Assembly (NCBI GenBank): GCA_019135865.1
Contig: JAGVVD010000019.1
Location: 124,001-188,000 of the forward strand
DNA length: 64,000 nucleotides
Direction: 5' to 3'
From: Elusimicrobiota bacterium
GTDB lineage: Bacteria; Elusimicrobiota; Elusimicrobia; Elusimicrobiales; UBA9959
In this document: in pieces, positions 1 through 64,000 of the stretch
Layout of the letters: every line of letters begins with the position of its first letter
Position numbering within the stretch: position 1 is the first letter of the stretch
Program-made: the position numbers and the translations under genes
The notes under the pieces: model-generated
What the model was told of the DNA's origin: nothing
What the model saw: the letters and a program-made list of their open reading frames with translations, nothing else
Database searches by the model: none

Positions 1-237
1 CAGCTGCCCGACGAAGGTCTCCGTTTCGGCGACTACCACGTGGCGCGCATGCCGCAGATGCCGTCGATACTGATAGAGCACGCGCACATGATCCTTCCGG
101 ACCAGGAAGAGCTGCTCAACGCTCCGGCCTTCCAGGAGAAACTGGCCCGGGCCACGGCGGCGGGACTGCTGGACCTGTTCGGCGCGCCGCCCAGGCCGGC
201 GGCGAAGTCTTCCGGAAAGAGGAGGGCCCGCCGATGA
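1..237 (+). CDS. N-acetylmuramoyl-L-alanine amidase, C-terminal fragment (window edge)
   Basis: The gene enters the window already open, so only its last 78 codons are visible. The visible protein (MPQMPSILIEHAHMILPDQE, then a helix ending LLDLFG) matches the end of the Amidase_3 family, in which a Pro-x-(I/L)-L-(I/V)-E strand carries the second zinc or catalytic glutamate and a helix follows. These zinc enzymes cut the amide bond between N-acetylmuramate and the stem peptide in the periplasm. A basic Ala/Lys/Arg tail ends the protein. The stop overlaps the next start by four bases (ATGA), so the two genes are probably co-translated. The family call rests only on this short C-terminus. Confidence 0.6.
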   Translation, partial: QLPDEGLRFGDYHVARMPQMPSILIEHAHMILPDQEELLNAPAFQEKLARATAAGLLDLFGAPPRPAAKSSGKRRARR

Positions 238-1085
238 GCGGAAGGGTATTACAGCTCGGCGCCATGCTCAGGGACAGCGAGGCCGTTTTCCCGACCGAGG
301 ACGAGGCCTGGGAGAATTTCATAAGGAAGTCGGCGTCCTACATGGGCTGCCATTCGGTGAGCTGGTTCGAGGCCGAGCCGGAGAAGAAGCGCCTGACCTT
401 CAAAAAGGCCATAGGTCCCGTCGGCGCCGACCTGGTAGGCCTGAGTTTCGGCTACCAGGGCATAGTCGGCGTCTGCGCGGAGAGCGGGGAGACCCTGCTG
501 GTCAACGACGTTCTCAGCGATCCCCGCTTCACGCCGAAAGTGGACAAGGGCAGCGGTTTCGTGACCAAGGCCGCGCTGGCCCTGCCCTGCTTCTTCGGCG
601 GCAAACTGGGCGGGGTGCTCGAGTACATAAACCCGCTGCAGGGCGCCTTCTCTCCGGAGGACGTCGCCTTCGCCGAGTGCGCGCTGAGGCATTTCTGCCA
701 GCGCCTCTATATCGGCCGGCTGGAGTCCGCCGTCGCGCGGCTCAACGCCCGCGGCGAGAGCACGATAAACAACCTTTCCGGCGGCTTCATCGGCGTCGAC
801 CAGGACGGCGTGATGATCTTCTTCAATCCCAAGGCCAGGGAGATCCTGGCCGTCGGAGAGGAGTTCCTCGGCAGGCAGATAACGGAGTTCTTCAGCGTCT
901 GCCCGGACCTCGTCAACGTCCTGGGCGACGTGCTCAAGACCGGCAGGACCGTGCGGCGCCAGGAGTTCAAGTGCCAGATCGGCGGCGGCCAGCGCGTTAT
1001 CGGTTACAGTTCCATCAACATGAAAGGCCCCGACGGCGGCATAGTCGGCGCCGGGGTGATCTTCCAGGACATAACCGACCTTTGA
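234..1085 (+). CDS. GAF-PAS sensory protein
   Basis: A 283-residue soluble protein with no transmembrane segment. Residues about 20-155 look like a GAF domain (a region of the type GLSFGYQGIVGVCAESGETL, then a stretch with NDVLSDPRF). Residues about 170-283 look like a PAS domain (INNLSGGFIGVDQDGVMIFF, then FNPKAREILAVGEEFLGR and a terminal GAGVIFQDITDL, typical of the PAC end). There is no kinase, cyclase or HTH output domain, so it would act by protein-protein contact or as a stand-alone sensor. It overlaps the amidase stop by four bases. Ligand and partner cannot be told from sequence. Confidence 0.75.
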   Translation: MSGRVLQLGAMLRDSEAVFPTEDEAWENFIRKSASYMGCHSVSWFEAEPEKKRLTFKKAIGPVGADLVGLSFGYQGIVGVCAESGETLLVNDVLSDPRFTPKVDKGSGFVTKAALALPCFFGGKLGGVLEYINPLQGAFSPEDVAFAECALRHFCQRLYIGRLESAVARLNARGESTINNLSGGFIGVDQDGVMIFFNPKAREILAVGEEFLGRQITEFFSVCPDLVNVLGDVLKTGRTVRRQEFKCQIGGGQRVIGYSSINMKGPDGGIVGAGVIFQDITDL

Positions 1086-1105
1086 CGCGGGGCCGGTTCC
1101 ATGAA

Positions 1106-1133
1106 GGGGGCCGACACTACGCTGTCGGCCCCC
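1106..1133. promoter_or_regulatory. GC-rich palindrome upstream of the helicase (copy 1)
   Basis: A perfect 11-bp inverted repeat (GGGGGCCGACA / TGTCGGCCCCC) with loop CTACGC ends five bases before the -10 box of the next gene. It could terminate transcription from the GAF-PAS gene, but the T-run after it is poor (TCCTTTA). A near copy sits at 3003-3031 in the same position relative to another leaderless gene, which suggests a regulator site or a repeated promoter cassette. Confidence 0.55.
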
Positions 1134-1138
1134 TCCTT

Positions 1139-1144
1139 TACAAT
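1139..1144 (+). promoter_or_regulatory. -10 box, leaderless start of PIF1-WYL helicase
   Basis: TACAAT lies exactly six bases before the ATG at 1151, so transcription should begin at or within a base or two of the start codon. No Shine-Dalgarno sequence is present. Confidence 0.6.
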
Positions 1145-1150
1145 AGAACG

Positions 1151-2758
1151 ATGACGGAAAAGATAGAGATCAACCCCGAATTCCGCAGGGCCCTGGCCCT
1201 GCTGGAAGGCCCGTCGCCCTGCGTCTTCATAACAGGGAGGGCCGGCACCGGCAAATCCACGCTGCTGCGGCTCTTCAAGGAGAATTCCCGCCGCGCGCAG
1301 GCCGTGCTGGCCCCGACCGGCGTGGCCGCTCTCAACGTGGGCGGGCAGACCGTGCACTCCTTCTTCGGCTTCAAGCCGGGCGTCACGCCGGAAAAGGCCG
1401 CGCGCCTGGCCCGGTCCGCCGCCAAAAAAAGCAGGGGCGCCGTCTACAGGGCGCTGGAGACCGTTATCATCGACGAGGTCTCGATGGTCCGGCCCGACCT
1501 GCTCGACTGCGCGGACATTTTCCTGCGCGCCGCGCGCGAGGACCAGCACAGGCCTTTCGGCGGGGTGAAGGTGGTGCTCATAGGCGACCTGCACCAGCTG
1601 CCGCCGGTGCTCAAGAACTCCGAACGCGAGGCCTTCGGCCAGGCCTACGCGGGCGCCTATTTCTTCGATTCCAGGGTCTTCCGCGAACTCCGGCCCGACG
1701 TGGTCGAGCTGGTCAAGGTCTACCGCCAGAGCGACGATTCGTTCGTGGAACTGCTCAACGCCGTGCGCGACGCCCGCGCCACGCCGGCCCAGCTGGAGGC
1801 GCTCAACGCCCGCCACAGGCCCGGCTTCCAGCCTCCGCCGGAAGAGCTCTGGGTGCAGCTGACCACCACCAATCAGCGGGCGGCGGACCTCAACGCCGAA
1901 CGGCTCTCCGGCCTGCGGGGCGCCGCGGGTTTCTACGAAGGTTTCGTCGACGGGGAGTTCGAGGACGCGGCGCTGCCGACCGAGGCGAGCCTGGAGCTCA
2001 AGGCCGGCGCGCAGGTCATGCTGCTCAACAACGATCCCGGCGGGCGCTGGGTCAACGGCACGATGGGAACGGTCACGGCCCTCGAGCCCGGCGCGGTGAA
2101 GGTGCGGCTCGAGACCGGCCCGGTGGTCACGGTCGGTCCCTACACCTGGGAGCTGCTGCGCTACGCCTACGACGAGCGCTCGGGCCGCCTGAAGACCGAG
2201 ACGGCGGGCATCTTCATGCAGCTGCCGCTGCGCCTGGCCTGGGCCGTCACCATACACAAGAGCCAGGGCAAGACCTTCGACCGGCTGGTCCTGGACCTGG
2301 CGGGGGGAGTTTTCGCCAGCGGCCAGCTCTATGTCGCGTTAAGCCGCTGCCGCACGCTGGGCGGCATAGTGCTGCGCCATCCCGTGCGGCCCTGGCACGC
2401 CCGTACCGACGCGCGCGTGGCCGAGTTCATGAGGAAGATCTGTCCGCCGGCCAGCCCGCGGCCCGTGAAAGGGCCGTCTTCGCCGTCCGCCGGGGCCGTC
2501 CCCGCTTCCGCCGCCGCGGAATCCCGCCGTTCGCCGGTCTCCGAAGGGCTGCGCCGCGCCATAAAGGAGGGCCGCAGCGTGGAGATCGTCTATCTCAGCG
2601 CCGCGGCCGAGACCACGCGCCGCGTCGTCAAACCCGTTTTCATCGGCCGCTTCGGCCGGGCCGGAGAGACCTACGAGGGTTTCAAGGCCGTCTGCTCGCT
2701 GCGCCGCCAGGAACGTCTCTTCCGCGTGGACCGTGTCCTCGAACTCAACGAGGTCTGA
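1151..2758 (+). CDS. PIF1/RecD2-type superfamily 1 helicase with C-terminal WYL domain
   Basis: A 535-residue DNA helicase. Walker A is GRAGTGKST (residues 29-37), Walker B is IIDEVSM, and motif III is GDLHQLPP. The C-terminal motor half has WAVTIHKSQGKTFDRLVLDL and GQLYVALSRC (motifs V-VI, UvrD_C_2). After a Pro/Ala linker, the last 70 residues (EGRSVEIVYLSA ... RLFRVDRVLEL) resemble a WYL domain, a module known to bind ssDNA or nucleotides; PIF1-WYL fusions are known in Thermotoga-type bacteria. The ATG at 1151 is chosen because a -10 box lies six bases upstream and the family N-terminus starts here; the frame stays open much further upstream by chance. Expected role: unwinding of forks, R-loops or G-quadruplexes. 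Confidence 0.88.
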   Translation: MTEKIEINPEFRRALALLEGPSPCVFITGRAGTGKSTLLRLFKENSRRAQAVLAPTGVAALNVGGQTVHSFFGFKPGVTPEKAARLARSAAKKSRGAVYRALETVIIDEVSMVRPDLLDCADIFLRAAREDQHRPFGGVKVVLIGDLHQLPPVLKNSEREAFGQAYAGAYFFDSRVFRELRPDVVELVKVYRQSDDSFVELLNAVRDARATPAQLEALNARHRPGFQPPPEELWVQLTTTNQRAADLNAERLSGLRGAAGFYEGFVDGEFEDAALPTEASLELKAGAQVMLLNNDPGGRWVNGTMGTVTALEPGAVKVRLETGPVVTVGPYTWELLRYAYDERSGRLKTETAGIFMQLPLRLAWAVTIHKSQGKTFDRLVLDLAGGVFASGQLYVALSRCRTLGGIVLRHPVRPWHARTDARVAEFMRKICPPASPRPVKGPSSPSAGAVPASAAAESRRSPVSEGLRRAIKEGRSVEIVYLSAAAETTRRVVKPVFIGRFGRAGETYEGFKAVCSLRRQERLFRVDRVLELNEV

Positions 2759-2837
2759 AACGGGCGGTCTTAGGGGGTGTCGGCGGGGGCCGCATAATGG
2801 TAGAATGGAACCGCGCCGGAGTCCGGGGGGGTCTCAA

Positions 2838-2984
2838 ATGAAGTTCGGACAGTGCCCTTACTGCGTCGTCAGGTACGACGGCGATTTCTTCTACTATTGC
2901 CTGCTTAACAGACGGGCGGTGGCCAGGAGCCACCGCTGTATCGACCCTTCCCTGCGCCGCGCGCGCAGCGGCGGGAAAGTCTAG
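2838..2984 (+). CDS. Small Cys-rich protein, zinc-ribbon-like
   Basis: A 48-residue protein starting MKFGQCPYC and containing a CPYC pair plus two later cysteines (YYC, HRC), which could bind one metal ion. The start at 2838 follows a G-rich SD-like stretch (CCGGGGGGG) and a TAGAAT -10 box near 2800. The tail is Arg-rich. I do not recognise a family. It lies between the helicase and the ORF6N gene. An upstream in-frame ATG at 2805 is less likely because it almost touches the -10 box. Confidence 0.5.
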   Translation: MKFGQCPYCVVRYDGDFFYYCLLNRRAVARSHRCIDPSLRRARSGGKV

Positions 2985-3002
2985 GCCCCTGAATTACGCC
3001 CC

Positions 3003-3031
3003 GGGGGGCGACACTACGTTGTCGCACCCCC
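3003..3031. promoter_or_regulatory. GC-rich palindrome upstream of the ORF6N gene (copy 2)
   Basis: Contains GCGACA-CTACGT-TGTCGC flanked by G5/C5 runs with one bulged A. It matches copy 1 (1106-1133) in the core CGACACTACG-TGTCG, in the G/C flanks, and in its distance to the -10 box (five to six bases) and start codon. A U-run is absent, so a terminator role is unlikely. Confidence 0.55.
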
Positions 3032-3035
3032 TTGT

Positions 3036-3041
3036 TACGAT
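3036..3041 (+). promoter_or_regulatory. -10 box, leaderless start of ORF6N gene
   Basis: TACGAT lies exactly six bases before the ATG at 3048. There is no Shine-Dalgarno sequence. Confidence 0.55.
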
Positions 3042-3047
3042 ATTTTC

Positions 3048-3638
3048 ATGAAAGAGTTCGTCCCGTCGGAAATGATCGAGGGTAAGATCCTGCTGCTGCG
3101 CGGCCGGAGGGTTATGCTGGACCGCGACCTGGCCGCTCTCTATGAGGTGCCTACTTTCCGGTTCAACGAGGCGGTAAAGCGTCATCGCAGGCAATTCCCG
3201 GAGGATTTTATGTTCCGGCTCACGCGCCGGGAAACCGAGAACTTGACATCGCAATTCGCGATGTCAAGTTCCCATGGCGGCCGCCGGACTCTTCCTTACG
3301 CCTTCACGGAGCACGGCTGCGTCATGGCGGCTAACATCCTGCGCAGCGAACGCGCGGTCCAGATGAGCGTCTTCGTGGTGCGCGCTTTCGTCCGCATGCG
3401 GCAGTTGATCGGGTCGCAACAGGAGTTGAGCGCTAAGCTCGCCGACCTTGAGAAGCAGCTTACTGTGCGGCTTGATACGCATGAAACGGCTATTGTCGAT
3501 GTTCTACGGCAGCTAATGCTGCTCTTGAATCCGCCCAGTGACCCCGAAGAGCCGCCAAAGCGTATCAGTTTTACGGCGAAAGAGAGTTTGGCGGTCTATA
3601 AATGTCGGCCGGGAACGGCGGGCCAGGCACCTTTATAA
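3048..3638 (+). CDS. ORF6N-domain DNA-binding protein
   Basis: A 196-residue protein. Residues 8-100 match the ORF6N domain of phage and mobile-element proteins: ILLLRGRRVMLDRDLAALYE, the FPEDFMFRLT segment, and the LPYAFTEHG motif. A coiled-coil-like helix follows (QQELSAKLADLEKQL). Such proteins often sit on mobile islands and are thought to bind DNA. Here it lies immediately before the decayed CRISPR locus, in the same AT-richer patch, and starts without a leader. The C-terminus after PPKRISF is not conserved-looking and may be frayed. The coding sequence holds a perfect 14-bp inverted repeat (see 3239-3271). Confidence 0.8.
   Translation: MKEFVPSEMIEGKILLLRGRRVMLDRDLAALYEVPTFRFNEAVKRHRRQFPEDFMFRLTRRETENLTSQFAMSSSHGGRRTLPYAFTEHGCVMAANILRSERAVQMSVFVVRAFVRMRQLIGSQQELSAKLADLEKQLTVRLDTHETAIVDVLRQLMLLLNPPSDPEEPPKRISFTAKESLAVYKCRPGTAGQAPL
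3239..3271. repeat. Perfect 14-bp inverted repeat inside the ORF6N coding sequence
   Basis: Arms GAACTTGACATCGC and GCGATGTCAAGTTC flank the loop AATTC. They encode the NLTSQFAMSSS stretch. A perfect match of this length inside a coding region is unlikely to be chance and could be a self-binding operator or target site. Confidence 0.7.
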
Positions 3639-3679
3639 GTATCGGGATTTTGTTACTCCAGTTTGATAGACTCTAAAAA

Positions 3680-4486
3680 ATGAGCAAAGAAGAATCCTAT
3701 TACGCCCATACGAAGCGCGCCTTGGATGGTACCCCTGCCCCCAAGAGCGACTGGCAGCCGCTGGACATGAGATTGTTCAACCTGTGGGCTAAGATCGACA
3801 GGGCATCCGGGGCCTGTCATCCTCTCATTCTCCATATGCTGGACGTGGCGGCGGTTGCCCATGCCGTGTTGGACCGGGAACCTATAGCGACCCGGGAAAA
3901 TATTGCCGCGGCCTTTGGGCTGAATTGGAATGGGGCGCGGTCATGGATTCTGTTAGCGGTCGCCTGCCACGATCTCGGCAAAGCCTGCCCCGGGTTTCAG
4001 ACTAAGTGGGCCGGCGCGGCACGGATAGGCCTTCCCATGCCGCGGGTGCCGGACAAAGACATCAACCACGGTTTTGTCAGCCAGATAGCTCTTTCCGACT
4101 GGCTGCAGCGGGAGCAAAACTGGCCGTCCGGTCTGGCCGAACTGGTCGGCGACGCTGTTGGCTGCCATCACGGGGAACGGGCAACCCCTTCTCTCATTGA
4201 GCGGCTTGACAGGAACAGGCGCGCGATCGGAGATGATAATTGGACCCGGGGCCGCAACGCGCTTATTTCCGCGGTGCTTGGCGTCTTCGGTGCTCACGGC
4301 GCCAGGCCGCCGGAGACCAAGCATACCCTTTCCGGTCCGGAATTCATGCTGCTCGCCGGCCTTACAAGTTTTTCTGACTGGCTTGGATCTGATGAAAATC
4401 ACTTTCGTTACGGGACATCAGATGATTGCGCGGATCTTACAGTGCGCTGGTCGGGAGGGTCTAGACCAGTTCTAAGCCCTTCCTAA
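3680..4486 (+). pseudogene. cas3: cas3 (type I-E), truncated: HD nuclease part only
   Basis: About 262 codons of Cas3 followed by a few codons read into the IS element. The HD nuclease domain is visible: HPLILHMLDVAAVAHAVL, CHDLGKACPGFQ (the HD pair), INHGFVS, GCHHGE and GLTSFSDWLGSDENHF. The SF2 helicase half, which should add about 600 residues, is missing because an IS3-family element begins near 4465. Type I-E Cas3 degrades DNA recruited by Cascade; without its helicase half and without any Cascade gene nearby it cannot support interference. A TAGACT box seven bases before the ATG suggests a leaderless start. Whether the HD fragment is still made is unknown. Confidence 0.88.
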
Positions 4487-5389
4487 GGTGGTCTGCATCA
4501 TCCCTGCCTGTCCGTCGTTAACCCTCCAGTCTGTCCCTGCCTTGTACGTCTCCCACGGCGTCCTGTCTTTCAGGCTCTGGTGCCGCCGCTCCATGTTATA
4601 GAACCTGAAGTAGCGCTCCAGCCCCGCCCTGCACTGCGGGATGTCCTGGTATTCGTGCAGGAAGATGTCCTCGTACTTCACCGCCCACCATAGCCGTTCC
4701 GTAAAGATGTTGTCGTAAGCCCTACCACGGCTGTCCATGCTGATCTTCACGGTTTCCTCGGCCTTCAGCCGGCTTATGAAGTCCTCGCTCGTAAACTGGC
4801 TGCCCTGGTCGCTGTTGAAGATCTCCGGCCTGCCGTGGCGCCGCAGCGCCTCGTCCAAGGGCTCGACGCAGAAACCGCTTTCCAGCGTGTTCGACAGTTT
4901 CCAGCTCAGCACCCGGCGGCTGTACCAGTCGATAATGGCCACCAGGTAGGCGAACCCGCGCTGCGCCAGCCGCACGTAGGTTATGTCCACGCCCCAGACC
5001 TGGTTCGGCCGGATAATCTCCAAGCCCTTGAGCAGGTACGGGTACACCCGATGCGCCGGATTGGGCTTCGACAGGTTCCTGGTCGGGAACAGCGCCATTA
5101 TGCCCATCTTACGCAGCAGCGTGCGGACGTGGTCTTTGCCGACGGGAATCTTCATGTCCAGTTGAAGGTATTTCCACATCCGCCGCACGCCGTAGAACGG
5201 CGCAGCCGTGTATTTTTCGTCCAGCAGCGCCATGATATTCAGGTCCCGCCGGCTTACCGGCACCGGCTTGTAGTACAGCGAGGACTTGCTTACCCCGAGC
5301 AGTTCGCACTGCTTGTTCTGGCTGTACGGACCGTCTTTATCAAAGAGCTTCTTCCTGGCTTCTACTTCAAGAGACCGAGCTTTTTTTTT
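4472..5389 (-). CDS. IS3-family transposase OrfB (DDE integrase), made by -1 frameshift
   Basis: The rve-type catalytic core is complete. The DDE residues sit in WGVDITYVRL, IFNSDQGSQF and TERLWWAVKYED. An HTH-like N-terminal part (LNIMALLDEKYTAAPFYGVR) precedes it. An ATG-initiated frame would begin at 5263, but the frame is open back to the A9 slip site and encodes the usual junction (KLFDKDGPYSQNKQCELLG), so the functional product is an OrfAB fusion. The stop lies in the terminal repeat. The element looks intact and could still be active. Confidence 0.9.
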   Translation of the reverse strand, partial: KKKARSLEVEARKKLFDKDGPYSQNKQCELLGVSKSSLYYKPVPVSRRDLNIMALLDEKYTAAPFYGVRRMWKYLQLDMKIPVGKDHVRTLLRKMGIMALFPTRNLSKPNPAHRVYPYLLKGLEIIRPNQVWGVDITYVRLAQRGFAYLVAIIDWYSRRVLSWKLSNTLESGFCVEPLDEALRRHGRPEIFNSDQGSQFTSEDFISRLKAEETVKISMDSRGRAYDNIFTERLWWAVKYEDIFLHEYQDIPQCRAGLERYFRFYNMERRHQSLKDRTPWETYKAGTDWRVNDGQAGMMQTTLGRA

Positions 5390-5646
5390 AGCCAGTCGTT
5401 CTCCATCGTTATTTCGCCGATGCTTTTGTGCAGGTTGTCTATCTTTTCCTGCACCTCGGCCGCGGCCCTGCGTTCCTTGGCATGGTCAAAGATCCCCGCC
5501 GCGTTGTTGAGAAGCTCGCGCTTCCAGCCGGTCACCATGTTCGGGTGAACCTGGAACTTTGCCGCGATTTCAGCGATAGTCAGCTCGCCTTTAAGGGCCT
5601 CCAGGGCCGCCTTGGCCTTGATTGCCGGGGCTATCTTCTTGCGCAT
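5362..5646 (-). CDS. IS3-family transposase OrfA (HTH_Tnp_1)
   Basis: A 94-residue protein with a helix-turn-helix (LTIAEIAAKFQVHPNMVTGW) and a C-terminal leucine-zipper-like coiled coil (ENDWLKKKLGLL). It is the DNA-binding part of the IS3 transposase and alone usually acts as a regulator. It ends in the alternative frame just after the slippery run. Start ATG at 5646 follows an AAGGAGG SD. Confidence 0.9.
   Translation of the reverse strand: MRKKIAPAIKAKAALEALKGELTIAEIAAKFQVHPNMVTGWKRELLNNAAGIFDHAKERRAAAEVQEKIDNLHKSIGEITMENDWLKKKLGLLK
5381..5390 (-). other. Programmed -1 frameshift site (A9)
   Basis: On the minus strand the sequence CTA followed by nine A and GCTC gives an A-AAA-AAG slip site near the end of orfA. 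Slipping back one base joins orfA to orfB, as in other IS3-family elements. Confidence 0.75.
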
Positions 5647-5695
5647 ACTGCCTCCTTAAGGTATTTTACCCAAAATACACCTTAAGTTAGGCTAG

Positions 5696-6176
<481 letters not shown>

Positions 6177-6260
6177 CAATTTGGTAGGCCTTAAAATCGG
6201 CTACCGGACGATTTTAGGTCTAAAAAGCGTTTATAGGGCATTTTAAGCGCAAATAGAAGT
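6177..6260 (+). promoter_or_regulatory. CRISPR leader
   Basis: An 84-base AT-rich stretch between cas2 and the first repeat. It holds an 8-bp perfect inverted repeat, TAAAATCG (6192-6199) and CGATTTTA (6209-6216), overlapped by GGTAG(G)CC / GGCTACC. A TTGACA motif overlaps the cas2 stop. Leaders of type I-E arrays carry the array promoter and integration signals; the inverted repeats may be remnants of these. Confidence 0.6.
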
Positions 6261-6533
6261 ACGTTCCCCACGTGCGTGGGGATGAACCGCATACGCCCAT
6301 AATCTCGGTCAGGAAGGGGTAACGTTCCCCACGTGCGTGGGGATGAACCGAGGCCATGCTCCTCATCCAGGGCGTCTACAACACGTTCCCCACGTGCGTG
6401 GGGATGAACCGCCTATGCCATAGCAAAGGAGTCATTTGGTGAGACGTTCCCCACGTGCGTGGGGATGAACCGATGGCTAAGAATATGATAGACCGGATGG
6501 TGTAACGTTCCCCACGTGCGTGGGGATAAACCG
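6261..6533 (+). CRISPR. Type I-E CRISPR array, 5 repeats and 4 spacers
   Basis: Five 29-base repeats begin at 6261, 6322, 6383, 6444 and 6505, an exact 61-base period with four 32-base spacers (6290-6321, 6351-6382, 6412-6443, 6473-6504). The repeat starts ACGTTCCCCACGTGCG and ends TGGGGATGAACCG; the inner CCCCACG/CGTGGGG arms form the hairpin typical of I-E repeats. The first four are identical. The fifth differs (GGATAAACCG), marking the leader-distal end. Repeat and spacer sizes and the cas2 type agree on I-E. No cas6e remains here to process the transcript. Confidence 0.97.
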
Positions 6534-6589
6534 CTGCGCTCCAACCTGCCGGTAGATTATTTAGGCGACGTTCTCTATCTAATCCTGGA

Positions 6590-6727
6590 AAAGGAATGAA
6601 ATGAGCGCGCCTCTCGTGAGAGCGCGCTCATTAGAGGGGGGACGGAGGGACGGCTCTTCCCCTCATACCACTGCCGGCTTTCGCCGGAAGCGCCGTAGGC
6701 AACGCCGATTTTCCTACTGTCGTCCCC
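6590..6727 (-). ncRNA. Candidate structured small RNA A
   Basis: A strong promoter (TTGAAA, 17 bases, TATAAT) fires toward the CRISPR array. The predicted RNA begins GGGGACG at about 6727, and this segment pairs with CGTCCCC (6638-6644) to close a junction holding three further hairpins: GTAGG/CCTAC (6713-6717 with 6695-6699), CCGGC-GAAA-GCCGG with a GNRA-type tetraloop (6674-6687), and GAGGG/CCCTC (6660-6664 with 6645-6649). It is followed by a terminator-like hairpin at 6601-6631. No open frame with coding features lies inside. It does not match the 4.5S, 6S, tmRNA or RNase P core motifs I know. Confidence 0.55.
6601..6631 (-). terminator. Hairpin at the end of candidate sRNA A
   Basis: ATGAGCGCGC / GCGCGCTCAT arms plus an inner TCTC/GAGA with one bulge form a stem of up to 14 bp. 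On the minus strand it is followed by TTTCATTCCTTTTCC, a moderate U-rich tail. Confidence 0.6.
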
Positions 6728-6733
6728 TTCTGG

Positions 6734-6762
6734 ATTATAGCCTCCCGGCCACGGTTTTTCAA
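6734..6762 (-). promoter_or_regulatory. Sigma-70 promoter of candidate sRNA A
   Basis: On the minus strand TTGAAA (6757-6762) and a consensus TATAAT (6734-6739) are separated by exactly 17 bases. The start is expected near 6727, where the RNA's closing stem begins. Confidence 0.75.
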
Positions 6763-6874
6763 GGGCCCGCTTTATTGCCCGGATAAGCGCGGCGCCGGCG
6801 ACCGCGCGAGCGGACCGGAGTCGGCTCTTCCACATGGATGGGAAATAGTAAATAGTTCCGGCCGGCGGTATCAA

Positions 6875-6972
6875 TTAAGGACCGGCGCCGCAGCGGGGTT
6901 TGGGGTTGGGGCGGCGATCGGGGAGATCGCCGAGGACCGTTCGGGGGAACGGCCGCTGCTGCGGCACCGGCT
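6875..6972 (-). ncRNA. Candidate structured small RNA B with C-rich loops
   Basis: A 13-bp stem closes the element (6958-6970 with 6882-6894). It includes one pair that is G-U on the minus strand but A-C on the plus strand, which favours a minus-strand RNA. Inside are hairpins of 8 bp (6935-6954, loop CCCC, again with one G-U) and 7 bp (6913-6931, loop TCCCC), then a single-stranded run with three CCCC blocks. A promoter at 6979-7006 predicts a start near 6972, directly at the stem. C-rich loops are known in regulatory RNAs that pair with Shine-Dalgarno sequences. The 3' end is not clear. Confidence 0.5.
6895..6923 (+). other. G-quadruplex motif
   Basis: Four G4 tracts (6895-6898, 6902-6905, 6908-6911, 6920-6923) with loops TTT, TT and CGGCGATC meet the usual criterion for an intramolecular G-quadruplex on the plus strand. 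The motif is the complement of the C-rich segment of candidate RNA B. Confidence 0.6.
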
Positions 6973-6978
6973 GAATAT

Positions 6979-7006
6979 AGTGTACTGAATTTCCGGCCAT
7001 AGTCAA
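6979..7006 (-). promoter_or_regulatory. Promoter for candidate sRNA B
   Basis: On the minus strand TTGACT (7001-7006) and TACACT (6979-6984) are 16 bases apart. The -35 box overlaps the cstA stop codon. An alternative -10 is TATATT at 6974-6979. Confidence 0.5.
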
Positions 7007-8625
7007 GGCTCGGCCCGTTCCCGTGGAGCGCCCGCGATCACCGCGCGGGCGCTTTCGGCTATCACCACCACGGACAGTACCAGCAGCACCGCGCCTATGG
7101 CCGTTATCAGGTTGAAACCGGAGCGGGCCAGCATGGAGCCGAGGGCCCAGATCGTCATGACCGTCATGAACACGGCGGGCGCTATTATCAGGCCGGTGCG
7201 CTTCACGCCGGTATTCCTGGCCCAGATATAGACTATCACCAGCACCAGCGCCGCCAGCAGCTGGTTGGTCACGCCGAAAAGCGGCCAGACCACTTTCCAG
7301 CAGGGGATAGGCGCGCCATCGGCGCCGGTCATGCGGAGGTTTAGTAGCAGCAGCGGTAGCGCCACCGAGACCGCGGTTGCGATAAGGCGGCTGCGCAGGG
7401 AATTGCCCGCCCCGGCCAGTTCCTGCAGTATGTAGCGCGCGATGCGCGTGGCGCTGTCGAGCGTGGTCAGCATGAAAGCGGAGACGACCAGCAGGCCGAA
7501 TATCGTCCCGGCGCGCTCGCCCAAACCTATCAGCGAAGAGAACCTGCCAAGGCCGGCGGCGAAGATGCGCGCCGGGGCCGCGCCGGTCAGGGAGTCCGAG
7601 GGGGCCAGGAACATTATGGTGCACAGAGCTATCACGGCCACCACCGCCTCCAGTACCATGCCGCCGTAGCCTATGAACTTCGCTTCCGACGGGGCGGCGA
7701 GCTGCTTGGAGGTGGTGCCGGAGGCCACCAGCGAATGGAAGCCGGAGACCGCGCCGCAGGCTATGGTGATGAACAGGAACGGGAACATGCCGCCGAGGGA
7801 CGGGTCCGAGAAGGCCTTGAAGGCCGGCCAGGTCACGGCGTGGCCGCCGAAGAAGATGCCGCCCAGGCCTATGGCGATGGCGGCGTAGAGCAGGTAGCTG
7901 GAAAGATAATCCCTCGGCTGCAGCAGCAGCCAGACGGGGAGTATCGAGGCCGCGAAACAATAGGTCATGAGCACCGCTATCCAGGTCCGCTTGTCGGCGG
8001 CGGGCAGCTGCCAGCGGTAACTCAGGTACATCCCGGCCAGCAGCGCCGCCAGCGAGACGACGGTGCCGGCCTTCAGGCCCGCGCCGCGCCTGTACATCGC
8101 CCAGCCCAGTACGGCGGCCACCGCGATATAGAGGACGCTGGTCTGGGACACGGCCGGTTCGTTGACGAAGGTGTCGGCGGTGAGGTCCGCGAAGACGGTC
8201 ACCACATAGACCAGCGTGAGCCAGGTGAAGAGCAGAAAGAGCTTGTAGGTGCGGCTGTTTATGTATTTGCGCGCCACTTCCGCCACCGACCGGCCCTGGT
8301 GGCGTATGGAGATGATCAGCGCGGAGAGATCGTGCAGGCCTCCGATGAAAACGGTGCCTATCAGTATCCAGAGGGCGGCCGGAAGCCAGCCGAAGGCGGC
8401 CGCCGCTATCAGCGGGCCGACGATGGGGCCGGCCCCGGCTATCGAGGAGAAATGATGGCCGAGCAGGACGAACTTGTTGGCCGGCACATAGTCCACTCCG
8501 TCGGTCATCGTCTTCGAAGGGACGGGTTCGGAGAAGGAAACGGAGTAATTCCGCTCAAGGAAGCCTCCGTAAAAACGGTAGCCGGCCCACAGCAGCGCGA
8601 GGGCGGCCAGGGTGAAAAGTGCCAT
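7003..8625 (-). CDS. cstA: Carbon starvation protein CstA family transporter
   Basis: A 540-residue integral membrane protein with many hydrophobic helices. The CstA signature is clear: DYVPANKFVLLGHHFSSIAG near the N-terminus, GPIVGPLIAA, and SGFHSLVASGTTSKQL in the middle. Family members import peptides or pyruvate under carbon limitation. The start is the ATG at 8625, preceded by AAGGAGA; a longer frame upstream runs into nth and is rejected. It sits 14 bases downstream of nth and probably belongs to the gapN-nth-cstA transcription unit. At about 540 residues it is shorter than the E. coli protein (about 700), like many CstA proteins of other phyla. Confidence 0.92.
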   Translation of the reverse strand: MALFTLAALALLWAGYRFYGGFLERNYSVSFSEPVPSKTMTDGVDYVPANKFVLLGHHFSSIAGAGPIVGPLIAAAAFGWLPAALWILIGTVFIGGLHDLSALIISIRHQGRSVAEVARKYINSRTYKLFLLFTWLTLVYVVTVFADLTADTFVNEPAVSQTSVLYIAVAAVLGWAMYRRGAGLKAGTVVSLAALLAGMYLSYRWQLPAADKRTWIAVLMTYCFAASILPVWLLLQPRDYLSSYLLYAAIAIGLGGIFFGGHAVTWPAFKAFSDPSLGGMFPFLFITIACGAVSGFHSLVASGTTSKQLAAPSEAKFIGYGGMVLEAVVAVIALCTIMFLAPSDSLTGAAPARIFAAGLGRFSSLIGLGERAGTIFGLLVVSAFMLTTLDSATRIARYILQELAGAGNSLRSRLIATAVSVALPLLLLNLRMTGADGAPIPCWKVVWPLFGVTNQLLAALVLVIVYIWARNTGVKRTGLIIAPAVFMTVMTIWALGSMLARSGFNLITAIGAVLLVLSVVVIAESARAVIAGAPRERAEP

Positions 8626-8639
8626 ATAACGGTGTCTCC

Positions 8640-9287
8640 TTATTTTTTTGAAGCCGCCACGCCCCGCTTGGGGCAGTACGGCGAAAGGGCGCATTCGCCG
8701 CAGAGCGGCCTGCGGGCGTCGCAGACGGCGCGGCCGTGCAGCACCAGCGAATGGGCGAACCAGATCCAATGCTCTTTCGGCAGGGCCTTCATCAGGTCCC
8801 GCTCTATCTTTTCCGGGTCCGTGTGGCGGGTCAGGCCCAGCCTGAAGGCCAGGCGCTTCACATGCGTGTCCACGACCACGCCTTCGGCTATGCCGAAGGC
8901 CGTGCCAAGCACGACATTGGCCGTTTTACGTGCCACGCCGCGCAGCGTGAGCAGTTCGTCCATCGTGCGGGGGACTTTGCCGCCGAAACGCTCCGTTATA
9001 GTCCTTGACGATTCTTTCAGCGAGAGGGCCTTGTTCCTGTAGAAACCCGTCGAGCGCACAAGCCGCTCCAGGTCGGGCAGCGGCGCCGCGGCCATGGCGG
9101 CCGGCGCCGGATACTTTTTAAAAAGCGCGGGCGTGGTCATGTTGACGCGCTCGTCGGTGCATTGCGCCGACAATATAGTGGCCATCAGCAGCTGGTACGG
9201 GCTCTTGTGGTCCAGCGAGCAGGTGGCGTCCGGGTAGGCCTTCTTCAGGCCTTTTATTATGCCCGCCAGGCGCGTCTTCTCCGTCAC
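8640..9287 (-). CDS. nth: Endonuclease III (DNA glycosylase/AP lyase)
   Basis: A 215-residue base-excision-repair enzyme that removes oxidised pyrimidines and cleaves the abasic site. The helix-hairpin-helix LRGVARKTANVVLG carries the catalytic Lys121, and Asp140 lies in VVDTHVKRL. The [4Fe-4S] cluster ligands are C189-x6-C196-x2-C199-x5-C205. The start is taken as the GTG at 9287, which overlaps the upstream gene's stop (GTGA) and gives the family's usual N-terminus; the longer frame lacks homology-like sequence. Confidence 0.95.
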   Translation of the reverse strand: MTEKTRLAGIIKGLKKAYPDATCSLDHKSPYQLLMATILSAQCTDERVNMTTPALFKKYPAPAAMAAAPLPDLERLVRSTGFYRNKALSLKESSRTITERFGGKVPRTMDELLTLRGVARKTANVVLGTAFGIAEGVVVDTHVKRLAFRLGLTRHTDPEKIERDLMKALPKEHWIWFAHSLVLHGRAVCDARRPLCGECALSPYCPKRGVAASKK

Positions 9288-10906
9288 AGTATGAAGTCCG
9301 TGGAGAGGAATTTCGACTTGCGGCCGCGCACTATGCCGTTTATGAGTTCCTTGTTGGGGGGCGAATCCTTGGCGGCCACCAGCGTGCGTATGGAGAACAC
9401 CCGCAGGGCGTCCGAGACCGACAGCGTGCCCTCGGCCGAGTCCTTGCGGCCGGTGAACGGCAGCACGTCGGGGCCGCGCTGGCACTGGCTGTTGATATTG
9501 ACGCGGCAGACCTGGTTGACCAGCGTGTCCATCAGCGCGGCCATGCGCTTCTGGTCGTGGCCGAAGATGCTGACCTGCTGGCCGAAGTCGGAATTGACCA
9601 CGTAATCGAGCGGGGCCGAGATGTCGTCGAAGGAGGTCATCGGCACCACGGGTCCGAACTGCTCCTCGCGCCAGAGCCGGGCCTTGCCGTTCACTCCCCA
9701 GAGCACGGCCGGGTAGAAGAAATTGCCGTTATGCGTCCCGCCGTGCGCGTTGACCACTTTCGCGCCGTGCGCCCGGGCGTCCTCTATGGTTTCCTTGAGG
9801 TATTCGATGCGCGAGTCCTCGGGCAGCGGGGTCAGCTTCACTCCCTTCTCCCAGGGCATTCCCATCTTGAGCGACTCCACCTCCCGGACGAACTTCTCCA
9901 GGAAAGCGTCCTTGAACGAGGAGTGGACGAAGAGCATCTTGAGCGCCGTGCAGCGCTGGCCGTTGAACGACAGCGAGCCGGTGACGCATTCCTTGACGGC
10001 CAGGTCCAGGTCGGCGTCCTCCAGGAGTATTCCGGCGTTCTTGGCGTCCAGGCCCAGCGCGCAGCGCAGCCGGTGCGGCTTGGGATGCTGCGAGCGGATG
10101 GCGTCGGCCGCGGCGCTGGACCCGATGAACGCCAGCACGTTGACCCGGCCTGACTTCATGATGGGGCCGATGAGCGTCTTGCCGGAGCCGTAGAGCGTAT
10201 TGACCACGCCGGGGGGGAAGCTGTCGCGGAAGGCCTCGAGCAGCGGCCGGTGCAGCAGGACGCCGTACTTGGCCGGCTTGAAGATGACCGTGTTGCCCAT
10301 GATCAGCGCCGGTATCAGCGTGGTGAAGGTCTCGTTGAGCGGATAATTGTAAGGGCCCATGCAGAGGACCACGCCCAGCGGCGCGCGCTTCACCTGCGCG
10401 ATTATTCCCTGCACCACCTGGAAGCGCGACGAATTGCGGTCGAGCTCCTTCAGCGCGTTTATCGTGTCCACGATATAGTCCACCGTGCGGTCGAATTCCT
10501 TGGCGGAGTCCTCGGCGGACTTGCCTATCTCCCACATCAGCAGGTTGACCACTTCGGCGCGGCGCTTTTTCATCGCTTCGGTGAAGTTCTCCAGGTGCTT
10601 TATGCGGTCCTCGACGGACATCGCCGGCCAGGCGCCGCGTCCTTCGTCGTAGGCCTTTACGGCGGCGTCGAGCGCGGCCAGCGCCTCCTTCTCTCCCAGC
10701 AGGGGGTAGCGGCCCAGCTTCACGCGCTCGAGGCCCTTGCGGCCGTGCAGGCTGACGGGGGAGAGCACCTCGTGGAAAGGGCCCGTCCATTTGAGCAGCT
10801 TGCCGCCGTAGAGATACTCGGCCTGGTCCTGGTATCTGAAAGAGACCTCGGCGGGGATCTCCGATTCTTTCGGGAAAATATCGGCCACTTTTTCCTTTAC
10901 GGTCAT
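9284..10906 (-). CDS. GapN-like NADP-dependent aldehyde dehydrogenase
   Basis: A 540-residue aldehyde dehydrogenase most like non-phosphorylating glyceraldehyde-3-phosphate dehydrogenases, which oxidise G3P to 3-phosphoglycerate and make NADPH. It has CMGPYNYPLNETFTTLIPAL, the cofactor-binding GNTVIFKPAKYGV and the nucleophile Cys in FNGQRCTALK. The usual LELGGK motif with the general-base Glu reads LGLDAKNAGI, so the Glu position is Gly. I have a memory of this variant in a GapN-like subgroup, but cannot confirm it. Substrate is therefore uncertain. Its stop overlaps the nth start. Confidence 0.8.
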   Translation of the reverse strand: MTVKEKVADIFPKESEIPAEVSFRYQDQAEYLYGGKLLKWTGPFHEVLSPVSLHGRKGLERVKLGRYPLLGEKEALAALDAAVKAYDEGRGAWPAMSVEDRIKHLENFTEAMKKRRAEVVNLLMWEIGKSAEDSAKEFDRTVDYIVDTINALKELDRNSSRFQVVQGIIAQVKRAPLGVVLCMGPYNYPLNETFTTLIPALIMGNTVIFKPAKYGVLLHRPLLEAFRDSFPPGVVNTLYGSGKTLIGPIMKSGRVNVLAFIGSSAAADAIRSQHPKPHRLRCALGLDAKNAGILLEDADLDLAVKECVTGSLSFNGQRCTALKMLFVHSSFKDAFLEKFVREVESLKMGMPWEKGVKLTPLPEDSRIEYLKETIEDARAHGAKVVNAHGGTHNGNFFYPAVLWGVNGKARLWREEQFGPVVPMTSFDDISAPLDYVVNSDFGQQVSIFGHDQKRMAALMDTLVNQVCRVNINSQCQRGPDVLPFTGRKDSAEGTLSVSDALRVFSIRTLVAAKDSPPNKELINGIVRGRKSKFLSTDFIL

Positions 10907-10907
10907 G

Positions 10908-12803
10908 TTAAACCCTCCTGCCGCGGGGCCGCAGCCCGGCGAAATAAACGGTCTTACCCCCGAAAACTGCCTTCACCGCGCCGGCGGCGGGCAGGCCGCC
11001 GAACTTTTTCACGAAAGGTATTTCCCTGACGTCCCCGGATTCCCCTGTCGCCTCCAGCAGCCTCCCGCCGCCGGTATAGAACATGACATGGTCTATCTCG
11101 CGCGGCCGGCCTCTGGGCGAGGAGAATATCAGGTCGCCGGGCAGCAGGTCCCGCCAGCGCCGCGACGGGGAGAGCCGCCGCTGGTCGTCGGCGTTGCGCG
11201 GCAGGTCCAGGCCGCGGGTGCGGCAGGCCAGGCTTACCAGTCCCGAGCAGTCCGGGCCGTGATGCGAGCGGCCGCCCCAGAAATACCGGTCGCCAAGGAA
11301 CTGCCTGGCGGCGGCCAGGATGGAGCGCCGGAGGGCGGCCTCGCTCTTCTCCGCCGGCGGGAAAGGAACGCAGTCGGCCCTTTTTACCGGCGTCAGCCGT
11401 CCGCCGGCCAGCCAGGCGCGCAGCCGGCCTTTCCCGGCGGGCGCGGCGTAGAAGCGAGTTCCGATGGAGAGAGAAAGTCGTTCTCCGCCGCATACCGCCG
11501 CGGCGGATTTCGCGGCCACGCAGTAATTGGGCGGCGGCAGCGGATCGGCGCGCAGCGAGGCGGAGCGCACGAAACCGGCGTAGCAGCCCGACGGGCCGCG
11601 ATAAGGGCCCGACTTGTGCGGCTGCTCCAGCGCCTCCACCCTGGTCCAGCCGCGCGACCGGGAGAGCGGGCGTACTGCCTCGTTCATCAGCAGTTGCGAT
11701 TCTATCCTCTTCTTTTTCTGGGCCGGGGTGAAGGCCGGCGAGGAGTAGAGCGATTCCACGGGCGCGGCGACGGCCGCGAAGACGGCCGGGTCGCGGACAA
11801 TGATATAGGCCGCGCCGAACTTGTTGCGGAACCAGGCCCGGGCGAACTCCTCCCGGCGGTAGGTCCGCTCGGCGCGGCCGGTCTTAACGGCCGGGTCGTT
11901 GCAGACGGCGTTGCCGCGCGCGTCGAAGCCCTTTATCAGGACGAAATGGCCGCGCGTGCCCTTTTTAAGCGGCGAGCCGCGCAGCTCTCCCGGCCCGAAG
12001 GTCAGGCTGGCGGCCAGCGGCAGGCCGCGCCGCAGCACGGCCTCGGCCTCGGCGAAAGTGTTGAAGCGGGTGTACCAGGCCGCGGCGCCGCTCAGCGAGG
12101 CCGCGCGCGCGTTGAGCGTCCAGTTGCCGTAAATATCGGCCGCCCTGTCCCTGGCCGCGGCGGCCTGGCGCAGCGGCTCCGTCGGCAGGCCTATGGCGGA
12201 GAGCGCCATCGAGGCCGATACGGGGCTGCACATATCCTTGCAGCGCGGATGGGTAAGCCTCATCTGCGAGACGGGTTTTACCTTGAGCGAAAAAGCGCCG
12301 GCATACGGCCCGCGGTCCAGGGCGGCGGCGGAATAAGGAAGGGAGACGTCTGTCAGGCAGACGGCGGCCAGGACCAGCTCCGCCCGCGAGCCGGCCGGGC
12401 CGGAGAAGACGAAGCGCAGCCTGAAGGCCGCGGCTTTCCGGGTCAGCTTGAGCAGGTCCTGACCTACCTCTCCCTGAGGCAGCGGCCTGGAGGGAACGCT
12501 GGAGCCTTCCGCGCCGCGCAGTTCCGCCATGGCGAACCACGGCGACCATTTTTTCTGCAGGACGGAGACTTCGGCGCGCAGCGAGCCCGCGCCTTTGACC
12601 GAAGCGTTGACGGAGAGCACCAGCTGGTCGAAAAGCAGGGGCGCCGCGGCGGCGGGGGAGGAGAGGGCGGACTTGCCGGAGCCTCCGCGCAGTACGGGGC
12701 GTCCGGAAGCGGGGACGGACGCTCGGCCGGTGGTCCGCCAGCCGGCGAAGTCTGACGGCAGCGCGTAGAGAACGGTGCGGGAGCGTGTCGGGTCTTTTAT
12801 CAT
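10908..12803 (-). CDS. Double cysteine peptidase: C39-like domain plus NlpC/P60 domain
   Basis: A 631-residue protein. Residues about 200-350 form a Peptidase_C39_2-like domain: Cys in KDMCSPVSASMAL, His in GHFVLIKGFD, and Asp in NDPAV. A middle region (about 400-480) looks like an SH3-type wall-binding module. The last 140 residues are NlpC/P60: Cys in PDCSGLVSLACR and His in REIDHVMFYTG. NlpC/P60 enzymes cut peptidoglycan stem peptides. No clear signal peptide is seen at the N-terminus (MIKDPTRSRTVLYALPSDFAG), so its location is uncertain. Start ATG at 12803 follows GAGGGG. Confidence 0.8.
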   Translation of the reverse strand: MIKDPTRSRTVLYALPSDFAGWRTTGRASVPASGRPVLRGGSGKSALSSPAAAAPLLFDQLVLSVNASVKGAGSLRAEVSVLQKKWSPWFAMAELRGAEGSSVPSRPLPQGEVGQDLLKLTRKAAAFRLRFVFSGPAGSRAELVLAAVCLTDVSLPYSAAALDRGPYAGAFSLKVKPVSQMRLTHPRCKDMCSPVSASMALSAIGLPTEPLRQAAAARDRAADIYGNWTLNARAASLSGAAAWYTRFNTFAEAEAVLRRGLPLAASLTFGPGELRGSPLKKGTRGHFVLIKGFDARGNAVCNDPAVKTGRAERTYRREEFARAWFRNKFGAAYIIVRDPAVFAAVAAPVESLYSSPAFTPAQKKKRIESQLLMNEAVRPLSRSRGWTRVEALEQPHKSGPYRGPSGCYAGFVRSASLRADPLPPPNYCVAAKSAAAVCGGERLSLSIGTRFYAAPAGKGRLRAWLAGGRLTPVKRADCVPFPPAEKSEAALRRSILAAARQFLGDRYFWGGRSHHGPDCSGLVSLACRTRGLDLPRNADDQRRLSPSRRWRDLLPGDLIFSSPRGRPREIDHVMFYTGGGRLLEATGESGDVREIPFVKKFGGLPAAGAVKAVFGGKTVYFAGLRPRGRRV

Positions 12804-12866
12804 ATGTCCCCTCGGTGAGATATTATCAAATATGGCGACGGCGGGCCTCCGCCCTCCCGCTTATGT

Positions 12867-12872
12867 TAAAAT
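12867..12872 (+). promoter_or_regulatory. -10 box, leaderless start of SMR gene
   Basis: TAAAAT lies exactly six bases before the ATG at 12879. With no 5' leader, there is no room for the guanidine riboswitch that often controls this family. Confidence 0.6.
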
Positions 12873-12878
12873 CTCGGC

Positions 12879-13202
12879 ATGACACCGTGGCTTTATCTCG
12901 CGGCGGCCGGCGTGATGGAGATCGCCTGGGCCGTCGGCCTCAAGTTCACGCACGGCTTCACCCGGCTCTGGCCCAGCGTCTGGACGCTGGGCACCATGGC
13001 GCTGAGCATCTACCTGCTCTCGCTGGCGGTGCGCTCGCTGCCCATCGGCACGGCCTACGCCGTCTGGACGGGTATAGGCGCGGCAGGCACGGCCGCCGCA
13101 GGCATGCTCTTCCTTGGCGAGCCGCGGGAGTGGGTGAAAGTCTTCTGTATCTTCCTGATACTGGCGGGGATAGCGGGATTAAGACTGTTCTCGAGGTCCT
13201 GA
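12879..13202 (+). CDS. sugE: Gdx/SugE-type SMR exporter (guanidinium)
   Basis: A 107-residue protein with four membrane helices. It matches the SugE/Gdx branch of small multidrug resistance transporters rather than EmrE: VMEIAWAVGLKFTHGFTRLW, SLPIGTAYAVWTGIGAAG and a final LAGIAGLRLF. The essential Glu (residue 14) that couples proton and substrate is present. Gdx proteins export guanidinium in exchange for protons, working as antiparallel dimers in the inner membrane. It is a single-gene unit here, facing a lipoprotein gene. Confidence 0.93.
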   Translation: MTPWLYLAAAGVMEIAWAVGLKFTHGFTRLWPSVWTLGTMALSIYLLSLAVRSLPIGTAYAVWTGIGAAGTAAAGMLFLGEPREWVKVFCIFLILAGIAGLRLFSRS

Positions 13203-13206
13203 AAGC

Positions 13207-13734
13207 TCAGAGCCTGCCTATCACGTCGTAGACCAGCCTGACATTGACCCGCCGCATGGCGGCCAGCAGGCCGGCTTCCGTCGCGTCCGTGCCGCCCGTC
13301 ACGGGAACGGGTTCTTTTTCGGCGTATTCCTTCTCGAAAAGCCGCGTCCCGTCGCGGTAAAGCGAGGCCTTCAGCCGTATCTCGGCCGAAGGGCCCGCGC
13401 GGAAATCCCGCAGGCTGGTCCGCAGGACCAGCGCTCCGCCTTCTTCTATCCCGAACCCGGCCTCCCTGAGTTCCGCCTCTATCGAGGAGGAGACCCAGAG
13501 AGGCACGTTCTGTCCGGGGGCGCTTATGGGGGCTTTGCCGAAGAAGGAGGCCTTTTTCCCCAGCCCCTTGTCGGCGCGTTCGTCCTCCACCGCCGCCAGG
13601 CTTATGCGGTGGCCGGTGCCCGCCGGCACGCCGGGGAAGTCCGGCGCGTAACGCAGGGTTATCTCCTTGGGGCCGGCGCAGGCCTGCAGGGCCAGCGCGG
13701 CGGATATCAGTATAAGCCGGCGGTATGTTCTCAT
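13207..13734 (-). CDS. Putative lipoprotein
   Basis: A 175-residue protein with a lipoprotein signal peptide (LILISAALALQACAG: lipobox LQAC). The mature part has no family I can name with confidence; stretches such as RISLAAVEDERADKGLG, with a later LWVSSSIEAELREAGF, recall YajG-like lipoproteins. The start at 13734 (MRTYRRLI) is chosen because a longer frame would run through the tRNA-Pro gene. It faces the SMR gene; the stops are five bases apart. Confidence 0.65.
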   Translation of the reverse strand: MRTYRRLILISAALALQACAGPKEITLRYAPDFPGVPAGTGHRISLAAVEDERADKGLGKKASFFGKAPISAPGQNVPLWVSSSIEAELREAGFGIEEGGALVLRTSLRDFRAGPSAEIRLKASLYRDGTRLFEKEYAEKEPVPVTGGTDATEAGLLAAMRRVNVRLVYDVIGRL

Positions 13735-13740
13735 AAGATC

Positions 13741-13814
13741 TGGTCGGGGCACCGGGAATCGAACCCAGGACTCATGCTCCCAAAGCACGCGTGATGCCAC
13801 TTCACCATGCCCCG
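13741..13814 (-). tRNA. tRNA-Pro (anticodon TGG)
   Basis: Reading the minus strand, the acceptor arms CGGGGCA / TGCCCCG pair, the anticodon stem CGTGC/GCATG (one G-U) holds loop TTTGGGA with anticodon TGG, and the T arm contains GGTTCGATTCC. CCA is encoded at the 3' end. It lies just upstream of the lipoprotein gene. Confidence 0.95.
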
Positions 13815-13839
13815 CTGGTGATATTCTACTAAATAGGGG

Positions 13840-15144
13840 TCAGGAGTCCTTGCTTATGTAGGCTTCGAGCAGTTTGTGGCGGCGGGTCTTTCGCACCAGT
13901 ATCGTCAGTCCTTCGAGCTTGAGCAGTTCGCTGCCCCTGGGCGGGCGGCCCAGCCTGCGCTCGACCCAGAAAGCGAGGATATCGTTCTCGGCGGGAGTGG
14001 GCAGGCGCAGGCGGCGGAAGACGTCCTTTATCTTCGAGGCCCCGCCGGCGATGAGTCCTTCGCCGCTGGGATAGAGATGCGCCGGCAGACGGTCGTACTC
14101 GTCGCCTATATCCCCGGTCAGCTGATGTATGATATCTTCCAGCGTCAGCAGGCCCAGTACCCGCCCGCCGTCCCCCGTGACCACGGCCATGTGTATGTTG
14201 CCTTTGATCATCTTCTCCAGCGCTTTCGACGCCGTCATGCCGCAGGGCAGTTTCTCTATCGGTCTGGCGATGGAGGCCACCGTGCCGCCCTGCGCCCCCA
14301 TTTTGAGCGCCGTGACGATGTCCTTGAAATTGATGTAGCCCTTTATGTTCTCCGGCTCGCCCTCCGCGGCGGTCACGGGGAAGCGCGTGTGCAGGTCCAT
14401 ATGCGCCCGCAGCAGGGCCTCGGTCAGTGTCAGGGTGATGGGAATATAGGAGATGGCCGGCGGGGGGATCAGTAATTCCCCGATCTTCTTCGTCGAAAGC
14501 CCGGCGGCGGACGAGACTATCCGCTCCTCGACCGGGCCTATCAGTTTCTGCTCGAGGGCCTGCGCCGCCGCGGCCCGCATCTCCTGGACGGAAGCCCTCT
14601 CCTCGCGGTGCTCCGAGCGGGGAAGCAGAGCGGAAGCCAGCCTGACCGCGGCCTTGGTGACCTTCTCCATCCCGCGTACCACGGGGTAGACCACCGAGTA
14701 AAGGAGGCGCATCGCAGGGGAGACGCGCAGCAGGACGAGCTCCTTGTTCTCTATCGCGAAGACCTTGGGCACCAGCTCGCCGAACATTATGGTGATGGCG
14801 CTCAGGGGCAGGACGAACAGGGTCAGGGCCACTATGTCGGCCGCGCGGGGGCTGAGCGCGAAACGGTCCGCGAGCAGCGGGGCGAAGGATTCGTTGATCC
14901 CGGCCCCGCCCGTGGCGGCCGCTATGGCGCCGAAGAGCGTTATGCCCAGTTGTATCACGGAGAAAGAGGCTTCCAGCCTGCTCTTCATGAACAGGGCCGC
15001 CGCGGCCCCGGGCGCCCTTTTCCCGGAAAGCTCGGCGAGCCTGGCCTTGGAGATCGAGGCCAGGGCCATCTCGTAGGCGGCGAAAACGGCGTTGAACGCC
15101 AGCATCGCCGCGATTATCAGCAGTTCCGGCAGAAAATCTGTCAT
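13840..15144 (-). CDS. CNNM/CorC-type transporter (DUF21-CBS-CorC_HlyC)
   Basis: A 434-residue membrane protein. Residues 1-190 form the DUF21/CNNM membrane domain (AYEMALASISKARLAELS, FSVIQLGITLFGAI, IMFGELVPKVFAI). A CBS pair follows (about 215-340; ISYIPITLTLTEAL, HMAVVTGDGGRVLGLLTLED), then a CorC_HlyC domain (about 350-430). The family is linked to Mg2+ or other divalent-cation export; earlier names were hemolysin C. The CBS pair would sense nucleotides. The start at 15144 has no SD but a TATACT box about 20 bases upstream. Confidence 0.9.
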   Translation of the reverse strand: MTDFLPELLIIAAMLAFNAVFAAYEMALASISKARLAELSGKRAPGAAAALFMKSRLEASFSVIQLGITLFGAIAAATGGAGINESFAPLLADRFALSPRAADIVALTLFVLPLSAITIMFGELVPKVFAIENKELVLLRVSPAMRLLYSVVYPVVRGMEKVTKAAVRLASALLPRSEHREERASVQEMRAAAAQALEQKLIGPVEERIVSSAAGLSTKKIGELLIPPPAISYIPITLTLTEALLRAHMDLHTRFPVTAAEGEPENIKGYINFKDIVTALKMGAQGGTVASIARPIEKLPCGMTASKALEKMIKGNIHMAVVTGDGGRVLGLLTLEDIIHQLTGDIGDEYDRLPAHLYPSGEGLIAGGASKIKDVFRRLRLPTPAENDILAFWVERRLGRPPRGSELLKLEGLTILVRKTRRHKLLEAYISKDS

Positions 15145-15192
15145 TTGTCTGTAAGCCCCGTGAAAGTATATAATATTAATGGCGTTTCATAT

Positions 15193-15266
15193 TCCGGGAT
15201 AGTGTAACGGTAGCACGAGAGACTCTGAATCTCTTTGTCTAGGTTCGAATCCTAGTCCCGGAGCCA
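15193..15266 (+). tRNA. tRNA-Gln (anticodon CTG)
   Basis: Acceptor arms TCCGGGA / TCCCGGA pair; the anticodon stem AGAGA/TCTCT holds loop CTCTGAA with anticodon CTG; the T arm has AGGTTCGAATCCT. CCA is encoded. A TATAAT-like box lies near 15168. Confidence 0.95.
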
Positions 15267-15276
15267 AGTTTTAAAG

Positions 15277-15305
15277 GCCCTGGCAACCATGCCGGGGCTT
15301 TTTTT
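15277..15305 (+). terminator. Rho-independent terminator after tRNA-Gln
   Basis: GCCCTGGCA - ACCA - TGCCGGGGC (one G-T) is followed by seven T. Confidence 0.9.
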
Positions 15306-15329
15306 GTATATTTTCATTGTCGAGGCGAA

Positions 15330-15815
15330 ATGAGGATAGATTACCTGGCCGATCACAAAGACCTTGTCCCCGCGATAGCGAAGTGGTTCTTCGGGGAATG
15401 GTCTTGCTTCTATCCCGGAAAGGGGCTGAAGGACTTCAAGGCGATGGTGCTTGAACGCGCCAACAGGGACCGCCTGCCTCTTGCCCTGGTGGCCATGGAA
15501 GGGACGGAACTGCTCGGGATAGGCTGCCTGAAGGCGAAGGACATGGAAACGCGCCCGGAGCTGACCCCCTGGCTGGCCGGGATGTACGTGGCCAGGGAGC
15601 GGCGTGGGCGCGGCATAGGCGCGGCGCTGGTGCGCGCGGTGGAGGAGAACGCCGCCCGGCTCGGTATAGCGAAGCTCTATCTGCATACGCCGAAATCCGC
15701 GCATTTTTACGCGCGTCTTGGCTGGAAGGCAAGGGAAGTCGCGGAGTATTGCGGCGTCACCGTCACTATCATGGAAAAAGAACTCACCGCATTGAAAGGT
15801 CCCGGCCGGGAGTAA
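15330..15815 (+). CDS. GNAT-family N-acetyltransferase
   Basis: A 161-residue single-domain acetyltransferase. The acetyl-CoA motif A is clear (MYVARERRGRGIGAALVRAV, with the R/Q-x-x-G-x-G/A loop), and motif B appears as LHTPKSAHFYARLGW. The substrate cannot be predicted. A TATATT box lies near 15308 and the start has GAGGCG upstream. It is a single-gene unit between two terminators. Confidence 0.85.
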   Translation: MRIDYLADHKDLVPAIAKWFFGEWSCFYPGKGLKDFKAMVLERANRDRLPLALVAMEGTELLGIGCLKAKDMETRPELTPWLAGMYVARERRGRGIGAALVRAVEENAARLGIAKLYLHTPKSAHFYARLGWKAREVAEYCGVTVTIMEKELTALKGPGRE

Positions 15816-15820
15816 AAAGG

Positions 15821-15852
15821 GGCCGGGGTTTTACCCATATGGAACCCCGGCC
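15821..15852 (+). terminator. Hairpin after the GNAT gene
   Basis: GGCCGGGGTT and AACCCCGGCC flank a 12-base loop. It lacks its own T-run and is followed by the next terminator. Confidence 0.5.
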
Positions 15853-15860
15853 CGGCGAGA

Positions 15861-15881
15861 CCCCCGCGAGGGGGTTTTTTA
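15861..15881 (+). terminator. Rho-independent terminator
   Basis: CCCCC-GCGA-GGGGG followed by TTTTTT. Confidence 0.8.
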
Positions 15882-15945
15882 TTTGCCTGAAACTTTTCGG
15901 CCTCCGCCGCATCTAAAAGCTGAAGTCGATCGCGGAGGTGCGCGG

Positions 15946-16020
15946 ATGCAGGGTATGGAAACGGCGGCGGCGATAGCGGCGGGCGGAGCGCTCGTCGGCC
16001 TGCTTTTCGCGGTCCGATGA
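15946..16020 (+). CDS. 24-residue membrane peptide upstream of thioredoxin
   Basis: A very short frame, MQGMETAAAIAAGGALVGLL followed by FAVR, with a good SD (CGGAGG, eight bases before the ATG). It would form one transmembrane helix. It ends 14 bases before the thioredoxin start, close enough for translational coupling. No family is recognised; it could be a small membrane protein or only a leader peptide. Confidence 0.4.
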   Translation: MQGMETAAAIAAGGALVGLLFAVR

Positions 16021-16034
16021 ACAACGGAGGAACG

Positions 16035-16388
16035 ATGCAGAATATAAATACCGAAACATTCAAGACCAGGGTCTTCGATTTCGGCAAGAGCAAGGAGTGG
16101 AAGTTCGCGGGCGAGAGGCCCTGCATAGTGGATTTCTACGCCGACTGGTGCGGCCCGTGCAAGATGCTCGCGCCGGTGCTGGAGGAACTCTCGGAGAAGT
16201 ACGCCGGCAAGCTCGATATCTACAAGGTGAATACCGACCAGGAGCAGGAACTGGCCGCGTCCTTCGGCATACAGAGCATACCCAGCCTGCTCTTCGTGCC
16301 GATGGCGGGTAAGCCGCAGATGGCGCAGGGCCTGCTGCCGAAAGAGGCGCTGGAGAAGGTCATCGGCGAGGTGCTCGGGGTCGTATAG
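16035..16388 (+). CDS. trxA: Thioredoxin
   Basis: A 117-residue thioredoxin-fold protein with the classic active site WCGPC (Cys39, Cys42), the buried Asp in VDFYADW, and the cis-Pro in GIQSIPSLLFV. It reduces protein disulfides in the cytoplasm and could supply electrons to the thioredoxin-coupled arsenate reductase encoded at 49257. Start at 16035 has GGAGGA upstream; an ATG at 16017 overlaps the preceding short frame and is less likely. Confidence 0.93.
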   Translation: MQNINTETFKTRVFDFGKSKEWKFAGERPCIVDFYADWCGPCKMLAPVLEELSEKYAGKLDIYKVNTDQEQELAASFGIQSIPSLLFVPMAGKPQMAQGLLPKEALEKVIGEVLGVV

Positions 16389-16414
16389 CCGTTCCCGCGA
16401 ATAGAGGCGAAAAG

Positions 16415-16444
16415 GTCCCCGGCCCGGCGCCGGGGACTTTTTTT
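16415..16444 (+). terminator. Rho-independent terminator after trxA
   Basis: GTCCCCGGC - CCGGC - GCCGGGGAC followed by seven T. Confidence 0.9.
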
Positions 16445-16553
16445 GCCGCCTGAAGGGGGGAGGGGGCCTGGGTCCTTCGACCCTTGCGGTCCGGGCTGCC
16501 AGGGGCCAGACTATTATTGTTACGGTATTCTATTAAAGGCGCGGAGAATATCT

Positions 16554-17990
16554 ATGAAGAACAAACTCGCGGTTCTCGCTTTCCTGGCCTGCGCGGTGTC
16601 GGCCGGACTGCTCCTCTTCCCGGACGGCCGGCCCGGGGACGTCCCGGGCGACTTGCGCGACGCCCCCTCGGATTTCGGTTATTTTGACCGCGCCGATATC
16701 GAGGATATGGACGTGCCCGTCCCGGCCGCGGCCCAGGCGGAACCGGTGCGTTCCGGCTATCAGCCGGTAGCTATTTACGGCGACAATACTCTCGACGATT
16801 ACTACAAAGTGGACAAGTCGCTGCAGGAACTGGCCGATTCCGTGGTGGCTCTCATGGACAAGAGCGCGATCGCTTACGACGAGGCCAGCGGCACGTACAA
16901 GCCGCTCAAGCTTTCCACCGTCGACAGGAGGATGGGTCTGAGCAGCGGCGCCGAGTTTTCCGGCCAGAAAACCCTCTCTTTCTGTTCCGGGGCGCTGGTT
17001 TCCAGGGACCTGGTGCTGACCGCCGGCCACTGCATCAACAACGACCCCTCTCACGCCCACTATTTCAACAAGGTCTACGTGGTCTTCGGCTGGCGGCAGA
17101 CGGGGCGGGGGGAGTACGACCAGACTTTCTCACCCGACCAGGTCTACGAAGTGGAGAGGCTCCTGGCGCACAAGCTCGACGGCTCCATCGGGAACATGGA
17201 CACGTACCGGGATTACGCGCTGATCTCGCTTAAACGGCCGGTCCCGGGCAGGTCGCCGCTGACCATCGAGAGATCGCACGGCGAGGGCCTGAGAGAGGGC
17301 GCCTATGTCTTCGCCTCCGGTTATCCCATGGGCATGAGCGTCAAGGTCACCGACCCGGGCGACGCCACGATCAGGGAGATAGGCCGCAACGGGTACGCCA
17401 CCGACCTCGACGCGTTCGGCGGCTCGTCGGGCGGTCCGGTGTTCGATTCCGTCAGCAGGCGCATCTGCGGAGTGGTGATAACCGCCAACGCCAGGCAGTT
17501 CAAGTACACCGTCCGCAGGGAATTCTCCCTGCGCTACCGCGAGGACGCCGACCCTTCCGCGACGCTGAAGCTGGTGCGGGAGGAGGGGGGAAAGGTGCTG
17601 GTCGTGCCGCAGGGCGACCTGGAGACCGTGACGAACTCGCTGCGGAGCGTCGGCTGCGGGATAACCGCCGAGAGGGGCGGAGGGATGATCGCCTTCCCGC
17701 TCGGCTATTCGTTCTACAACAACCAGGAAAGTCTGCTGAACGAACTGATCTCGCTGACCGGCGCCGAAGGCGACGTTTACGGCGAGCCGGTACAGCTTCC
17801 CGCCTACGAGGGGATAGGCACCGGCGTGCAGAAGATCTCGGCCGAGCTGGAAGTTTTCACCCCTTTCACCGCCGAGGAGAACCGCATGTGCGAGCGGATC
17901 CGTTCCAGGATGCGCAACGGCATGACGATAGACCCGGCGTTCATGCAGCTCTACAAGGACGCCAAGTGCGACAGCCGCCGCATGATCTGA
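16554..17990 (+). CDS. Secreted trypsin-like serine protease (S1 family)
   Basis: A 478-residue exported protein. The N-terminus is a signal peptide (KNKLAVLAFLACAVSAGLLL). The catalytic triad is visible: His in LTAGHCIN, Asp in YRDYALISL, and Ser in FGGSSGGPVF. The first Cys of FCSGALVS probably pairs with that of AGHC. About 160 residues follow the catalytic domain and have no known fold. Near the N-terminus, residues 33-41 read DLRDAPSDF, a motif found again in the exported protein at 62142. The start ATG has GCGGAG upstream and a TATTCT -10 box. Confidence 0.88.
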   Translation: MKNKLAVLAFLACAVSAGLLLFPDGRPGDVPGDLRDAPSDFGYFDRADIEDMDVPVPAAAQAEPVRSGYQPVAIYGDNTLDDYYKVDKSLQELADSVVALMDKSAIAYDEASGTYKPLKLSTVDRRMGLSSGAEFSGQKTLSFCSGALVSRDLVLTAGHCINNDPSHAHYFNKVYVVFGWRQTGRGEYDQTFSPDQVYEVERLLAHKLDGSIGNMDTYRDYALISLKRPVPGRSPLTIERSHGEGLREGAYVFASGYPMGMSVKVTDPGDATIREIGRNGYATDLDAFGGSSGGPVFDSVSRRICGVVITANARQFKYTVRREFSLRYREDADPSATLKLVREEGGKVLVVPQGDLETVTNSLRSVGCGITAERGGGMIAFPLGYSFYNNQESLLNELISLTGAEGDVYGEPVQLPAYEGIGTGVQKISAELEVFTPFTAEENRMCERIRSRMRNGMTIDPAFMQLYKDAKCDSRRMI

Positions 17991-18035
17991 CGCGCGCGCG
18001 GCCCGGGCGGGCGGCGCGCCGCGGGGAAAATTTGC

Positions 18036-18041
18036 CATAAT
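18036..18041 (+). promoter_or_regulatory. -10 box, leaderless start of membrane protein
   Basis: CATAAT lies exactly six bases before the ATG at 18048; no SD is present. Confidence 0.5.
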
Positions 18042-18047
18042 TCCCCC

Positions 18048-18578
18048 ATGAGCGTATCGTCCCATCTTACCCCGGACCCCGAAAGGCGGCTCTGGGTGAT
18101 ATACTCCCGGGTGCAGGACCTGCTGGCCTCCACTGAAAGGAAACTCTGGCTTTTCACTTTCCTGGCCGCGGCGCAGGCCGCGCTGGCCAGGTTCGCCTCG
18201 CCCGGCGGTCTCGCCGCGTACCTTTCAATAGTCCTCTCGGCCCTGGCGCTGCCGCTCGGCGCGCTGGCGCTGTCGCCGTTCCTGGACAACCCACGCCCCT
18301 CGATCAGCCAGAAGCCCGGCCCCGGAAAGAAAGGGACGGCTTACTCCCTGCTGAGGGAGCGCGACCTGGCCGGATTTTCCCAGGCGGACCTTACCATAAC
18401 GCTGGACAAATACCTGGGCGGGGGGGTGACGGCCATCCCCTATTACGACGATATAATAGACCAGATCGTGCTCGGCGCGAGGGCCGTCGTGAGGAAGGAG
18501 TTCCAGCTCAAGGTGCTCTGTTCCCTGGTGTTCGCCGGCCAGCTGCTGTTCCTGGCGGCGCTGCTGTCCCGCCCCTGA
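18048..18578 (+). CDS. Three-helix membrane protein of unknown function
   Basis: A 176-residue protein. Two hydrophobic helices (about 32-53 and 55-80) follow a short N-terminus, then a soluble stretch (about 85-145), then a C-terminal helix (about 155-174, VLCSLVFAGQLLFLAALL) preceded by a basic segment (VVRKEFQLK). The order 2 TM, soluble, 1 TM recalls PycTM/DUF5706 effectors of Pycsar defence, but no nucleotide cyclase lies nearby, so this is only a topological similarity. It stands alone, convergent with hrpB. Confidence 0.6.
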   Translation: MSVSSHLTPDPERRLWVIYSRVQDLLASTERKLWLFTFLAAAQAALARFASPGGLAAYLSIVLSALALPLGALALSPFLDNPRPSISQKPGPGKKGTAYSLLRERDLAGFSQADLTITLDKYLGGGVTAIPYYDDIIDQIVLGARAVVRKEFQLKVLCSLVFAGQLLFLAALLSRP

Positions 18579-18587
18579 CCCCGTCCT

Positions 18588-21065
18588 TCATAACCACTTG
18601 TGCTTCGGGTAGCGGCGCGCCAGCGCCGGCCTGAGTTCGGGGTAGCTTTCCGACCAGAAACTTTTAAGGTCCTTGGTGACCTGAACGGGGCGCATGGACG
18701 GCGCCAGGATGTGTACGACCAGCGGCACCCGGCCGGCGGCTATGCGCGGCGTCTCCTTCAACCCGAAAAGGTCCTGTATCTTCGCCTCCAGGAAAGGCTC
18801 GCCGCCCGCGGGATAGCGTATCCGCGCTTTCCTGCCCGACGGCGTCTCCAGCCTTTGCGGCGCGTGCCGGTCCAGCAGGCGGCATTTCTCCCAGCCGTAC
18901 CAGTCCTTCAGCGCCGGCAGGACCTCCCGCTCGCGCGCCTCGGCCACGCTGCGCGCGCCGTGGCAGATATCGGCTATTATGAGGGCCTTGTCCTCCGCCG
19001 ACAGCGGCTCTATCCCGAGGTCGGGGCAGTTGCGGTGCAGGAAGTCCGCGCGCGCCAGCCAGTCCTCCGTTTCCTCGTCCCAGCGGCGGAATTTCTGGCG
19101 GCCGCTGACGAACTCTTCCGCTATAAGGTCCGACGAAGCCCCGCCTTTCTTCGCCGAGGTTATCTCCCTGCGTACGACTATGTCCCGGTAAAGCGTAAGG
19201 CGCTCCGTGACGGGCGTCAGCATGTCTTTGTCCAGCGCGGGCCGGTCTTCTTCCTTTATGTCGCGCGGGAACGACTCGCGGAGCCATTCCTCTTTCACCG
19301 GCGCGGCGAAGGAAAGGGTGATGTCGGCGCCGCCCTTGCCCGCGCTTTCAACTACGGAGCCGGCGCAGATCAGGCGCGCCCCGGCGGCGGCGCTGGCCGG
19401 GTCCAGCCTGGCGCTGCGGCCTCCGGGAAGGCGGTAGCGGCCCTGCTCCGCGGAGAACAGCGCGGCCACGCGGTCGGGGAAGGCGAGCAGGAAGCAGCGC
19501 GCGGCGTTCTCCAGGGCCTTGGCCCCGCCGGGAGCGGCGCCGCCGGCCAGCCGCTCCGCCATCCGCCAGGCCTCGCGGGCCGGGGCCTGTTTCAGCCCCG
19601 CTTTCTCGCAGGCGAACCAGTCGAAACCGCCTGCCGCGCAGGCGGAGAGCTCTTTTACCGCGGCGGCCAGATCGGAGCCCGCTTCGGCCCGCCGGCCTCC
19701 GCCCCGCCTGTCGGCCCAGATCCCGCGTCCCTGCGCCGCCGCCGCTATGACGGCGCATTCCCTGGCGCAGCCCAGGCGCTTCGCCTCCGCCATCATGCGC
19801 GAGTAGCGGGGATGCAGCGGATAGGAGGACATCTCGCGGCCCGCCGCCGTCAGCGCGCCCTTCCCGTCGCAGGCGCCCAGGTCCCGCAGCAGGCTCTCCG
19901 CCCGCTCCGCCGCTTCCGGCGACGGCGGGTCCAGCCAGCGCAGGTCTCCGAAGCCGCGGTAGCCGCAGGCCTTGAGCGTCAGCAGCGCCTCGCTGATGTC
20001 CAGACGCAGCATCTCCGGCGAGAGCGCCGGAGCGAGGCCCTGGTCCTCCCGTTCGGTCCAGAGGCGGGCGCAGAAGCCGGGGCCGGTGCGCCCGGCCCGT
20101 CCGGCGCGCTGAGCGGCGGAGGCGGCGGAAATGCGTTCGGTGAAGAGCGTGTTGATGCCGCGGGCGCCGTCGAACCTGGCCGTTTTCGCCAGACCGCTGT
20201 CTATCACGGCCGCGACGCCCTCTATCGTGACCGAGGTCTCGGCGATATTGGTGGAGATTATTATCTTGCGGCCGCCGGAGGGGGAGACCGCGGCGTCCTG
20301 CTCGGCCGGCTTCATCTCGCCGTGCAGCGGCATGACGCGGAAACCGGCGAGGGACGGAAGTTTGGCTATTTCCGCGGCGGTCCTGTTTATCTCGTAGGCC
20401 CCCGGCATGAAGACCAGCGCGTGGCCTTCCTTTATTTTGGGCAGCAGCGCGGCGCAGGCGCGCGCCGCGGCCTCCCAGGGGGGCAGGGCGGCCTCGGCGG
20501 CGCCGCAATGGACGGTCTTCACCGGGTAGAGCGCGCCTTCGGCCTTTATGACGGAGCAGGGGTCCAGGTAAGCCGCCAGCGCGGCCTCGTCCATGGTCGC
20601 CGACATGACGGCCACCAGCAGGTCCGGCCTCGGCCCTTTCTGCAGGGCCAGGCAGGCCGCCAGTGTGATATCGCCGTGCAGGTGCCGCTCGTGGAATTCA
20701 TCCAGCACTACCGCGGAGTATTTTTTCAGCAGCGGGTCGGAGACCAGTTCGCGCAGCAGGATACCTTCGGTCTCGAATATTATGCGCGTGGAAGGGCCGG
20801 TCCTGTCGTCGAAACGCACCCTGTAGCCGACCTCGCCGCCGGTCCGTCCGCCGCGCTCGGCCGCGACCCGGTCGGCCAGCATACGGGCCGCGAGGCGGCG
20901 CGGCTGAAGGACGGCTATGCGGCCTTTCACGGCCCCGCGGTCCAGGAGCAGCTGGGGGACCTTGGTGGACTTGCCCGAGCCCGGGGGGGACGAGACGATA
21001 AGCCGCGCGCCGGGCCGTGCCGCGCGCGCGATCTCGTCAGCTTTAGCTAGAACTGGCAGTTGCAT
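18588..21065 (-). CDS. hrpB: ATP-dependent helicase HrpB
   Basis: An 825-residue DEAH-type helicase. Visible motifs: Walker A SSPPGSGKSTKVPQLLL, LDEFHERHLHGD (DEFH instead of DEAH), the SAT motif in MSATMDEAAL, IISTNIAETSVTIEG and QRAGRAGRTGPG. The helicase-associated domain and the HrpB C-terminal domain follow. Its cellular role is poorly known. The gene is convergent with the upstream membrane protein and starts at ATG 21065. A long open frame on the opposite strand is a codon-bias shadow. Confidence 0.93.
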   Translation of the reverse strand: MQLPVLAKADEIARAARPGARLIVSSPPGSGKSTKVPQLLLDRGAVKGRIAVLQPRRLAARMLADRVAAERGGRTGGEVGYRVRFDDRTGPSTRIIFETEGILLRELVSDPLLKKYSAVVLDEFHERHLHGDITLAACLALQKGPRPDLLVAVMSATMDEAALAAYLDPCSVIKAEGALYPVKTVHCGAAEAALPPWEAAARACAALLPKIKEGHALVFMPGAYEINRTAAEIAKLPSLAGFRVMPLHGEMKPAEQDAAVSPSGGRKIIISTNIAETSVTIEGVAAVIDSGLAKTARFDGARGINTLFTERISAASAAQRAGRAGRTGPGFCARLWTEREDQGLAPALSPEMLRLDISEALLTLKACGYRGFGDLRWLDPPSPEAAERAESLLRDLGACDGKGALTAAGREMSSYPLHPRYSRMMAEAKRLGCARECAVIAAAAQGRGIWADRRGGGRRAEAGSDLAAAVKELSACAAGGFDWFACEKAGLKQAPAREAWRMAERLAGGAAPGGAKALENAARCFLLAFPDRVAALFSAEQGRYRLPGGRSARLDPASAAAGARLICAGSVVESAGKGGADITLSFAAPVKEEWLRESFPRDIKEEDRPALDKDMLTPVTERLTLYRDIVVRREITSAKKGGASSDLIAEEFVSGRQKFRRWDEETEDWLARADFLHRNCPDLGIEPLSAEDKALIIADICHGARSVAEAREREVLPALKDWYGWEKCRLLDRHAPQRLETPSGRKARIRYPAGGEPFLEAKIQDLFGLKETPRIAAGRVPLVVHILAPSMRPVQVTKDLKSFWSESYPELRPALARRYPKHKWL

Positions 21066-21228
21066 CCTTATCCCACATTATCCTAAAAACGGGCCGTGCC
21101 GGGACAGTGCCGCGGCCGTTCCCCGACGCGAAGGACTACGCCCGGGACGCGTTTTTCGGAGGCCGGGAGCCTCCGAAAAGGTATAATATCCGTGATGGTA
21201 TCGCTTCCCGCGGAAAACTTTTTACGCG

Positions 21229-22740
21229 ATGACCGCTGACGTGAAATACCCTATGTTCATCTCCGGCGGCATGGGCGTGCGCGTTTCCTGGTGGCTGCTG
21301 GCCAGGATAGTCTCCATCATGGGAGGCCTGGGCGTGGTCTCCGGCACCGGCCTGGAACTGGTCTATCCCCGCCTGCTCCAGGACGGCGACCCCGGCGGCA
21401 ATGTCCGCGCCGCTTTCAACGAGCTGGCCTCCCGCCAGCCCTCCCTGGCCGGCGGGCTCAAGGATATCTACGACAGGTATTACATCGAGGGCGGCAAGCC
21501 GCAGTCCCGGCCCTATAAGCCGGTGCCGATGTGGCGTCTCTCCCGCGTCGAAGGGTACGGGACCCCGCCCGACACTTTCTGGGAGCCTTCCAGGGACCTG
21601 CAGCTGATGTCGCTGGCCTCCAATTTCGCCGAGGTCTGGCTCGCCAAGCGCGATCATAACGGCCCCATCGGCATAAATTTTCTCCGCAAAGTCGAGCGTC
21701 CGCTGCCCTGGGCGCTCTACGGGGCGATGCTGGCCGGCATCGACTATGTGCTGGTCGGCGCCGGCAATCCCTACGAGTTCCCCGGCATGATACGCTCGCT
21801 GTCGCGCCATGAGCCGGCCTCGCTGGGCTTCAAGGTCTTCGGCGCCACTTCCGGCTCCGGCAATTTTTCCGTGCTGGCCAGGCCCGCCTCGCTGGGCATA
21901 AAAGGCGTTCCGAACCTGCCGCAGCCGAAATTCCTGGCCATCGTCTCTTCCTACGGCCTGGCCAAAGCCCTTTACGATAATCCCGAGACGCGGCCGCACG
22001 GCTTCGTCGTCGAGGGTCCCGAGGCCGGCGGGCACAGCGCCCCGCCCGGCAAGATGAAGTTCGACGCTTCCGGCAAGCAGGTCCTGGTCTATACCGACGA
22101 GGACCGGGCCGACGTGCCTGCGATCGCTTCCATCGGCCTGCCTTTCTGGCTGGCCGGCACCTACGGCACCCCGCGGAAGCTCGGGGAGGCCCTGGCCGCC
22201 GGAGCCGCGGGCGTGCAGTTCGGCACGCTGGCCGCGCTTTCGGGCCAGTCTGGCTTCGAGCCTTCCCTCAGGGCCAGGACCCTTAAGATGCTGGCGGCCG
22301 GCGAACTGAAGGTCGTCAATTCGCACGTGTCCCCCACCGGCTTCCCTTTCAAGGTGGCCCAGGTCCCCGGCACCATCTCCGACCCCGCGGTCTATTCGAA
22401 GAGGCGCAGGGTCTGCGATATCGGCCTGCTGGCCGCCGCCTACCTCGCGCCGAACGGCGGAGTGGAGTTCCGCTGCCCCGCGGAGCCCGTCGAATCCTTC
22501 AAGGCCAAAGGCGGGCGCCCGCAGAACACCGAGGGCAAGGTCTGCCTCTGCAACGCGCTGTTGGCCGCGGCCGGGCAGCCGCAGCTCCATCCGGACGGCT
22601 ATCCCGAGCCGGGCATAGTCACGCTCGGCGAGGACCTGACCCCGGTGAAGGACATGCTGGCCTCGCTGCCGCCCGGCCAGGAAGGCTATTCCATCGGCAA
22701 GGCCATTCAGTACCTCAAGTCCGGACTCAAAGAAGCCTGA
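21229..22740 (+). CDS. Nitronate monooxygenase-like flavoprotein
   Basis: A 503-residue protein of the NMO / 2-nitropropane dioxygenase superfamily: a flavin-binding TIM barrel with PMFISGGMGVRVSWWLLARI at the N-terminus, a conserved phosphate-binding region (FVVEGPEAGGHSAPP) and GTYGTPRKLGEALAAGAAGVQ. It is longer than classic NMOs (about 320-360), with extra sequence before and after the core, and the C-terminus has several cysteines (EGKVCLCNALL). Substrate unknown. A consensus TATAAT lies at 21183; the start has no SD and the first in-frame ATG is used. Confidence 0.8.
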   Translation: MTADVKYPMFISGGMGVRVSWWLLARIVSIMGGLGVVSGTGLELVYPRLLQDGDPGGNVRAAFNELASRQPSLAGGLKDIYDRYYIEGGKPQSRPYKPVPMWRLSRVEGYGTPPDTFWEPSRDLQLMSLASNFAEVWLAKRDHNGPIGINFLRKVERPLPWALYGAMLAGIDYVLVGAGNPYEFPGMIRSLSRHEPASLGFKVFGATSGSGNFSVLARPASLGIKGVPNLPQPKFLAIVSSYGLAKALYDNPETRPHGFVVEGPEAGGHSAPPGKMKFDASGKQVLVYTDEDRADVPAIASIGLPFWLAGTYGTPRKLGEALAAGAAGVQFGTLAALSGQSGFEPSLRARTLKMLAAGELKVVNSHVSPTGFPFKVAQVPGTISDPAVYSKRRRVCDIGLLAAAYLAPNGGVEFRCPAEPVESFKAKGGRPQNTEGKVCLCNALLAAAGQPQLHPDGYPEPGIVTLGEDLTPVKDMLASLPPGQEGYSIGKAIQYLKSGLKEA

Positions 22741-22766
22741 ATTTTTCCGTAAGCGGCGAATGAAAA

Positions 22767-22786
22767 ACCCCGGGACGGCCCGGGGT
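22767..22786. terminator. Bidirectional terminator between convergent genes
   Basis: ACCCCGGG-ACGG-CCCGGGGT with an A-run before it and a T-rich stretch after it. It serves the NMO-like gene and ahcY. Confidence 0.85.
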
Positions 22787-22810
22787 CTTTCATTGGGGGA
22801 GAGCCCGTTC

Positions 22811-24262
22811 TCAATACCGGTAATGGTCCGGCTTGTAGGGGCCTTCGGGTTTCACGCCGATATAGTCGGCCTGTTCCTTCGTCAGTTTCGTGAGCTTCAC
22901 CCCTATCTTCTCCAGGTGCAGCCGCGCCACTTCCTCGTCGAGGTGCTTGGGCAGGCGGTAGACGCCGATCTCGTGTTTCTTCGTCCAGAGCTCCAGCTGC
23001 GCCAGCGTCTGGTTCGAGAAGGAATTGCTCATGACGAACGAGGGGTGGCCCTTGGCGCAGCCCAGGTTCACCAGCCGGCCTTCGGCCAGCAGGTAGATGG
23101 CCCTGCCGCCGGGCAGGTCGTAGCGGTCCACCTGCGGCTTTATGTTCACCCGCTTCACGCCCTTCGCCTTGTTGAGGGCGTCCACCTGTATCTCATTGTC
23201 GAAATGGCCGATATTGCAGACGATGGCCTGGTTCTTCATCTTCAGCATGTGCTCCAGGCGTATGATGTCCCGGTTGCCGGTGGTGGTGACGTAGAGGTCG
23301 GCCTCGCCGAGCGTGTCCTCGACGGTCCTGACCTCGAAGCCCTCCATCGCCGCTTGCAGCGCGCAGATGGGGTCTATCTCGGTGACGATGACCCGCGCGC
23401 CGAAGCCGCGCAGCGATCTGGCCGAACCCTTGCCCACGTCGCCGTAGCCGCAGACCACGGCCACTTTCCCGGCTATCATCACGTCGGTGGCGCGCTTGAT
23501 GCCGTCGGCCAGCGATTCGCGGCAGCCGTAGAGGTTATCGAACTTGGATTTGGTGACGGAATCGTTGACGTTGATGGCGGGGACCAGCAGTTCGCCCGCC
23601 TCGTGCATCTGGTAGAGGCGGTGCACGCCGGTGGTGGTCTCCTCGGAGACGCCCTTCCATTCCTTCGCGACGCCGTGCCAGCGCCGCGGGCTCCTTTTAA
23701 GAATGGTCTTCAGGCAGTTGTTGAGCTCCAGCTCGTCCTCGCCCGAGGTCCTGCCTTCGAGCGCTTTCGCGTCGTCCTCGGCCTTGAAGCCGCGGTGTAT
23801 CATCATCGTGGCGTCGCCGCCGTCGTCCACTATGAGCTGCGGCCCCTTGCCGCCGCCGAAGTCCAGCGCGCGCTCGGTGCACCACCAGTACTCGGCCAGC
23901 GTCTCGCCCTTCCAGGCGAACACGGGGATGCCCGCCCTGGCTATCGCCGCGGCGGCCTGGTCCTGGGTCGAGAAGATGTTGCACGAGCACCAGCGCACCT
24001 CGGCGCCCAGCGCCGCGAGCGTCTCTATCAGCACGGCGGTCTGGGTGGTCATGTGCAGCGAGCCCATCACGCGCGCGCCTTTGAGCGGCTTCTTCGCGGC
24101 GTATCGCTCCCGTATGGCCATCAGGCCGGGCATTTCCTTCTCGGCTATCTCGATCTCGCGGCGGCCCTGGGCGGCCAGCGAAATATCCCTGATCCTGAAA
24201 TCTTCGTTCATCTTGAGCGCTCCGTTGTTCTTCGCGGGGTTCGGCATGGTCCTCATCTTCAT
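22811..24262 (-). CDS. ahcY: Adenosylhomocysteinase
   Basis: A 483-residue NAD-dependent enzyme that splits S-adenosylhomocysteine to adenosine and homocysteine, keeping methylation going. Typical stretches: [36 protein letters not shown], the NAD-binding [20 protein letters not shown], and the C-terminal PDHYRY. The start at 24262 has AGGAG six to nine bases upstream. A TATAAT box sits at 24309-24314, giving a leader of about 40 bases, too short for a SAH riboswitch. It could clear SAH made by the ArsM methyltransferase encoded at 48496. Confidence 0.97.
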
Positions 24263-24308
24263 CTCCTGTCGCGGCGGTCCTGCCCCCCGCGTTCTCTTTG
24301 GAAAGGAG

Positions 24309-24314
24309 ATTATA
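24309..24314 (-). promoter_or_regulatory. -10 box of ahcY
   Basis: TATAAT on the minus strand; no convincing -35 box. Confidence 0.55.
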
Positions 24315-24393
24315 CTTTTTATGACAACGCGGGGGGAACTTCCGCGTGGCCGCGGGTTTTGATATCCTATCCGCTGACCGAAGGAAGAGAGCC

Positions 24394-25140
24394 ATGAGGA
24401 AGACGTCCTTTTTCGCGCTTCTGCTCACCGCGCTGCTGGCGGCCGCGGCGCCGCTGCGGGCGGAGGACTGGGTAATACCCAGGACCACCTATTACATCTC
24501 CGCCGGGGCGCAGGAGTTCCCGGATTTCCCGCCGCCGCCCGAGGACGGTTCGCCCGCGGACCTGGCCGACCTGCAGGGGGTGCGGGACTGGCAGGTAAAG
24601 CGCAGTACCGCCCAATGCGCCGCCGCCGCCGCTGCCGCCCAGGCCTCCTTCACGGAATTCTTCGCCGACATAAGTCCTTTCCCTTCGCCTCTGCCGGGGA
24701 AGGCGAAAGAGATACTCGACAGGGTCAAGAAGGAGACCGACGGAGCCGCGGCCGGCGTGAAGGACATGTTCGGGAGGCCGAGGCCTTTCCTCAGGGCCCC
24801 GGACCTGGACCCCTGCCTCGGCCGCATAGGAGGCAAGGCCTATCCCAGCGGCCATGCCGCCATCTCGCGGGTCCTGGCCCTGATGCTCGCCGACCTGGTC
24901 CCGGCCAGGCGCCGGGAATTCCTGTCCAGGGCCGATGCCGCCGCGCTGGACAGGGTCATAGGAGGCGTGCATCATCCCGCCGATATAGAGGCGGGCAAAC
25001 TGCTCGGCGACAGGCTTTACGCCGCCTATTCCGACAGTCCGGCTTTCAAAGCGGATATGTCGGTCCTGCGCGGCCTGCTGAAAAAAAACGCCCGCCTTTT
25101 ACCCGAAGGAGCGGTCCGCCGTTCCGGCGGCGCCCGTTAG
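24394..25140 (+). CDS. Exported PAP2-family (class A) acid phosphatase
   Basis: A 248-residue protein with a signal peptide ([20 protein letters not shown], cut after RAE). The three PAP2 motifs are present: K-x6-RP as [15 protein letters not shown], and the last motif as [15 protein letters not shown]. Class A nonspecific acid phosphatases act in the periplasm on phosphomonoesters. The start is the ATG at 24394 with GGAAGAGA upstream; the longer frame begins in the promoter. Confidence 0.9.
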
Positions 25141-25219
25141 CCCGGAGGGGAAAAACCCGGCGAGGGATCCCCGGCCGGCTTTTCAGGATCGGGATCCGCT
25201 GAAGGGCCGTCCCCATATC

Positions 25220-25228
25220 TGCTAAAAT
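25220..25228 (+). promoter_or_regulatory. Extended -10 promoter of the TerB-like gene
   Basis: TGCTAAAAT, an extended -10 element, lies about 28 bases before the ATG at 25256, which has its own GGAGGA SD. Confidence 0.6.
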
Positions 25229-25255
25229 ATCCCCGATAGGAACGGAGGAACGACC

Positions 25256-25705
25256 ATGAAAAAGACTTCCAAGACCTGCGGCTGCGCCTGCGGCTGTTCC
25301 CAGAGCACGCTGAACTCGCCCGCCGACGCCATGATGGCGCTGTGCGTCATGGCCATGGCCAGCGACGGCAAACTGGAAAAGCACGAACTCTCCCGCATAG
25401 ACCAGATGATAGCGATGAGTCCGCTTTTCGACGGCGTCATGAACGCCCGCGACTACGCCGCCTGCATCTCGGAGACCATCGCCGAGAAGGGCCGCGCTTC
25501 GGTCATAGAGGAGGCCGCCGGGCTGCTGCCCGCCCGCCTGGCCGAGACCGCCTACGCCTGGGCCGCCAGCATGGTCATGGCCGACGGGAAGGCCGTCTCG
25601 CCCGAGCATAAGTTCCTCTCCTCGATACGCAAGGCGCTGGGAGTGCACGGGGTGCTGGCCGGCAAGATCAACGCGGTGGTCGCCATCCTAAACCGCGCGA
25701 AATAA
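25256..25705 (+). CDS. TerB-like protein with N-terminal Cys cluster
   Basis: A 149-residue protein. A short head carries a CGCACGC cluster that could bind a metal. The rest is helical and matches the tellurite-resistance TerB-like fold, with two repeats holding the MAMASDGKLEKHELSRID and MVMADGKAVSPEHKFL acidic loops. TerB-like domains bind divalent metals; the exact role is unknown. It is followed 12 bases later by the SUI1-type factor in the same frame, and the two are likely one operon. Confidence 0.75.
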   Translation: MKKTSKTCGCACGCSQSTLNSPADAMMALCVMAMASDGKLEKHELSRIDQMIAMSPLFDGVMNARDYAACISETIAEKGRASVIEEAAGLLPARLAETAYAWAASMVMADGKAVSPEHKFLSSIRKALGVHGVLAGKINAVVAILNRAK

Positions 25706-25717
25706 GCGGGGGGACCT

Positions 25718-26074
25718 CTGGCTTCCGGCAGGATAGTCTATTCCACGGGACCGGACGGCGTTTCGATATGTCCGAAATGCCGCCGGTCCCCTTGTTCCTG
25801 CCCGGAGGGGCTGGCGGGGCCGGCGAAGCCGCGCACCCAGACCGAACCGGTGCGGGTCTCCTACAGGCGTACGGGCAAGGGCGGGGGGATGACGCTGGTC
25901 GAGAAACTGCCGATGCATCCCGCCGGAAAAGAAGAACTGCTCTCTAAATTCAAGAAACGCCTCGGCGCCGGCGGCACCGTAAAGAACGGCGTCCTCGAAC
26001 TGCAGGGCGACCGCAGGGATTTCGTCAGGGCCGAACTCGAGTCGGCCGGCTACAAGGTCCGCCTCATAAGTTGA
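25718..26074 (+). CDS. yciH: SUI1/YciH-family translation factor, probable CTG start
   Basis: A 118-residue eIF1-like protein. The C-terminal SUI1 core is clear (GTVKNGVLELQGDRRDFVRA, then ELESAGYKVRLIS). The conserved N-terminus (GRIVYSTGPDGVSICPKCRR) is also encoded, but the frame has no ATG, GTG or TTG between the previous stop at 25703 and that segment. The only plausible initiator is CTG at 25718, four bases after a G6 SD. A GTG at 25850 would delete the conserved N-terminus. YciH-type proteins affect start-codon fidelity, so a weak start codon could give autoregulation, as with AUU in infC. Confidence 0.8.
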   Translation: MASGRIVYSTGPDGVSICPKCRRSPCSCPEGLAGPAKPRTQTEPVRVSYRRTGKGGGMTLVEKLPMHPAGKEELLSKFKKRLGAGGTVKNGVLELQGDRRDFVRAELESAGYKVRLIS

Positions 26075-26104
26075 AGTCCCTCCCGGACGACCGCCCCTCT
26101 AAAA

Positions 26105-26143
26105 TGCTAAAATAGTACCGCGCGGCGCCTTTCCGGGCGCCGC
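26105..26143 (+). promoter_or_regulatory. Extended -10 promoter and leader hairpin of the ABC-F gene
   Basis: TGCTAAAAT (26105-26113) is an extended -10 element. Transcription starting near 26120 would make a leader of about 120 bases that begins with GCGGCGCC-TTTCCG-GGCGCCGC (26122-26143). ABC-F genes are often controlled by leader attenuation, but I see no clear terminator or leader peptide here. Confidence 0.5.
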
Positions 26144-26241
26144 CGGGAGTCCTCTGACCTTCGGTCCCGCGGCCGTAAAAATCACATCGGAGAGACTTTC
26201 GCCCGGACGGCCCGGACCGTCCATGAGCGGCGCTCTATTTT

Positions 26242-28053
<1,812 letters not shown>

Positions 28054-28100
28054 CGCCGGCAACGGAAGCCGCGTCCGCCCCGAAAGGGGACAAGGAACGA

Positions 28101-29936
28101 ATGCAACAGGAAAAGACAGCGCGCAGGGCTGACCTGCGTAACATAGCCATCATTGCCCACGTGGACCACGGCAAGACCACGCTGGTCGACGCCATGCTCA
28201 AGCAGACCGGCGCCTTCACCGACAAGAGCGGCGAAGAGGCGATCTGTATAATGGACTCCAACGATCTCGAGCGCGAGAGGGGCATAACGATACTTTCCAA
28301 GAACACCTCGGTGCGCCGCGGCGATACCACGATACATATCGTCGACACCCCCGGCCACGCGGACTTCGGCAGCGAGGTCGAGCGCGTCCTGCGTATGGTG
28401 GACGGCGTGCTGCTGCTGGCGGACGCCCTCGACGGGCCCATGCCGCAGACCCGTTTCGTCCTCAAGAAGTCGCTGGCCCTGGGCCTGCGGCCGATAGTGG
28501 TCATAAACAAAGTGGACCGCCCCAACTGCGACCCGCACGCCGCGCTGGACAAGGTCTTCGCCCTCTTCATGGAACTGGGCGCCACCGACGAGCAGCTGGA
28601 CTTTCCGGTCGTGTACGCGGTCGGCCGCGACGGCTGGGCCTCGCCGGACTACCATAAGCCGGCCCAAGACCTTTCCTATCTCTTCGACACCATCATGAAG
28701 CACGTGCCCGGGCCGCTGGATCTGGACGCGGAACCGCTGCGCGCGCTCATCACGATGCTGGATTACAGTTCCTATACGGGCCGCATCGGCGTGGGGCGCA
28801 TCGTCCAAGGCGTGATAACTTCCGGCCAGGCCGTGGCGATGGGCTCCCCGTCGTCGCAGCCCGTGACGCGCAAGGTCATGCAGCTGATGGGTTACAAGGG
28901 GCTGGACCGCGTGAACATAAAGAGCGCCCGCTCCGGCGATATCGTGGCCATAGCCGGACTGGAGGGCGTGGAGGTCGGGGACACCGTCTCCTCCGCGGAA
29001 TCGCCCGGCGTGCTGCCGGGACTCGAGATAGAGCAGCCGACGCTCTCGATGGAATTCTTCGCCAATGACGGGCCTTTCTCCGGGCGCGAGGGCAAGTTCG
29101 TGACCATCACGCAGATACGAGACCGCCTCTACCGCGAACAGGAGACGAACGTCGGCCTGAAGGTGGAGGAGATCCCCGGCCAGGCCGGCTTCAAGGTCTC
29201 GGGCCGCGGAGAACTGCACCTCTCCATCCTGATCGAGACCATGCGCCGCGAGGGCTACGAACTCTGCGTTTCCAAGATGGCCGTCATCACCAGGGAGGAG
29301 AACGGCGTGGTCCTGGAGCCGGTCGAATACCTCATACTCGACGCTCCCGCGGAATTCCAGGGCGCCGTCATGACCGGTCTCGGCGCGCGGGGGGCGCAGA
29401 TGAAGAACATGGCCACCGGCGACGACGGCCGGGTGCGCTTCGAATATATCATCTCCTCGCGGGCCCTGATCGGCTTCAAGTCCGAGTTCATGACCTTCAC
29501 CAGGGGTTCGGGGCTGATGCATCACAGCTTCCACGGCTTCCTGCCGGAGGGCAATTTCAGCCGGCCCCCGCGCAACGGCGTCTTCATCGCCAAGGAATCG
29601 GGCCAGTCGGCCGGCTACGCGCTCAACGGCCTGCAGGACCACGGCATCATGTTCGTAGGTCCCGGCGAGGATATCTACGCCGGGCAGGTGGTGGGCGAGC
29701 ATTGCCGCGGCAACGACCTGGTCACCAACCCGTGCAAGGAGAAGAAGCAGACCAATATGCGCTCCTCCACCTCGGACGCTTCCATCATACTCACGCCGCC
29801 GCTCAGGATGAGCCTGGAGCAGGCCATCGAATACGTGGAGGAGGACGAGTTCGTGGAGGTCACGCCGAAAAGCCTGCGCCTGCGCAAGAAGATACTCGAC
29901 CATTCCATGCGCAAAAGGAGCGAGAAGGACGAGTGA
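28101..29936 (+). CDS. typA: Ribosome-associated GTPase TypA/BipA
   Basis: A 611-residue translational GTPase. G1 is AHVDHGKTT, switch I includes [18 protein letters not shown]3 is DTPGHADFG, and G4 is NKVDRPNCD. Domains II, III, V and the BipA-specific C-terminal domain follow ([36 protein letters not shown]). It acts in 50S assembly and stress, especially in the cold. The start is the ATG at 28101 with AAGGAA upstream; a GTG at 28050 overlapping the ABC-F stop is possible but would add a non-conserved leader. Confidence 0.95.
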
Positions 29937-30493
29937 GGCCGACCCTAGCCGCCCTCTGCTTCGCCCTCGCGGCGGCCGCTCCGCGGCCCGCCGCCGATCC
30001 GGCCGACGGTTACTCCGGGCTCTGGTCCGGGGAGGCCCGGCTGGATTCGGGCCAGCTCTACGAGGTGTCCATATCCATCCGTAAGGCCGCGCACGGCTTC
30101 TCCGCTTCCTATAACGCCTCGCCGAAGGGCGGCGGCCGCGCGGGGGGACGCATGAGCGGGACCGCGGAGGCGGCGAAAAAGCCGGAAGGCACCTACAGGG
30201 TAAGGCTGAGGCTGGACGCTTTCAGGAATTTCAACATGCCGGCCACGGCCTCCGTGGACGAGGGGGGGAAGCTGACGATAGAGTCGGCGCTCTTCAGCGG
30301 CTTCGGCAACCTCAACGCCGGGAAGGACGAGATCCATTTCATGTACGATTCCCGCATGGGCTCGGGCCGCGGAGTGCTGACCAGGAAGGTGCCCAAAAAG
30401 CCCGGTGTGGCCAGGAAGAAAAAAGAGCCCTCCTCTCCTCCCGTTCCCGCGGGCCCGTCGGCTCCCGGGATCTCCCCGGTCAGGCCCGACTGA
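29933..30493 (+). CDS. Exported protein of unknown function
   Basis: A 186-residue protein starting with GTG that overlaps the typA stop (GTGA), with GAAGGA upstream. The N-terminus is a signal peptide ([20 protein letters not shown]). The middle (YSGLWSGEARLDSGQLYEVS ... KLTIESALFSGFGNLNA) reads like a small beta-barrel or lipocalin-like fold. The C-terminal 35 residues are Lys/Pro-rich. I do not recognise a family. The 3' end overlaps the convergent yihY gene by 14 bases. Confidence 0.65.
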   Translation: MRPTLAALCFALAAAAPRPAADPADGYSGLWSGEARLDSGQLYEVSISIRKAAHGFSASYNASPKGGGRAGGRMSGTAEAAKKPEGTYRVRLRLDAFRNFNMPATASVDEGGKLTIESALFSGFGNLNAGKDEIHFMYDSRMGSGRGVLTRKVPKKPGVARKKKEPSSPPVPAGPSAPGISPVRPD

Positions 30494-31328
30494 CCCCGCC
30501 CTCCCGCCCTGCGGGCGGCGCGGCCGGGCACATGCAGGCGCCGTATATCACGACGCAGGCCGAGATATAGACCCACAGCAGCAGGGCCATTATGCCGCCC
30601 AGCACGCCGTAGACGCTGCGACCGGCGGCATAGCCGGTATACAGGGAGAAAAGCCATTCGGTGGCGCGCAGTATGGCCGTGGCGGCCAGCGCCGGGCCTA
30701 ATACGTCCCGGAAGTTCTTTTTGCCGGAAGGCGCGAACTTGTAGAAAAGCGCCAGCCCCGCGAATATCACGGCCCAGGGCAGGAAGACGAAGAAAAGGCC
30801 GTACATGCCGGGGGGGACCATGCCCAAATCGAGGTCCCAGGCCTTCGCCAGGTTCGCCGCGGCCCCTGCCGCCAGGCCGGCCAGCACCAGCGCCGATATC
30901 AGGAAGAAAAGCAGCAGGCCTTTGAGATTGTCCCTGAGCCAGCCGGTCCTGCCGTCGCCGCAGGCCAGGTTGACGGCCTCGGCCATGGCGGAGAAGGCCC
31001 TGGAAGACATCCAGGACAGCAGTACCAGCGATACGGTCCCCACCCCGGCCCTGGCTTCCGCCAGGCCTGTTATGGTGTCGGCCACCCAGCTCCGCAGCTG
31101 CGGGCCGAGCGAGGCGAAGGCCTCGGCGTAGCCTATCACCTTCGCCACGGCCAGGTCGTAATCCAGGAACATGGACGCCCCCGCCACGATCAGCACTATG
31201 GCGGGGAAGAGGGAGAAGAAAGCGTGGAAGGCCACCGCGGCCCCGCGCTGGGAGCCGTCTATCCTCATGAAAATACCCAGGGCGCGGCGGGCGGCGCGCC
31301 AGGCTTTAAGCGCCGTATCATGCTTCAT
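30480..31328 (-). CDS. YihY/BrkB-family inner-membrane protein
   Basis: A 282-residue membrane protein with about six helices. The family pattern is present: GAAVAFHAFFSLFPAIVLIV near the N-terminus, the middle segment LLSWMSSRAFSAMAEAVNLA, and the late VYGVLGGIMALLLWVYISAC. It was once named ribonuclease BN, but that activity belongs to another gene; the real function is unknown. The C-terminus overlaps the convergent gene by 14 bases. Confidence 0.88.
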   Translation of the reverse strand: MKHDTALKAWRAARRALGIFMRIDGSQRGAAVAFHAFFSLFPAIVLIVAGASMFLDYDLAVAKVIGYAEAFASLGPQLRSWVADTITGLAEARAGVGTVSLVLLSWMSSRAFSAMAEAVNLACGDGRTGWLRDNLKGLLLFFLISALVLAGLAAGAAANLAKAWDLDLGMVPPGMYGLFFVFLPWAVIFAGLALFYKFAPSGKKNFRDVLGPALAATAILRATEWLFSLYTGYAAGRSVYGVLGGIMALLLWVYISACVVIYGACMCPAAPPAGREGGVSRA

Positions 31329-31375
31329 ACCGGATAGATATTATCAAAAGAGAGCCCCGCGTTCCTCAATTTTGG

Positions 31376-31381
31376 TATATT
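31376..31381 (+). promoter_or_regulatory. -10 box, leaderless start of deaminase
   Basis: TATATT lies exactly six bases before the ATG at 31388; no SD. Confidence 0.55.
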
Positions 31382-31387
31382 TTACTC

Positions 31388-31831
31388 ATGAATGACCATC
31401 TCAGGTTCATGCGCGAAGCGATAAAAGAGGCCCGTAAGGGGCTGGCGGAAGGGGGTATCCCCATCGGTTCCGTTCTCGTCAAGGGGGGGCGTATAATAGG
31501 AAGGGGGCATAACAGGCGGGTACAGAAGAAGTCGGCCATACTGCACGCGGAGATGGACTGCCTGGAGAACGCCGGCCGCCTCAAGGCCGCCGATTACCGC
31601 AAATGCACCATCTATTCCACCCTGTCGCCCTGCCATATGTGCACCGGGGCGATACTGCTCTACGGGATACCCAGGGTGGTCATAGGGGAGAACCGTACCT
31701 TCAAGGGGCCGGAGGCTTATTCCCGCCGCCGGCTGAAGCTGATGAACCTGGACCTGGCCGAATGCCGGGAGCTCATGGAGGGGTTCATAAAGGCCCGTCC
31801 GGAGCTCTGGTACGAAGATATAGGGAAATAA
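31388..31831 (+). CDS. Nucleoside/cytosine deaminase, CMP/dCMP superfamily
   Basis: A 147-residue zinc deaminase. Zinc ligands and catalytic Glu are in LHAEMDCL and the PCHMC motif of STLSPCHMCTGAILLYGI. The substrate loop and C-terminal WYED resemble yeast cytosine deaminase or guanine deaminase more than TadA, which would normally have PCxxCxxA and longer tRNA-binding helices. Substrate is uncertain (cytosine, guanine or related). It precedes the RRM gene but has its own promoter. Confidence 0.8.
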   Translation: MNDHLRFMREAIKEARKGLAEGGIPIGSVLVKGGRIIGRGHNRRVQKKSAILHAEMDCLENAGRLKAADYRKCTIYSTLSPCHMCTGAILLYGIPRVVIGENRTFKGPEAYSRRRLKLMNLDLAECRELMEGFIKARPELWYEDIGK

Positions 31832-31857
31832 AACGCAACTTATGCCTTTTATTATGG

Positions 31858-31863
31858 TATAAT
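31858..31863 (+). promoter_or_regulatory. Consensus -10 box of the RRM gene
   Basis: TATAAT with start expected near 31870; no clear -35. Confidence 0.65.
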
Positions 31864-31869
31864 AAAAGC

Positions 31870-31974
31870 GTACCCAGCTCAGTCTATTGCGGTCCGACCC
31901 GGCAATACTGCGGTGTAGAAGATAGCAGAGAGTGAGTTTGCGGACAGAGAGAGTATTGTCAGGAGGATAGCACA
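31870..31974 (+). promoter_or_regulatory. Folded 5' leader of the RRM gene with competing stems
   Basis: The 105-base leader can form stem 1 (ATTGC 31886-31890 with GCAAT 31902-31906, extended by two G-C pairs) or stem 2 (CAATACT 31903-31909 with AGTATTG 31952-31958). They share 31903-31906, so they exclude each other. Stem 2 ends three bases before the AGGAGG SD. This arrangement would suit temperature or protein-controlled translation. Confidence 0.45.
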
Positions 31975-32307
31975 ATGAAAAAGATATACGTAGGGGGACT
32001 CCCCTTCTCGACCACCGAGGACGAACTGAACGGTCTGTTCGCCAGCTACGGCAAGGTCTCCAGCGCCAAGATCATCACGGACAAGTTCAGCGGGCAGTCC
32101 CGCGGCTTCGGCTTCGTGGAGATGGAGGACGACGGTGAGGCCACCGGCGCCATGGAAAAGCTCAACGGCTCCGATTTCGGCGGCCGCAAGCTGACCGTGA
32201 ACGAGGCTCGCCCCATGGAGCCCCGCTCCGGCGGTAAGGGCGGTTTCGGCGGCGGACGCGGCGGCGATCGCGGCGGTCGCGGCGGCGGCGGCTTCTCCAA
32301 GTGGTAA
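31975..32307 (+). CDS. RNA-binding RRM protein with Gly/Arg-rich tail
   Basis: A 110-residue protein. Residues 2-80 are one RRM: RNP2 is KIYVGGLPF and RNP1 is SRGFGFVEM. The tail (GGKGGFGGGRGGDRGGRGGG) is an RGG-type region. It resembles cyanobacterial Rbp and other bacterial RRM proteins that are cold-induced and act as RNA chaperones. A long folded leader and a strong SD (AGGAGG) support post-transcriptional control. It is a single-gene unit with its own terminator. Confidence 0.93.
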   Translation: MKKIYVGGLPFSTTEDELNGLFASYGKVSSAKIITDKFSGQSRGFGFVEMEDDGEATGAMEKLNGSDFGGRKLTVNEARPMEPRSGGKGGFGGGRGGDRGGRGGGGFSKW

Positions 32308-32340
32308 GCTGACCCCATAGACTGAAACTGAAAAGTTTCG

Positions 32341-32374
32341 ACCCCCGTTCGCTTAACGCGGACGGGGGTTTTTA
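32341..32374 (+). terminator. Rho-independent terminator after the RRM gene
   Basis: ACCCCCGT ... ACGGGGGT with an inner CGC/GCG and six T afterwards. Confidence 0.9.
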
Positions 32375-32481
32375 TTTGCCCAAAGGACCTATCCGGGCCT
32401 GGGCCTTGCTCCGCTTGCCTTGTCAAGCCTTACGGGTTAAGCTATAGACGGGAAGCGAATCCCGGTAGAAAGGCGGAATTT

Positions 32482-33762
32482 ATGAAAACCCTTATGACCA
32501 TAGCGGCCACCCTCCTCCTGGGGACCTGCGCCTACGCCCAGGGCGATTTCGGCCTGGAAGGCCTGCGCTCGGCCGATATACTCCTGACCGAGGTCCCTGA
32601 AATAAGCGCGGAAGCCGCTATTCCCGCCGCGGAAAAGTCCGCGGGCCTCGAGCGCGCGGCCGCTAAAGAGTGGACCGTCATGGTCTTCCTCAACGCCAAG
32701 AACAATCTCGAGAGCTACGGCATGAAGGACATGAACGAGATGGAGACCGTCGGCTCCACCTCCAAGGTCAATGTCGTGGTCCAGATGGGCCGCATGGCCG
32801 GTTTCGACGATTCGGACGGCGACTGGCGCGGCGTGCGCCGCTACTACGTCACCCGCGACCTCAATCCCTGGCGCATAACCTCCCCGGTGGTGCAGGACCT
32901 GGGGCGGGTGAACATGGGCGACTCACGCGAACTGACCAAATTCATACAGTGGACCAAGGCCAATTATCCCGCGAAGAAGTACCTGCTGGTGCTCTGGAAC
33001 CACGGCTCCGGCTGGGACAAGGGCAACCCGGTGCGCGACGAGAACAAGGGCATCTCCTTCGACGACGAGACCGGCAATAATATCGACACCCCGCAGCTGC
33101 GCCGCGTGCTGGCGGCCGCCGGCGGCGTGGACGTGCTGGCCTCCGACGCCTGCCTGATGCAGATGGCCGAGGTCGCCTACGAGGTGAAGGACGGCGCGAA
33201 GTTCATAGTCGGCTCGGAGGAGACCGAGCCCGGCGCCGGCTACGCCTATTACAAGATCCTCTTCCCTCTTTCCATCAACCCGACGATGAGCGCCGAGTCG
33301 CTGGGCCGGGTCATAGTCGCCGCCTACTGGGACTCCAATCCCATCGGCTTCAGCGTGGCCACCCATTCGATCCTGGACGGCTCCAAGGTCGCCGAGCTCG
33401 GCCGGAAGATGGACGAGTTCGCCCGCGCGGCCATGGCCTCGGGCGAGAAGGCGAAGATAAAGGAAGCCCGCGACGCGGCCCAGAAGTACGCCGTGGACGA
33501 CAACAAGGACCTGCACCATTTCGCCTCGCTGGTCGCGGAGAAGACCGGCAACGCCGGGCTGCGTGCCAAGGCCCGCGCCCTGGCGGCCCACATCTCGGGG
33601 GAACTGGTCCTGCTCAACATGACCAGCATACTGCCCCGCAGCAACTCCAACGGCATCGCGGCCTATATCCCCGGCTCCTGGTATGACAGGGATTTCAACG
33701 AGCTGAGGCTGGCCCGCGACACGCAGTGGGACGAATTCCTGCAGTGGGTGGCCGCCCGCTAG
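32482..33762 (+). CDS. Secreted clostripain-like cysteine peptidase (C11)
   Basis: A 426-residue protein with a signal peptide (KTLMTIAATLLLGTCAYAQ). The C11 fold is clear: WTVMVFLNAKNNLESYGMKD at the domain start, catalytic His in VLWNHGSGWD, and catalytic Cys in LASDACLMQMAEVAYEV. Clostripains cut after arginine or lysine and often mature by self-cleavage. The protein ends soon after the peptidase domain with no sorting tail. SD is AAAGGCGG. It stands alone between two terminators. Confidence 0.92.
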   Translation: MKTLMTIAATLLLGTCAYAQGDFGLEGLRSADILLTEVPEISAEAAIPAAEKSAGLERAAAKEWTVMVFLNAKNNLESYGMKDMNEMETVGSTSKVNVVVQMGRMAGFDDSDGDWRGVRRYYVTRDLNPWRITSPVVQDLGRVNMGDSRELTKFIQWTKANYPAKKYLLVLWNHGSGWDKGNPVRDENKGISFDDETGNNIDTPQLRRVLAAAGGVDVLASDACLMQMAEVAYEVKDGAKFIVGSEETEPGAGYAYYKILFPLSINPTMSAESLGRVIVAAYWDSNPIGFSVATHSILDGSKVAELGRKMDEFARAAMASGEKAKIKEARDAAQKYAVDDNKDLHHFASLVAEKTGNAGLRAKARALAAHISGELVLLNMTSILPRSNSNGIAAYIPGSWYDRDFNELRLARDTQWDEFLQWVAAR

Positions 33763-33787
33763 TCTTAGCCTCCCGCCCGCCCGGAAA

Positions 33788-33810
33788 CCCCGCCCTCCCG
33801 GCGGGGTTTT
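33788..33810 (+). terminator. Rho-independent terminator after the C11 peptidase
   Basis: CCCCGCC-CTCCC-GGCGGGG followed by TTTTC and five T. Confidence 0.85.
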
Positions 33811-33826
33811 CTTTTTGGCGGGGCCC

Positions 33827-33869
33827 TTGACAACGATGTTATACGGATGTATAATTATATAAGCGTATA
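33827..33869 (+). promoter_or_regulatory. Promoter and likely operator of the efflux operon
   Basis: TTGACA (33827-33832), 17 bases, TATAAT (33850-33855): a near-perfect sigma-70 promoter. An inverted repeat TATACG (33840-33845) / CGTATA (33864-33869) covers the -10 and start site, a natural place for binding by the TetR-type product of the first gene. Confidence 0.75.
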
Positions 33870-33886
33870 GTTATTTCGGAGGACAT

Positions 33887-34516
33887 ATGGCCAGACCGGC
33901 CTCGGGAACGGATATAAAGCTTAAAGCCGCCGGCAAGGAACTGCTGCGGGAGAAAGGCGTCAACGGCCTCGTCGTGCGCGAGGTCTGCCGGCGGGCGGGC
34001 GTCAATACCGGCATGTTCCACTATTACTTCGGCTCCCGTGAGGAGTTCCTGCGCGCCGTGATGAAGGAAATGTACGCCGATTTTATGGTAGATTTCAAGG
34101 CGGGGGTACTGGCGGGGGGGACTCCGCGGGACAAGCTCAAGAACGCCCTGATACAGGTCGGCCGTTTCGTCCGCAGCATGCGGCGCACGGCACCGATGGT
34201 GCTGGCCGACCTGGCCCACGGCAACAGGGAGGCTTTCGCCTTCGTGACCGGCAATTTCACGGAGCACGCCGTGCAGATAGCCGGGCTCGCGGCGGTCAAC
34301 CGTCCCAGGAGCGCCGTCAAGGACCGGTCCATCCCCTTCCTGGTCGGCGCGCTGCTGCCGGTAATGATCTTCCCCGGCATAATAGGGGGCATAATGGAGC
34401 GCAACGGCGTGAAGAGCCTGGGGGGGGAGAAACTGGACGACCTCATGGACGAATTCCTTTCCGACAAGGGCATAGAGGCGCGGGCGGAGATAGCCCTGAG
34501 GGGAATAGGATTATGA
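33887..34516 (+). CDS. TetR-family repressor of the efflux operon
   Basis: A 209-residue regulator. The N-terminal HTH is typical (GLVVREVCRRAGVNTGMFHY, then YFGSREEFLRAVM). The ligand-binding half is helical and unassigned. It is the first gene of an eight-gene unit and overlaps the next start (ATGA), so it likely controls the operon, as CecR controls the E. coli YbhGFSR pump. SD is GGAGGA. The inducer is unknown. Confidence 0.9.
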   Translation: MARPASGTDIKLKAAGKELLREKGVNGLVVREVCRRAGVNTGMFHYYFGSREEFLRAVMKEMYADFMVDFKAGVLAGGTPRDKLKNALIQVGRFVRSMRRTAPMVLADLAHGNREAFAFVTGNFTEHAVQIAGLAAVNRPRSAVKDRSIPFLVGALLPVMIFPGIIGGIMERNGVKSLGGEKLDDLMDEFLSDKGIEARAEIALRGIGL

Positions 34517-35835
34517 AAATACTAGTTTGCCTCCTTATGGCGCTGTCGGCCGGCGCGCAGGCCGCGGAGTTCGCCGTTTCGCTGGCCGAGGCCGAGCGGG
34601 GCGCGCTCGAGGTCTCCGGCGATTACAGGAGCGCGGGCTTTTCCGCCCGGGCCGCCGAGGCGGCCGCCGACGCGGCGGGCTCGGCACTTTACCCGCGCCT
34701 GGCGCTGGAAGGGAACCTGCGCTATGCGGCGGAGGTGGCGGAGATCTCCATGCCGGCGGCCCTGGGCGGCGGCCGGCCTCTCGGCGACAACTGGACTTAC
34801 ACCATAGGGCCCTCCGCCTACTGGACGCTCGACGGCGGCGTGCTGCGCCACGCGCGCGAGGCCGCCCGCAGGAACGCGGCCTCGCGTTCCGCCTCGGCCG
34901 AGGCGGCCCGGCGCGGCGCCCTGCTGCGGGCGCGCACGGCCTATTTCCGCCTGCAGCTGGCCCTCGAGAAGGTCTACCTGATAGGCGAGAGCCTGGCCCT
35001 GTCGGAATCCCAGCTCAAAGACACCGAGCTGGCGGTAAAGGCCGGTACCCGCAGCCGCCTCGACGGCATAAGGGCGCGGCAGGAAACGCTCGACCGCCGC
35101 CGCGAAATGATCAGGGCCCGCTCGGAGCTGGCGGGGGCCCTGTCGGCCCTGTCGCTGGCGTCCGGCATAGAAGTCCCTCGTTCCGGGGAACCGCCGCTGG
35201 ACGCGCGCCTGTCCGGCAGGGATTACGCCGCCGGCGCGCCGCTGGTGAAAGCGGAGAAGTATGACGACCTGCTGGCGCGGCTGATGCCCGCCTCGGAGGG
35301 CGGGCCGGGCCTGCCGCCCGGGGTGAAGGCGCTGGAAGAGGCCTCCGCGGCGGCGCTGGCTTCGGCCAGGCTCTACAAGGCGGAAAAGCTGCCGCGGCTG
35401 GTCTTCAGCGCGCGCACCTCGCTCGACTACCCCAACGGCCCCAACCTCTATTCTTTCATCCAGGGCACCGCCGGCCTGTCCCTCAATATGCCGCTTTTCG
35501 AGAGCGGCAGGCTGGACGACAGGGAGCGGGAGAGCCGGCTGGCGGCGGAGGCCTCCCTGGCGCTGCGCGACGAGGCCGCCCGCTCCGCCTCGCGCGACTA
35601 TTACCTGGCGCTGGACGAATACCGCGCGCTCCTCGACGAGCAGGCCGTGAACATCGAGGCCGCGGAGGAGGCCGGCGAAGCCGCCGCTCTCGCCTACGCG
35701 GCCTACAAGTCGGGCGGCGCGACCTGGCTGGAGGTGGAGAGCGCCAACCTGCGCGCCCTGCGGGCCCGCACCGACCTGGCCTCGGTGAACGCCGGCGTGC
35801 TGATCAAGCTCGCCGTGCTCGACAGTCTGAAATAA
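34513..35835 (+). CDS. TolC-type outer-membrane efflux channel
   Basis: A 440-residue protein with a signal peptide (KILVCLLMALSAGAQAAEF). It has the two-fold repeat of outer-membrane efflux proteins, each half with long helices (for example RARTAYFRLQLALEKVYLIG and ARSASRDYYLALDEYRALLD) and barrel strands. It provides the exit duct for the pump encoded downstream. Confidence 0.88.
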   Translation: MKILVCLLMALSAGAQAAEFAVSLAEAERGALEVSGDYRSAGFSARAAEAAADAAGSALYPRLALEGNLRYAAEVAEISMPAALGGGRPLGDNWTYTIGPSAYWTLDGGVLRHAREAARRNAASRSASAEAARRGALLRARTAYFRLQLALEKVYLIGESLALSESQLKDTELAVKAGTRSRLDGIRARQETLDRRREMIRARSELAGALSALSLASGIEVPRSGEPPLDARLSGRDYAAGAPLVKAEKYDDLLARLMPASEGGPGLPPGVKALEEASAAALASARLYKAEKLPRLVFSARTSLDYPNGPNLYSFIQGTAGLSLNMPLFESGRLDDRERESRLAAEASLALRDEAARSASRDYYLALDEYRALLDEQAVNIEAAEEAGEAAALAYAAYKSGGATWLEVESANLRALRARTDLASVNAGVLIKLAVLDSLK

Positions 35836-35845
35836 GGCGGAACAT

Positions 35846-36568
35846 ATGAAAAAGATAATACCTGTCATACTGATAGCGGCGGTCGCCGCCGGGATATTCC
35901 TGAAAACGCGCGGCGGCGGGGAATTCCGCTATGCCGGGACCATAGAGGCCACGGAGACCGACCTTTCGGCCCGCGTCGGGGGCGTGATAGAACGCTACGG
36001 CGCGAAGGAGGGGGAGGCCGTTAAGAAAGGACAGCTTATAGCCGCCCTCGATTGCGCCGACCTGCGGCTGGCCGCCGGCATAGCCGCCAGCGATTTCGAG
36101 CGGGCCGAAGAGCTTTACAAGGCTGGTTCGGTGTCGCGCGAGAATTACGACCGCCTCAAATACAGGCGCGACGACACGGCGCTCAAGGCCGGCTGGTGCT
36201 CCGTGAAGTCCCCCGTGGACGGCAGGCTGCTTTACACCTACCGCGAGCCCGGCGAACTGGTCGCCCCCGGCACGCGGCTGGCCACCGTGGCCGACCTCTC
36301 CGAGGTCTGGGCCTATATCTATGTGCCGCACGACGAGCTCGTTAAGCTCTCCCACGGCCTGGAAGTGAAGGGTTATCTGCCCGAAGCCGGCGATAAGGAA
36401 CTGCCGGGCCGCGTCTCCGTCATCTACCCGGAGGCGGAGTTCACGCCCAAGAACGTGCAGACCCGCGAGGAGCGCACGCGGCTGGTCTACGCCGTGAAGG
36501 TGTCGTTCCCCAATCCCGACGGCCTGCTAAAGCCGGGCATGACGATAGAGGCCGTGCTGCCGGAGTAA
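35846..36568 (+). CDS. HlyD/YbhG-type periplasmic adaptor
   Basis: A 240-residue membrane-fusion protein, anchored by an N-terminal helix (IIPVILIAAVAAGIFLK). The biotinyl-lipoyl parts are split as usual (ARVGGVIERYGAKEGEAVKK and CSVKSPVDGRLLYTY). The hairpin between is short (about 60 residues), compared with about 330 residues in total for E. coli YbhG. It joins the inner-membrane ABC transporter to the TolC-type channel. Confidence 0.88.
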   Translation: MKKIIPVILIAAVAAGIFLKTRGGGEFRYAGTIEATETDLSARVGGVIERYGAKEGEAVKKGQLIAALDCADLRLAAGIAASDFERAEELYKAGSVSRENYDRLKYRRDDTALKAGWCSVKSPVDGRLLYTYREPGELVAPGTRLATVADLSEVWAYIYVPHDELVKLSHGLEVKGYLPEAGDKELPGRVSVIYPEAEFTPKNVQTREERTRLVYAVKVSFPNPDGLLKPGMTIEAVLPE

Positions 36569-36572
36569 GCCG

Positions 36573-37292
36573 ATGTTCTCCATACGGACGGAAAAACTCG
36601 CCAAGAGCTTCGGCGCCGTAAAAGCGCTCGACGGCGTCTCTTTCGATTTTTCCGCCGGACTTATACACGGGCTCATCGGTTCGGACGGTGCGGGCAAGAC
36701 CACTACGATGCGCCTTCTTGCCGGCCTGCTGCGCCCATCGTCCGGGAACGTGACCTATCACAGGGACGGGGAGGCGTCTTCCTTCGCCGAATTCCGTCCC
36801 GGGCTCGCCTATATGCCGCAGCAGGCGAGCCTCTACCCGGACCTTTCCGTCGCGGAACACCTGGAGTTCTTCCGCGACCTCTACCGCCTCGGGGACGATG
36901 TCTTCAGGCGGCGCTCGGAAGAACTGCTGGGCATAACCAGGCTGGGGAAGTTCAGGGACAGGCGCGCCGGGCAGCTTTCGGGCGGCATGTACAAGAAGCT
37001 GGGCCTGATGTGCGCGCTCCTGCAGAGCCCGTCGGCCCTGCTGCTCGACGAGCCGACCAACGGCGTGGATCCCATCAGCCGGCGCGAGTTCTGGGAACTG
37101 CTCTACTCGCAGTCGGGCTCCGGCATGCTGATAATAGTCTCCACCGCCTACATGGACGAGGCCGAGCGCTGCGCGCGGGTGCACCTGCTCGACGCCGGGC
37201 GGCTGCTGGCCGCCGGCGAGCCGCGCTCGCTGCTGCGGGAGCGCGGCGCGGCCGGCTTCGAGGAGATATTCATAAAGGGGGCGGCGCGATGA
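36573..37292 (+). CDS. ABC transporter ATPase 1 (YbhF N-half type)
   Basis: A 239-residue ATPase. Walker A is GSDGAGKTT, the signature is LSGGMYKKLGL, and Walker B is ALLLDEPTNGVD. The Walker A departs slightly from GxNGAGKTT (Ser-Asp). It resembles the N-terminal half of YbhF. Its stop overlaps the start of the second ATPase. The two probably form a heterodimer. Confidence 0.9.
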   Translation: MFSIRTEKLAKSFGAVKALDGVSFDFSAGLIHGLIGSDGAGKTTTMRLLAGLLRPSSGNVTYHRDGEASSFAEFRPGLAYMPQQASLYPDLSVAEHLEFFRDLYRLGDDVFRRRSEELLGITRLGKFRDRRAGQLSGGMYKKLGLMCALLQSPSALLLDEPTNGVDPISRREFWELLYSQSGSGMLIIVSTAYMDEAERCARVHLLDAGRLLAAGEPRSLLRERGAAGFEEIFIKGAAR

Positions 37293-38215
37293 ACGGCGGG
37301 CCGGCCCTGGAGGTCAGCGAGCTGACCATAAAGTTCGGCGATTTCACCGCCGTGGACCGCGTCTCTTTCAGCGTGGAGCGGGGGGAGATCTTCGGCTTCC
37401 TCGGGGCCAACGGGGCGGGCAAGACCACCACGATAAGGACGCTCTGCGGCCTGCTGGTGCCGACCTCCGGCTCGGCCAGGGTGGGCGGCCTCGATTTTTC
37501 CGACGGGGGAAAGGGCATAAAGAGCATGGTCGGCTACATGTCCCAGAAGTTCACGCTCTACAACGACCTGACCGTAGGGGAGAACCTGGATTTCGCCGCC
37601 GGCCTGCGCAAGCTCACGCCGGACTACGCCGCGCGCCGCAGGCGGGAGCTCTTCTCGCTGATAGCCTTCGACAGGCCGCTCTCGACGATGGTCGCCTCGC
37701 TGCCGGGCGGCGTGAAGCAGGAACTGGCCCTGGCGGCGGCGATGCTGCACGATCCCGCGATCGTCTTCCTGGACGAGCCGACGGCCGGCGTCTCGCCGGC
37801 CTCGCGCGCGCGCTTCTGGGAACTGATACGAAAAATAACGGCCCTGGGAAAGACGGTGCTGGTGACCACCCATTACATGGACGAGGCCGAGCAATGCGGC
37901 CGCATCGCCCTCATGCGCACGGGCAGGCTCATCGCCCTGGATTCCCCGGGCGGACTCAAGCGCGCGGCCTTCCCCGGCCCCATGGTGGAGCTCGATTTCG
38001 ACGGCCCGGCGCCGGCGGACGCCCTCGCCGGCCTGGAGAAGGCGCCCGGCCTGCTGGAGCTCTCGCCGCACGGCATGCGCTGGCACGCCGCCTTCCCGGA
38101 CGCGGCCGCGATGGAGGCCGCGCTGGCGGGACTGCCGCCGGGGACCGGGCGGCGGGAGATCCCGCCGTCGCTCGAGGACGTTTTCATACGGCTGGTGGAG
38201 GGGGCCGAAAGATGA
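37289..38215 (+). CDS. ABC transporter ATPase 2 (YbhF C-half type)
   Basis: A 308-residue ATPase. Walker A is GANGAGKTT; the signature reads LPGGVKQELAL rather than LSGGQ, so this site may be degenerate; Walker B is IVFLDEPTAGVSP. A C-terminal accessory domain follows. The start ATG at 37289 overlaps the previous stop; a longer frame upstream lies within the first ATPase gene. Confidence 0.9.
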   Translation: MNGGPALEVSELTIKFGDFTAVDRVSFSVERGEIFGFLGANGAGKTTTIRTLCGLLVPTSGSARVGGLDFSDGGKGIKSMVGYMSQKFTLYNDLTVGENLDFAAGLRKLTPDYAARRRRELFSLIAFDRPLSTMVASLPGGVKQELALAAAMLHDPAIVFLDEPTAGVSPASRARFWELIRKITALGKTVLVTTHYMDEAEQCGRIALMRTGRLIALDSPGGLKRAAFPGPMVELDFDGPAPADALAGLEKAPGLLELSPHGMRWHAAFPDAAAMEAALAGLPPGTGRREIPPSLEDVFIRLVEGAER

Positions 38216-39330
38216 CCTTCTTCGATCCCCGACGCGCCGCCGCCGTGGCCCGCAAGGAGGTCATGCATATCCTGCGCGACCCGTTCACGCTGGTCCTGGT
38301 GCTGGGCCTGCCGGTGGTGCTGGTGGTCTTCTTCGGCTTCGCCATAGATTTCGACGTGAAGAATCTTTCCCTGGGCGTTTACGACCGCGATAATACGCGC
38401 TATTCCAGGCAGGTGGCCTCCGTTTTCGGGAGTTCCGGCTATTTCCTGACGGAGGGAGCCGCCGGGCCCGCGCAGGCCGCGCGCGGCCTGGATTCCGGCC
38501 GCTACGCGGCGGCGCTGGTCATAGAGCCCGGCTTCGGGAGGGACCTGGGCCGCGGCGGGCCGGCCTCCGCGCAGTTCATAGTGGACGGCACCGACAATTC
38601 CAAGGCGCAGGCCGTGCTGGGCTACCTCCCCGGCATCACCGCGGCGGCGCTGCGCAAGACCGGCCGGCCGGCGCCCGCCGACCCGGCGCCGCTGGTTACA
38701 CGCTACATGTACAACCCCGAGCTCAACAGCCGCTGGTTCGTCATACCGGGGCTGGCCGTGATCATCATAGGCCTGCTCTCCATCCTCATGACCGCGCTGA
38801 CCGTCGCGCGCGAATGGGAGAACGGCTCAATGGAGCTGCTGCTCTCCACGCCGCTGCGCCCCGCCGAGATAATCGCCGGCAAGATCGCCCCCTATGTCGC
38901 CCTCGTGCTTGCCGGCGTCTTCTTCGTCAACATGGTCGCGCGCTTCGGCTTCGGCGTGCCCTTCCGCGGCAGCCACGCGCTTTTCCTCTCGGGCACGCTG
39001 CTCTTCGCGCTGGCCTGCCTGTCGCAGGGCATAGTCATCTCCGTGGCGACGCGCCAGCAGCAGCTGGCCATGCAGTTCTCGATGATCAGCGGCCTGCTGC
39101 CGTCGCTGCTCCTGTCCGGGTTCATCTTCCCGGTCGAGAGCATGCCCGCCTTCTTCCGCTATTTCACGATGATACTCTCGCCGCGCTGGTTCATGGAGGC
39201 CGCCCGCGGCATAACCATACGCGGCGCCGGCGCGGCCGACCTGGCCCTGCCGCTGCTGGCGCTGGCCGCTCTCTGCCTGCTGCTGCTGTCGGCGGCTTTT
39301 AAAAAGTTCAAGACGGACCTGGAGCCATGA
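38212..39330 (+). CDS. ABC-2 type permease 1 (YbhS/YbhR-like)
   Basis: A 372-residue inner-membrane protein. One helix near the N-terminus is followed by a periplasmic domain of about 140 residues, then five helices with ALTVAREWENGSMELLLSTP and the late LLLSGFIFPVESMPAFFRYF, all typical of ABC2_membrane_3 permeases. It overlaps its neighbours by four bases on each side. Confidence 0.9.
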   Translation: MTFFDPRRAAAVARKEVMHILRDPFTLVLVLGLPVVLVVFFGFAIDFDVKNLSLGVYDRDNTRYSRQVASVFGSSGYFLTEGAAGPAQAARGLDSGRYAAALVIEPGFGRDLGRGGPASAQFIVDGTDNSKAQAVLGYLPGITAAALRKTGRPAPADPAPLVTRYMYNPELNSRWFVIPGLAVIIIGLLSILMTALTVAREWENGSMELLLSTPLRPAEIIAGKIAPYVALVLAGVFFVNMVARFGFGVPFRGSHALFLSGTLLFALACLSQGIVISVATRQQQLAMQFSMISGLLPSLLLSGFIFPVESMPAFFRYFTMILSPRWFMEAARGITIRGAGAADLALPLLALAALCLLLLSAAFKKFKTDLEP

Positions 39331-40427
39331 AAAGGACGCTGCTCGCCTTCATACGCAAGGAATTCGCGCAGGTCCTTCGGGACCCGCGGATGAAGATGAT
39401 GCTTTTCGTCATGCCGATGATAGAGATGACGGTCTTCGGCCTGGCGCTTTCCAGCGAGATAAAGAACATCCGGCTGGCCTCGGTGCACGCTCCTTCCGAC
39501 TCCGCCGCGCGGCGGCTGACGGAGCGCTTCACCTCCTCCGGCTGGTTCCTCCCCGTCGCCGCGGAAGGGCGGGCCCCTTCGGACCTGATAGTATCCGGCG
39601 CCGCCGACGCCGTGCTCGTCTTCCCCGCGGAGGGCTTCGCCCGCGCCGCCTCGCGCGGCCGGGGCGGCGTGCAGCTGCTGGTGGACGCCACCAGCGTCAC
39701 GCGGGCCCGCAGCGTAGAGGCCTACGCCCGGGCCGTCTTCTCGGCGCACGCCGCCGCTTCGGCCGGCCTGCCGCGCGCCGCGGCCCCGTTCTCTTTCGAC
39801 GTCAGGGTGATCTACAACCCGGAGATGGAATCCCCGGTCTTCATGGTGCCCGGCGTGATGGGCATGATAGTCTGCCTGGTGACGATAATACTCACCAGCA
39901 TGTCGCTGACCCGCGAGCGGGAAATGGGCACTTTCGAGACCATAATCTCGGCCCCGCTCGAGAACCGCGAGATACTGCTGGGCAAGACCGTGCCCTACAT
40001 CGTCCTGGGCCTGGTGAACGCGGCCATAGTGATAGCGGCGGGCTACCTGATCTTCGGCGTGCCGGTGAAAGGGGCGCTCTGGCGGCTCGCCGCGGCGGCC
40101 CTGGCCTTCGTCGTCACCACGGTCAGCGTCGGCACCCTTATCTCCACCGTGTCGCGGAACCAGCAGCAGGCGATGATGGGGGGCTTCATCTTCCTGTTCC
40201 CGGCCGTGCTGATGAGCGGCATAATGTACCCGGTCGAGAACATGCCGGGCCTGTTGAAGACCGTGGTTTACATCAACCCTCTTTATTACTTCACGACGCT
40301 GTTGCGCAATATCCTGCTCAAGGGCGGCGACCCGGGTGTCTTCGCCTTCGATACGGCGGCGCTGGTCCTGATGGCCGCGGCCACCGGCACGCTGGCCTAT
40401 AAGAGATTCAGGCAGACGTTGAATTGA
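39327..40427 (+). CDS. ABC-2 type permease 2 (YbhS/YbhR-like)
   Basis: A 366-residue paralogue of the preceding permease with the same layout: N-terminal helix, periplasmic domain, then helices with SMSLTREREMGTFETIISAP and LMSGIMYPVENMPGLLKTVV. With permease 1 it forms the membrane half of the pump. The operon continues with the DUF6448 gene 14 bases later. Confidence 0.9.
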   Translation: MKRTLLAFIRKEFAQVLRDPRMKMMLFVMPMIEMTVFGLALSSEIKNIRLASVHAPSDSAARRLTERFTSSGWFLPVAAEGRAPSDLIVSGAADAVLVFPAEGFARAASRGRGGVQLLVDATSVTRARSVEAYARAVFSAHAAASAGLPRAAAPFSFDVRVIYNPEMESPVFMVPGVMGMIVCLVTIILTSMSLTREREMGTFETIISAPLENREILLGKTVPYIVLGLVNAAIVIAAGYLIFGVPVKGALWRLAAAALAFVVTTVSVGTLISTVSRNQQQAMMGGFIFLFPAVLMSGIMYPVENMPGLLKTVVYINPLYYFTTLLRNILLKGGDPGVFAFDTAALVLMAAATGTLAYKRFRQTLN

Positions 40428-40441
40428 TATAAGGAGGGTAC

Positions 40442-41038
40442 ATGAAAAGAACGATGATAGCGGCGGTACTGGCGATATTCGCGGTATCCGTGGCGGAGGC
40501 GCATTGCGACTCGCTGGACGGGCCGGTGATAATGGCGGCCAGGGCCGCGCTCGGGAGCGGCAAGCCGGACGGCGTGCTGGCCTGGGTGCAGCCGGCCGAC
40601 GAGGCGGCGATAAGGGACGCCTTCTCTAAGACGCTGGAGGTGCGCAAGCTGGGGCCGAAAGCGGCGGCGCTCGCCGATACCTGGTTCTTTGAGACGCTGG
40701 TGCGCGTGCACCGCGCCGGAGAGGGCGCGCCGTACACCGGCCTCAAGCCGGCCGGCTCGGCGGAGGAGATAGTGAAGAAGCTGGACGCTTCGGTGGAAAA
40801 GGGCGATATAAAGGAACTGGCGGCCATGATAGCGTCCCACGCCGAGCGGTCCATAGGCGGCAAGTTCGGGCATGTCATGGAGCTTAAAAAGACGGCCGGC
40901 CAGAGCGTGGAGAAGGGCCGCGAGTACGTGGCGGCCTACGTGGAGTTCATGCATTACGTGGAGGGAGTGAAGAACGCCGTGCACGGGGGCGCGCATCACG
41001 GCAAGGCGGAGGAAAAACCGGCCGCGCACAAGCACTGA
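40442..41038 (+). CDS. DUF6448-family exported protein
   Basis: A 198-residue protein with a signal peptide (KRTMIAAVLAIFAVSVAEA) and then HCDSLDGPVIMAARAALGSG, FFETLVRVHRAGEGAPYTGL and YVAAYVEFMHYVEGVKNAV, which define DUF6448. The mature N-terminus begins with His-Cys and the C-terminus is His-rich (HGGAHHGK ... HKH), suggesting metal binding. Function unknown. Last gene of the efflux operon; a TATACT box for the cupin gene follows. Confidence 0.85.
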   Translation: MKRTMIAAVLAIFAVSVAEAHCDSLDGPVIMAARAALGSGKPDGVLAWVQPADEAAIRDAFSKTLEVRKLGPKAAALADTWFFETLVRVHRAGEGAPYTGLKPAGSAEEIVKKLDASVEKGDIKELAAMIASHAERSIGGKFGHVMELKKTAGQSVEKGREYVAAYVEFMHYVEGVKNAVHGGAHHGKAEEKPAAHKH

Positions 41039-41099
41039 GCCGCGGCCGGCCGCCGGCACGCAAGAATTAAGTATACTGTCCCCGGAATAAGGAGGAGAT

Positions 41100-41441
41100 A
41101 TGTTCAAGAAGGAAAACAGCAAGGAAGACATCAGGGGCAAGGCCCTCAAAGCCAAGGACCTGGTCGGTTACGACAAGGGCGCGGTGGTCAGCCGCACGAT
41201 AATCGACAAGAAGACGGGCACCGTCACTATCTTCTCGTTCGACAAGGGCCAGGGGCTCTCGGAGCACACGGCGCCTTTCGACGCGATGGTACAGATACTC
41301 GACGGCGAGGCCGAGATAACCATCTCCGGCAAGCCGCGCCGCGTGAAGGCCGGCGAGTTCATCATCATGCCGGCGCACAAGCCTCACGCGCTCAAGGCCG
41401 TCAAGCGCTACAAGATGGCGCTCATAATGATAAAGGCCTGA
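41100..41441 (+). CDS. Cupin-domain protein
   Basis: A 113-residue single-cupin protein: SEHTAPFDAMVQILDGEAEI and PRRVKAGEFIIMPAHKPHAL give the two cupin motifs with candidate metal-binding His and Glu/Asp residues. Activity unknown. It has a TATACT box near 41071 and SD GGAGGAG, and is the first gene of a three-gene unit with DUF438 and DUF1858 genes. Confidence 0.88.
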   Translation: MFKKENSKEDIRGKALKAKDLVGYDKGAVVSRTIIDKKTGTVTIFSFDKGQGLSEHTAPFDAMVQILDGEAEITISGKPRRVKAGEFIIMPAHKPHALKAVKRYKMALIMIKA

Positions 41442-41450
41442 GGGGGGAAC

Positions 41451-42602
41451 ATGGGCGGGACGCCGGACAGGAAAAGGATACTCAAGGACATACTCGCGGA
41501 ACTTCATAAAGGCCTGCCGCTGGAAGAGGCCAAAAGGAAATTCGAGGCCGAGATAGGCAATGTCACCTCCAAGGAGATCTTCGAGCTGGAACAGTCGCTG
41601 ATAGACGACGGGGTGCCGCCGGAGGAGATAAAGCGCTTCTGCAACGTGCACGCGCTGCTTTTCCAGAAGGACCTGGAGAAGACCATGTCCGACCCGGAGG
41701 ACCCGGGTCATCCCGTCGCGCTGTTCAAGGCCGAGAACGCCGAGATAAAGCGCCGCGTCGATTCCGCCAGGGCGCTGCTTCCGGGCCTCAAGGACGGCAC
41801 CGGCGCCGACTGGGTGAAGAACATCCTGGAGGAGCTGCGCGCGGTCATAAAGCATTACGAGCGCAAGGAACAGCTGCTTTTCCCTTACCTCGAGAAGGCC
41901 GGCTTCTACGGCCCCTCCAAGGTGATGTGGGGCAAGCATGACGAGGTGCGCGGGCTCTTCAAGAAGGCCTTCGCCGCCGGCCCGGACGAATTCCCGGCCG
42001 CCGCGGCGGCCCTGCTGGAAGAGCTGGACGGCATGATCTTCAAGGAAGAGAGCATACTCTTCCCGACGGCGCTGGAGAAGCTCAAGCCCGCCGATTGGGC
42101 GGAGATCTTCCGCGAGAGCTCGCAGGCGGGCTATATCTTCATAGAGCCGCCGGCCGCCATGGCCGAGGCGCTCGATATAGCCGCCAATACCGGCGTGGCC
42201 GGCGGCGTGGTCAACCTCCCCAGCGGGAATATGAAGCTGGACCACCTGGTCGCCCTGCTCGACACCCTGCCGGTGGACCTGACCTTCGTGGACGCCGACG
42301 ATACAGTGCGGTATTTCTCCGAGGGGAAGGACCGCGTCTTCCTGCGCGCCCGCTCCATCATCGGCCGCAAGGTGCAGAACTGCCACCCGCCGCAGAGCCT
42401 GGGCGCGGTACAGAAGATCGTGGACGCCTTCCGGGCCGGGACGAAGGACTCGGAGGAGTTCTGGATAAACATGCGGGGACGCGTCATACACATACGCTAT
42501 TTCGCCCTGCGCGGTCCCGCGAAAGAATACCTGGGCGCGCTCGAAGTGACCCAGGACATAACGGACATACAGAAAATAAAAGGCGAAAGGAGGCTGGCCT
42601 GA
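41451..42602 (+). CDS. DUF438 protein with hemerythrin-like and PAS domains
   Basis: A 383-residue protein. Residues 8-75 are DUF438 (LKDILAELHKGLPLEEAKRK). Residues 85-225 are hemerythrin-like, with candidate iron ligands in HPVALFKAENAEI, VIKHYERKEQLLFPYLEK, KHDEVRGLF and EEESILFPTALE-like stretches. Residues about 255-375 are a PAS_10 domain (DTLPVDLTFVDADDTVRYFS, with NCHPPQS). Such proteins are thought to sense oxygen, NO or redox state. It is likely co-expressed with the cupin and DUF1858 genes. Confidence 0.9.
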   Translation: MGGTPDRKRILKDILAELHKGLPLEEAKRKFEAEIGNVTSKEIFELEQSLIDDGVPPEEIKRFCNVHALLFQKDLEKTMSDPEDPGHPVALFKAENAEIKRRVDSARALLPGLKDGTGADWVKNILEELRAVIKHYERKEQLLFPYLEKAGFYGPSKVMWGKHDEVRGLFKKAFAAGPDEFPAAAAALLEELDGMIFKEESILFPTALEKLKPADWAEIFRESSQAGYIFIEPPAAMAEALDIAANTGVAGGVVNLPSGNMKLDHLVALLDTLPVDLTFVDADDTVRYFSEGKDRVFLRARSIIGRKVQNCHPPQSLGAVQKIVDAFRAGTKDSEEFWINMRGRVIHIRYFALRGPAKEYLGALEVTQDITDIQKIKGERRLA

Positions 42603-42604
42603 TC

Positions 42605-42835
42605 ATGGAACCCAAGATAATAGACCTGGACAGGACGCTCTACGACCTGACGACCGAGCGCCCCGAGCTCATAGACATACTCTTCGAGCTCGGCTTCATG
42701 GGGGTGAAGAACCCGGTGATGCGCGAGACCCACGGGAAGCAGATGACGGTGCGCGCCGGCTGCGGGCATCTGGGCATCGACCTCGCGAAGGTTAAGTCGG
42801 TCCTGGAGTCGAAAGGCTTCGAGGTAAAAGGCTGA
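42605..42835 (+). CDS. DUF1858-domain protein
   Basis: A 76-residue protein matching DUF1858: IIDLDRTLYDLTTERPELID, ILFELGFMGVKNPVMRET, and the GCGHLGIDL segment. This small domain often occurs with DUF438/hemerythrin proteins, as here. It starts two bases after the upstream stop. Function unknown. Confidence 0.88.
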   Translation: MEPKIIDLDRTLYDLTTERPELIDILFELGFMGVKNPVMRETHGKQMTVRAGCGHLGIDLAKVKSVLESKGFEVKG

Positions 42836-42863
42836 TCCCTCCGCTCTATCCCGCGCGGAAAGA

Positions 42864-42891
42864 AAAAGCCCCGGCGCAGGCCGGGGCTTTT
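42864..42891. terminator. Bidirectional terminator
   Basis: AAAAGCCCCGGC-GCAG-GCCGGGGCTTTT. It serves the cupin-DUF438-DUF1858 unit and possibly transcripts from the other strand. Confidence 0.9.
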
Positions 42892-42903
42892 CATCGTATA
42901 TCG

Positions 42904-43022
42904 CCGCGTTTCAGAGAGGGAGTACCGCCTGCGGGCAGGGGAGGACCGGCCGGTCCTCCCAGGGGGAAGGGCGTTGCGCGGGCTGCTCATGCGAGGAGCC
43001 GCCGGAGCACTTGGAAACGCGG
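42904..43022. ncRNA. Candidate structured RNA or element of unknown kind
   Basis: A 9-bp stem (CCGCGTTTC 42904-42912 with GAAACGCGG 43014-43022) encloses three hairpins: GCC/GGC near 42926-42936, a perfect 22-base palindrome at 42939-42960 (11-bp arms starting GGGAGGACCGG), and GGCTgCTC-ATGC-GAGgAGCC at 42981-43000. The layout is a four-way junction. No promoter is obvious on either strand and the strand is unknown. The rest of this gap (to 43091) holds nothing I recognise. Confidence 0.35.
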
Positions 43023-43091
43023 GTATCGCTGTTTAGCGCTTTAAAGAAGCAGACCTCGAGGCCTTTCTATTCGGAGACGCTTCAGCGAGAG

Positions 43092-43868
43092 TCAGGAGCC
43101 GGAGCGTTTCATCGCGGCTTCCTGATAGGTTTCCCACATTTCCCGCAGCGTCACGGCCGATATCAGCAGGCGGTCCAGCGCCTCGAACGAAAGTTCTCCG
43201 CGCAGGGTCTGTTCCTCCCAGCGGGCCAGGTCTTCTTTGCGCTCCGCGGTAAATGTTTCCCATTCGCGGCGGAGCTTCTCCGTCCTCAGTTCGGGAGTGA
43301 CGAAAGCGTACAGCCAGGGAAGACTTTTCCTGAGGGAGGACATTCTGGCGTCCAGCTCGCCGGACGCGTATTCCAGGTCCCGGCCGCCCCAGTAGGTGAA
43401 ATTCGGGGCGCCGGCTATCAGGGCGGCGGCTTCCCGGAGTTCCCCGGCCCTCTTGCGCATTTTGACGCTTTCAAGGAACGCTTCCCTGCCGTTCCTGCGG
43501 TGGATGCCGTCTTCCAACAGGCTGAGGTGCGCGATCAGCGCCTCGGAAAGAGCGGTCACGCGGGCGGTATAACCGCCGGGGGCTTTGTGCGGTGAGTTCA
43601 TCTCCTCCAGGCCCCTGAGCGACAGCGCCATGCTCTTGACCGACATCACCGTCATTCTGGCCAGCAGCATGTGCTGGTCCGGTATGAGCGCCTCTTCGCC
43701 GGGTGCGCGGGAGGGTTCCGCCGTCGCTGCGGGTACGACCGCGGCCGGCGCGCCAGTGAAGGACGCGAGATCCTGCGAGGGAAGATCGAAGACCGGGGCG
43801 GCGAAAAGCCCGCCGGAAGGGATCAATATGGCCGCGAACATGGTCGCTGAGAGTGTCGTTCTTTTCAT
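43092..43868 (-). CDS. Exported protein of unknown function
   Basis: A 258-residue protein with a signal peptide (KRTTLSATMFAAILIPSGGL, cut after LFA). The mature part is a short Ala/Pro-rich stretch followed by mostly helical sequence (SVKSMALSLRGLEEM ... YASGELDARMSSLRKSLPWL). No family recognised. The start at 43868 has AAGGAG eight bases upstream; a longer frame is rejected because it has no SD and would hide the signal peptide. Confidence 0.65.
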   Translation of the reverse strand: MKRTTLSATMFAAILIPSGGLFAAPVFDLPSQDLASFTGAPAAVVPAATAEPSRAPGEEALIPDQHMLLARMTVMSVKSMALSLRGLEEMNSPHKAPGGYTARVTALSEALIAHLSLLEDGIHRRNGREAFLESVKMRKRAGELREAAALIAGAPNFTYWGGRDLEYASGELDARMSSLRKSLPWLYAFVTPELRTEKLRREWETFTAERKEDLARWEEQTLRGELSFEALDRLLISAVTLREMWETYQEAAMKRSGS

Positions 43869-44140
43869 TCTTGCTCCTTGCCGGAATGGTCGATACGTGC
43901 ATTGGACCGCATATACAGTATCGCTCATTAGGAGAAACTCCACATGGGGCGCAGGACCCGGGGATCCCGGAAAAAAAGACCTATCCCCGGCTGGGCACTC
44001 CTTTTCATCCCGCTCTCAGGGCCTTGACATGAACGCGTACACTGTTAGAATATACGGGTAATGGCTTCATGGGTCCGCGCATTTTAACGGTTCGCTTATC
44101 CCCGCCCCTTTCGCGGAGCGCGGGGATATTTTTTTCAGTG

Positions 44141-45370
44141 ATGAAGAAGACCTTTTTTACGCTTATCCTCGCCGCCTGCGCCGTCCCGGCGTCGGCCGGG
44201 GACTATCATATCTCGTATCTCTGGCATCCGGACCTGGCCGCCGTGACGGAATACAGGGAAAAGGTCGCCGGCCTGCTGGGCCGGGATATGGCCCGCCGCC
44301 TGCGCGTGGTGAAGGGTCAGGACAATTACGGCCTGGTCTACCCCCGCCGTGGGGGACTTGAGTCGGCCACCACCGTCGCCGCGCGTCATTCGCGCCTGCT
44401 GGCTGTCAAAGGCCTGGAAGCCGCCGTGGCGGTGCCGGCCGCCGACTGGCTGGACGCTCTGGCCCCGGCTCCGGCCCCGGCGCCGCCGTCCGCGCCCCCG
44501 CCCTCCGTTCCTCCCGCCAAGGCGGCGGTCCTCTCCGCCCTCGGCGGCAAGGTCGAATCCTACATAAAAGGCCTCCGCCGCCGCCGCATAGTGCAGTCCG
44601 ACGAGCGCACCGCCTGGGCGGTCTACGATTTCACCTCGGGCGAGAAAGTCGTCAGCATAAACGAGGACGTGCCGATGGGCGCGGCCAGCATGATAAAGCC
44701 TTTCATCGGCCTGGCCTGGCTGCACGAGGCCGCAGCCGGCCGCAAGCCCTACGGGGCGGGGGAACGGGGGCTGATGGAGGATATGATACGCGATTCCGGC
44801 AATGTCTCCGCCAGCCGGCTCATGCGCGGTCTGGGCGGGCCGGCGGCCGTGCAGCGCCTGCTTAAGGCCGGTTATCCCGCCATTTTCAAGGAGACCAGGA
44901 TAGTCGAGTACATCCCCGCCAACGGCCGGACCTACCGCAACCGGGCCTCCGCCCACGATTACAGCCGTTTCCTTTACGCCGTCTGGAAGGACGAGGTCAA
45001 AGGCTCGGAGGAGATAAAACGCCTTATGGGCCTGTCCAAACCCAACCGCCTCTATACCTCCGTGCCGGCCGTGCCCGGGGATACCGAGGTGATGGACAAG
45101 ACCGGTTCCACGGCCAGGCTCTGCGGCGATATGGGCATTATGGTGGCCCGCGACGCGGAGGGGAACCCGTATCCCTACATAATAGTCGGCATCATAGAGA
45201 AATCCCGCCCGGCCAGCGGCTACGCGGGCTGGATGCGTTCGCGCGGGAACGTCATACGCGCCGTCTCCGGCATGGTCTACGAGGAATTGTCCGCCGCGCA
45301 CGGCTTCGGCCCCGCCGCCGTGGCCGGGAGCGCCGGGGGGGGGCCGGGAGCGGCGGACGGCGGCTCCTGA
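44141..45370 (+). CDS. Exported serine hydrolase of the beta-lactamase/PBP fold
   Basis: A 409-residue protein with a signal peptide (KKTFFTLILAACAVPASAG). A Pro-rich linker (residues about 108-126) separates an N-terminal domain of about 85 residues from a class A beta-lactamase-like domain with all three active-site motifs: SxxK as ASMIKPF, SxN as DSGNVSA, and KTG as MDKTGST. The omega-loop Glu of true class A enzymes is not evident, so a peptidase or other hydrolase role is as likely as beta-lactam hydrolysis. The start at 44141 is chosen for the signal peptide; no SD is present. A Gly/Ala-rich tail ends the protein. Confidence 0.75.
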   Translation: MKKTFFTLILAACAVPASAGDYHISYLWHPDLAAVTEYREKVAGLLGRDMARRLRVVKGQDNYGLVYPRRGGLESATTVAARHSRLLAVKGLEAAVAVPAADWLDALAPAPAPAPPSAPPPSVPPAKAAVLSALGGKVESYIKGLRRRRIVQSDERTAWAVYDFTSGEKVVSINEDVPMGAASMIKPFIGLAWLHEAAAGRKPYGAGERGLMEDMIRDSGNVSASRLMRGLGGPAAVQRLLKAGYPAIFKETRIVEYIPANGRTYRNRASAHDYSRFLYAVWKDEVKGSEEIKRLMGLSKPNRLYTSVPAVPGDTEVMDKTGSTARLCGDMGIMVARDAEGNPYPYIIVGIIEKSRPASGYAGWMRSRGNVIRAVSGMVYEELSAAHGFGPAAVAGSAGGGPGAADGGS

Positions 45371-45383
45371 GCCGCTTTTTTAT

Positions 45384-45428
45384 TTGACAAACGTTTGGCT
45401 ATTTGGCAAAATAGCCAAATGAAACAGG
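45384..45428 (+). promoter_or_regulatory. Promoter and ArsR operator of the arsenic operon
   Basis: TTGACA (45384-45389), 17 bases, CAAAAT (45407-45412), then six bases to the ATG at 45419: a leaderless promoter. A near-perfect inverted repeat, TTTGGCTATTT and AAAATAGCCAAA around GGC, spans the -10 box and start codon, where ArsR would block transcription. Confidence 0.8.
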
Positions 45429-45706
45429 ACCTCAAGACCCGCTACGCCGCCCAGGCCGCCGTCATAAAGGCGATGGCCCATCCGACCCGCCTGCTGATAC
45501 TCAATTCGCTCAAAAAAAGGGAGACCTGCGTCTGCGAGCTGCGCGACCTGGTGGGGGACGATATCTCCACCGTCTCCAAACACCTGCTGGTGCTCAAAAG
45601 CGCCGGCCTGGTGGCCGCGCGCCGGGAGGGGAACTGGCTTTACTACCGCCTGACCTGCCCCTGCGTGATGGACTTCGCCAGGTGCATCGCGGGGATCGCC
45701 GGATGA
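45419..45706 (+). CDS. arsR: ArsR-family metalloregulator
   Basis: A 95-residue winged-helix repressor. The DNA-binding helix is DDISTVSKHLLVLKSAGLVA. A metal site is suggested by KKRETCVCELRDL (the C-x-C of classic ArsR proteins), with two more cysteines near the C-terminus (LTCPCVMDFARC). As(III) binding would release it from the operator just upstream. The ATG at 45419 is preferred over one at 45395 because the promoter places the transcript start here. It overlaps the permease start by four bases. Confidence 0.92.
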   Translation: MKQDLKTRYAAQAAVIKAMAHPTRLLILNSLKKRETCVCELRDLVGDDISTVSKHLLVLKSAGLVAARREGNWLYYRLTCPCVMDFARCIAGIAG

Positions 45707-47004
45707 ACCTTAAAGAGGAATGGCGCGCCCTGGCCGGCTTCGCGGCGGCCTTCTTCCTTTTCTACTTCCTGCCGGTGGGGACGGTCCGCTTCGACGGCGC
45801 TTTGACCGAGGCCCTGGAGCTGACCAAATGGTACGTGCGCGAGCACGTGGTCCTCTGCCTGGTCCCGGCCCTTTTCATAGCGGGCGGAATAGCCGCTTTC
45901 GTCAGCCAGGCCTCGGTGCTCAGGTATTTCGGCGCCCGCACCAATAAATTCCTCTCTTACGGGGTGGCCTCGGTGTCCGGCGCCATACTGGCCGTCTGCT
46001 CCTGCACGGTGCTGCCGCTCTTCGCCGGCATCTACAAGCGCGGCGCGGGGCTGGGCCCGGCCATCGCTTTCCTCTATTCCGGCCCGGCCATAAACATCCT
46101 GGCCGTAGTTCTGACGGCCCGCGTGCTGGGCTTCGAACTGGGCGCGGCGCGCGCGATAGGCGCCGTGGTATTCAGCCTGGTCATCGGCCTGTCCATGCAT
46201 TTCATGTTCAGGAGCGAGGAACACGCCAAGGCCAAAGCGCAGGCCGAACTGCCGGAACCGGAAGTGAAGCGTCCGCTGTGGCGGACCTCCCTGTACTTCG
46301 CCTCGATGGCCGCCATACTCATCTTCGCCAACTGGGCCGAAGCCGGTCCTTCCGACCGCGTCTTTCACGCCATATACTCCGTCAAATGGCCGCTGACCGC
46401 TCTCGCCGCCGCCGCGCTGGGGCTTATGCTCCGGTACTGGTTCGGCGCCGATAAGAAGAAGATGGGCCTGCTGTCCGGAACCGTGATAGTCCTCTCCATA
46501 ATATTCAAAGAAAACCCCGTTATTCCTTTCTCCGCCGGGTTCATAGGACTTTCATGGGTGCTCAATACCTCCGGCGAGGGGGAACTCCATGACTGGTTCG
46601 CCTCGGCCTGGGACCTGTCCAAGCAGATCTTCCCGCTGCTCATAGCCGGCGTGCTGGTATCGGGCTTCCTGCTGGGGCGCCCCGGCCACGAGGGCCTGAT
46701 CCCCTCGCATTGGGTGGGCTGGGCCGTAGGCGGCAATTCCTTCGCCGCCAATTTCTTCTCTTCACTGGTAGGGGCGTTCATGTACTTCGCCACGCTTACC
46801 GAAGTCCCGATATTGCAGGGCCTGCTGGGCGCCGGCATGGGAAAGGGCCCCGCGCTCGCGCTGCTGCTGGCCGGCCCGGCGCTCTCGCTGCCCAGTATAC
46901 TGGTGCTCAGGAGCGTGATGGGCCTTAAGAAGACGGCGGCCTATGTCGCGCTGGTGGTGACGATAGCCACGTTCACCGGCATGTTCTACGGGCGCTATTT
47001 CTAG
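45703..47004 (+). CDS. arsP: ArsP-type (UPF0718/DUF318) permease
   Basis: A 433-residue protein with about ten membrane helices. The family features are clear: ISGAILAVCSCTVLPLFAGI-like (here VSGAILAVCSCTVLPLFAGI, with the paired cysteines) and LYSGPAINILAVVL in the first half, and GNSFAANFFSSLVGAFMYFA and EVPILQGLLGAGMGKGPALA in the second. ArsP members export trivalent organoarsenicals such as MAs(III). Its place directly after arsR, with arsM in the same operon, supports this. Other UPF0718 members have unknown substrates. Confidence 0.82.
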   Translation: MNLKEEWRALAGFAAAFFLFYFLPVGTVRFDGALTEALELTKWYVREHVVLCLVPALFIAGGIAAFVSQASVLRYFGARTNKFLSYGVASVSGAILAVCSCTVLPLFAGIYKRGAGLGPAIAFLYSGPAINILAVVLTARVLGFELGAARAIGAVVFSLVIGLSMHFMFRSEEHAKAKAQAELPEPEVKRPLWRTSLYFASMAAILIFANWAEAGPSDRVFHAIYSVKWPLTALAAAALGLMLRYWFGADKKKMGLLSGTVIVLSIIFKENPVIPFSAGFIGLSWVLNTSGEGELHDWFASAWDLSKQIFPLLIAGVLVSGFLLGRPGHEGLIPSHWVGWAVGGNSFAANFFSSLVGAFMYFATLTEVPILQGLLGAGMGKGPALALLLAGPALSLPSILVLRSVMGLKKTAAYVALVVTIATFTGMFYGRYF

Positions 47005-47013
47005 GAGGACCTC

Positions 47014-47259
47014 ATGAAAAAGAAGATACAGGTGCTGGGCATGGGCTGTCTCAAGTGCAACCGTCTCTACGCCAACGCGGAGCTGGCGGCGAAGGAACTC
47101 GGCCTGGACTACGAGATGGAGAAGATCGACGATATCGACCGGATAGCCGACATGGGTGTGATGATCACTCCCGCGCTGGCCGTGGACGGAACGGTGCTGC
47201 TCTCCGCCAAGGTTCCGTCGGTGGAGGAGCTTAAAAAGCTGCTCGCGGAGTTCAAATGA
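47014..47259 (+). CDS. Thioredoxin-like small protein (redox-active disulfide protein 2 type)
   Basis: An 81-residue protein with a Cys12-x-x-Cys15 active site (LGMGCLKCNRL) and a thioredoxin-like fold ending in VPSVEELKKLLAEF. Such proteins commonly accompany UPF0718 permeases and ArsR, as here, and may hand thiols or arsenic to the permease. SD is AGGAGG. It overlaps the arsF-like gene by four bases. Confidence 0.88.
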   Translation: MKKKIQVLGMGCLKCNRLYANAELAAKELGLDYEMEKIDDIDRIADMGVMITPALAVDGTVLLSAKVPSVEELKKLLAEFK

Positions 47260-47798
47260 AGCGGCCCCCGGTACTGAAAGCGGCGCTTTTCACCTTCGTG
47301 GCGGCCGCGGCCGGCACGATGATCTACAGGGCGGCCACCTCTCCGTGCTGCGATAAAGAGCCGCCCGCTTCCGCGATTTCGGAAGCCGCCCCCGCCGCCG
47401 CGGCGCCGGCCGTGAGTCCGGCCGCGCCGGTGAAAAAAAACGCGGCGCCCGCGGAGACCTCCAAAACCGCGCTGGTCTATTATTTCTACACCAGCGTCCG
47501 CTGCCGGTCCTGCGCCACGCTGGAGAAATACACCCGCGAGACCGTCGAAGCTGACTTCAGTGAGCCCTATAAAGGCTGGCGTGTGGAGTTCCGCGGCGTG
47601 AATCTGGACGAGCCGGGCAATTCCCATTTCGCCGGGGATTACAAACTGACCTCCAAGGCGGTTGTGGCGCAGAAATTCGAGGGGGACAGGCCGCTCGCCT
47701 GGAAAGAGCTGCCGGAGGTCTGGCGGCTGCTGGGCAACAAGGAATTGTTCAGAGGTTATGTCTCCGGAGAAATAAAGGACATGCTGGACGCCTCATGA
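47256..47798 (+). CDS. arsF: ArsF-type protein (nitroreductase subunit-like, thioredoxin fold)
   Basis: A 180-residue membrane-anchored protein. An N-terminal helix (LKAALFTFVAAAAGTMIYRA) is followed by a CC pair, an Ala/Pro-rich linker, and a thioredoxin-like domain with a CxxC motif (TSVRCRSCATLEKYTRET). This matches the family called ArsF in organoarsenical gene clusters, usually beside ArsG. It overlaps arsG by four bases. Function is inferred from family and place only. Confidence 0.8.
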   Translation: MKRPPVLKAALFTFVAAAAGTMIYRAATSPCCDKEPPASAISEAAPAAAAPAVSPAAPVKKNAAPAETSKTALVYYFYTSVRCRSCATLEKYTRETVEADFSEPYKGWRVEFRGVNLDEPGNSHFAGDYKLTSKAVVAQKFEGDRPLAWKELPEVWRLLGNKELFRGYVSGEIKDMLDAS

Positions 47799-48487
47799 CG
47801 GAAGGGCTCTGGGCGGCCGACGCTACGGCCCTGTGGACGGGAGTGCTCACTTCGGTGAGCCCCTGTCCGCTGGCCACCAATATCGCGGCGCTGACCTATA
47901 TCTCGAAGCACTCCGGCTCGCATAAGCTGGCCGTGCTGCTGCACGGCGGGATCTACGCGCTGGGCCGGGCGCTGGCCTATATCGTGATCGGCTTCCTGAT
48001 CGTCAAAAGCCTGCTCTCCGCGCCGGCTTTCTCCTTCTTCATGCAGAAATACGGCAACCAGGTCCTCTCTCCCGTACTGGTGCTGGCCGGCATGTACATG
48101 CTGGATATGTTCGGGCGCGGTTTCGAGGGCTTCAACGTTTTCGACCTGTCCCGGTTCAAGGCCGGGACCGGCTGGTTCTCCTCGCTGGCGATGGGAGGGT
48201 TGTTCGCGCTGCCTTTCTGCCCCATATCGGCGGCTCTCTACTTCGGCGTCATAATCCCGCTGGCCGCCGGCAATTCCGCGCCTTTCTCGCTGCCGCTGCT
48301 TTACGGTATCGGTACCGCCCTGCCCGTCATAGGCCTGGCCGTGGCGCTGGACTTCGGGCTGAAGAAGGTCTCCGCCATAACCGGACTGGCCGGGAGGTTC
48401 GAGCGTTATGCCAGGCCCGCCACGGGCTGGATCTTCGTCGCCGCCGGCCTCTACCTGGGGCTTAAATACATTTTCGGGATCATTTAG
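47795..48487 (+). CDS. arsG: ArsG-type efflux permease (DsbD/TauE-like)
   Basis: A 230-residue protein with six hydrophobic helices. The CcdA/DsbD-like pattern is seen in LTSVSPCPLATNIAALTYIS and GLFALPFCPISAALYFGVII, which place a conserved Cys in each half. The family is annotated as an aromatic-arsenical efflux permease. With the ArsF-like protein before it and arsM after it, a role in organoarsenical or thiol transport is likely. Confidence 0.82.
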   Translation: MTEGLWAADATALWTGVLTSVSPCPLATNIAALTYISKHSGSHKLAVLLHGGIYALGRALAYIVIGFLIVKSLLSAPAFSFFMQKYGNQVLSPVLVLAGMYMLDMFGRGFEGFNVFDLSRFKAGTGWFSSLAMGGLFALPFCPISAALYFGVIIPLAAGNSAPFSLPLLYGIGTALPVIGLAVALDFGLKKVSAITGLAGRFERYARPATGWIFVAAGLYLGLKYIFGII

Positions 48488-48495
48488 GAGGGACA

Positions 48496-49260
48496 ATGAA
48501 GGTTTCACACGTTAAAACCCGTTCGATGGTGCGCAAGGCTTACGGCATGGTAGCGAAAAAAGCCGTCTCCTGCTGCTCCGGTTCGTCCTGCTGCGGCGGG
48601 CCCGCTCCGTCGGCCTCCGAGGGGGAACTGGGGCTCTCCTGCGGCGACCCGGTCTCTTTTTCGAAGATAAGGAAGGGCATGACCGTGCTGGACCTGGGTT
48701 CCGGCGCCGGGAAGGACGTCTTCATCGCCGCGCCCAAGGCCGGCCCGAAAGGCAAAGTGATCGGCGTGGACATGACGCCGGCCATGCTGGCGCTGGCCAA
48801 AAAGAACGCGGCTAAATTCTCGGCGCGCACCGGCCTTAAGAACGTGGAGTTCCGCAAGGGCGTCATCGAAAGGCTGCCCGTGAAGGACGGCGAGGCCGAC
48901 CTCGTCATCTCCAACTGCGTCATCAATCTCTCCCCCGACAAGCCGGCGGTGTTCCGCGAGGCTTACCGCTCGCTCAGGCCCGGCGGCGCCATCGTGGTCA
49001 GCGATATCGTCCTCAACCGCGAACTGCCGCCCGCGCTCAAAAAGCACGCCGGGCTTTACGCCGCCTGCGTGGCCGGCGCGCTGCTCCGGAAGGATTACCT
49101 GGCGGCGATAAAGGCCGCCGGTTTCACCGGCGTGAAGCTGTTGTCCGACCGCCTCTACTCCGCTTCTGGGACCTGCACGGACCCCATAACCGACAAGGCC
49201 GGCAAGGCGCTGGAAGGCTCGGCCTCGAGCATAACCGTTTACGCCCGGAGGAAGAAATGA
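48496..49260 (+). CDS. arsM: Arsenite S-adenosylmethionine methyltransferase
   Basis: A 254-residue class I methyltransferase. The SAM motif is VLDLGSGAGKDVFIAA. The three cysteines expected for As(III) binding are present: Cys49 (LSCGDP), Cys141 (ISNCVINL) and Cys191 (AACVAGA); the 50-residue gap between the last two matches known ArsM proteins. An extra Cys-rich segment (SCCSGSSCCGG, residues 25-35) may trap arsenic first. The product, methylated arsenic, is a substrate for ArsP-type export. SD is AGGAGG. Confidence 0.95.
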   Translation: MKVSHVKTRSMVRKAYGMVAKKAVSCCSGSSCCGGPAPSASEGELGLSCGDPVSFSKIRKGMTVLDLGSGAGKDVFIAAPKAGPKGKVIGVDMTPAMLALAKKNAAKFSARTGLKNVEFRKGVIERLPVKDGEADLVISNCVINLSPDKPAVFREAYRSLRPGGAIVVSDIVLNRELPPALKKHAGLYAACVAGALLRKDYLAAIKAAGFTGVKLLSDRLYSASGTCTDPITDKAGKALEGSASSITVYARRKK

Positions 49261-49679
49261 AGCGGATACTGTTCCTCTGCACCGGCAATTCCTGCCGCAG
49301 CCAGATGGCCGAGGGCTGGGGGAGGAAACTGATGGCGGGCAGGGCCGAAGTGTTTTCAGCCGGCACCAGGCCCGGCACGGTGGACCCTCGCGCCATAAAG
49401 GTCATGGCCGAGGCCGGCGTGGACATCTCCGGCCACCGCTCCAAGCACGCCGACGAGTTCAAGAACGAGACCTTCGACCTGGTGATCACGGTCTGCGACA
49501 ACGCGCGCGAGAGCTGCCCCGTCTGGTTCGGCAAGGCGGAGAAGCTGCACCGCAGCTTCGAGGACCCGCCGCACCTTGCCAAAGAGGCGAAGAGCGAGGA
49601 AGAGGCGCTGGCGCATTACCGCCGCGTACGCGACGAGATACGGGATTTCGTTAAAGACCTGCTTAAAGGGGGGAAATAA
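49257..49679 (+). CDS. arsC: Thioredoxin-coupled arsenate reductase
   Basis: A 140-residue low-molecular-weight phosphatase-fold protein. The P-loop is Cys8-x5-Arg14 (CTGNSCRS); Cys80 and Cys87 ([12 protein letters not shown]) complete the relay typical of the Staphylococcus type, which uses thioredoxin. It reduces As(V) to As(III) for Acr3 export or ArsM methylation. It overlaps arsM by four bases and acr3 by one. Confidence 0.95.
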
Positions 49680-50752
49680 TGGAAGGCGTCGTTAAAAAAC
49701 TTTCTTTCCTGGACCGCTACCTGACCCTCTGGATCTTCCTGGCCATGGGCGCGGGAGTGGCGCTGGGCTGGGCCTGGCCGGCCGCCGTGGCCGACTTCAA
49801 CGCGGCCTCCAGCGTCGGTACCACTTCCATCCCGATAGCCATCGGGCTCATCCTCATGATGTACCCGCCGCTGGCCAAGGTGAAATACGAGGAAATGCAC
49901 CGCGTTTTCTCCAACAAGAAAGTGCTGGCGCTCTCGCTCGTCCAGAACTGGCTGGTCGGCCCCGTCCTGATGACGGCGCTGGCGATGCTCTTCCTGCGCG
50001 ACAAGCCGGAGTACATGGTCGGCCTCATCATGATAGGCCTGGCGCGCTGCATAGCCATGGTCATAGTCTGGAACGACCTGGCCCGCGGCGACCGCGAGTA
50101 CTGCGCGGGTCTGGTGGCCTTCAACTCGGTGTTCCAGGTGCTGTTCTTCCCCGTCTACGCCTGGTTCTTCATCACGCTGGTGCCCGGCTGGTTCGGCCTG
50201 AAAGGCGCCGTGGTGGACATCACGATGGGGGAGATAGCCAGAAGCGTCTTTATCTACCTCGGTGTGCCGTTCATCGCCGGCGTGCTGACCCGGTTCTCGC
50301 TGATAAAGGCGAAGGGGAGGGAATGGTACGCGCATAAATTCATTCCGGTGATAAGCCCGCTCACCCTTATAGCGCTGCTTTTCACTATCGTCGTGATGTT
50401 CTCCATAAAGGGCGAGAATATAGTCCAAGTCCCGCTCGACGTGGTACGGACAGCCGTTCCGCTGCTGGTCTATTTCGTCCTGATGTTCCTGGCCTCGTTC
50501 TGGATGAGCCGCCGGGCCGGGGCGGATTACCCGGAATCGGCCACCCTGTCGTTCACGGCGGCTTCCAATAACTTCGAGCTGGCCATAGCGGTCGCCATAG
50601 CCACTTTCGGCATCGGCCACGGCGCGGCCTTCGCCGCCGTCATCGGCCCGCTGGTGGAGGTGCCGGTGCTGATAGGGCTGGTGCATGTCTCGCTGTGGAT
50701 AGGCCGGCGCTGGTTCGGCCGGCCGGGCCCGGACACGGCCCCGCCGCCGTGA
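49679..50752 (+). CDS. acr3: Arsenite efflux transporter Acr3
   Basis: A 357-residue protein with about ten membrane helices. The Acr3 hallmarks are present: [36 protein letters not shown] with the essential Cys124, and the late [20 protein letters not shown]. It exports As(III) using the proton motive force. It is the last gene of the operon; its start overlaps the arsC stop (TAATG). Confidence 0.96.
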
Positions 50753-50826
50753 GGACCGCGGAAAACGCTTGAAAGGCGCGCCTGTATTTTGTGACAATAA
50801 GGGAAAGAGATTAGCAGGGGGAGAAT

Positions 50827-51741
50827 ATGAAACTCAGATCCGCTACCGTTGGTTTCGCCGCAGGTCTTACGGCCATGCTTTTCATCGCGGGCTGCGCCCG
50901 CAGGGACGAGGCGACCGTGGGCACGCCCGCCAATCCGCTGGTGGTCGTCCTGTCGCCGGCTTACGACCCCGCCTCCGCTCCGGACGCGCAGGAAACGCTG
51001 CGCAAGCTTCTGGAAGCCGCTTCGGGCCTCTCCGTCCAGCTGCGCGTGGCCCCCACCCAGGCCGAGGCCATCAACTCCTTCGCCGCCTCCAGGACCGACG
51101 CCGCCCTGCTGCGGCTGGAAGAATACCTGGTCGCCCGCCAGGAATTCGGCGTGACCCCCCGTCTGCAGGCCCTGAGGGCCGGCGGTTCCGCCGACTACGA
51201 TTCCGTCATACTGGTCCGCGCCGACAGGCCCGGCGGCCTCATGGACCTGGCCGGCGCCAGGGTGGGGTTCGTGGGTCCCTACTCTTTCAGCGGGTTCACC
51301 CTGCCCTCCATCTATCTGCGCAGGTCCGGCGGCAAGGTGGAGGCCCCGGTATTCGCGACGACCCACGACGAGAACGTCGCCCGCCTGGAGCGGGGGGAGA
51401 TAGACGCCGCCGCCACTTACGGCCGGCAGGCCCTGCGGCATAAGTACCTGAAGGTGCTGGCCGTGGCCGGCCGGGTCCCCAATGAACCCGTCGTTTTCCG
51501 GAAGAACCTGGACCAGGCCAAGCGCGAGAAACTGGCGACGGCTTTCCTGTCGCTCTCCGATACCAAGGAAGGCCGGAAAGCGCTGGGCGCCATGGCCGAT
51601 ATAACCGCTTTCCGCGCCGTGGACGCCTCGGTCTATAAGCCGGTGCATGACCTGATAAGGGCCGAAGGCAAGGCGGTCTACGACCTCATCCCGGACGGCT
51701 GGGACATTCACAGGCTCAATCAGCCCTACTTTCCGGACTGA
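50827..51741 (+). CDS. PhnD-like periplasmic binding lipoprotein, no cognate transporter
   Basis: A 304-residue lipoprotein (signal and lipobox AMLFIAGCARR) of the phosphate/phosphonate binding family: PLVVVLSPAYDPASAPD, the region around FVGPYSFSGFTLPSIYLRR, and IDAAATYGRQALRH. No ABC permease or ATPase is next to it. Related proteins (AioX, ArrX) bind arsenite or arsenate for signalling. The position 75 bases after acr3 makes oxyanion sensing possible, but the only Cys is the lipid-bearing one, so AioX-like arsenite binding is unlikely; phosphate or arsenate would fit better. SD is GGGGGAG. Confidence 0.8.
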   Translation: MKLRSATVGFAAGLTAMLFIAGCARRDEATVGTPANPLVVVLSPAYDPASAPDAQETLRKLLEAASGLSVQLRVAPTQAEAINSFAASRTDAALLRLEEYLVARQEFGVTPRLQALRAGGSADYDSVILVRADRPGGLMDLAGARVGFVGPYSFSGFTLPSIYLRRSGGKVEAPVFATTHDENVARLERGEIDAAATYGRQALRHKYLKVLAVAGRVPNEPVVFRKNLDQAKREKLATAFLSLSDTKEGRKALGAMADITAFRAVDASVYKPVHDLIRAEGKAVYDLIPDGWDIHRLNQPYFPD

Positions 51742-51819
51742 GCCCGGACCGGCGGACGGCGGCCTTCCCGCGGAAGCGGGAGGGCCGTTCGTTTTGGGGC
51801 TGAAAAACGCGCCGCCATG

Positions 51820-51828
51820 TGCTAAACT
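51820..51828 (+). promoter_or_regulatory. Extended -10 promoter of the receiver gene
   Basis: TGCTAAACT lies 16 bases before the ATG at 51845; CAGGAGAGG between them is the SD. Confidence 0.55.
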
Positions 51829-51844
51829 ATCAGGAGAGGCCGTT

Positions 51845-52258
51845 ATGAAGCACAAGGTCCTTATAATCGACGACGATCCCAATATCAGGCTGGTCCTGAA
51901 GGGGATCTTCGCGGGCTGCGAAATAAGCGAGGCGCAGGACGGCAAGGCCGGCCTGGCCGCGATAGCGTCGGTGAAGCCCTCCGTCGTGCTGCTGGACCTC
52001 AAGATGCCGGTGATGAACGGCATAGAGACGCTCAAGAAGATCAGGGAACTCTCCCACAGGCCGCTTATCTTCGTCCTTACCGGCAACGACGACGTGGAGA
52101 TCGCGATGAAGGCGCTGGACCTGGGCGCCTGCGGTTATATAACCAAGCCTTTCAGCCCCGGGGATATCAAGCGCGTAGTTTTCGCCGCGCTGGCCGAGAA
52201 AGAAGAACAGGACCCGCATCCCGACCGTTTCTGGCGGGTGGTGGGCAAGGACGAGTAG
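51845..52258 (+). CDS. Single-domain response regulator (CheY-like)
   Basis: A 137-residue receiver. The acidic pocket is IIDDDPN, the phosphorylated Asp lies in VVLLDLKMPVMNG, the Thr is in IFVLTGNDD, and the Lys is in GYITKPFSPGD. A tail of about 15 residues follows, with no output domain, so it must signal by protein contact. No histidine kinase lies in the window. It follows the PhnD-like gene but has its own promoter. Confidence 0.93.
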   Translation: MKHKVLIIDDDPNIRLVLKGIFAGCEISEAQDGKAGLAAIASVKPSVVLLDLKMPVMNGIETLKKIRELSHRPLIFVLTGNDDVEIAMKALDLGACGYITKPFSPGDIKRVVFAALAEKEEQDPHPDRFWRVVGKDE

Positions 52259-52286
52259 GGAGCGGGCATACCGTTCCCCGAAATGA

Positions 52287-52321
52287 AGGACCCCGGGCTT
52301 GCGGCCCGGGGTCCTTTTTTT
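52287..52321. terminator. Strong terminator between convergent genes
   Basis: AGGACCCCGGGC-TTGCG-GCCCGGGGTCCT (12-bp stem) followed by six to seven T on the plus strand. Confidence 0.93.
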
Positions 52322-52336
52322 GGTCCTTCGCCTTTC

Positions 52337-53581
52337 TTAGAACTTATAGCTCGCCGAGACGGCGGGCAGGCGGGCGATGGAGTTGTAGGTGCCGGCGAGT
52401 TCGGTCCCGGTCGTGAGGGAGCCGTTGTCCTGTATGCTGTCGCCGACCTTCCTTTCCATGAACTTCAGGTAAAGGTAGGACGCGTCGACGCTCCAGTTGC
52501 CCCTGCTCCAGCCCGCGCCCACGGAGAAGGCCAGGCGGTTGGCGCAGGGATTGCGGGTCTCGAAGTAGTAGTTCTTCACCGGCGTGAGATCGTAATAGGC
52601 CCCGGCGCGCAGCTTGAGGTTCTCGCTGACCTTATGCTCGGTGCCGAGGCGGAAGGCCCAGACCGCTTTCCAGTTCTTGGGGTCGACGGTCTGCGTCCAG
52701 GTGCCGTTGTCGCGCTGATAGTCTATGACCAGTTGGCTGTAGGTGGTCCAGTTGGTATAGTCGGCCTCGGCCGAGAACAGCCAGTCGTCGCCGGGCCGGT
52801 AGGCCGCGCCGACCTGGAAAGTGTCGGGGAGGGTTATAGTGGTGCGGCCGGGCCTGTTGTTGGCCGGGGGGAGTACGCCGGCGAAGATCCCGGTGGTCGG
52901 CAGATTGATGTTCCCGTCTATGCCCACCTTGACCTTGCTGCGGTAATTGGCGCCGAAGTTCCATTTGTTCCACCTGTACATGGCGGCCAGGTTCCAGCCC
53001 GCGCTGGTGCCGTCCCCTTCGAGGGTCTGCTCGATGTTCTGCGACGCCGCGCCGGAGTTCTCGATCTTCTTGTTCATCACCGCGTCCATGCGCACGAAAG
53101 TGCCGCCGGCGGCCACGGAGAGGTTCTCGTTGACCTTATAGGCGCCGTTGAGGTTGGTGTAGACCGCCTTCAGGGAGGACTTGGTCGCCACTTCGCGGGT
53201 CACCGCATTGACCGGGTCCCAGTCGGTCGAGAGGCCGTAGGGCGCGTTGACGCCGAGGCCGACGGCCCACTTGTCGTTCAGCTTGCGCGCGGCGTAGAAG
53301 TGGGGCAGGGTATGGAAGCGGCTTTTAGTCTCGTCGGTGACGGCGGCCGTCTTATGCTCCACCTGCGGCGCCACGAAGACCGCGCCCAGCGTCAGGTTGG
53401 TGCCTTCGAGGGCGGTGAGGGCCGCGGGATTGTACCAGACCGCGGAGGCGTCGTCGGCCACGGCCGTGAAGGCGTTGCCCATGCCGTTGGCGGCGGCGCC
53501 CTGGTTCGCCTGGCGGAAGCCGGCCGCGCCGGCATCGGCGGCCATGACCGCCACTATCAAGAGTATCGCTGTTCTTTTCAT
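52337..53581 (-). CDS. FadL/OmpP1/TodX-family outer-membrane transporter
   Basis: A 414-residue outer-membrane barrel with a signal peptide (KRTAILLIVAVMAADAGA). The N-terminal hatch region is typical: AGFRQANQGAAANGMGNAFT followed by AVADDASAVWYNPAAL. Alternating hydrophobic strands and the C-terminal aromatic (VSASYKF) fit a 14-strand barrel. The family imports long-chain fatty acids or hydrocarbons. The start at 53581 has AAGGAGA nine bases upstream. A perfect 15-bp inverted repeat lies about 100 bases upstream. Confidence 0.93.
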   Translation of the reverse strand: MKRTAILLIVAVMAADAGAAGFRQANQGAAANGMGNAFTAVADDASAVWYNPAALTALEGTNLTLGAVFVAPQVEHKTAAVTDETKSRFHTLPHFYAARKLNDKWAVGLGVNAPYGLSTDWDPVNAVTREVATKSSLKAVYTNLNGAYKVNENLSVAAGGTFVRMDAVMNKKIENSGAASQNIEQTLEGDGTSAGWNLAAMYRWNKWNFGANYRSKVKVGIDGNINLPTTGIFAGVLPPANNRPGRTTITLPDTFQVGAAYRPGDDWLFSAEADYTNWTTYSQLVIDYQRDNGTWTQTVDPKNWKAVWAFRLGTEHKVSENLKLRAGAYYDLTPVKNYYFETRNPCANRLAFSVGAGWSRGNWSVDASYLYLKFMERKVGDSIQDNGSLTTGTELAGTYNSIARLPAVSASYKF

Positions 53582-53678
53582 CGGTAGTATTCTCCTTGGA
53601 GCCTTGCCCGCGCCGGGTGCGTTCAGCCGCATTCATCCCGGAACGGGTTCGAGCCCGCTATATATTAATAGTTCTCCG

Positions 53679-53714
53679 GCGGCGGGACTTTGAGCCAGGT
53701 CAAAGTCCCGCCGC
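53679..53714. repeat. Perfect 15-bp inverted repeat between divergent genes
   Basis: GCGGCGGGACTTTGA and TCAAAGTCCCGCCGC flank GCCAGG. It has no T-run on either side. It lies between AT-rich promoter-like tracts of the fadL-type gene (minus) and the next plus-strand gene, so it may be a regulator site or an attenuating hairpin. Confidence 0.7.
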
Positions 53715-53733
53715 GAACGGGGGCCGTAGAGCC

Positions 53734-53762
53734 TTGACAAGTCAAATCTTTGCTGTTATTAA
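53734..53762 (+). promoter_or_regulatory. Sigma-70 promoter of exported-protein gene
   Basis: TTGACA (53734-53739), 17 bases, TATTAA (53757-53762). TTGAC-AA-GTCAA at the -35 box is itself a small palindrome. Confidence 0.7.
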
Positions 53763-53814
53763 TATGAGTGACGGCTTCTGGACGCCGTGATAAAGTGTCC
53801 GGTAAGGGGACGAT

Positions 53815-54750
53815 ATGAAATCGCTGTCAGCCACGGTTTTCGCTCTCGCGGTCTTGTGGGGCCCGGCCGCCGCTTCCGGTTTCGAGACGGAACTACAGCA
53901 GGCGGAGGACAACTTCGCGGAGGTCAGGATAGCGGAAGGCATAGGGGTCCCCGTTCCGGTGCCTTCGGCCGCCATGCCGGAGAGCGCGGCCGGCATGCCG
54001 GACATCTTCGGTTATTTCGAGGCGCTGGCCCCCTCCGAACCGGAGGCCAGGGAACTGGGCGGTCTTGAGAAAGGAGCCACGGCCCTGACCCGGCCCGCCG
54101 GCGAGGTGCTTTACAGCGTGGACCTGGCCAAAGTGCGCAACGCCTACCTGCGCACCTCCAGGACCTTCAAGACCTCGCGGGGGACCATGGTCCACGTGAG
54201 CGGCTCCAAGGCCTCCAATTGCCCCGACGGCGGGAACGGCTGCAAGGACAAGGAGAAGTTCTTCCTGGTCCTGACCACCGACAAGGGCGAGTCCTTCTTC
54301 GCCCGGGCCATGGAGATCGTCAACTGGGGCATCTTCATGAGCGGTTCCAAGACCTTCTCTATCGACGGCGAGAAATACACGGTCAAGGTGAAGGCCAACG
54401 CCTCCACCCCGGAGAACAGCACGCTGGAGGTGAAAGGACCCCGCGGCGTGGCGCTTACCGCCAGCCTGAAGGACCTGGGCGACGCCGTGGCGGCCAGGGG
54501 CGTGGACGTGCGCCTGTCGAAGAACTACAAGCTGGCCTACGGCAACGAGATAGTCCAGGGGCCGCAGGGCGCCAGGTTCACCCAGAAAATGCTGGTCCTG
54601 ATGATCCCGTTCCCGGTCGAGGACGCGACCAATTACTTCATACTCGAAGCCGCGGATATAAAGCCAGGCGGAGTCATGTTCCCGGAACTGGACAGGGGCC
54701 ACGGCTTCCGCATAAACGGAGGCACGCTGGAGATCTTCAGGCTCAACTGA
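53815..54750 (+). CDS. Exported protein of unknown function
   Basis: A 311-residue protein with a signal peptide ([20 protein letters not shown]). The mature part begins with an Ala/Pro-rich stretch (with [18 protein letters not shown]), then about 220 residues of mostly beta-type sequence ([36 protein letters not shown]). Two cysteines lie close together ([11 protein letters not shown]). No family recognised. It has a strong promoter, SD AAGGGG, and its own terminator. Confidence 0.65.
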
Positions 54751-54766
54751 GCCGGCGCCGAGGGAC

Positions 54767-54797
54767 GAAAAGCCCCGGGCTCCGCCCGGGGCTTTTC
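54767..54797. terminator. Bidirectional terminator
   Basis: GAAAAGCCCCGGGC-TCC-GCCCGGGGCTTTTC, a 14-bp stem with T-run. Confidence 0.93.
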
Positions 54798-54812
54798 ATT
54801 TTGGGTAAATAC

Positions 54813-54818
54813 TATAAT
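54813..54818 (+). promoter_or_regulatory. -10 box, leaderless start of cysE
   Basis: A consensus TATAAT lies exactly six bases before the ATG at 54825; there is no SD. Confidence 0.7.
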
Positions 54819-54824
54819 GTAGCG

Positions 54825-55442
54825 ATGTTCAACTTCGCCGAGGACATAAACACCGTTTTCCGCAAGGACCCGGCCGCGCGCGGCCTTTTCGAGGTGCTGA
54901 CCTGCTATCCGGGACTGCACGCGGTCTGGCTGCATCGCCTGGCGCACCGTCTCTGGACCGCCGGCTGGCATACCGCGGCCCGGCTTATCTCGCATGTCGC
55001 GCGCTTTTTCACCGGCGTGGAGATACATCCCGGCGCGACCATAGGCCGCCGCTTCTTCATCGACCACGGCATGGGCGTCGTCATCGGCGAGACGACCGAG
55101 ATAGGCGACGATGTCCTGCTCTACCAGGGCGTCGTGCTGGGCGGCACCTCGCTGGAGCATAAGAAGCGCCATCCCACGCTGGGCGACGGGGTGGTGGTGG
55201 GCGCGGGCGCCATAATTCTGGGCGCGATCAGCATAGGCGCGCGCTCCAGGGTGGGCGCCGGCTCGGTGGTACTGCAGGCCGTGCCGCCCGACAGCACCGT
55301 TTTCGGCGTGCCCGCCCACGCCAAGGCGGCCCCGGCCGAGAAGGGAACGCAATTGGACCACGACAGGGTGGCCGACGTCTGCTGGGACGAACTGGAAGCC
55401 CTGCGGGCGGAACTGGACGTCCTTAAAAAGAAGGTCGGATGA
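54825..55442 (+). CDS. cysE: Serine O-acetyltransferase
   Basis: A 205-residue hexapeptide-repeat enzyme: an N-terminal helical part ([20 protein letters not shown]) and the left-handed beta-helix ([60 protein letters not shown]). It makes O-acetylserine for cysteine synthesis. It is of the short type also found in plants and many bacteria. The start is leaderless. Its stop overlaps the cysK start by four bases, so the two enzymes of the pathway are co-expressed. Confidence 0.95.
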
Positions 55443-56359
55443 AATACGCCCCGGACATCGTTTCCCTTATCGGCGCGACCCCGCTGCTGCGCCTCAACAA
55501 AGTGGTGCCGGCCGGCCGGCTGGCCCTGGCCAAACTCGAATCCTTCAACCCGATGGGCAGCGTCAAGGAGCGGGCCGCTCTCGGCATGCTGTCCGCGGCC
55601 AGGGAGGAGGGGCTCCTCGAACCCGGCGGCACGGTGGTGGAACCCACTTCCGGCAATACCGGCATAGCGCTGGCCTGGCTCTGTTCGCTGTGGGGATACA
55701 AGGTGATACTTACGATGCCCGAGACGATGAGCGCCGAGCGGCGGGCCCTGCTCAAGGCGCTGGGCGCCCAACTGGTGCTCACGCCGGGGGCCGAGGGCAT
55801 GGCCGGGGCCGTCAAAAAGGCGGCGGAGATAGCGGCGGAGACCCCCGGTTCTTATATGCCGCAGCAGTTCGAGAATCCCGCCAACCCGGCCATGCACCGG
55901 CGTACCACCGCCGAGGAGATCTGGCGGGACACGGACGGGAAGCTGGATATTTTCATAGCCGGCGTGGGCACCGGCGGCACTATGACCGGAGTCGCGGAGG
56001 CGCTGAAGGCGCGCAAGCCCGGCCTGCGCGTCGTGGCCGTGGAGCCCGACGCCTCGCCCGTGCTCTCGGGCGGCGTCAAAGGGCCGCATAAGATACAGGG
56101 CATAGGAGCGGGCTTCGTGCCGGGCGTTCTCAAAAAAGGACTCATCGACGAAATAGTCCGGGTCGGGGACGACGACGCGGCCGTCATGACCCGCCGCCTG
56201 CTGCGCGAGGAGGGGATCTTCGCCGGCATCTCTTCGGGCGCGGCCGCCTGGGCCGCCGCGAAGGTACTGTCGGAGCCGGAGGCTGAGAGTAAGACCGCCG
56301 TAGTCGTCTTCCCCGACACGGGGGAGCGTTACATGAGCACGGGGGTGTTCGGCTCATGA
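55439..56359 (+). CDS. cysK: Cysteine synthase (O-acetylserine sulfhydrylase)
   Basis: A 306-residue PLP enzyme: [11 protein letters not shown], the PLP Lys in [12 protein letters not shown], the substrate loop [12 protein letters not shown], and the phosphate-binding [13 protein letters not shown]. It makes cysteine from O-acetylserine and sulfide and may form a complex with CysE. It overlaps cysE and the downstream nudix gene by four bases each. Confidence 0.95.
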
Positions 56360-56814
56360 AGCTGGCCACTCTCTGCTATGTGCGCCGCGGCGGCCGCACG
56401 CTGATGCTGCACCGGGTCAAGAAGAAGGACGACGTGCACGAGGGCAAGTGGAACGGCCTGGGCGGCAAGCTGGAACCGGGCGAAAGCCCCGAGGACTGCG
56501 TCGTCAGGGAGATACGGGAGGAGGCGGGGCTGCGGATAAAGGGTCCCGTGCTCAAGGGCGTGCTGACCTTCCCCGATTTCGCCAAAGGCGAGGACTGGTA
56601 CGTCTTCGTTTTCACCGCTTCCGATTTTACGGGAAAACTTATCGATTCGCCCGAGGGAGAACTGAAGTGGATCCCCGACCGGGGCCTCCTTAAGCTCAAT
56701 CTCTGGGAGGGCGACAGGGTCTTCCTGCCGCTGCTCCGCCGCCGCGGCCATTTCTCCGGCAAGTTCCATTACCGCGCCGGCCGCCTGGTCAAATACAAGG
56801 TGGAGAAATATTGA
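56356..56814 (+). CDS. Nudix hydrolase (MutT/8-oxo-dGTP type)
   Basis: A 152-residue protein with a full nudix box ([20 protein letters not shown] followed by EAGL). The N-terminal [20 protein letters not shown] and WNGLGGKLE resemble MTH1-like 8-oxo-dGTP diphosphatases. It is the last gene of the cysE-cysK unit, overlapping cysK by four bases, and is followed by a terminator. Confidence 0.9.
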
Positions 56815-56844
56815 TGCCCGGTTATAGGTTCCCCTCCCGGACTT

Positions 56845-56869
56845 CCGGACCGCCGCGGTCCGGCTTTTT
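56845..56869 (+). terminator. Rho-independent terminator after the nudix gene
   Basis: CCGGACCG-CCG-CGGTCCGG followed by C and five T. Confidence 0.88.
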
Positions 56870-56877
56870 GAAATTCA

Positions 56878-57085
56878 CCCGGCGCTGCGCTCGGCCGGGC
56901 ACGAACTCGGCCCGGGCGCATAGCGCCTCGGGCCTCAGACATTCATGCCCGTCCGGCAGTGCCGAGGCGGCGTGCCAGCTAAGCAGGACCGCCTCGGAGC
57001 TCCGAGCATCGTAAGCGCGAGGAGCGAGAGCCGAGGACCGACGCGCTATGCGCGCGAGTCCGTGTCCTGCGTGCTGGCACGCCGA
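56878..57085. repeat. Inverted-duplicated, highly palindromic element
   Basis: This gene-free stretch holds two inverted copies of a segment: plus-strand 56901-56936 (ACGAACTCG, then GCGCATAGCGC, TCGG and CCTC) and the complement of about 57031-57066 (ACGGACTCG, GCGCATAGCGC, TCGG, CCTC). Each copy folds: GGCCCG-GGCGC-ATA-GCGCC-T-CGGGCC (56909-56934) and GGAC-CGA-CGCGC-TAT-GCGCG-CGA-GTCC (57035-57061). An 18-bp stem with one internal loop joins 56969-56989 to 57064-57083, and CTCGGAGCTCCGAG is a palindrome at 56994-57007. It may be a miniature mobile or REP-like element or a structured RNA. Confidence 0.55.
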
Positions 57086-57138
57086 CATGCCCCCGGCATA
57101 ATTCTCCGCTTTGTTAGCGCGGGGAACTGAAGAACGAT

Positions 57139-58269
57139 ATGGAAAAGACGGTTAAGGCGCTGGGACTGATGAGCGGGACTTCGGCGGACGGATTGTCCGT
57201 CGCGTACTGCGAGATAAAAGGGCGCTCGCTGAAGGTCCTCAAATTCGCCAATTACGCCTACCCCGCGGCCCTGCAGGCGCGCATAATAGCGGCAAAGGAT
57301 ATGCGCGCGCCGGAGCTTTCCGCGCTCAATTCCGGACTGGGCCGGCTCTGGGCCGACATGGTCAGAAAGTTCTGCCGCGACAAGGGCGTCCCGCTCAAGT
57401 CTTTGGACGTCATAGGCTCGCACGGCCAGACCGTCTGGCACGCCCCCGGCAAAAAAGGGCATACCCTGCAGATCGGCGACCCCGCCTTCCTGGCCGAGGA
57501 GACCGGCGTCCCGGTGGTCTCCGACTTCCGCCCGGCCGACATGGCCGCCGGCGGCGAGGGCGCCCCGCTGGTCCCTTTCATGGACGAGTATCTCTACGGC
57601 GGCGGCGCGCCGGTCGCGCTGCAGAACATAGGCGGCGTGGGCAATATCGCTTTCGCCGGCAGGGGGATAAAGACCTTCGGCTTCGACACCGGCCCCGGCA
57701 ATTCCCTCATGGATACCGCCGTCTGCGAACTTTCCCGCGGGAAGCTCTCCTATGACAGGAACGGGGCCTGGGCCGCCGCCGGGGAGCCGGACATGCGGAA
57801 GGTGAGGGCGCTGCTGAAAGCGCCTTTCTTCACGCGCCGCCCTCCCAAATCCCTGGACCGCAGCGAATATACCCTCGCTTTCATAAAGAGGAACTTCGGT
57901 CCGCTGTTCAGCCGCCGCCGCTCGCGCGACCTGCTGGCCACGCTCAACGCCTTCACCGCCGCCTCGATAGCGCTGGCTTTCAGGGACCGCGCGCCCCGGG
58001 GTACGCGCGAGCTCATAGTCGCCGGCGGCGGCGCGCTCAACCCGGTGCTCATGGACGCCATCGCCGCCTTCCTCCTGCCGCTGGGCGCGCGCGTCCGTTC
58101 CTGCGCGGAGCTGGGCCTGCATCCGCTGGCCAAGGAGCCGGCCTGCTTCGCCCTCCTGGCCGCGCTGGCGCTGCGGGGCCGGGCCAATCATTGTCCTTCG
58201 GCCACCGGAGCCCGTTCGGCGAGGGTGCTGGGCCGCGTCTCGGCTCCCTATCCCCGGCGCCATATTTAG
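57139..58269 (+). CDS. anmK: Anhydro-N-acetylmuramic acid kinase
   Basis: A 376-residue sugar kinase of peptidoglycan recycling: it opens and phosphorylates anhMurNAc to MurNAc-6-P. Seen: the phosphate loop GLMSGTSADG, the base Asp in KTFGFDTGPGNSLMD, SHGQTVWHAPG, and AGGGALNPVLMD. The usual GTSxDGxD reads GTSADGLS, so one conserved Asp is Ser. It fits with the amidase at the left edge as part of wall turnover. No good SD is seen before the ATG. Confidence 0.93.
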   Translation: MEKTVKALGLMSGTSADGLSVAYCEIKGRSLKVLKFANYAYPAALQARIIAAKDMRAPELSALNSGLGRLWADMVRKFCRDKGVPLKSLDVIGSHGQTVWHAPGKKGHTLQIGDPAFLAEETGVPVVSDFRPADMAAGGEGAPLVPFMDEYLYGGGAPVALQNIGGVGNIAFAGRGIKTFGFDTGPGNSLMDTAVCELSRGKLSYDRNGAWAAAGEPDMRKVRALLKAPFFTRRPPKSLDRSEYTLAFIKRNFGPLFSRRRSRDLLATLNAFTAASIALAFRDRAPRGTRELIVAGGGALNPVLMDAIAAFLLPLGARVRSCAELGLHPLAKEPACFALLAALALRGRANHCPSATGARSARVLGRVSAPYPRRHI

Positions 58270-58275
58270 TAAAAT
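58270..58275 (+). promoter_or_regulatory. -10 box, leaderless start of squalene/phytoene synthase gene
   Basis: TAAAAT lies exactly six bases before the ATG at 58282; no SD. It overlaps the end of anmK by its position right after the stop. Confidence 0.6.
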
Positions 58276-58281
58276 TTCACG

Positions 58282-59352
58282 ATGCCGCAAAAGAGACAGG
58301 ACCCACTGCCAGGCGACCTGACCGCCACGCTCAAGGCGGTCTCGCGCACCATCTATTTCAGTTTCAAGGTGCTGCCGCCGGACATAAGGCTGCCGATGGC
58401 CCTGGCCTACCTGCTCTGCCGGGCCATGGATACCATCGTGGATTCCTCCGGCGCGGACCCCGGCGAGAAGAAGAAATTCCTGGACCTTCTCGCGGGCATA
58501 GGCCCCGGTTTCGACCCGGCCGCGGGGGCCGCCGCCGCCGCGGCCTTCCTGCCCGGAGTGAAGCACAAGGGCGAGAGGGCGCTGCTCGGTTCCATGGGCG
58601 ACGTTTTCGCGCGCGCGCTTTCGCTGGAGGAGGCGGACCTGGCCGATCTCGGGAAAGTCGCGGCCGGCGTAGCCTCCGGTATGCGGATGGACCTCGCTCT
58701 CTTCGACGGGGGGAGCGCCCGCGCGCCCAGGGCCCTGCCGGACGACGACGCGCTCCTGCGCTATTGCGACTTCATAGGCGGCAAACCGGGCGTTTTCTGG
58801 ACGGCGCTCTATATGCGCCGCCTGCGCGCGGCGTTCCCCGAAACTTCCGGCCTGCCTTCGGAAGCGGACGGGGGCATGATCGGTTCGGCCCTGCAGGTCA
58901 CCAACATCCTCAAGGACGCGGCGGCGGACCTGGCGCTGGGCCGCTGCTATTTCCCCGCCGCCGATCTCGCGTCCAGGGGGCTCTCGCCGGCCGACCTGGG
59001 CGACCCTGAGGCCATGCGCAGGCTCAGGCCCGTCGTGGACAAGTGGATAGCCTGGGCCGTGGACCAGCTGGACATCTGCGAGGCTTTCGTGTCGTCCATC
59101 CCAAAGTCCGAGCTCGGCATGCGCGCCGCCGTGATCTGGCCCGTCTACTGGGCCATGGACACGCTGCTGGAGGTGTCGAAGTCCAATATACTGGACCCGC
59201 ACGCCAGGCCGAGGATAAGCAAGAGGCGGGTCTACTCCACTATCGCGTCCACCCCGCCGCTGCTGCTGAGCAACACCGCTTTCACGCGCGGCTACAGGTT
59301 CCGCCGCGAGACGCTGATAGTTTCCATATCCGGAACGGGGGTGCAGCCATGA
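58282..59352 (+). CDS. Squalene/phytoene synthase family protein
   Basis: A 356-residue head-to-head prenyl synthase. The first Asp-rich motif is AMDTIVDSS (DxxxD) and the second lies in ALQVTNILKDAAADLALGRC, which departs from the usual NxxRDxxED (Lys for Arg, and Ala-Asp for Glu-Asp). Residues before this (ISRTIYFSFKVLP-like, here VSRTIYFSFKVLPPDIRLPM) fit the family. It would join two C15 or C20 diphosphates to squalene- or phytoene-type products. No other carotenoid or hopanoid gene lies in the window, so the product is open. Confidence 0.85.
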   Translation: MPQKRQDPLPGDLTATLKAVSRTIYFSFKVLPPDIRLPMALAYLLCRAMDTIVDSSGADPGEKKKFLDLLAGIGPGFDPAAGAAAAAAFLPGVKHKGERALLGSMGDVFARALSLEEADLADLGKVAAGVASGMRMDLALFDGGSARAPRALPDDDALLRYCDFIGGKPGVFWTALYMRRLRAAFPETSGLPSEADGGMIGSALQVTNILKDAAADLALGRCYFPAADLASRGLSPADLGDPEAMRRLRPVVDKWIAWAVDQLDICEAFVSSIPKSELGMRAAVIWPVYWAMDTLLEVSKSNILDPHARPRISKRRVYSTIASTPPLLLSNTAFTRGYRFRRETLIVSISGTGVQP

Positions 59353-59840
59353 AGAAACTTCTACCGGCGCTTGTCGCGCTCTCCCTGGCGGCCTGCGCCG
59401 GCGGACCGGCGACGAAAGCCGAGGCCGAAGAAGAGCGCCGGGCCGAACTGGAGCTGCAGTCGGTGATGGACATGGTGACCAGCAGGCAGGTCAAGCCGAT
59501 AGAGTTCGAGTTCAATTCCGACGTCCTGCTCCCCAGCTCGATGGACCTCCTGGACCGCGTGGCCGCCGTGCTGCGTGGCCGTCCCCGCCTCAAGCTGATA
59601 GTGGAGGGCCACACAGACGACGTGGGGGACGACGCCTACAACATGGAGCTCTCCCGCTACAGGGCCGACGCGGTCAAGACCTACCTGGTCAGGAAAGGAG
59701 GGATACACCCGGAGACCGTGCTCTCGCGAGGCTACGGCGAGACGCGCCCGGTCAGCCCCGGTACTACCGAGAAGGACAGAGCTCTCAACCGCCGCGTCGA
59801 GTTCAGGATAACCACCCGCGACTGGGGCACCGTGTTCTGA
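59349..59840 (+). CDS. OmpA/Pal-like peptidoglycan-binding lipoprotein
   Basis: A 163-residue protein with a lipobox (ALSLAACAGG) and an OmpA C-terminal domain: IEFEFNSDVLLPSSMDLLDR, LIVEGHTDDVGDDAYNMELS, and LNRRVEFRI. The Asp and Arg that grip diaminopimelate are present. It would tether the outer membrane to the wall. Its start overlaps the upstream stop by four bases. Confidence 0.93.
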   Translation: MKKLLPALVALSLAACAGGPATKAEAEEERRAELELQSVMDMVTSRQVKPIEFEFNSDVLLPSSMDLLDRVAAVLRGRPRLKLIVEGHTDDVGDDAYNMELSRYRADAVKTYLVRKGGIHPETVLSRGYGETRPVSPGTTEKDRALNRRVEFRITTRDWGTVF

Positions 59841-59862
59841 AGGCCCTTCCCCAGGGAAAAAG

Positions 59863-59890
59863 AAAACCCCGCCTTCCGGCGGGGTTTTTT
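59863..59890. terminator. Bidirectional terminator
   Basis: AAAACCCCGCC-TTCC-GGCGGGGTTTTTT between the convergent lipoprotein gene and obgE. Confidence 0.92.
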
Positions 59891-59909
59891 ATTCCGGGCT
59901 CCGGGGTCC

Positions 59910-61292
59910 CTACTTTTTCCGGAATTTTTTCTTGCGCCTGGCCTCGAGCTTCACATTGTGCTTGTACTTGTAGGCGAATTTGCCCGGCCTGCCGGCGGGT
60001 ACCGGCGGCGGTTCCTGCCATTCGAACTCCCAGCCTTCGACCGATACGATGTCGCCTTCTGCGGCGCCCGCCTTTTTCAGGGCCTTGTCCAGGCCTATGC
60101 CCTTGAAGATGCGGCGCAGGCGCTCGAGAGAATCCGGCTGGCCGAAATTGGTCATGGCCAGCAGGGTCTTCAGCCGCGGTCCGCGCACGTTCCAGCGGTT
60201 ATTGCCGGAGTTCTCGACCCGGAAGCCCTTGTCCATCTTCAGCTCCAGCACGGGCGCTTTCTCCTCCGGCTTATAGAGTTCCGGCGCCGGCAGGGAGGGC
60301 AGCAGTTCTATGACGCGGTCGAGCAGTTTCGAGACGCCTTCTCCGGTCACGCCGGAGATCAGGAACACCTCGTCCTTCCGGTATTTCTTCTTTATGGCGG
60401 CGAAAGCTCCGGCCGCCTCGGGCAGGTCGGCTTTCGTGACGGCCAGCAGGCGTTTGCGGGCGCCCAGTTCCGGGCTGAATTCGGCGAGCTCCGAGGCGAT
60501 CACCTTCACGCTTTTCTCCGGCGTGACGCCGCCGAAGCCCTGGGGATCGACCAGCTGTATGATAAGGCGGGTGCGCAGTATGTGGCGCAGGAAATCGTCG
60601 CCGAGCCCCTTGCCCTCGTGCGCGCCCTCTATCAGGCCGGGTATGTCCGCCACGACGAAGCCGGAGTATTTGTGCGTGACCACGCCCAGGTTGGGGTTGA
60701 GCGTGGTGAAGGGATAGGCCGCTATCCTGGGCCGCGCCGCGCTGATGCGCGAGAGGAGAGTGGATTTGCCGGCGTTGGGGAAGCCGGCCAGCCCCACGTC
60801 GGCCAGCAGGCTGAGCTCCAGGTCCAGGGTGGATTCCTCGCCGGGCTCGCCTTTCTCGGAGATCATCGGCGCGGTGTTGAAATGGGTCTTGAACATGGCG
60901 TTGCCGCGGCCGCCGCGCCCGCCTTTGGCGGCCAGGAATGAATCCCCTTCGTTCTTCAGGTCGGCGACGACCTGGCCGCCCTTGAGCACCAGCGTGCCGG
61001 GGGGGACGGGGACGACGGTGTCCCCGCCGTCGCGGCCGTAGAGGTTCTTGCCCTTGCCGTTGCCGCCGTCCGCCGCGGCCACGTGGGGGTGGAAGGAGAG
61101 CTCGGTGAGAGTGTTGCAGCCGGCCGAGGCGCGCAGTACGATGTCGCCGCCCTCCCCGCCGTTGCCGCCGTTGGGGCCGCCGTAGGGGATGTACTTCTCG
61201 CGCCGCATCGAGGCGCAGCCGTCGCCGCCCTTGCCCGCCTTGAGGAATATCCTGACCTGGTCGACGAACCCGCCGCGTTCTCTTTCAGCCAT
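59910..61292 (-). CDS. obgE: GTPase Obg/CgtA
   Basis: A 460-residue GTPase of ribosome assembly. The glycine-rich Obg domain spans about 1-165 (GGPNGGNGGEGGDIVL), the G domain follows with G1 GFPNAGKST, G3 DIPGLIEGAHEGKGLG and G4 TKADLP, and a C-terminal OCT domain is present (VENSGNNRWNVRGPRLKTLL). A basic tail ends the protein. It lies downstream of rplU-rpmA, the usual order, but a terminator separates it from rpmA. Confidence 0.97.
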   Translation of the reverse strand: MAERERGGFVDQVRIFLKAGKGGDGCASMRREKYIPYGGPNGGNGGEGGDIVLRASAGCNTLTELSFHPHVAAADGGNGKGKNLYGRDGGDTVVPVPPGTLVLKGGQVVADLKNEGDSFLAAKGGRGGRGNAMFKTHFNTAPMISEKGEPGEESTLDLELSLLADVGLAGFPNAGKSTLLSRISAARPRIAAYPFTTLNPNLGVVTHKYSGFVVADIPGLIEGAHEGKGLGDDFLRHILRTRLIIQLVDPQGFGGVTPEKSVKVIASELAEFSPELGARKRLLAVTKADLPEAAGAFAAIKKKYRKDEVFLISGVTGEGVSKLLDRVIELLPSLPAPELYKPEEKAPVLELKMDKGFRVENSGNNRWNVRGPRLKTLLAMTNFGQPDSLERLRRIFKGIGLDKALKKAGAAEGDIVSVEGWEFEWQEPPPVPAGRPGKFAYKYKHNVKLEARRKKKFRKK

Positions 61293-61325
61293 ATCGGTTA
61301 CCGCCGTTCCTGCCTTTCAAAAAAA

Positions 61326-61352
61326 AACCTCCCAACCGGAAGTCGGGAGGTT
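61326..61352 (-). terminator. Rho-independent terminator between rpmA and obgE
   Basis: On the minus strand AACCTCCC ... GGGAGGTT is followed by seven T. It would reduce obgE relative to the ribosomal genes. Confidence 0.88.
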
Positions 61353-61371
61353 CTCGTCCTGGACGCGCTCC

Positions 61372-61635
61372 TTACTTGGAGGCGACCGGGTAGACGCTGA
61401 TCTGCTTCCTGCCCTTGCTGTGCCACTCGAACTTGATGACGCCGGCGGCCTTGGCGAACAGCGTGTCGTCCGAACCCTTCCCGACGTTGAGGCCGGGGTG
61501 GAACTTGGTGCCGCGCTGGCGCACTATGACCTCGCCGGCCTTGACGAACTGGTCGCCGTAGCGCTTGACGCCCAGCCTTTGGCCGTGGCTGTCGCGCCCG
61601 TTTGTGGATGAACCCTGTGATTTTGTTCCGGCCAT
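61372..61635 (-). CDS. rpmA: 50S ribosomal protein L27
   Basis: An 87-residue protein with the L27 hallmark: [20 protein letters not shown] and [13 protein letters not shown]. The short N-terminus ([10 protein letters not shown]) is of the uncleaved type that reaches the peptidyl-transferase centre. SD AGAGGT lies upstream. It follows rplU by 25 bases. Confidence 0.97.
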
Positions 61636-61660
61636 GTCTTTACCTCTTTGAAAGCCGTCC

Positions 61661-61972
61661 TCAGGACAGCTGTATATCCTTGATCTGGAGCTCGGTGAGC
61701 TCCTGCCGGTGCCCGGCGCTCTTCTCGTAGGCCTTCTTGGGACGGCGCTTGAAGACTATCACCCTGGGACCGCGCAGATGGCGAAGCACCTTGGCCGTTA
61801 CCTTGGCGGAGAGGGGATTGGCGCCGGCCTTTTCCTCCGTGCCGGAGGCCGCTGACCAGAGGGCCTTTATGCTTATCTCCTCGCCTTCCTTGGCCGAGAG
61901 CTTCTCGACCTGCAAAATCTCACCGGGGACTACCCAGTACTGTTTTCCGCCTGTCTGTATAATAGCGTACAT
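61661..61972 (-). CDS. rplU: 50S ribosomal protein L21
   Basis: A 103-residue protein starting [20 protein letters not shown] with the C-terminal [17 protein letters not shown] typical of L21. The ATG at 61972 is chosen on family length. There is no SD; a TATCAT box nine bases upstream suggests a very short or absent leader. First gene of the rplU-rpmA unit. Confidence 0.96.
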
Positions 61973-62141
61973 AGTGGGGATATGATACCAAAAAAGACGG
62001 CGGGATGCAAAGGCGCGCGGGGGCCGGGTCTTGGGTCCCTTGGCCCGTCCCGGGTAGGACATTAGCCACTTACGGCCGCTCCTTCCGGGGTGTATAATTT
62101 AAGCACAGCCCCGAGCCGGCAGTCAACATATGGAGACAAAG

Positions 62142-62648
62142 ATGAAAAAAACTTCCGCCGCCACCTTCGGTATCTTCGCCGCCGCGATCGTCGCGACGGT
62201 CTTTTCATGGTCGGCCGCCTCGGCCGCCGGCAGCGTGGAGGACCTCAAGCCCGCGGCCCCGGCGGGGAACGCTGTCAGGCAGGAGGCCGCTGTTCCGGCC
62301 GCCCCCGCCGCGGAAAAGGCGGTCCGCCCCAGCCGCACCCCCTTCGACGAATTCAGCGTGATAGGGGACCCGCTTTACCGCAAAGGCTCTATGGAACTCC
62401 TGAAGAAGGCCGTGGAGTCCGGCGGCGAGGAGAAACCGGCCGCCGCTAAGGAAAAGACGGCTCTCCCCGCGGCCGAGGAAGTCAAGGCCAAGGCCGTCCC
62501 CGCCAAAAAGACGGCCCCCGCCGCCCGTCCCGCCGACCTGCGCGACGCGCCCTCGGACTTCCGGAAAACGCTGCCCGTTCCCCGCATGAAGCGGCCGGCC
62601 CCCAGGCCGCTGCCCGCGGACCCCGTGGCCCCGCGCAAGACCTCCTGA
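62142..62648 (+). CDS. Exported low-complexity protein with DLRDAPSDF motif
   Basis: A 168-residue protein with a signal peptide (SAATFGIFAAAIVATVFSWS, cut near SAA). The rest is rich in Ala, Pro, Lys and Glu and looks unfolded except for a short helix (SMELLKKAVESG). Residues 132-140 read DLRDAPSDF, the same as in the secreted protease at 16554, followed here by RKTLPVPRMKRPAP. The ATG at 62142 has GGAG at the right distance; an ATG at 62130 overlaps that SD. A TATAAT box lies at 62093-62098. Function unknown. Confidence 0.65.
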   Translation: MKKTSAATFGIFAAAIVATVFSWSAASAAGSVEDLKPAAPAGNAVRQEAAVPAAPAAEKAVRPSRTPFDEFSVIGDPLYRKGSMELLKKAVESGGEEKPAAAKEKTALPAAEEVKAKAVPAKKTAPAARPADLRDAPSDFRKTLPVPRMKRPAPRPLPADPVAPRKTS

Positions 62649-62668
62649 ACGTCTTTCTTCCCGCGCCC

Positions 62669-62699
62669 GCCCCGTCCGCCGCCCGGACGGGGCTTTTTT
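62669..62699 (+). terminator. Rho-independent terminator
   Basis: GCCCCGTCCG-CCGCC-CGGACGGGGC followed by six T. Confidence 0.92.
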
Positions 62700-62775
62700 C
62701 TGACCGGCGCTTTGAACCCCCCCGGATAAATATATAGAATAAGGCCTCACGGATCCAAGGAGGACCGCCCCAGCC

Positions 62776-63456
62776 ATGCTAAAAGACATCTCTAATCTCT
62801 TCGTGCAGCCCGTCCTTAACGTCTGGCACATTTTCGCCAACTATCTTCCCAACGTCATAGCCGCGCTCATCTTCATCCTGTTCGGCCTCTTCATCGCGCG
62901 TGTGTTCAGCTCGGTGGCGGAGAACTTCCTGCGGAGGGTCCGCCTGGACTCCTATACCAGCCGCGTGGGCATAAACGAGGTGCTCGCCAGGTTCGGCATG
63001 GGCAAATCGCTGGTTTCCGTGGTGGGCTTCGTGATCTACTGGTCGCTGATACTGGTCTTCTTCGTTTCCGCCGCCAACGTGCTCAATCTTACCGTCATCT
63101 CGGCCATACTCGAGCGCTTCGTGATGGATTTCATGCCGCGCATAACGGCCGCCATCTTCATAGCCTTCGGGGGACTGCTCTTCGCCAAGTTCCTGTCGGA
63201 GCTGGTCAATAATTCCGCCACCGCCAACAACCTGCGCGGCGGGCGCGCGCTCTCCCAGATCGTCTATTTCACCGTCATAGTCTTCGCGGCCATCATCGCC
63301 CTGGAACAGATGGGCATAGCCATGAAGACCATCCGTTCGAGCCTCAGCATAGTGCTGGGCTCCTTCGGCCTGGCCTTCGCCATAGCCTTCGGCCTCGGCG
63401 CCAAGGACGCGGCGGCCTCGTTGGTGAAGTCGATGTTCCAGGACGACAGGAAATAG
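62776..63456 (+). CDS. Small mechanosensitive-channel-like membrane protein (TM_helix repeats)
   Basis: A 226-residue protein with four to five hydrophobic segments. It carries the repeat typical of the TM_helix family, for example YLPNVIAALIFILFGLFIAR and FMPRITAAIFIAFGGLLFAK, and ends with the channel-like GSFGLAFAIAFGLGAKDAAA seen near the pore helix of MscS proteins. It lacks the MscS beta domain. A role in osmotic response is likely but unproven. SD is AAGGAGG, rather far (12 bases) from the ATG. Confidence 0.85.
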   Translation: MLKDISNLFVQPVLNVWHIFANYLPNVIAALIFILFGLFIARVFSSVAENFLRRVRLDSYTSRVGINEVLARFGMGKSLVSVVGFVIYWSLILVFFVSAANVLNLTVISAILERFVMDFMPRITAAIFIAFGGLLFAKFLSELVNNSATANNLRGGRALSQIVYFTVIVFAAIIALEQMGIAMKTIRSSLSIVLGSFGLAFAIAFGLGAKDAAASLVKSMFQDDRK

Positions 63457-63482
63457 CCCCGACCGGGAAGGCGGGAATGGAA

Positions 63483-63512
63483 AAGAGGCCCCGGGGCGAC
63501 CCGGGGCCTCTT
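63483..63512. terminator. Bidirectional terminator
   Basis: AAGAGGCCCCGGG-GCGA-CCCGGGGCCTCTT between the convergent channel-like gene and the sigma factor. Confidence 0.92.
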
Positions 63513-63532
63513 CTTTTCGCGCGCAGGCCGGC

Positions 63533-64000
63533 TCAGTCTATATAGTCCCTTAGCATCTTGCTGCGGCTGGGGTGGCGCAGCTTGCGGATGGCCTTGGCTT
63601 CGATCTGGCGCACGCGCTCGCGCGTGACGCGGAAGATCTTGCCGACCTCCTCGAGCGTGCGCGGGTAGCCGGTCTCGATGCCGAAGCGCAGCTTGATGAT
63701 CTTGGCCTCGCGGTCCGTCAGCGTAGAGAGTATCTTGGTGACCTCGCGTCGGCGCAGCAGCTCGACGGCCGAGTTGGACGGCGGCAGGCCTCCCTTGTCC
63801 TCGATGAAGTCCTCCAGGTGCGAGTCCTCGTCCTCGCCTATCGGCGTGGACAGGGAGATCGGGTCCTGCATGATCTTCAGCGCGTTCTTCACCTTGTCCA
63901 TCGAGATGTGCATGTGCTTGGAGTATTCCTCGATGTTGGGGTCGCGGCCGAACTCCTGCCGGTAGCGGCGCGTGACCTTCATGAGCTTGCTGACGAGCTC
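63533..64000 (-). CDS. rpoD: RNA polymerase sigma factor RpoD type, C-terminal part (window edge)
   Basis: About 155 residues are visible; the N-terminus lies beyond the window. Region 3 is seen as VTRRYRQEFGRDPNIEEYSK, then LSTPIGEDEDSHLEDFIED, and region 4 as LLRRREVTKILSTLTDREAK, LRFGIETGYPRTLEEVGKIF and VTRERVRQIEAKAIRKLRHP, all as in primary sigma factors. The region 4.2 helix that reads the -35 box is intact, in keeping with the TTGACA-type promoters in the window. Confidence 0.95.
   Translation of the reverse strand, partial: ELVSKLMKVTRRYRQEFGRDPNIEEYSKHMHISMDKVKNALKIMQDPISLSTPIGEDEDSHLEDFIEDKGGLPPSNSAVELLRRREVTKILSTLTDREAKIIKLRFGIETGYPRTLEEVGKIFRVTRERVRQIEAKAIRKLRHPSRSKMLRDYID

Follow-up and report, generated by a model that had tools for sequence, protein, structure and literature searches.

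A tRNA-like RNA from the F–G junction of Mu-like phages, its orphan copy in an Elusimicrobiota genome and a possible role as RNA antitoxin

Close to a CRISPR array in the genome of an Elusimicrobiota bacterium (assembly GCA_019135865.1) lies a short minus-strand locus with the marks of a small RNA gene. What is this RNA, called RNA A below, where does it come from and what might it do? All coordinates refer to the window, the whole stretch of 64,000 nucleotides that was analysed (contig JAGVVD010000019.1, positions 124,001 to 188,000). A preliminary description, made from sequence alone, had proposed a promoter, a folded body and a terminator-like hairpin, but had missed the phage origin of RNA A, its likeness to tRNA and its tie to a toxin domain.

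A conserved structured RNA in the window

The features of the locus are as follows.

6757..6762, minus strand: -35 box TTGAAA, kept in the three closest homologues
6734..6739, minus strand: -10 box TATAAT after a 17-nt spacer (promoter scan and alignment with homologues)
6638..6727, minus strand: RNA A body, tRNA-like, with four helices (covariance-model match and covariation)
6721..6727, minus strand: 5' strand of P1, GGGGACG, acceptor-like, 7 bp (two-sided changes in 6 of 7 pairs)
6695..6717, minus strand: P2 hairpin, GTAGG-13 nt-CCTAC, D-arm-like (covariation)
6707-6704, minus strand: P2 loop CGGC, partner of the P4 loop (loop complementarity)
6669..6692, minus strand: P3, a variable hairpin with a GAAA tetraloop, in place of an anticodon arm (homologue comparison)
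6645..6664, minus strand: P4 hairpin, GAGGG-10 nt-CCCTC, T-arm-like, abutting P1 (covariation)
6654-6651, minus strand: P4 loop GCCG (loop complementarity with P2)
6638..6644, minus strand: 3' strand of P1, CGTCCCC (covariation)
6585..6632, minus strand: terminator-like hairpin (6632-6600) and U-rich tail (self-complementary match, consensus fold)

The promoter matches the consensus at 11 of 12 positions and is the best of three promoter-like sites in 3.4 kb, a length in which shuffles give 1.3 sites of any quality. P1 (GGGGACG/CGTCCCC) begins at 6727, 6 nt past the -10 box. The hairpin is followed by the tail TTTCATTCCTTTTCC; it is absent from the output of a strict terminator scan because this tail is U-rich without a run of U. 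The hairpin and tail region also keeps an ATGA which, in phages, overlaps the stop codon of the F gene discussed below. Folding of the single sequence is weak for the 91-nt body alone (z -1.1) and better for body plus hairpin (z -3.4). The fold is therefore not proven by the window sequence by itself, and the proof comes from the comparison of homologues.

A blastn search of 101 related genomes recovered three full homologues, all in genomes of the same family, with 73-82% DNA identity from promoter through hairpin and unalignable flanks; two IMG/VR contigs provided further copies. RNAalifold on six relatives returned P1 (7 bp), P2, the variable P3, P4 and the hairpin, and nothing else. A covariance model, R1, built from six sequences including the window copy, scores the window RNA at 104.9 bits (E 2e-28) and identified seven further distinct copies in phage loci that had been fetched by their F protein. 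In the resulting alignment of 13 homologues, 95.2% of cells pair and 20 of the 27 pairs have changed on both sides. Covariation is 0.588, compared with 0.21 in shuffled alignments and 0.06-0.13 when partners are slid; the 13 sequences were fitted to the model, but the signal is nonetheless lost on sliding. In 13/13 sequences the P2 loop is complementary to the P4 loop, in three different versions (CGGC/GCCG, CGCC/GGCG, CGCUC/GAGCG), so that this contact covaries as well, and P3 differs among homologues in length and sequence while its stem is retained. RNA A is thus a real structured RNA, conserved with its promoter and hairpin as one block.

Searching 341 genomes of the phylum with the model gave four strong matches, the remainder, at 28 bits or below, being regarded as chance. 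Only short chance matches were returned by blastn against GenBank phages and plasmids, and an exact-pattern scan of reference genomes found no copies besides two Elusimicrobia metagenome-assembled genomes already known.

What had been claimed for the locus was upheld. The TTGAAA-17-TATAAT promoter with the closing helix at the predicted start, the four-helix body and the terminator-like hairpin with a U-rich tail all held, the last two being seen in the consensus fold of relatives; the body, given as 91 bases, spans about 90 nt in our coordinates. The orientation toward the CRISPR array and the end short of it held on coordinates, as the last repeat lies near 6505-6533. The compensatory changes in relatives that had been named as a test were found, as given above. 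The lack of a match to known housekeeping RNAs also held: at gathering cut-offs no Rfam family matches the window RNA or nine phage loci, and relaxed thresholds give only chance miRNA and lncRNA matches for the window RNA.

A CRISPR-related RNA (tracrRNA or CreA) was considered and rejected, since the homologues are in phages and RNA A contains no repeat-like sequence. No array spacer matched the fetched phage loci, and no other homologue was observed near an array; the CRISPR neighbourhood of RNA A is likely incidental.

Relatives at the F–G junction and the orphan copy

Every homologue except the window copy lies between a gene for a Mu F-like minor head protein and a G-like gene, on the opposite strand, and the hosts are Mu-like prophages and phages, IMG/VR phages included. 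The RNA gene sits within the terminase-portal-F-G head module. In the Mu-like loci that we fetched (numbered with the prefix L), short F genes (~278 aa) and G share a 4-nt overlap; in most cases a gap of ~100-130 nt separates an F gene of ~430 aa from G.

These gaps carry RNAs resembling tRNA on the antisense strand. The T-loop motif GTTCRANYC is found antisense in 33 of 62 gaps and sense in none of the 62, with 0.5 expected from shuffles. An acceptor helix directly abutting a T-arm occurs in 22 of 60 gaps (3.2 in shuffled sequences, 2 on the sense strand), a pattern strict enough to overlook many slots that have a single mismatch or whose acceptor measures 8 bp. Upstream of the RNA slot, 45 of 62 phage gaps have a promoter-like site with at least 9/12 consensus matches, where shuffles give 4.8. 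Rfam tRNA-clan models match the slot above cut-off in L136 (35.7 bits), and further matches were obtained in L188, L147, L146, L133 and phage Pmp9, the tRNA-model scores among same-slot relatives ranging from 25 to 36 bits. ARAGORN called no tRNA among these tRNA-like slot RNAs, whose anticodon arm, judged by eye, is shortened or replaced. As a separate observation, the 340-nt F–G gap region of L141 apparently holds a second tRNA-like T-arm/acceptor sequence besides its antisense tRNA-like RNA.

The window RNA is called a tRNA neither by ARAGORN nor by the Rfam tRNA model, but meets the structural criterion of tRNA-likeness, namely a 7-bp acceptor abutting a T-arm together with a D/T-loop contact. 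P4 abuts the 7-bp P1 (6645/6644) and the P2 and P4 loops kiss. The window RNA thus builds the tRNA elbow in other sequence, with acceptor, T-arm, kissing loops and a degenerate anticodon arm. Common ancestry or function of the window-type RNA with the plainly tRNA-like kinds is inferred from their agreement in position, strand, promoter and architecture.

In the window genome none of the phage context remains. No F gene of the phage kind was found there by a search that recovered the controls G014, G040 and G041, no second RNA copy is present in the genome, and tblastn revealed no F or G remnants beside the RNA. Homology with the phages starts shortly ahead of the F stop codon and runs to a point slightly upstream of the -35 box. 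A 61-aa ORF that the phage copies have on the opposite strand is frame-shifted in the window copy, while the RNA is intact. Given the absence of such an F gene from the genome, we call the window copy an orphan: a cassette of promoter, RNA and terminator-like hairpin.

The surroundings of the cassette deserve a brief description. Positions 3680-6533 of the window hold a degraded type I-E CRISPR locus, with a Cas3 HD fragment that runs up to a pair of IS3-type transposase genes:

4472-5646, minus strand: IS3-type transposase pair within the degraded I-E locus
5874-6176: cas2 of the degraded I-E locus, then a five-repeat array

On the other side, between RNA A and cstA, the minus strand of 6880-6971 has a strong fold (z -8.2) with a long closing helix and two inner hairpins; no relative of this segment was found by blastn in the 101 related genomes.

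The C-terminal domain of F and its link to the RNA slot

In the phages bearing RNA A homologues, F consists of Phage_Mu_F (PF04233) followed by a C-terminal domain of probable MuF_C/PBECR type, an arrangement that fits the definition of a MuF polymorphic toxin; short F proteins do not have the C-terminal domain. PBECR was described as a predicted RNase, inactive in phage Mu, where RNA binding was suggested (Iyer 2017, PMC5512222); no RNA partner is named in the sections of that paper that bear on the question. Toxins with the BECR fold often cleave tRNA or other conserved RNAs (reviewed in PMC5512222). The Pfam evidence for the window-type F domain is weak, with MuF_C at 27.6 bits, just at the cut-off, in L053, and PBECR3 at 20-24 bits, below it. 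PBECR2 is strong (63-107 bits) in the gap-bearing F of L059, L072, L075 and L079, and PBECR3 reaches 28.3 bits in that of L124, slightly under the cut-off of 30. An AlphaFold2 model of the F C-terminal domain (pLDDT 94.6, pTM 0.89) gave no significant match in the PDB with Foldseek alone, and only the realigned list is informative: its four best matches are BrnT, HigB2, a CDI toxin and the RelE-type Cami1, with low Z scores (4.8-3.2). All four are of the RelE/BECR kind. A BECR fold of the F domain is a prediction that rests on a model and on these low scores. The active-site His column is nearly invariant across 31 C-terminal domains, L064 being the exception.

In the alignment, F proteins followed by a gap contain the motif xLxHADSxKH (xxHxxRxxK in the window type). 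Among 94 F proteins, 53 have both motif and gap, 41 have neither and none is discordant. On a tree of the 94 N-terminal regions both traits change 9 times; there are 9 independent pairs on all branches and 5 on well supported branches, where 5/5 agree (sign test 0.0625). The motif was lost by deletion in phages Mu, D3112 and JBD30 and by His replacement in Shewanella MuM16-1 and L064, with further losses in L135/137/139, L143 and L194; Mu, D3112, JBD30 and MuM16-1 have neither an intact motif nor the RNA. A close comparison is that of L056 and L064, whose F proteins are 91% identical: L056 has the His and a 128-nt gap with the RNA, whereas L064 has Asp, no gap and no RNA. Pasteurella phage Pmp9 combines the motif with a 123-nt unannotated gap holding a tRNA-like RNA.

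The trait scored was the gap (threshold 80 nt) and not a proven RNA in each locus. Furthermore, the tree leaves out 15 loci in which the F C-terminus is of another or an ambiguous type; most of these have gaps, several together with PBECR2/3 domains, and so extend the rule. The 15 also include, however, L067, L101, L065 and L076, without an assigned domain, L120/122/207, with a variant motif, and L140, with Asp and a long gap without evident RNA. L083 lacks the motif and has an AT-rich gap of 79 nt, barely below the threshold, and for eight motif-bearing F genes G could not be located. Within these bounds, the sampled loci show a strict link between the RNA slot, scored as a gap, and an F with an intact RNase motif.

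In D3112 and JBD30 (L132, L217), which have lost motif and RNA, anti-CRISPR genes directly follow G; the F-G-I region may therefore be a general site for accessory elements.

Possible functions and related systems

An RNA that occurs only beside an active RNase domain, is repeatedly lost with the active site, has its own promoter and resembles tRNA fits an RNA antitoxin or decoy. On balance we favour, by a modest margin, the reading of RNA A as the orphaned chromosomal copy of an RNA antitoxin, or immunity RNA, from phages, its neutralising action being inferred. In the proposed mechanism, the head protein F of Mu-like phages, often carrying a C-terminal PBECR RNase domain, would be expected to reach the recipient cell with the virion. 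Such phages would make an RNA of ~90 nt from the opposite strand of F–G and from its own vegetative-type promoter, which could allow its synthesis in a lysogen at a time when the late genes are off. Retaining the acceptor, T-arm and elbow shape without a normal anticodon arm, the RNA would most likely occupy the RNase domain in the manner of a tRNA decoy, without being productively cut, and may in this way protect lysogens as well as cells that are producing phage. The window genome, which lacks the phage genes, retains the cassette alone, plausibly as immunity against such phages. Structure, position, strand, promoter, tRNA-likeness, co-occurrence with an intact RNase motif and the orphan state are shown. 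Cleavage of tRNA by the domain, its neutralisation by the RNA and a benefit to the host are inferred, as there are no transcript, binding or toxicity data.

Several other explanations must be weighed. Instead of inhibiting the PBECR domain, the RNA could be its partner or its substrate: F might process it, virions might be loaded with it, or it might act as packaging RNA or cofactor. Its location in the head module and the RNA binding suggested for the inactive Mu domain (Iyer 2017, PMC5512222) speak for this idea. Loop-loop kissing can also be intermolecular, as in the pRNA of phi29. However, in Mu, L064 and MuM16-1, where the domain is catalytically dead, the RNA is lost, so that it tracks activity rather than head assembly, and a structural role leaves the orphan copy unexplained. 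We consider this rival unlikely, and a structural, packaging or substrate role remains possible and is not excluded. There is still less to recommend an antisense regulator that pairs with the F–G junction of the late mRNA and controls F or G. The RNA does lie on the strand opposite the operon, with its end at the stop codon of F, but perfect antisense needs neither a conserved tRNA-like structure nor compensated loop contacts, the RNA depends on the active site in the F C-terminus, and for the window copy there is neither an F nor a G to control.

Equally improbable is immunity through a small protein from the F–G strand, the 61-aa ORF that overlaps F and G by ATGA, although immunity of this type has been proposed for MuF toxins generally. 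In each of the five phage copies examined for the window-type RNA this ORF is open, and small ORFs after MuF toxin genes have been reported (Jamet 2017, PMC5576092). Against it, the window copy breaks the protein frame and keeps the RNA pairs, and base-pair covariation and promoter favour the other strand. Moreover, a small ORF spans at least 90% of the gap in only 22 of 60 cases, on which ground the small protein was rejected as a general explanation. A last alternative concerns the window copy and not the phage family: it may be a relic of a dying prophage without present function. This is possible, as the genome has no F gene left for the RNA to act on and the adjacent I-E CRISPR locus is broken too; yet the promoter is near consensus, all helices are intact and the hairpin is near-perfect although the flanks are decayed and unalignable, and P3 has changed in sequence with its stem maintained.

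The antitoxin reading can be taken further. In Mu-like phages, immunity RNAs that mimic tRNA but are not cleavable may form a widespread, undescribed class directed against virion-delivered PBECR tRNases, and bacteria may keep orphan copies for their defence, in this case next to a CRISPR-Cas locus that has decayed. This bolder version is tentative, and we would place it just on the doubtful side.

The nearest known kinds are type III toxin-antitoxin systems and MuF polymorphic toxins, and by definition the RNA belongs to neither. As in ToxIN-like type III systems, a structured RNA is proposed to neutralise an adjacently encoded RNase toxin; in contrast to them, there is a single tRNA-like RNA without tandem repeats, on the opposite strand, with its own promoter and no shared operon, and the toxin, a PBECR domain, forms a fusion with a head protein of the virion. 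With MuF polymorphic toxins (Jamet 2017, PMC5576092; Iyer 2017, PMC5512222) the system shares a Mu F head domain with a C-terminal effector, temperate phages and a need for self-protection, but the proposed immunity element is RNA and not a small protein; an RNA immunity element is absent from the bearing sections of both papers. The likeness to tRNA (RF00005) lies in the 7-bp acceptor-like helix, the abutting T-arm and the D/T-loop contact, and some same-slot relatives score with the tRNA model; the differences are the lack of a usable anticodon arm and of an ARAGORN call and, in the window type, Watson-Crick kissing instead of the T-loop consensus. CreTA are RNA modules found at type I CRISPR loci. 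RNA A resembles them as a small RNA beside a CRISPR array with a tie to tRNA biology, but has no repeat-like part or link to cas genes, and all its other homologues are in phages. A literature search, partial in coverage, turned up neither an RNA described at the Mu F/G junction nor a phage antitoxin of tRNA-like form, and within these limits the family is previously undescribed.

These results put forward an RNA that may be the partner of the PBECR/MuF-C domain, for which earlier work had settled neither the role nor the RNA target (Iyer 2017, PMC5512222). If the antitoxin reading is true, immunity to some phage polymorphic toxins is borne by RNA, and structured RNAs that stand alone in bacterial genomes may be orphaned immunity genes. 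A predictive rule also follows, in that an intact His motif in F announces an antisense tRNA-like RNA at F–G and a dead motif announces none, which offers a route to toxins and their likely targets.

A few loci have F–G gaps behind an F whose C-terminus has no assigned domain (L065, L076, L067 and L101). L065 and L076 have a structured antisense RNA in common, and the four loci possibly represent more toxin/RNA pairs.

What the first reader, a model, noticed from the sequence alone, without database searches (positions are those of the whole stretch)
25708..25860. SUI1/YciH initiation factor apparently begins at CTG
The conserved N-terminus is encoded, but no ATG, GTG or TTG exists in frame upstream of it; a CTG follows a G6 SD at four bases. 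YciH/eIF1 proteins act in start-codon selection, so starting from a near-cognate codon would allow feedback control, as known for infC (AUU) and for eukaryotic eIF1 (poor context).
Basis: partly seen in the sequence, partly recalled or inferred. Interest (0 to 1): 0.6.

Follow-up and report, generated by a model that had tools for sequence, protein, structure and literature searches.

The report
SUI1 gene starting at CTG codon
In one genus of Elusimicrobiota bacteria, the gene for a small protein related to the start-codon-checking factor eIF1/YciH seems itself to begin at the rare start codon CTG, which may keep its production low or tie it to the gene in front; whether the protein controls itself this way is untested.

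Summary
The only SUI1-domain gene of this Elusimicrobiota genome has no ATG, GTG or TTG between the in-frame stop of the preceding terB-like gene and its conserved N-terminus. The one usable codon is CTG 25718-25720, behind a G-rich Shine-Dalgarno-like run. It is not a sequencing error. All four held species of the genus have CTG, CTG, CTG or GTG at the same codon, the spacer to terB differs by 1-2 nt (so no fusion or readthrough), and the 40 codons before GTG 25850 are under purifying selection (dN/dS 0.08-0.22); a start at GTG 25850 would lose them. Over the phylum, 106 of 108 SUI1 genes were examined: ATG 83, GTG 19, TTG 1, CTG only 3, all in this genus.

What coincides with it is a rearrangement: only in this genus does terB lie 10-12 nt upstream, and the ancestral ATG, one codon upstream, is gone. 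My preferred reading is a terB-coupled gene that tolerates, or uses, a weak CUG start. Separately, infC in the same family keeps TTG (26 of 26 examined).

The parts
25256..25705 (+). terB-like gene (Pfam TerB PF05099), directly upstream of SUI1 only in this genus among the loci compared; its TAA stop (25703-25705) is 12 nt before the CTG and in the same frame in this species
25708..25713 (+). G6 run, Shine-Dalgarno-like; duplex with a recalled 16S tail -9.5 kcal/mol (6.5% of random 22-mers of the window are as strong)
25718..25720 (+). CTG, inferred start codon; CTG/CTG/GTG in the three other species of the genus
25718..26074 (+). SUI1 (YciH/eIF1-like) coding sequence, 118 aa from CTG
25730..25849 (+). 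N-terminal 40 codons with CxxC-x4-CxC, under purifying selection (dN/dS 0.08-0.22); would be lost if translation began at GTG 25850
25850..25852 (+). GTG, first standard start codon in frame; a conserved internal valine, no Shine-Dalgarno pairing (-0.1 kcal/mol)
26242..28053 (+). ABC-type ATPase gene downstream, ABC-F-like (neighbour; the name ABC-F is my reading of its two ABC_tran and two ABC_tran_Xtn stretches)

Best explanation
The SUI1 gene of this genus is translated from CUG (25718). SHOWN by comparison: the position of the start, its keeping as [C/G]TG in all four held species, the absence of the ATG that relatives have one codon upstream, and a different gene order in which the terB-like gene ends 10-12 nt before the start. 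INFERRED: a rearrangement placed terB in front of SUI1 and removed the old leader and ATG; the neighbouring NUG one codon downstream took over, served by the G-rich Shine-Dalgarno-like run and by ribosomes finishing terB (translational coupling). The CUG is read by the normal initiator tRNA as fMet, and the result is a low, terB-linked supply of the SUI1 protein.
For: No ATG/GTG/TTG in frame before the conserved N-terminus in G000, G001 and G002. [C/G]TG aligned in 4 of 4 genus members, with spacers to the terB stop of 12, 11, 10 and 10 nt, i.e. three different phases, so neither fusion nor readthrough. The contigs come from separately named assemblies. dN/dS 0.08-0.22 in the 40 codons before GTG 25850, all six pairs. 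Other SUI1 genes of the phylum: ATG 83, GTG 19, TTG 1 of 106 examined. terB immediately upstream in the three genus loci among the 38 loci and in the window, and in none of the other 35; in L039, L040, L041 and L046 terB lies downstream of SUI1. Shine-Dalgarno-like duplex -7.4 to -11.0 kcal/mol in the four species. E. coli yciH also starts at the end of the preceding gene: its annotated ATG overlaps the pyrF stop.
Against: No protein or ribosome data. In E. coli, CUG complexes are less stable than AUG/GUG/UUG ones and CUG is not initiated efficiently (passages of PMC11497404); a Caulobacter dnaA CUG (species recalled) gave a toeprint but was not used in vivo (passages of PMC8443254). The Shine-Dalgarno-like pairing is only moderately better than random in this GC-rich window (6.5%, 2.9%, 9.9%, 16.8% of random 22-mers as strong). 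The predicted fold buries the start in G000. G002 has an in-frame GTG five codons downstream, though badly spaced. Coupling and the rearrangement route are inference; operon structure was not tested.
Confidence: 0.62

Rival explanations
1. Feedback control: the CUG start is kept because the SUI1 protein destabilises initiation on near-cognate codons and so limits its own synthesis, as IF3 does through AUU of infC and eIF1 through a poor AUG context.
For: The product is a SUI1/eIF1 relative. CTG is the most parsimonious ancestral state in the genus, with one change to GTG in G003. The infC precedent is described in PMC9410913 (passage). In the same family infC keeps TTG in 26 of 26 examined genomes.
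Against: 0 of 102 other SUI1 genes examined in the phylum lack a standard start; G003 uses ordinary GTG; E. coli yciH uses ATG; that YciH acts on start-codon fidelity is recalled from Lomakin 2006 (only its title was seen; not held); no expression data; a rearrangement explains the change.
Confidence: 0.2
2. Translation really starts at GTG 25850, giving a 74-aa bare SUI1 domain.
For: The Pfam SUI1 match begins near there (residue 46 of the stop-to-stop frame); it is the first standard start codon.
Against: Purifying selection upstream (dN/dS 0.08-0.22) and the cysteine motif kept in the genus and in most of its family; no Shine-Dalgarno pairing; relatives start upstream.
Confidence: 0.05
3. 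Sequencing or assembly error hides a normal start.
For: All genus records seen are metagenome assemblies (titles).
Against: Same codon CTG in three separately assembled species and GTG in a fourth.
Confidence: 0.01
4. Another near-cognate codon (for example ATA 25733) or a dual start is used.
For: ATA follows the conserved Arg codon in G000 and G001.
Against: Not kept in G002 and G003 (GTG, GTA); the best pairing upstream of ATA 25733 is weaker and leaves no gap (-5.1 kcal/mol, spacing 0).
Confidence: 0.06

Closest known systems
infC (IF3) with AUU start, E. coli
   Same: A gene for an initiation factor that begins at a codon outside AUG/GUG/UUG
   Different: The AUU start of infC is tied to self-regulation (PMC9410913 passage); the CTG here is confined to one genus and feedback is untested
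eIF1 autoregulation by poor AUG context (Ivanov 2010; only the reference entry was seen)
   Same: The product is a SUI1-fold relative of eIF1
   Different: There the codon is AUG in poor context (recalled); here it is CUG with a Shine-Dalgarno-like run
E. coli yciH
   Same: SUI1 domain, best solved-structure match 1d1r, E 3.5e-13; start lies at the end of the preceding gene (pyrF)
   Different: Starts at ATG; no cysteine motif in the N-terminal part read; NCBIfam YciH cut-offs not reached here

Membership tests
SUI1 domain family (PF01253) | Match above Pfam gathering score | tested here: met
   43.9 bits against 25.5
YciH equivalog (TIGR01158; also NF005297) | Match above NCBIfam cut-off | tested here: not met
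   67.5 against 111.65 bits; 67.1 against 145 bits. I call it a SUI1/YciH-like protein, not YciH proper
Genes with a near-cognate start outside AUG/GUG/UUG | No standard start in frame upstream of a conserved N-terminus, kept in relatives | tested here: met
   3 of 4 genus members CTG only, the fourth GTG at the same codon
Genes with a near-cognate start outside AUG/GUG/UUG | Initiation at that codon in the cell | not testable with these tools
   needs N-terminal proteomics or start-site ribosome profiling
infC-type self-regulated initiation factor genes | Near-cognate start kept over distant relatives | tested here: not met
   0 of 102 SUI1 genes examined outside the genus lack a standard start
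infC-type self-regulated initiation factor genes | Product represses its own near-cognate start | not testable with these tools
   needs reporter assay
Translationally coupled gene pair | Short intergenic spacer, gene order kept in the genus | tested here: met
   12, 11, 10 and 10 nt in 4 of 4 species
Translationally coupled gene pair | Downstream output depends on upstream translation | not testable with these tools
   needs reporter assay

The most novel reading that the evidence does not exclude
A bacterial eIF1-like protein controls its own synthesis by discriminating against its own CUG start codon, a bacterial counterpart of eIF1 self-regulation, with a natural GTG variant in a sister species as built-in control.
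Probability: 0.2. Interest if true: 0.75.

Novelty: new member of a known kind. Interest (0 to 1): 0.42.

Why it matters
A near-cognate start kept across three species is unusual for any bacterial gene, and here it sits on a relative of the factor that checks start codons in eukaryotes. Standard gene finders that allow only ATG/GTG/TTG would truncate or miss this protein. The genus offers a ready comparison (CTG in three species, GTG in one, ATG one codon upstream in relatives) for testing whether SUI1-type proteins in bacteria act on start-codon choice.

Tried and rejected
Fusion or readthrough from terB: rejected, because the frame relation to terB differs between species. Sequencing error: rejected. 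Start at GTG 25850: very unlikely. A conserved RNA fold at the start: four single folds look different and the start is buried to varying degrees; nothing concluded. Rfam: only two tRNAs in the window, nothing near the start; no match at infC of G000. Two other ORFs flagged in the control, ahcY (22811-24424) and an ABC-2 permease (37276-39330), were dropped because the homology upstream of their ATG is leader or out-of-frame similarity. The control set of 33 ORFs was picked greedily from 302 stop-to-stop ORFs and still holds some antisense shadows. In one search ten rows came out as 'NONE'; seven of them (L137, L145, L146, L152, L157, L166, L183) show ATG and were counted as ATG by eye; the single TTG (L150) is uncertain. 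G095 and G165 (partial genes) were not examined. My note gives the spacer as 9-12 nt; recounting the sequences gives 10-12. Literature: searches (YciH with 'start codon', 'IF3', 'SUI1'/'translation initiation inhibitor') listed no paper whose title or abstract start reports a non-AUG start for yciH; only passages or listings were read, and many journals are not held. Searches were for background on non-AUG starts. Seen as passages: PMC9410913, PMC3130014, PMC3828320, PMC11497404, PMC8443254, PMC9845219, PMC6237735, PMC10783764, PMC4245954.

Full report
WHAT IS THERE. The frame 25706-26074 (+) encodes a SUI1-domain protein (Pfam PF01253, 43.9 bits against a cut-off of 25.5; best solved-structure match E. 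coli YciH 1d1r, E 3.5e-13). It is the only match for this protein in the genome. The frame opens directly behind the TAA of a terB-like gene (25256-25705), with four codons and then CTG at 25718-25720; the first ATG/GTG/TTG in frame is GTG 25850.

NOT AN ERROR, NOT A FUSION. All four held species of the genus were examined. The aligned codon is CTG in G000, G001 and G002 and GTG in G003. No in-frame ATG/GTG/TTG precedes the CTG in 4, 65 and 15 codons up to the stop in G000, G001 and G002. The spacer between the terB stop and the start is 12, 11, 10 and 10 nt, so the gene is in three different phases relative to terB, which rules out a shared readthrough or fusion product. Within the spacer a G-rich run and the TG of the start are kept while most neighbours vary.

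THE N-TERMINUS IS TRANSLATED. In the 40 codons from the conserved Arg to the codon before GTG 25850, dN/dS is 0.08-0.22 in all six species pairs, against 0.02-0.10 in the rest. The stretch carries CxxC-x4-CxC, present in most family members. Starting at GTG 25850 would discard it, and GTG 25850 has no Shine-Dalgarno pairing (-0.1 kcal/mol). The pairing upstream of CTG/CTG/CTG/GTG is -9.5, -11.0, -8.6 and -7.4 kcal/mol; 6.5%, 2.9%, 9.9% and 16.8% of random 22-mers of the window do as well, so by itself this is moderate evidence (anti-Shine-Dalgarno recalled). One caution: G002 has an in-frame GTG five codons after the CTG, with poor spacing.

HOW UNUSUAL. PF01253 matched 108 of 340 genomes of the phylum. 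I examined 106 of the 108 start regions: 30 loci and 76. Counts: ATG 83, GTG 19, TTG 1 (uncertain), CTG only 3 (seven ATG cases were settled by eye). The three CTG cases are all in this genus (3 of 4); outside it 0 of 102. In a 40-kb control around the gene (window 16001-56000 against G001 and G002, with G003 for 16001-36000), 30 of 33 selected conserved ORFs have a standard start no later than 25 codons after the point where homology begins. Of the other three, one is SUI1 and two are explained.

WHY IT MAY HAVE ARISEN. Most relatives of the same family start with ATG one codon further upstream (M-x-D-N-D-R against L-x-x-x-R). Among the 38 loci, terB lies directly upstream of SUI1 only in the three genus loci (and in the window). 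In L039, L040, L041 and L046 terB lies downstream of SUI1, and the gene before SUI1 is the PAP2 gene in L039, L041 and L046. So a rearrangement in the ancestor of the genus put terB in front and coincided with the loss of the ATG (inference). Three of four species have CTG; CTG as ancestral state with one change to GTG is the most parsimonious reading, but the species tree is not resolved: gene distances disagree.

HOW IT MAY WORK. In E. coli, CUG complexes are less stable than those at AUG, GUG and UUG, and CUG is not initiated efficiently (passages of PMC11497404). A CUG start therefore predicts low output unless ribosomes are delivered locally, which terB translation ending 10-12 nt upstream would do. 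E. coli yciH, too, begins at the end of the preceding gene: its ATG overlaps the pyrF stop. I rate coupled low-level translation as the most likely explanation, and feedback by the product at about 0.2. For feedback: the protein class, the persistence of CTG, and the precedent of infC (PMC9410913 passage). Against: its absence in all other SUI1 genes examined, the GTG in G003, and the rearrangement account. The claim that YciH acts on initiation fidelity is recalled from Lomakin et al. 2006, of which I saw only the title in reference lists (not held).

SIDE RESULT. infC was examined at 38 of 58 matched genomes: TTG at the conserved start in 26 of 26 of this family and ATG in 12 of 12 of the other family of the order.

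VERDICT. Observation confirmed; start codon CTG very likely (about 0.88, my estimate); regulation open. A rare near-cognate start fixed in most of one genus, on a suggestive gene.

Noticed in passing
L100 (G000:C6:5000-7200), L072, L088 and further loci: infC (IF3) has TTG at the conserved start in 26 of 26 examined genomes of this family, in many behind an AGGAGG-like run, but ATG in 12 of 12 of the neighbouring family.
   Followed up: partly
window 25769-25810; L032-L064: The SUI1 protein carries a short N-terminal CxxC-x4-CxC motif, possibly a zinc knuckle, common in the family and lost in some relatives such as L069 and L159.
   Followed up: no
L121 (G014) and L122 (G022): In two genomes of one genus a stretch is inserted between the cysteine motif and the SUI1 core (split matches).
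   Followed up: no
window 25256-25705 against L039, L040, L041, L046: The terB-like gene lies upstream of SUI1 in this genus and downstream of it in four relatives: a local gene-order swap.
   Followed up: partly
window 24263-24385 (-): Similarity between genus members continues upstream of the ahcY start into its leader; Rfam finds no known element there.
   Followed up: partly
phylum Elusimicrobiota: SUI1 genes are patchy: found in 108 of 340 genomes, and not found in any held genome of several genera of the same family.
   Followed up: no
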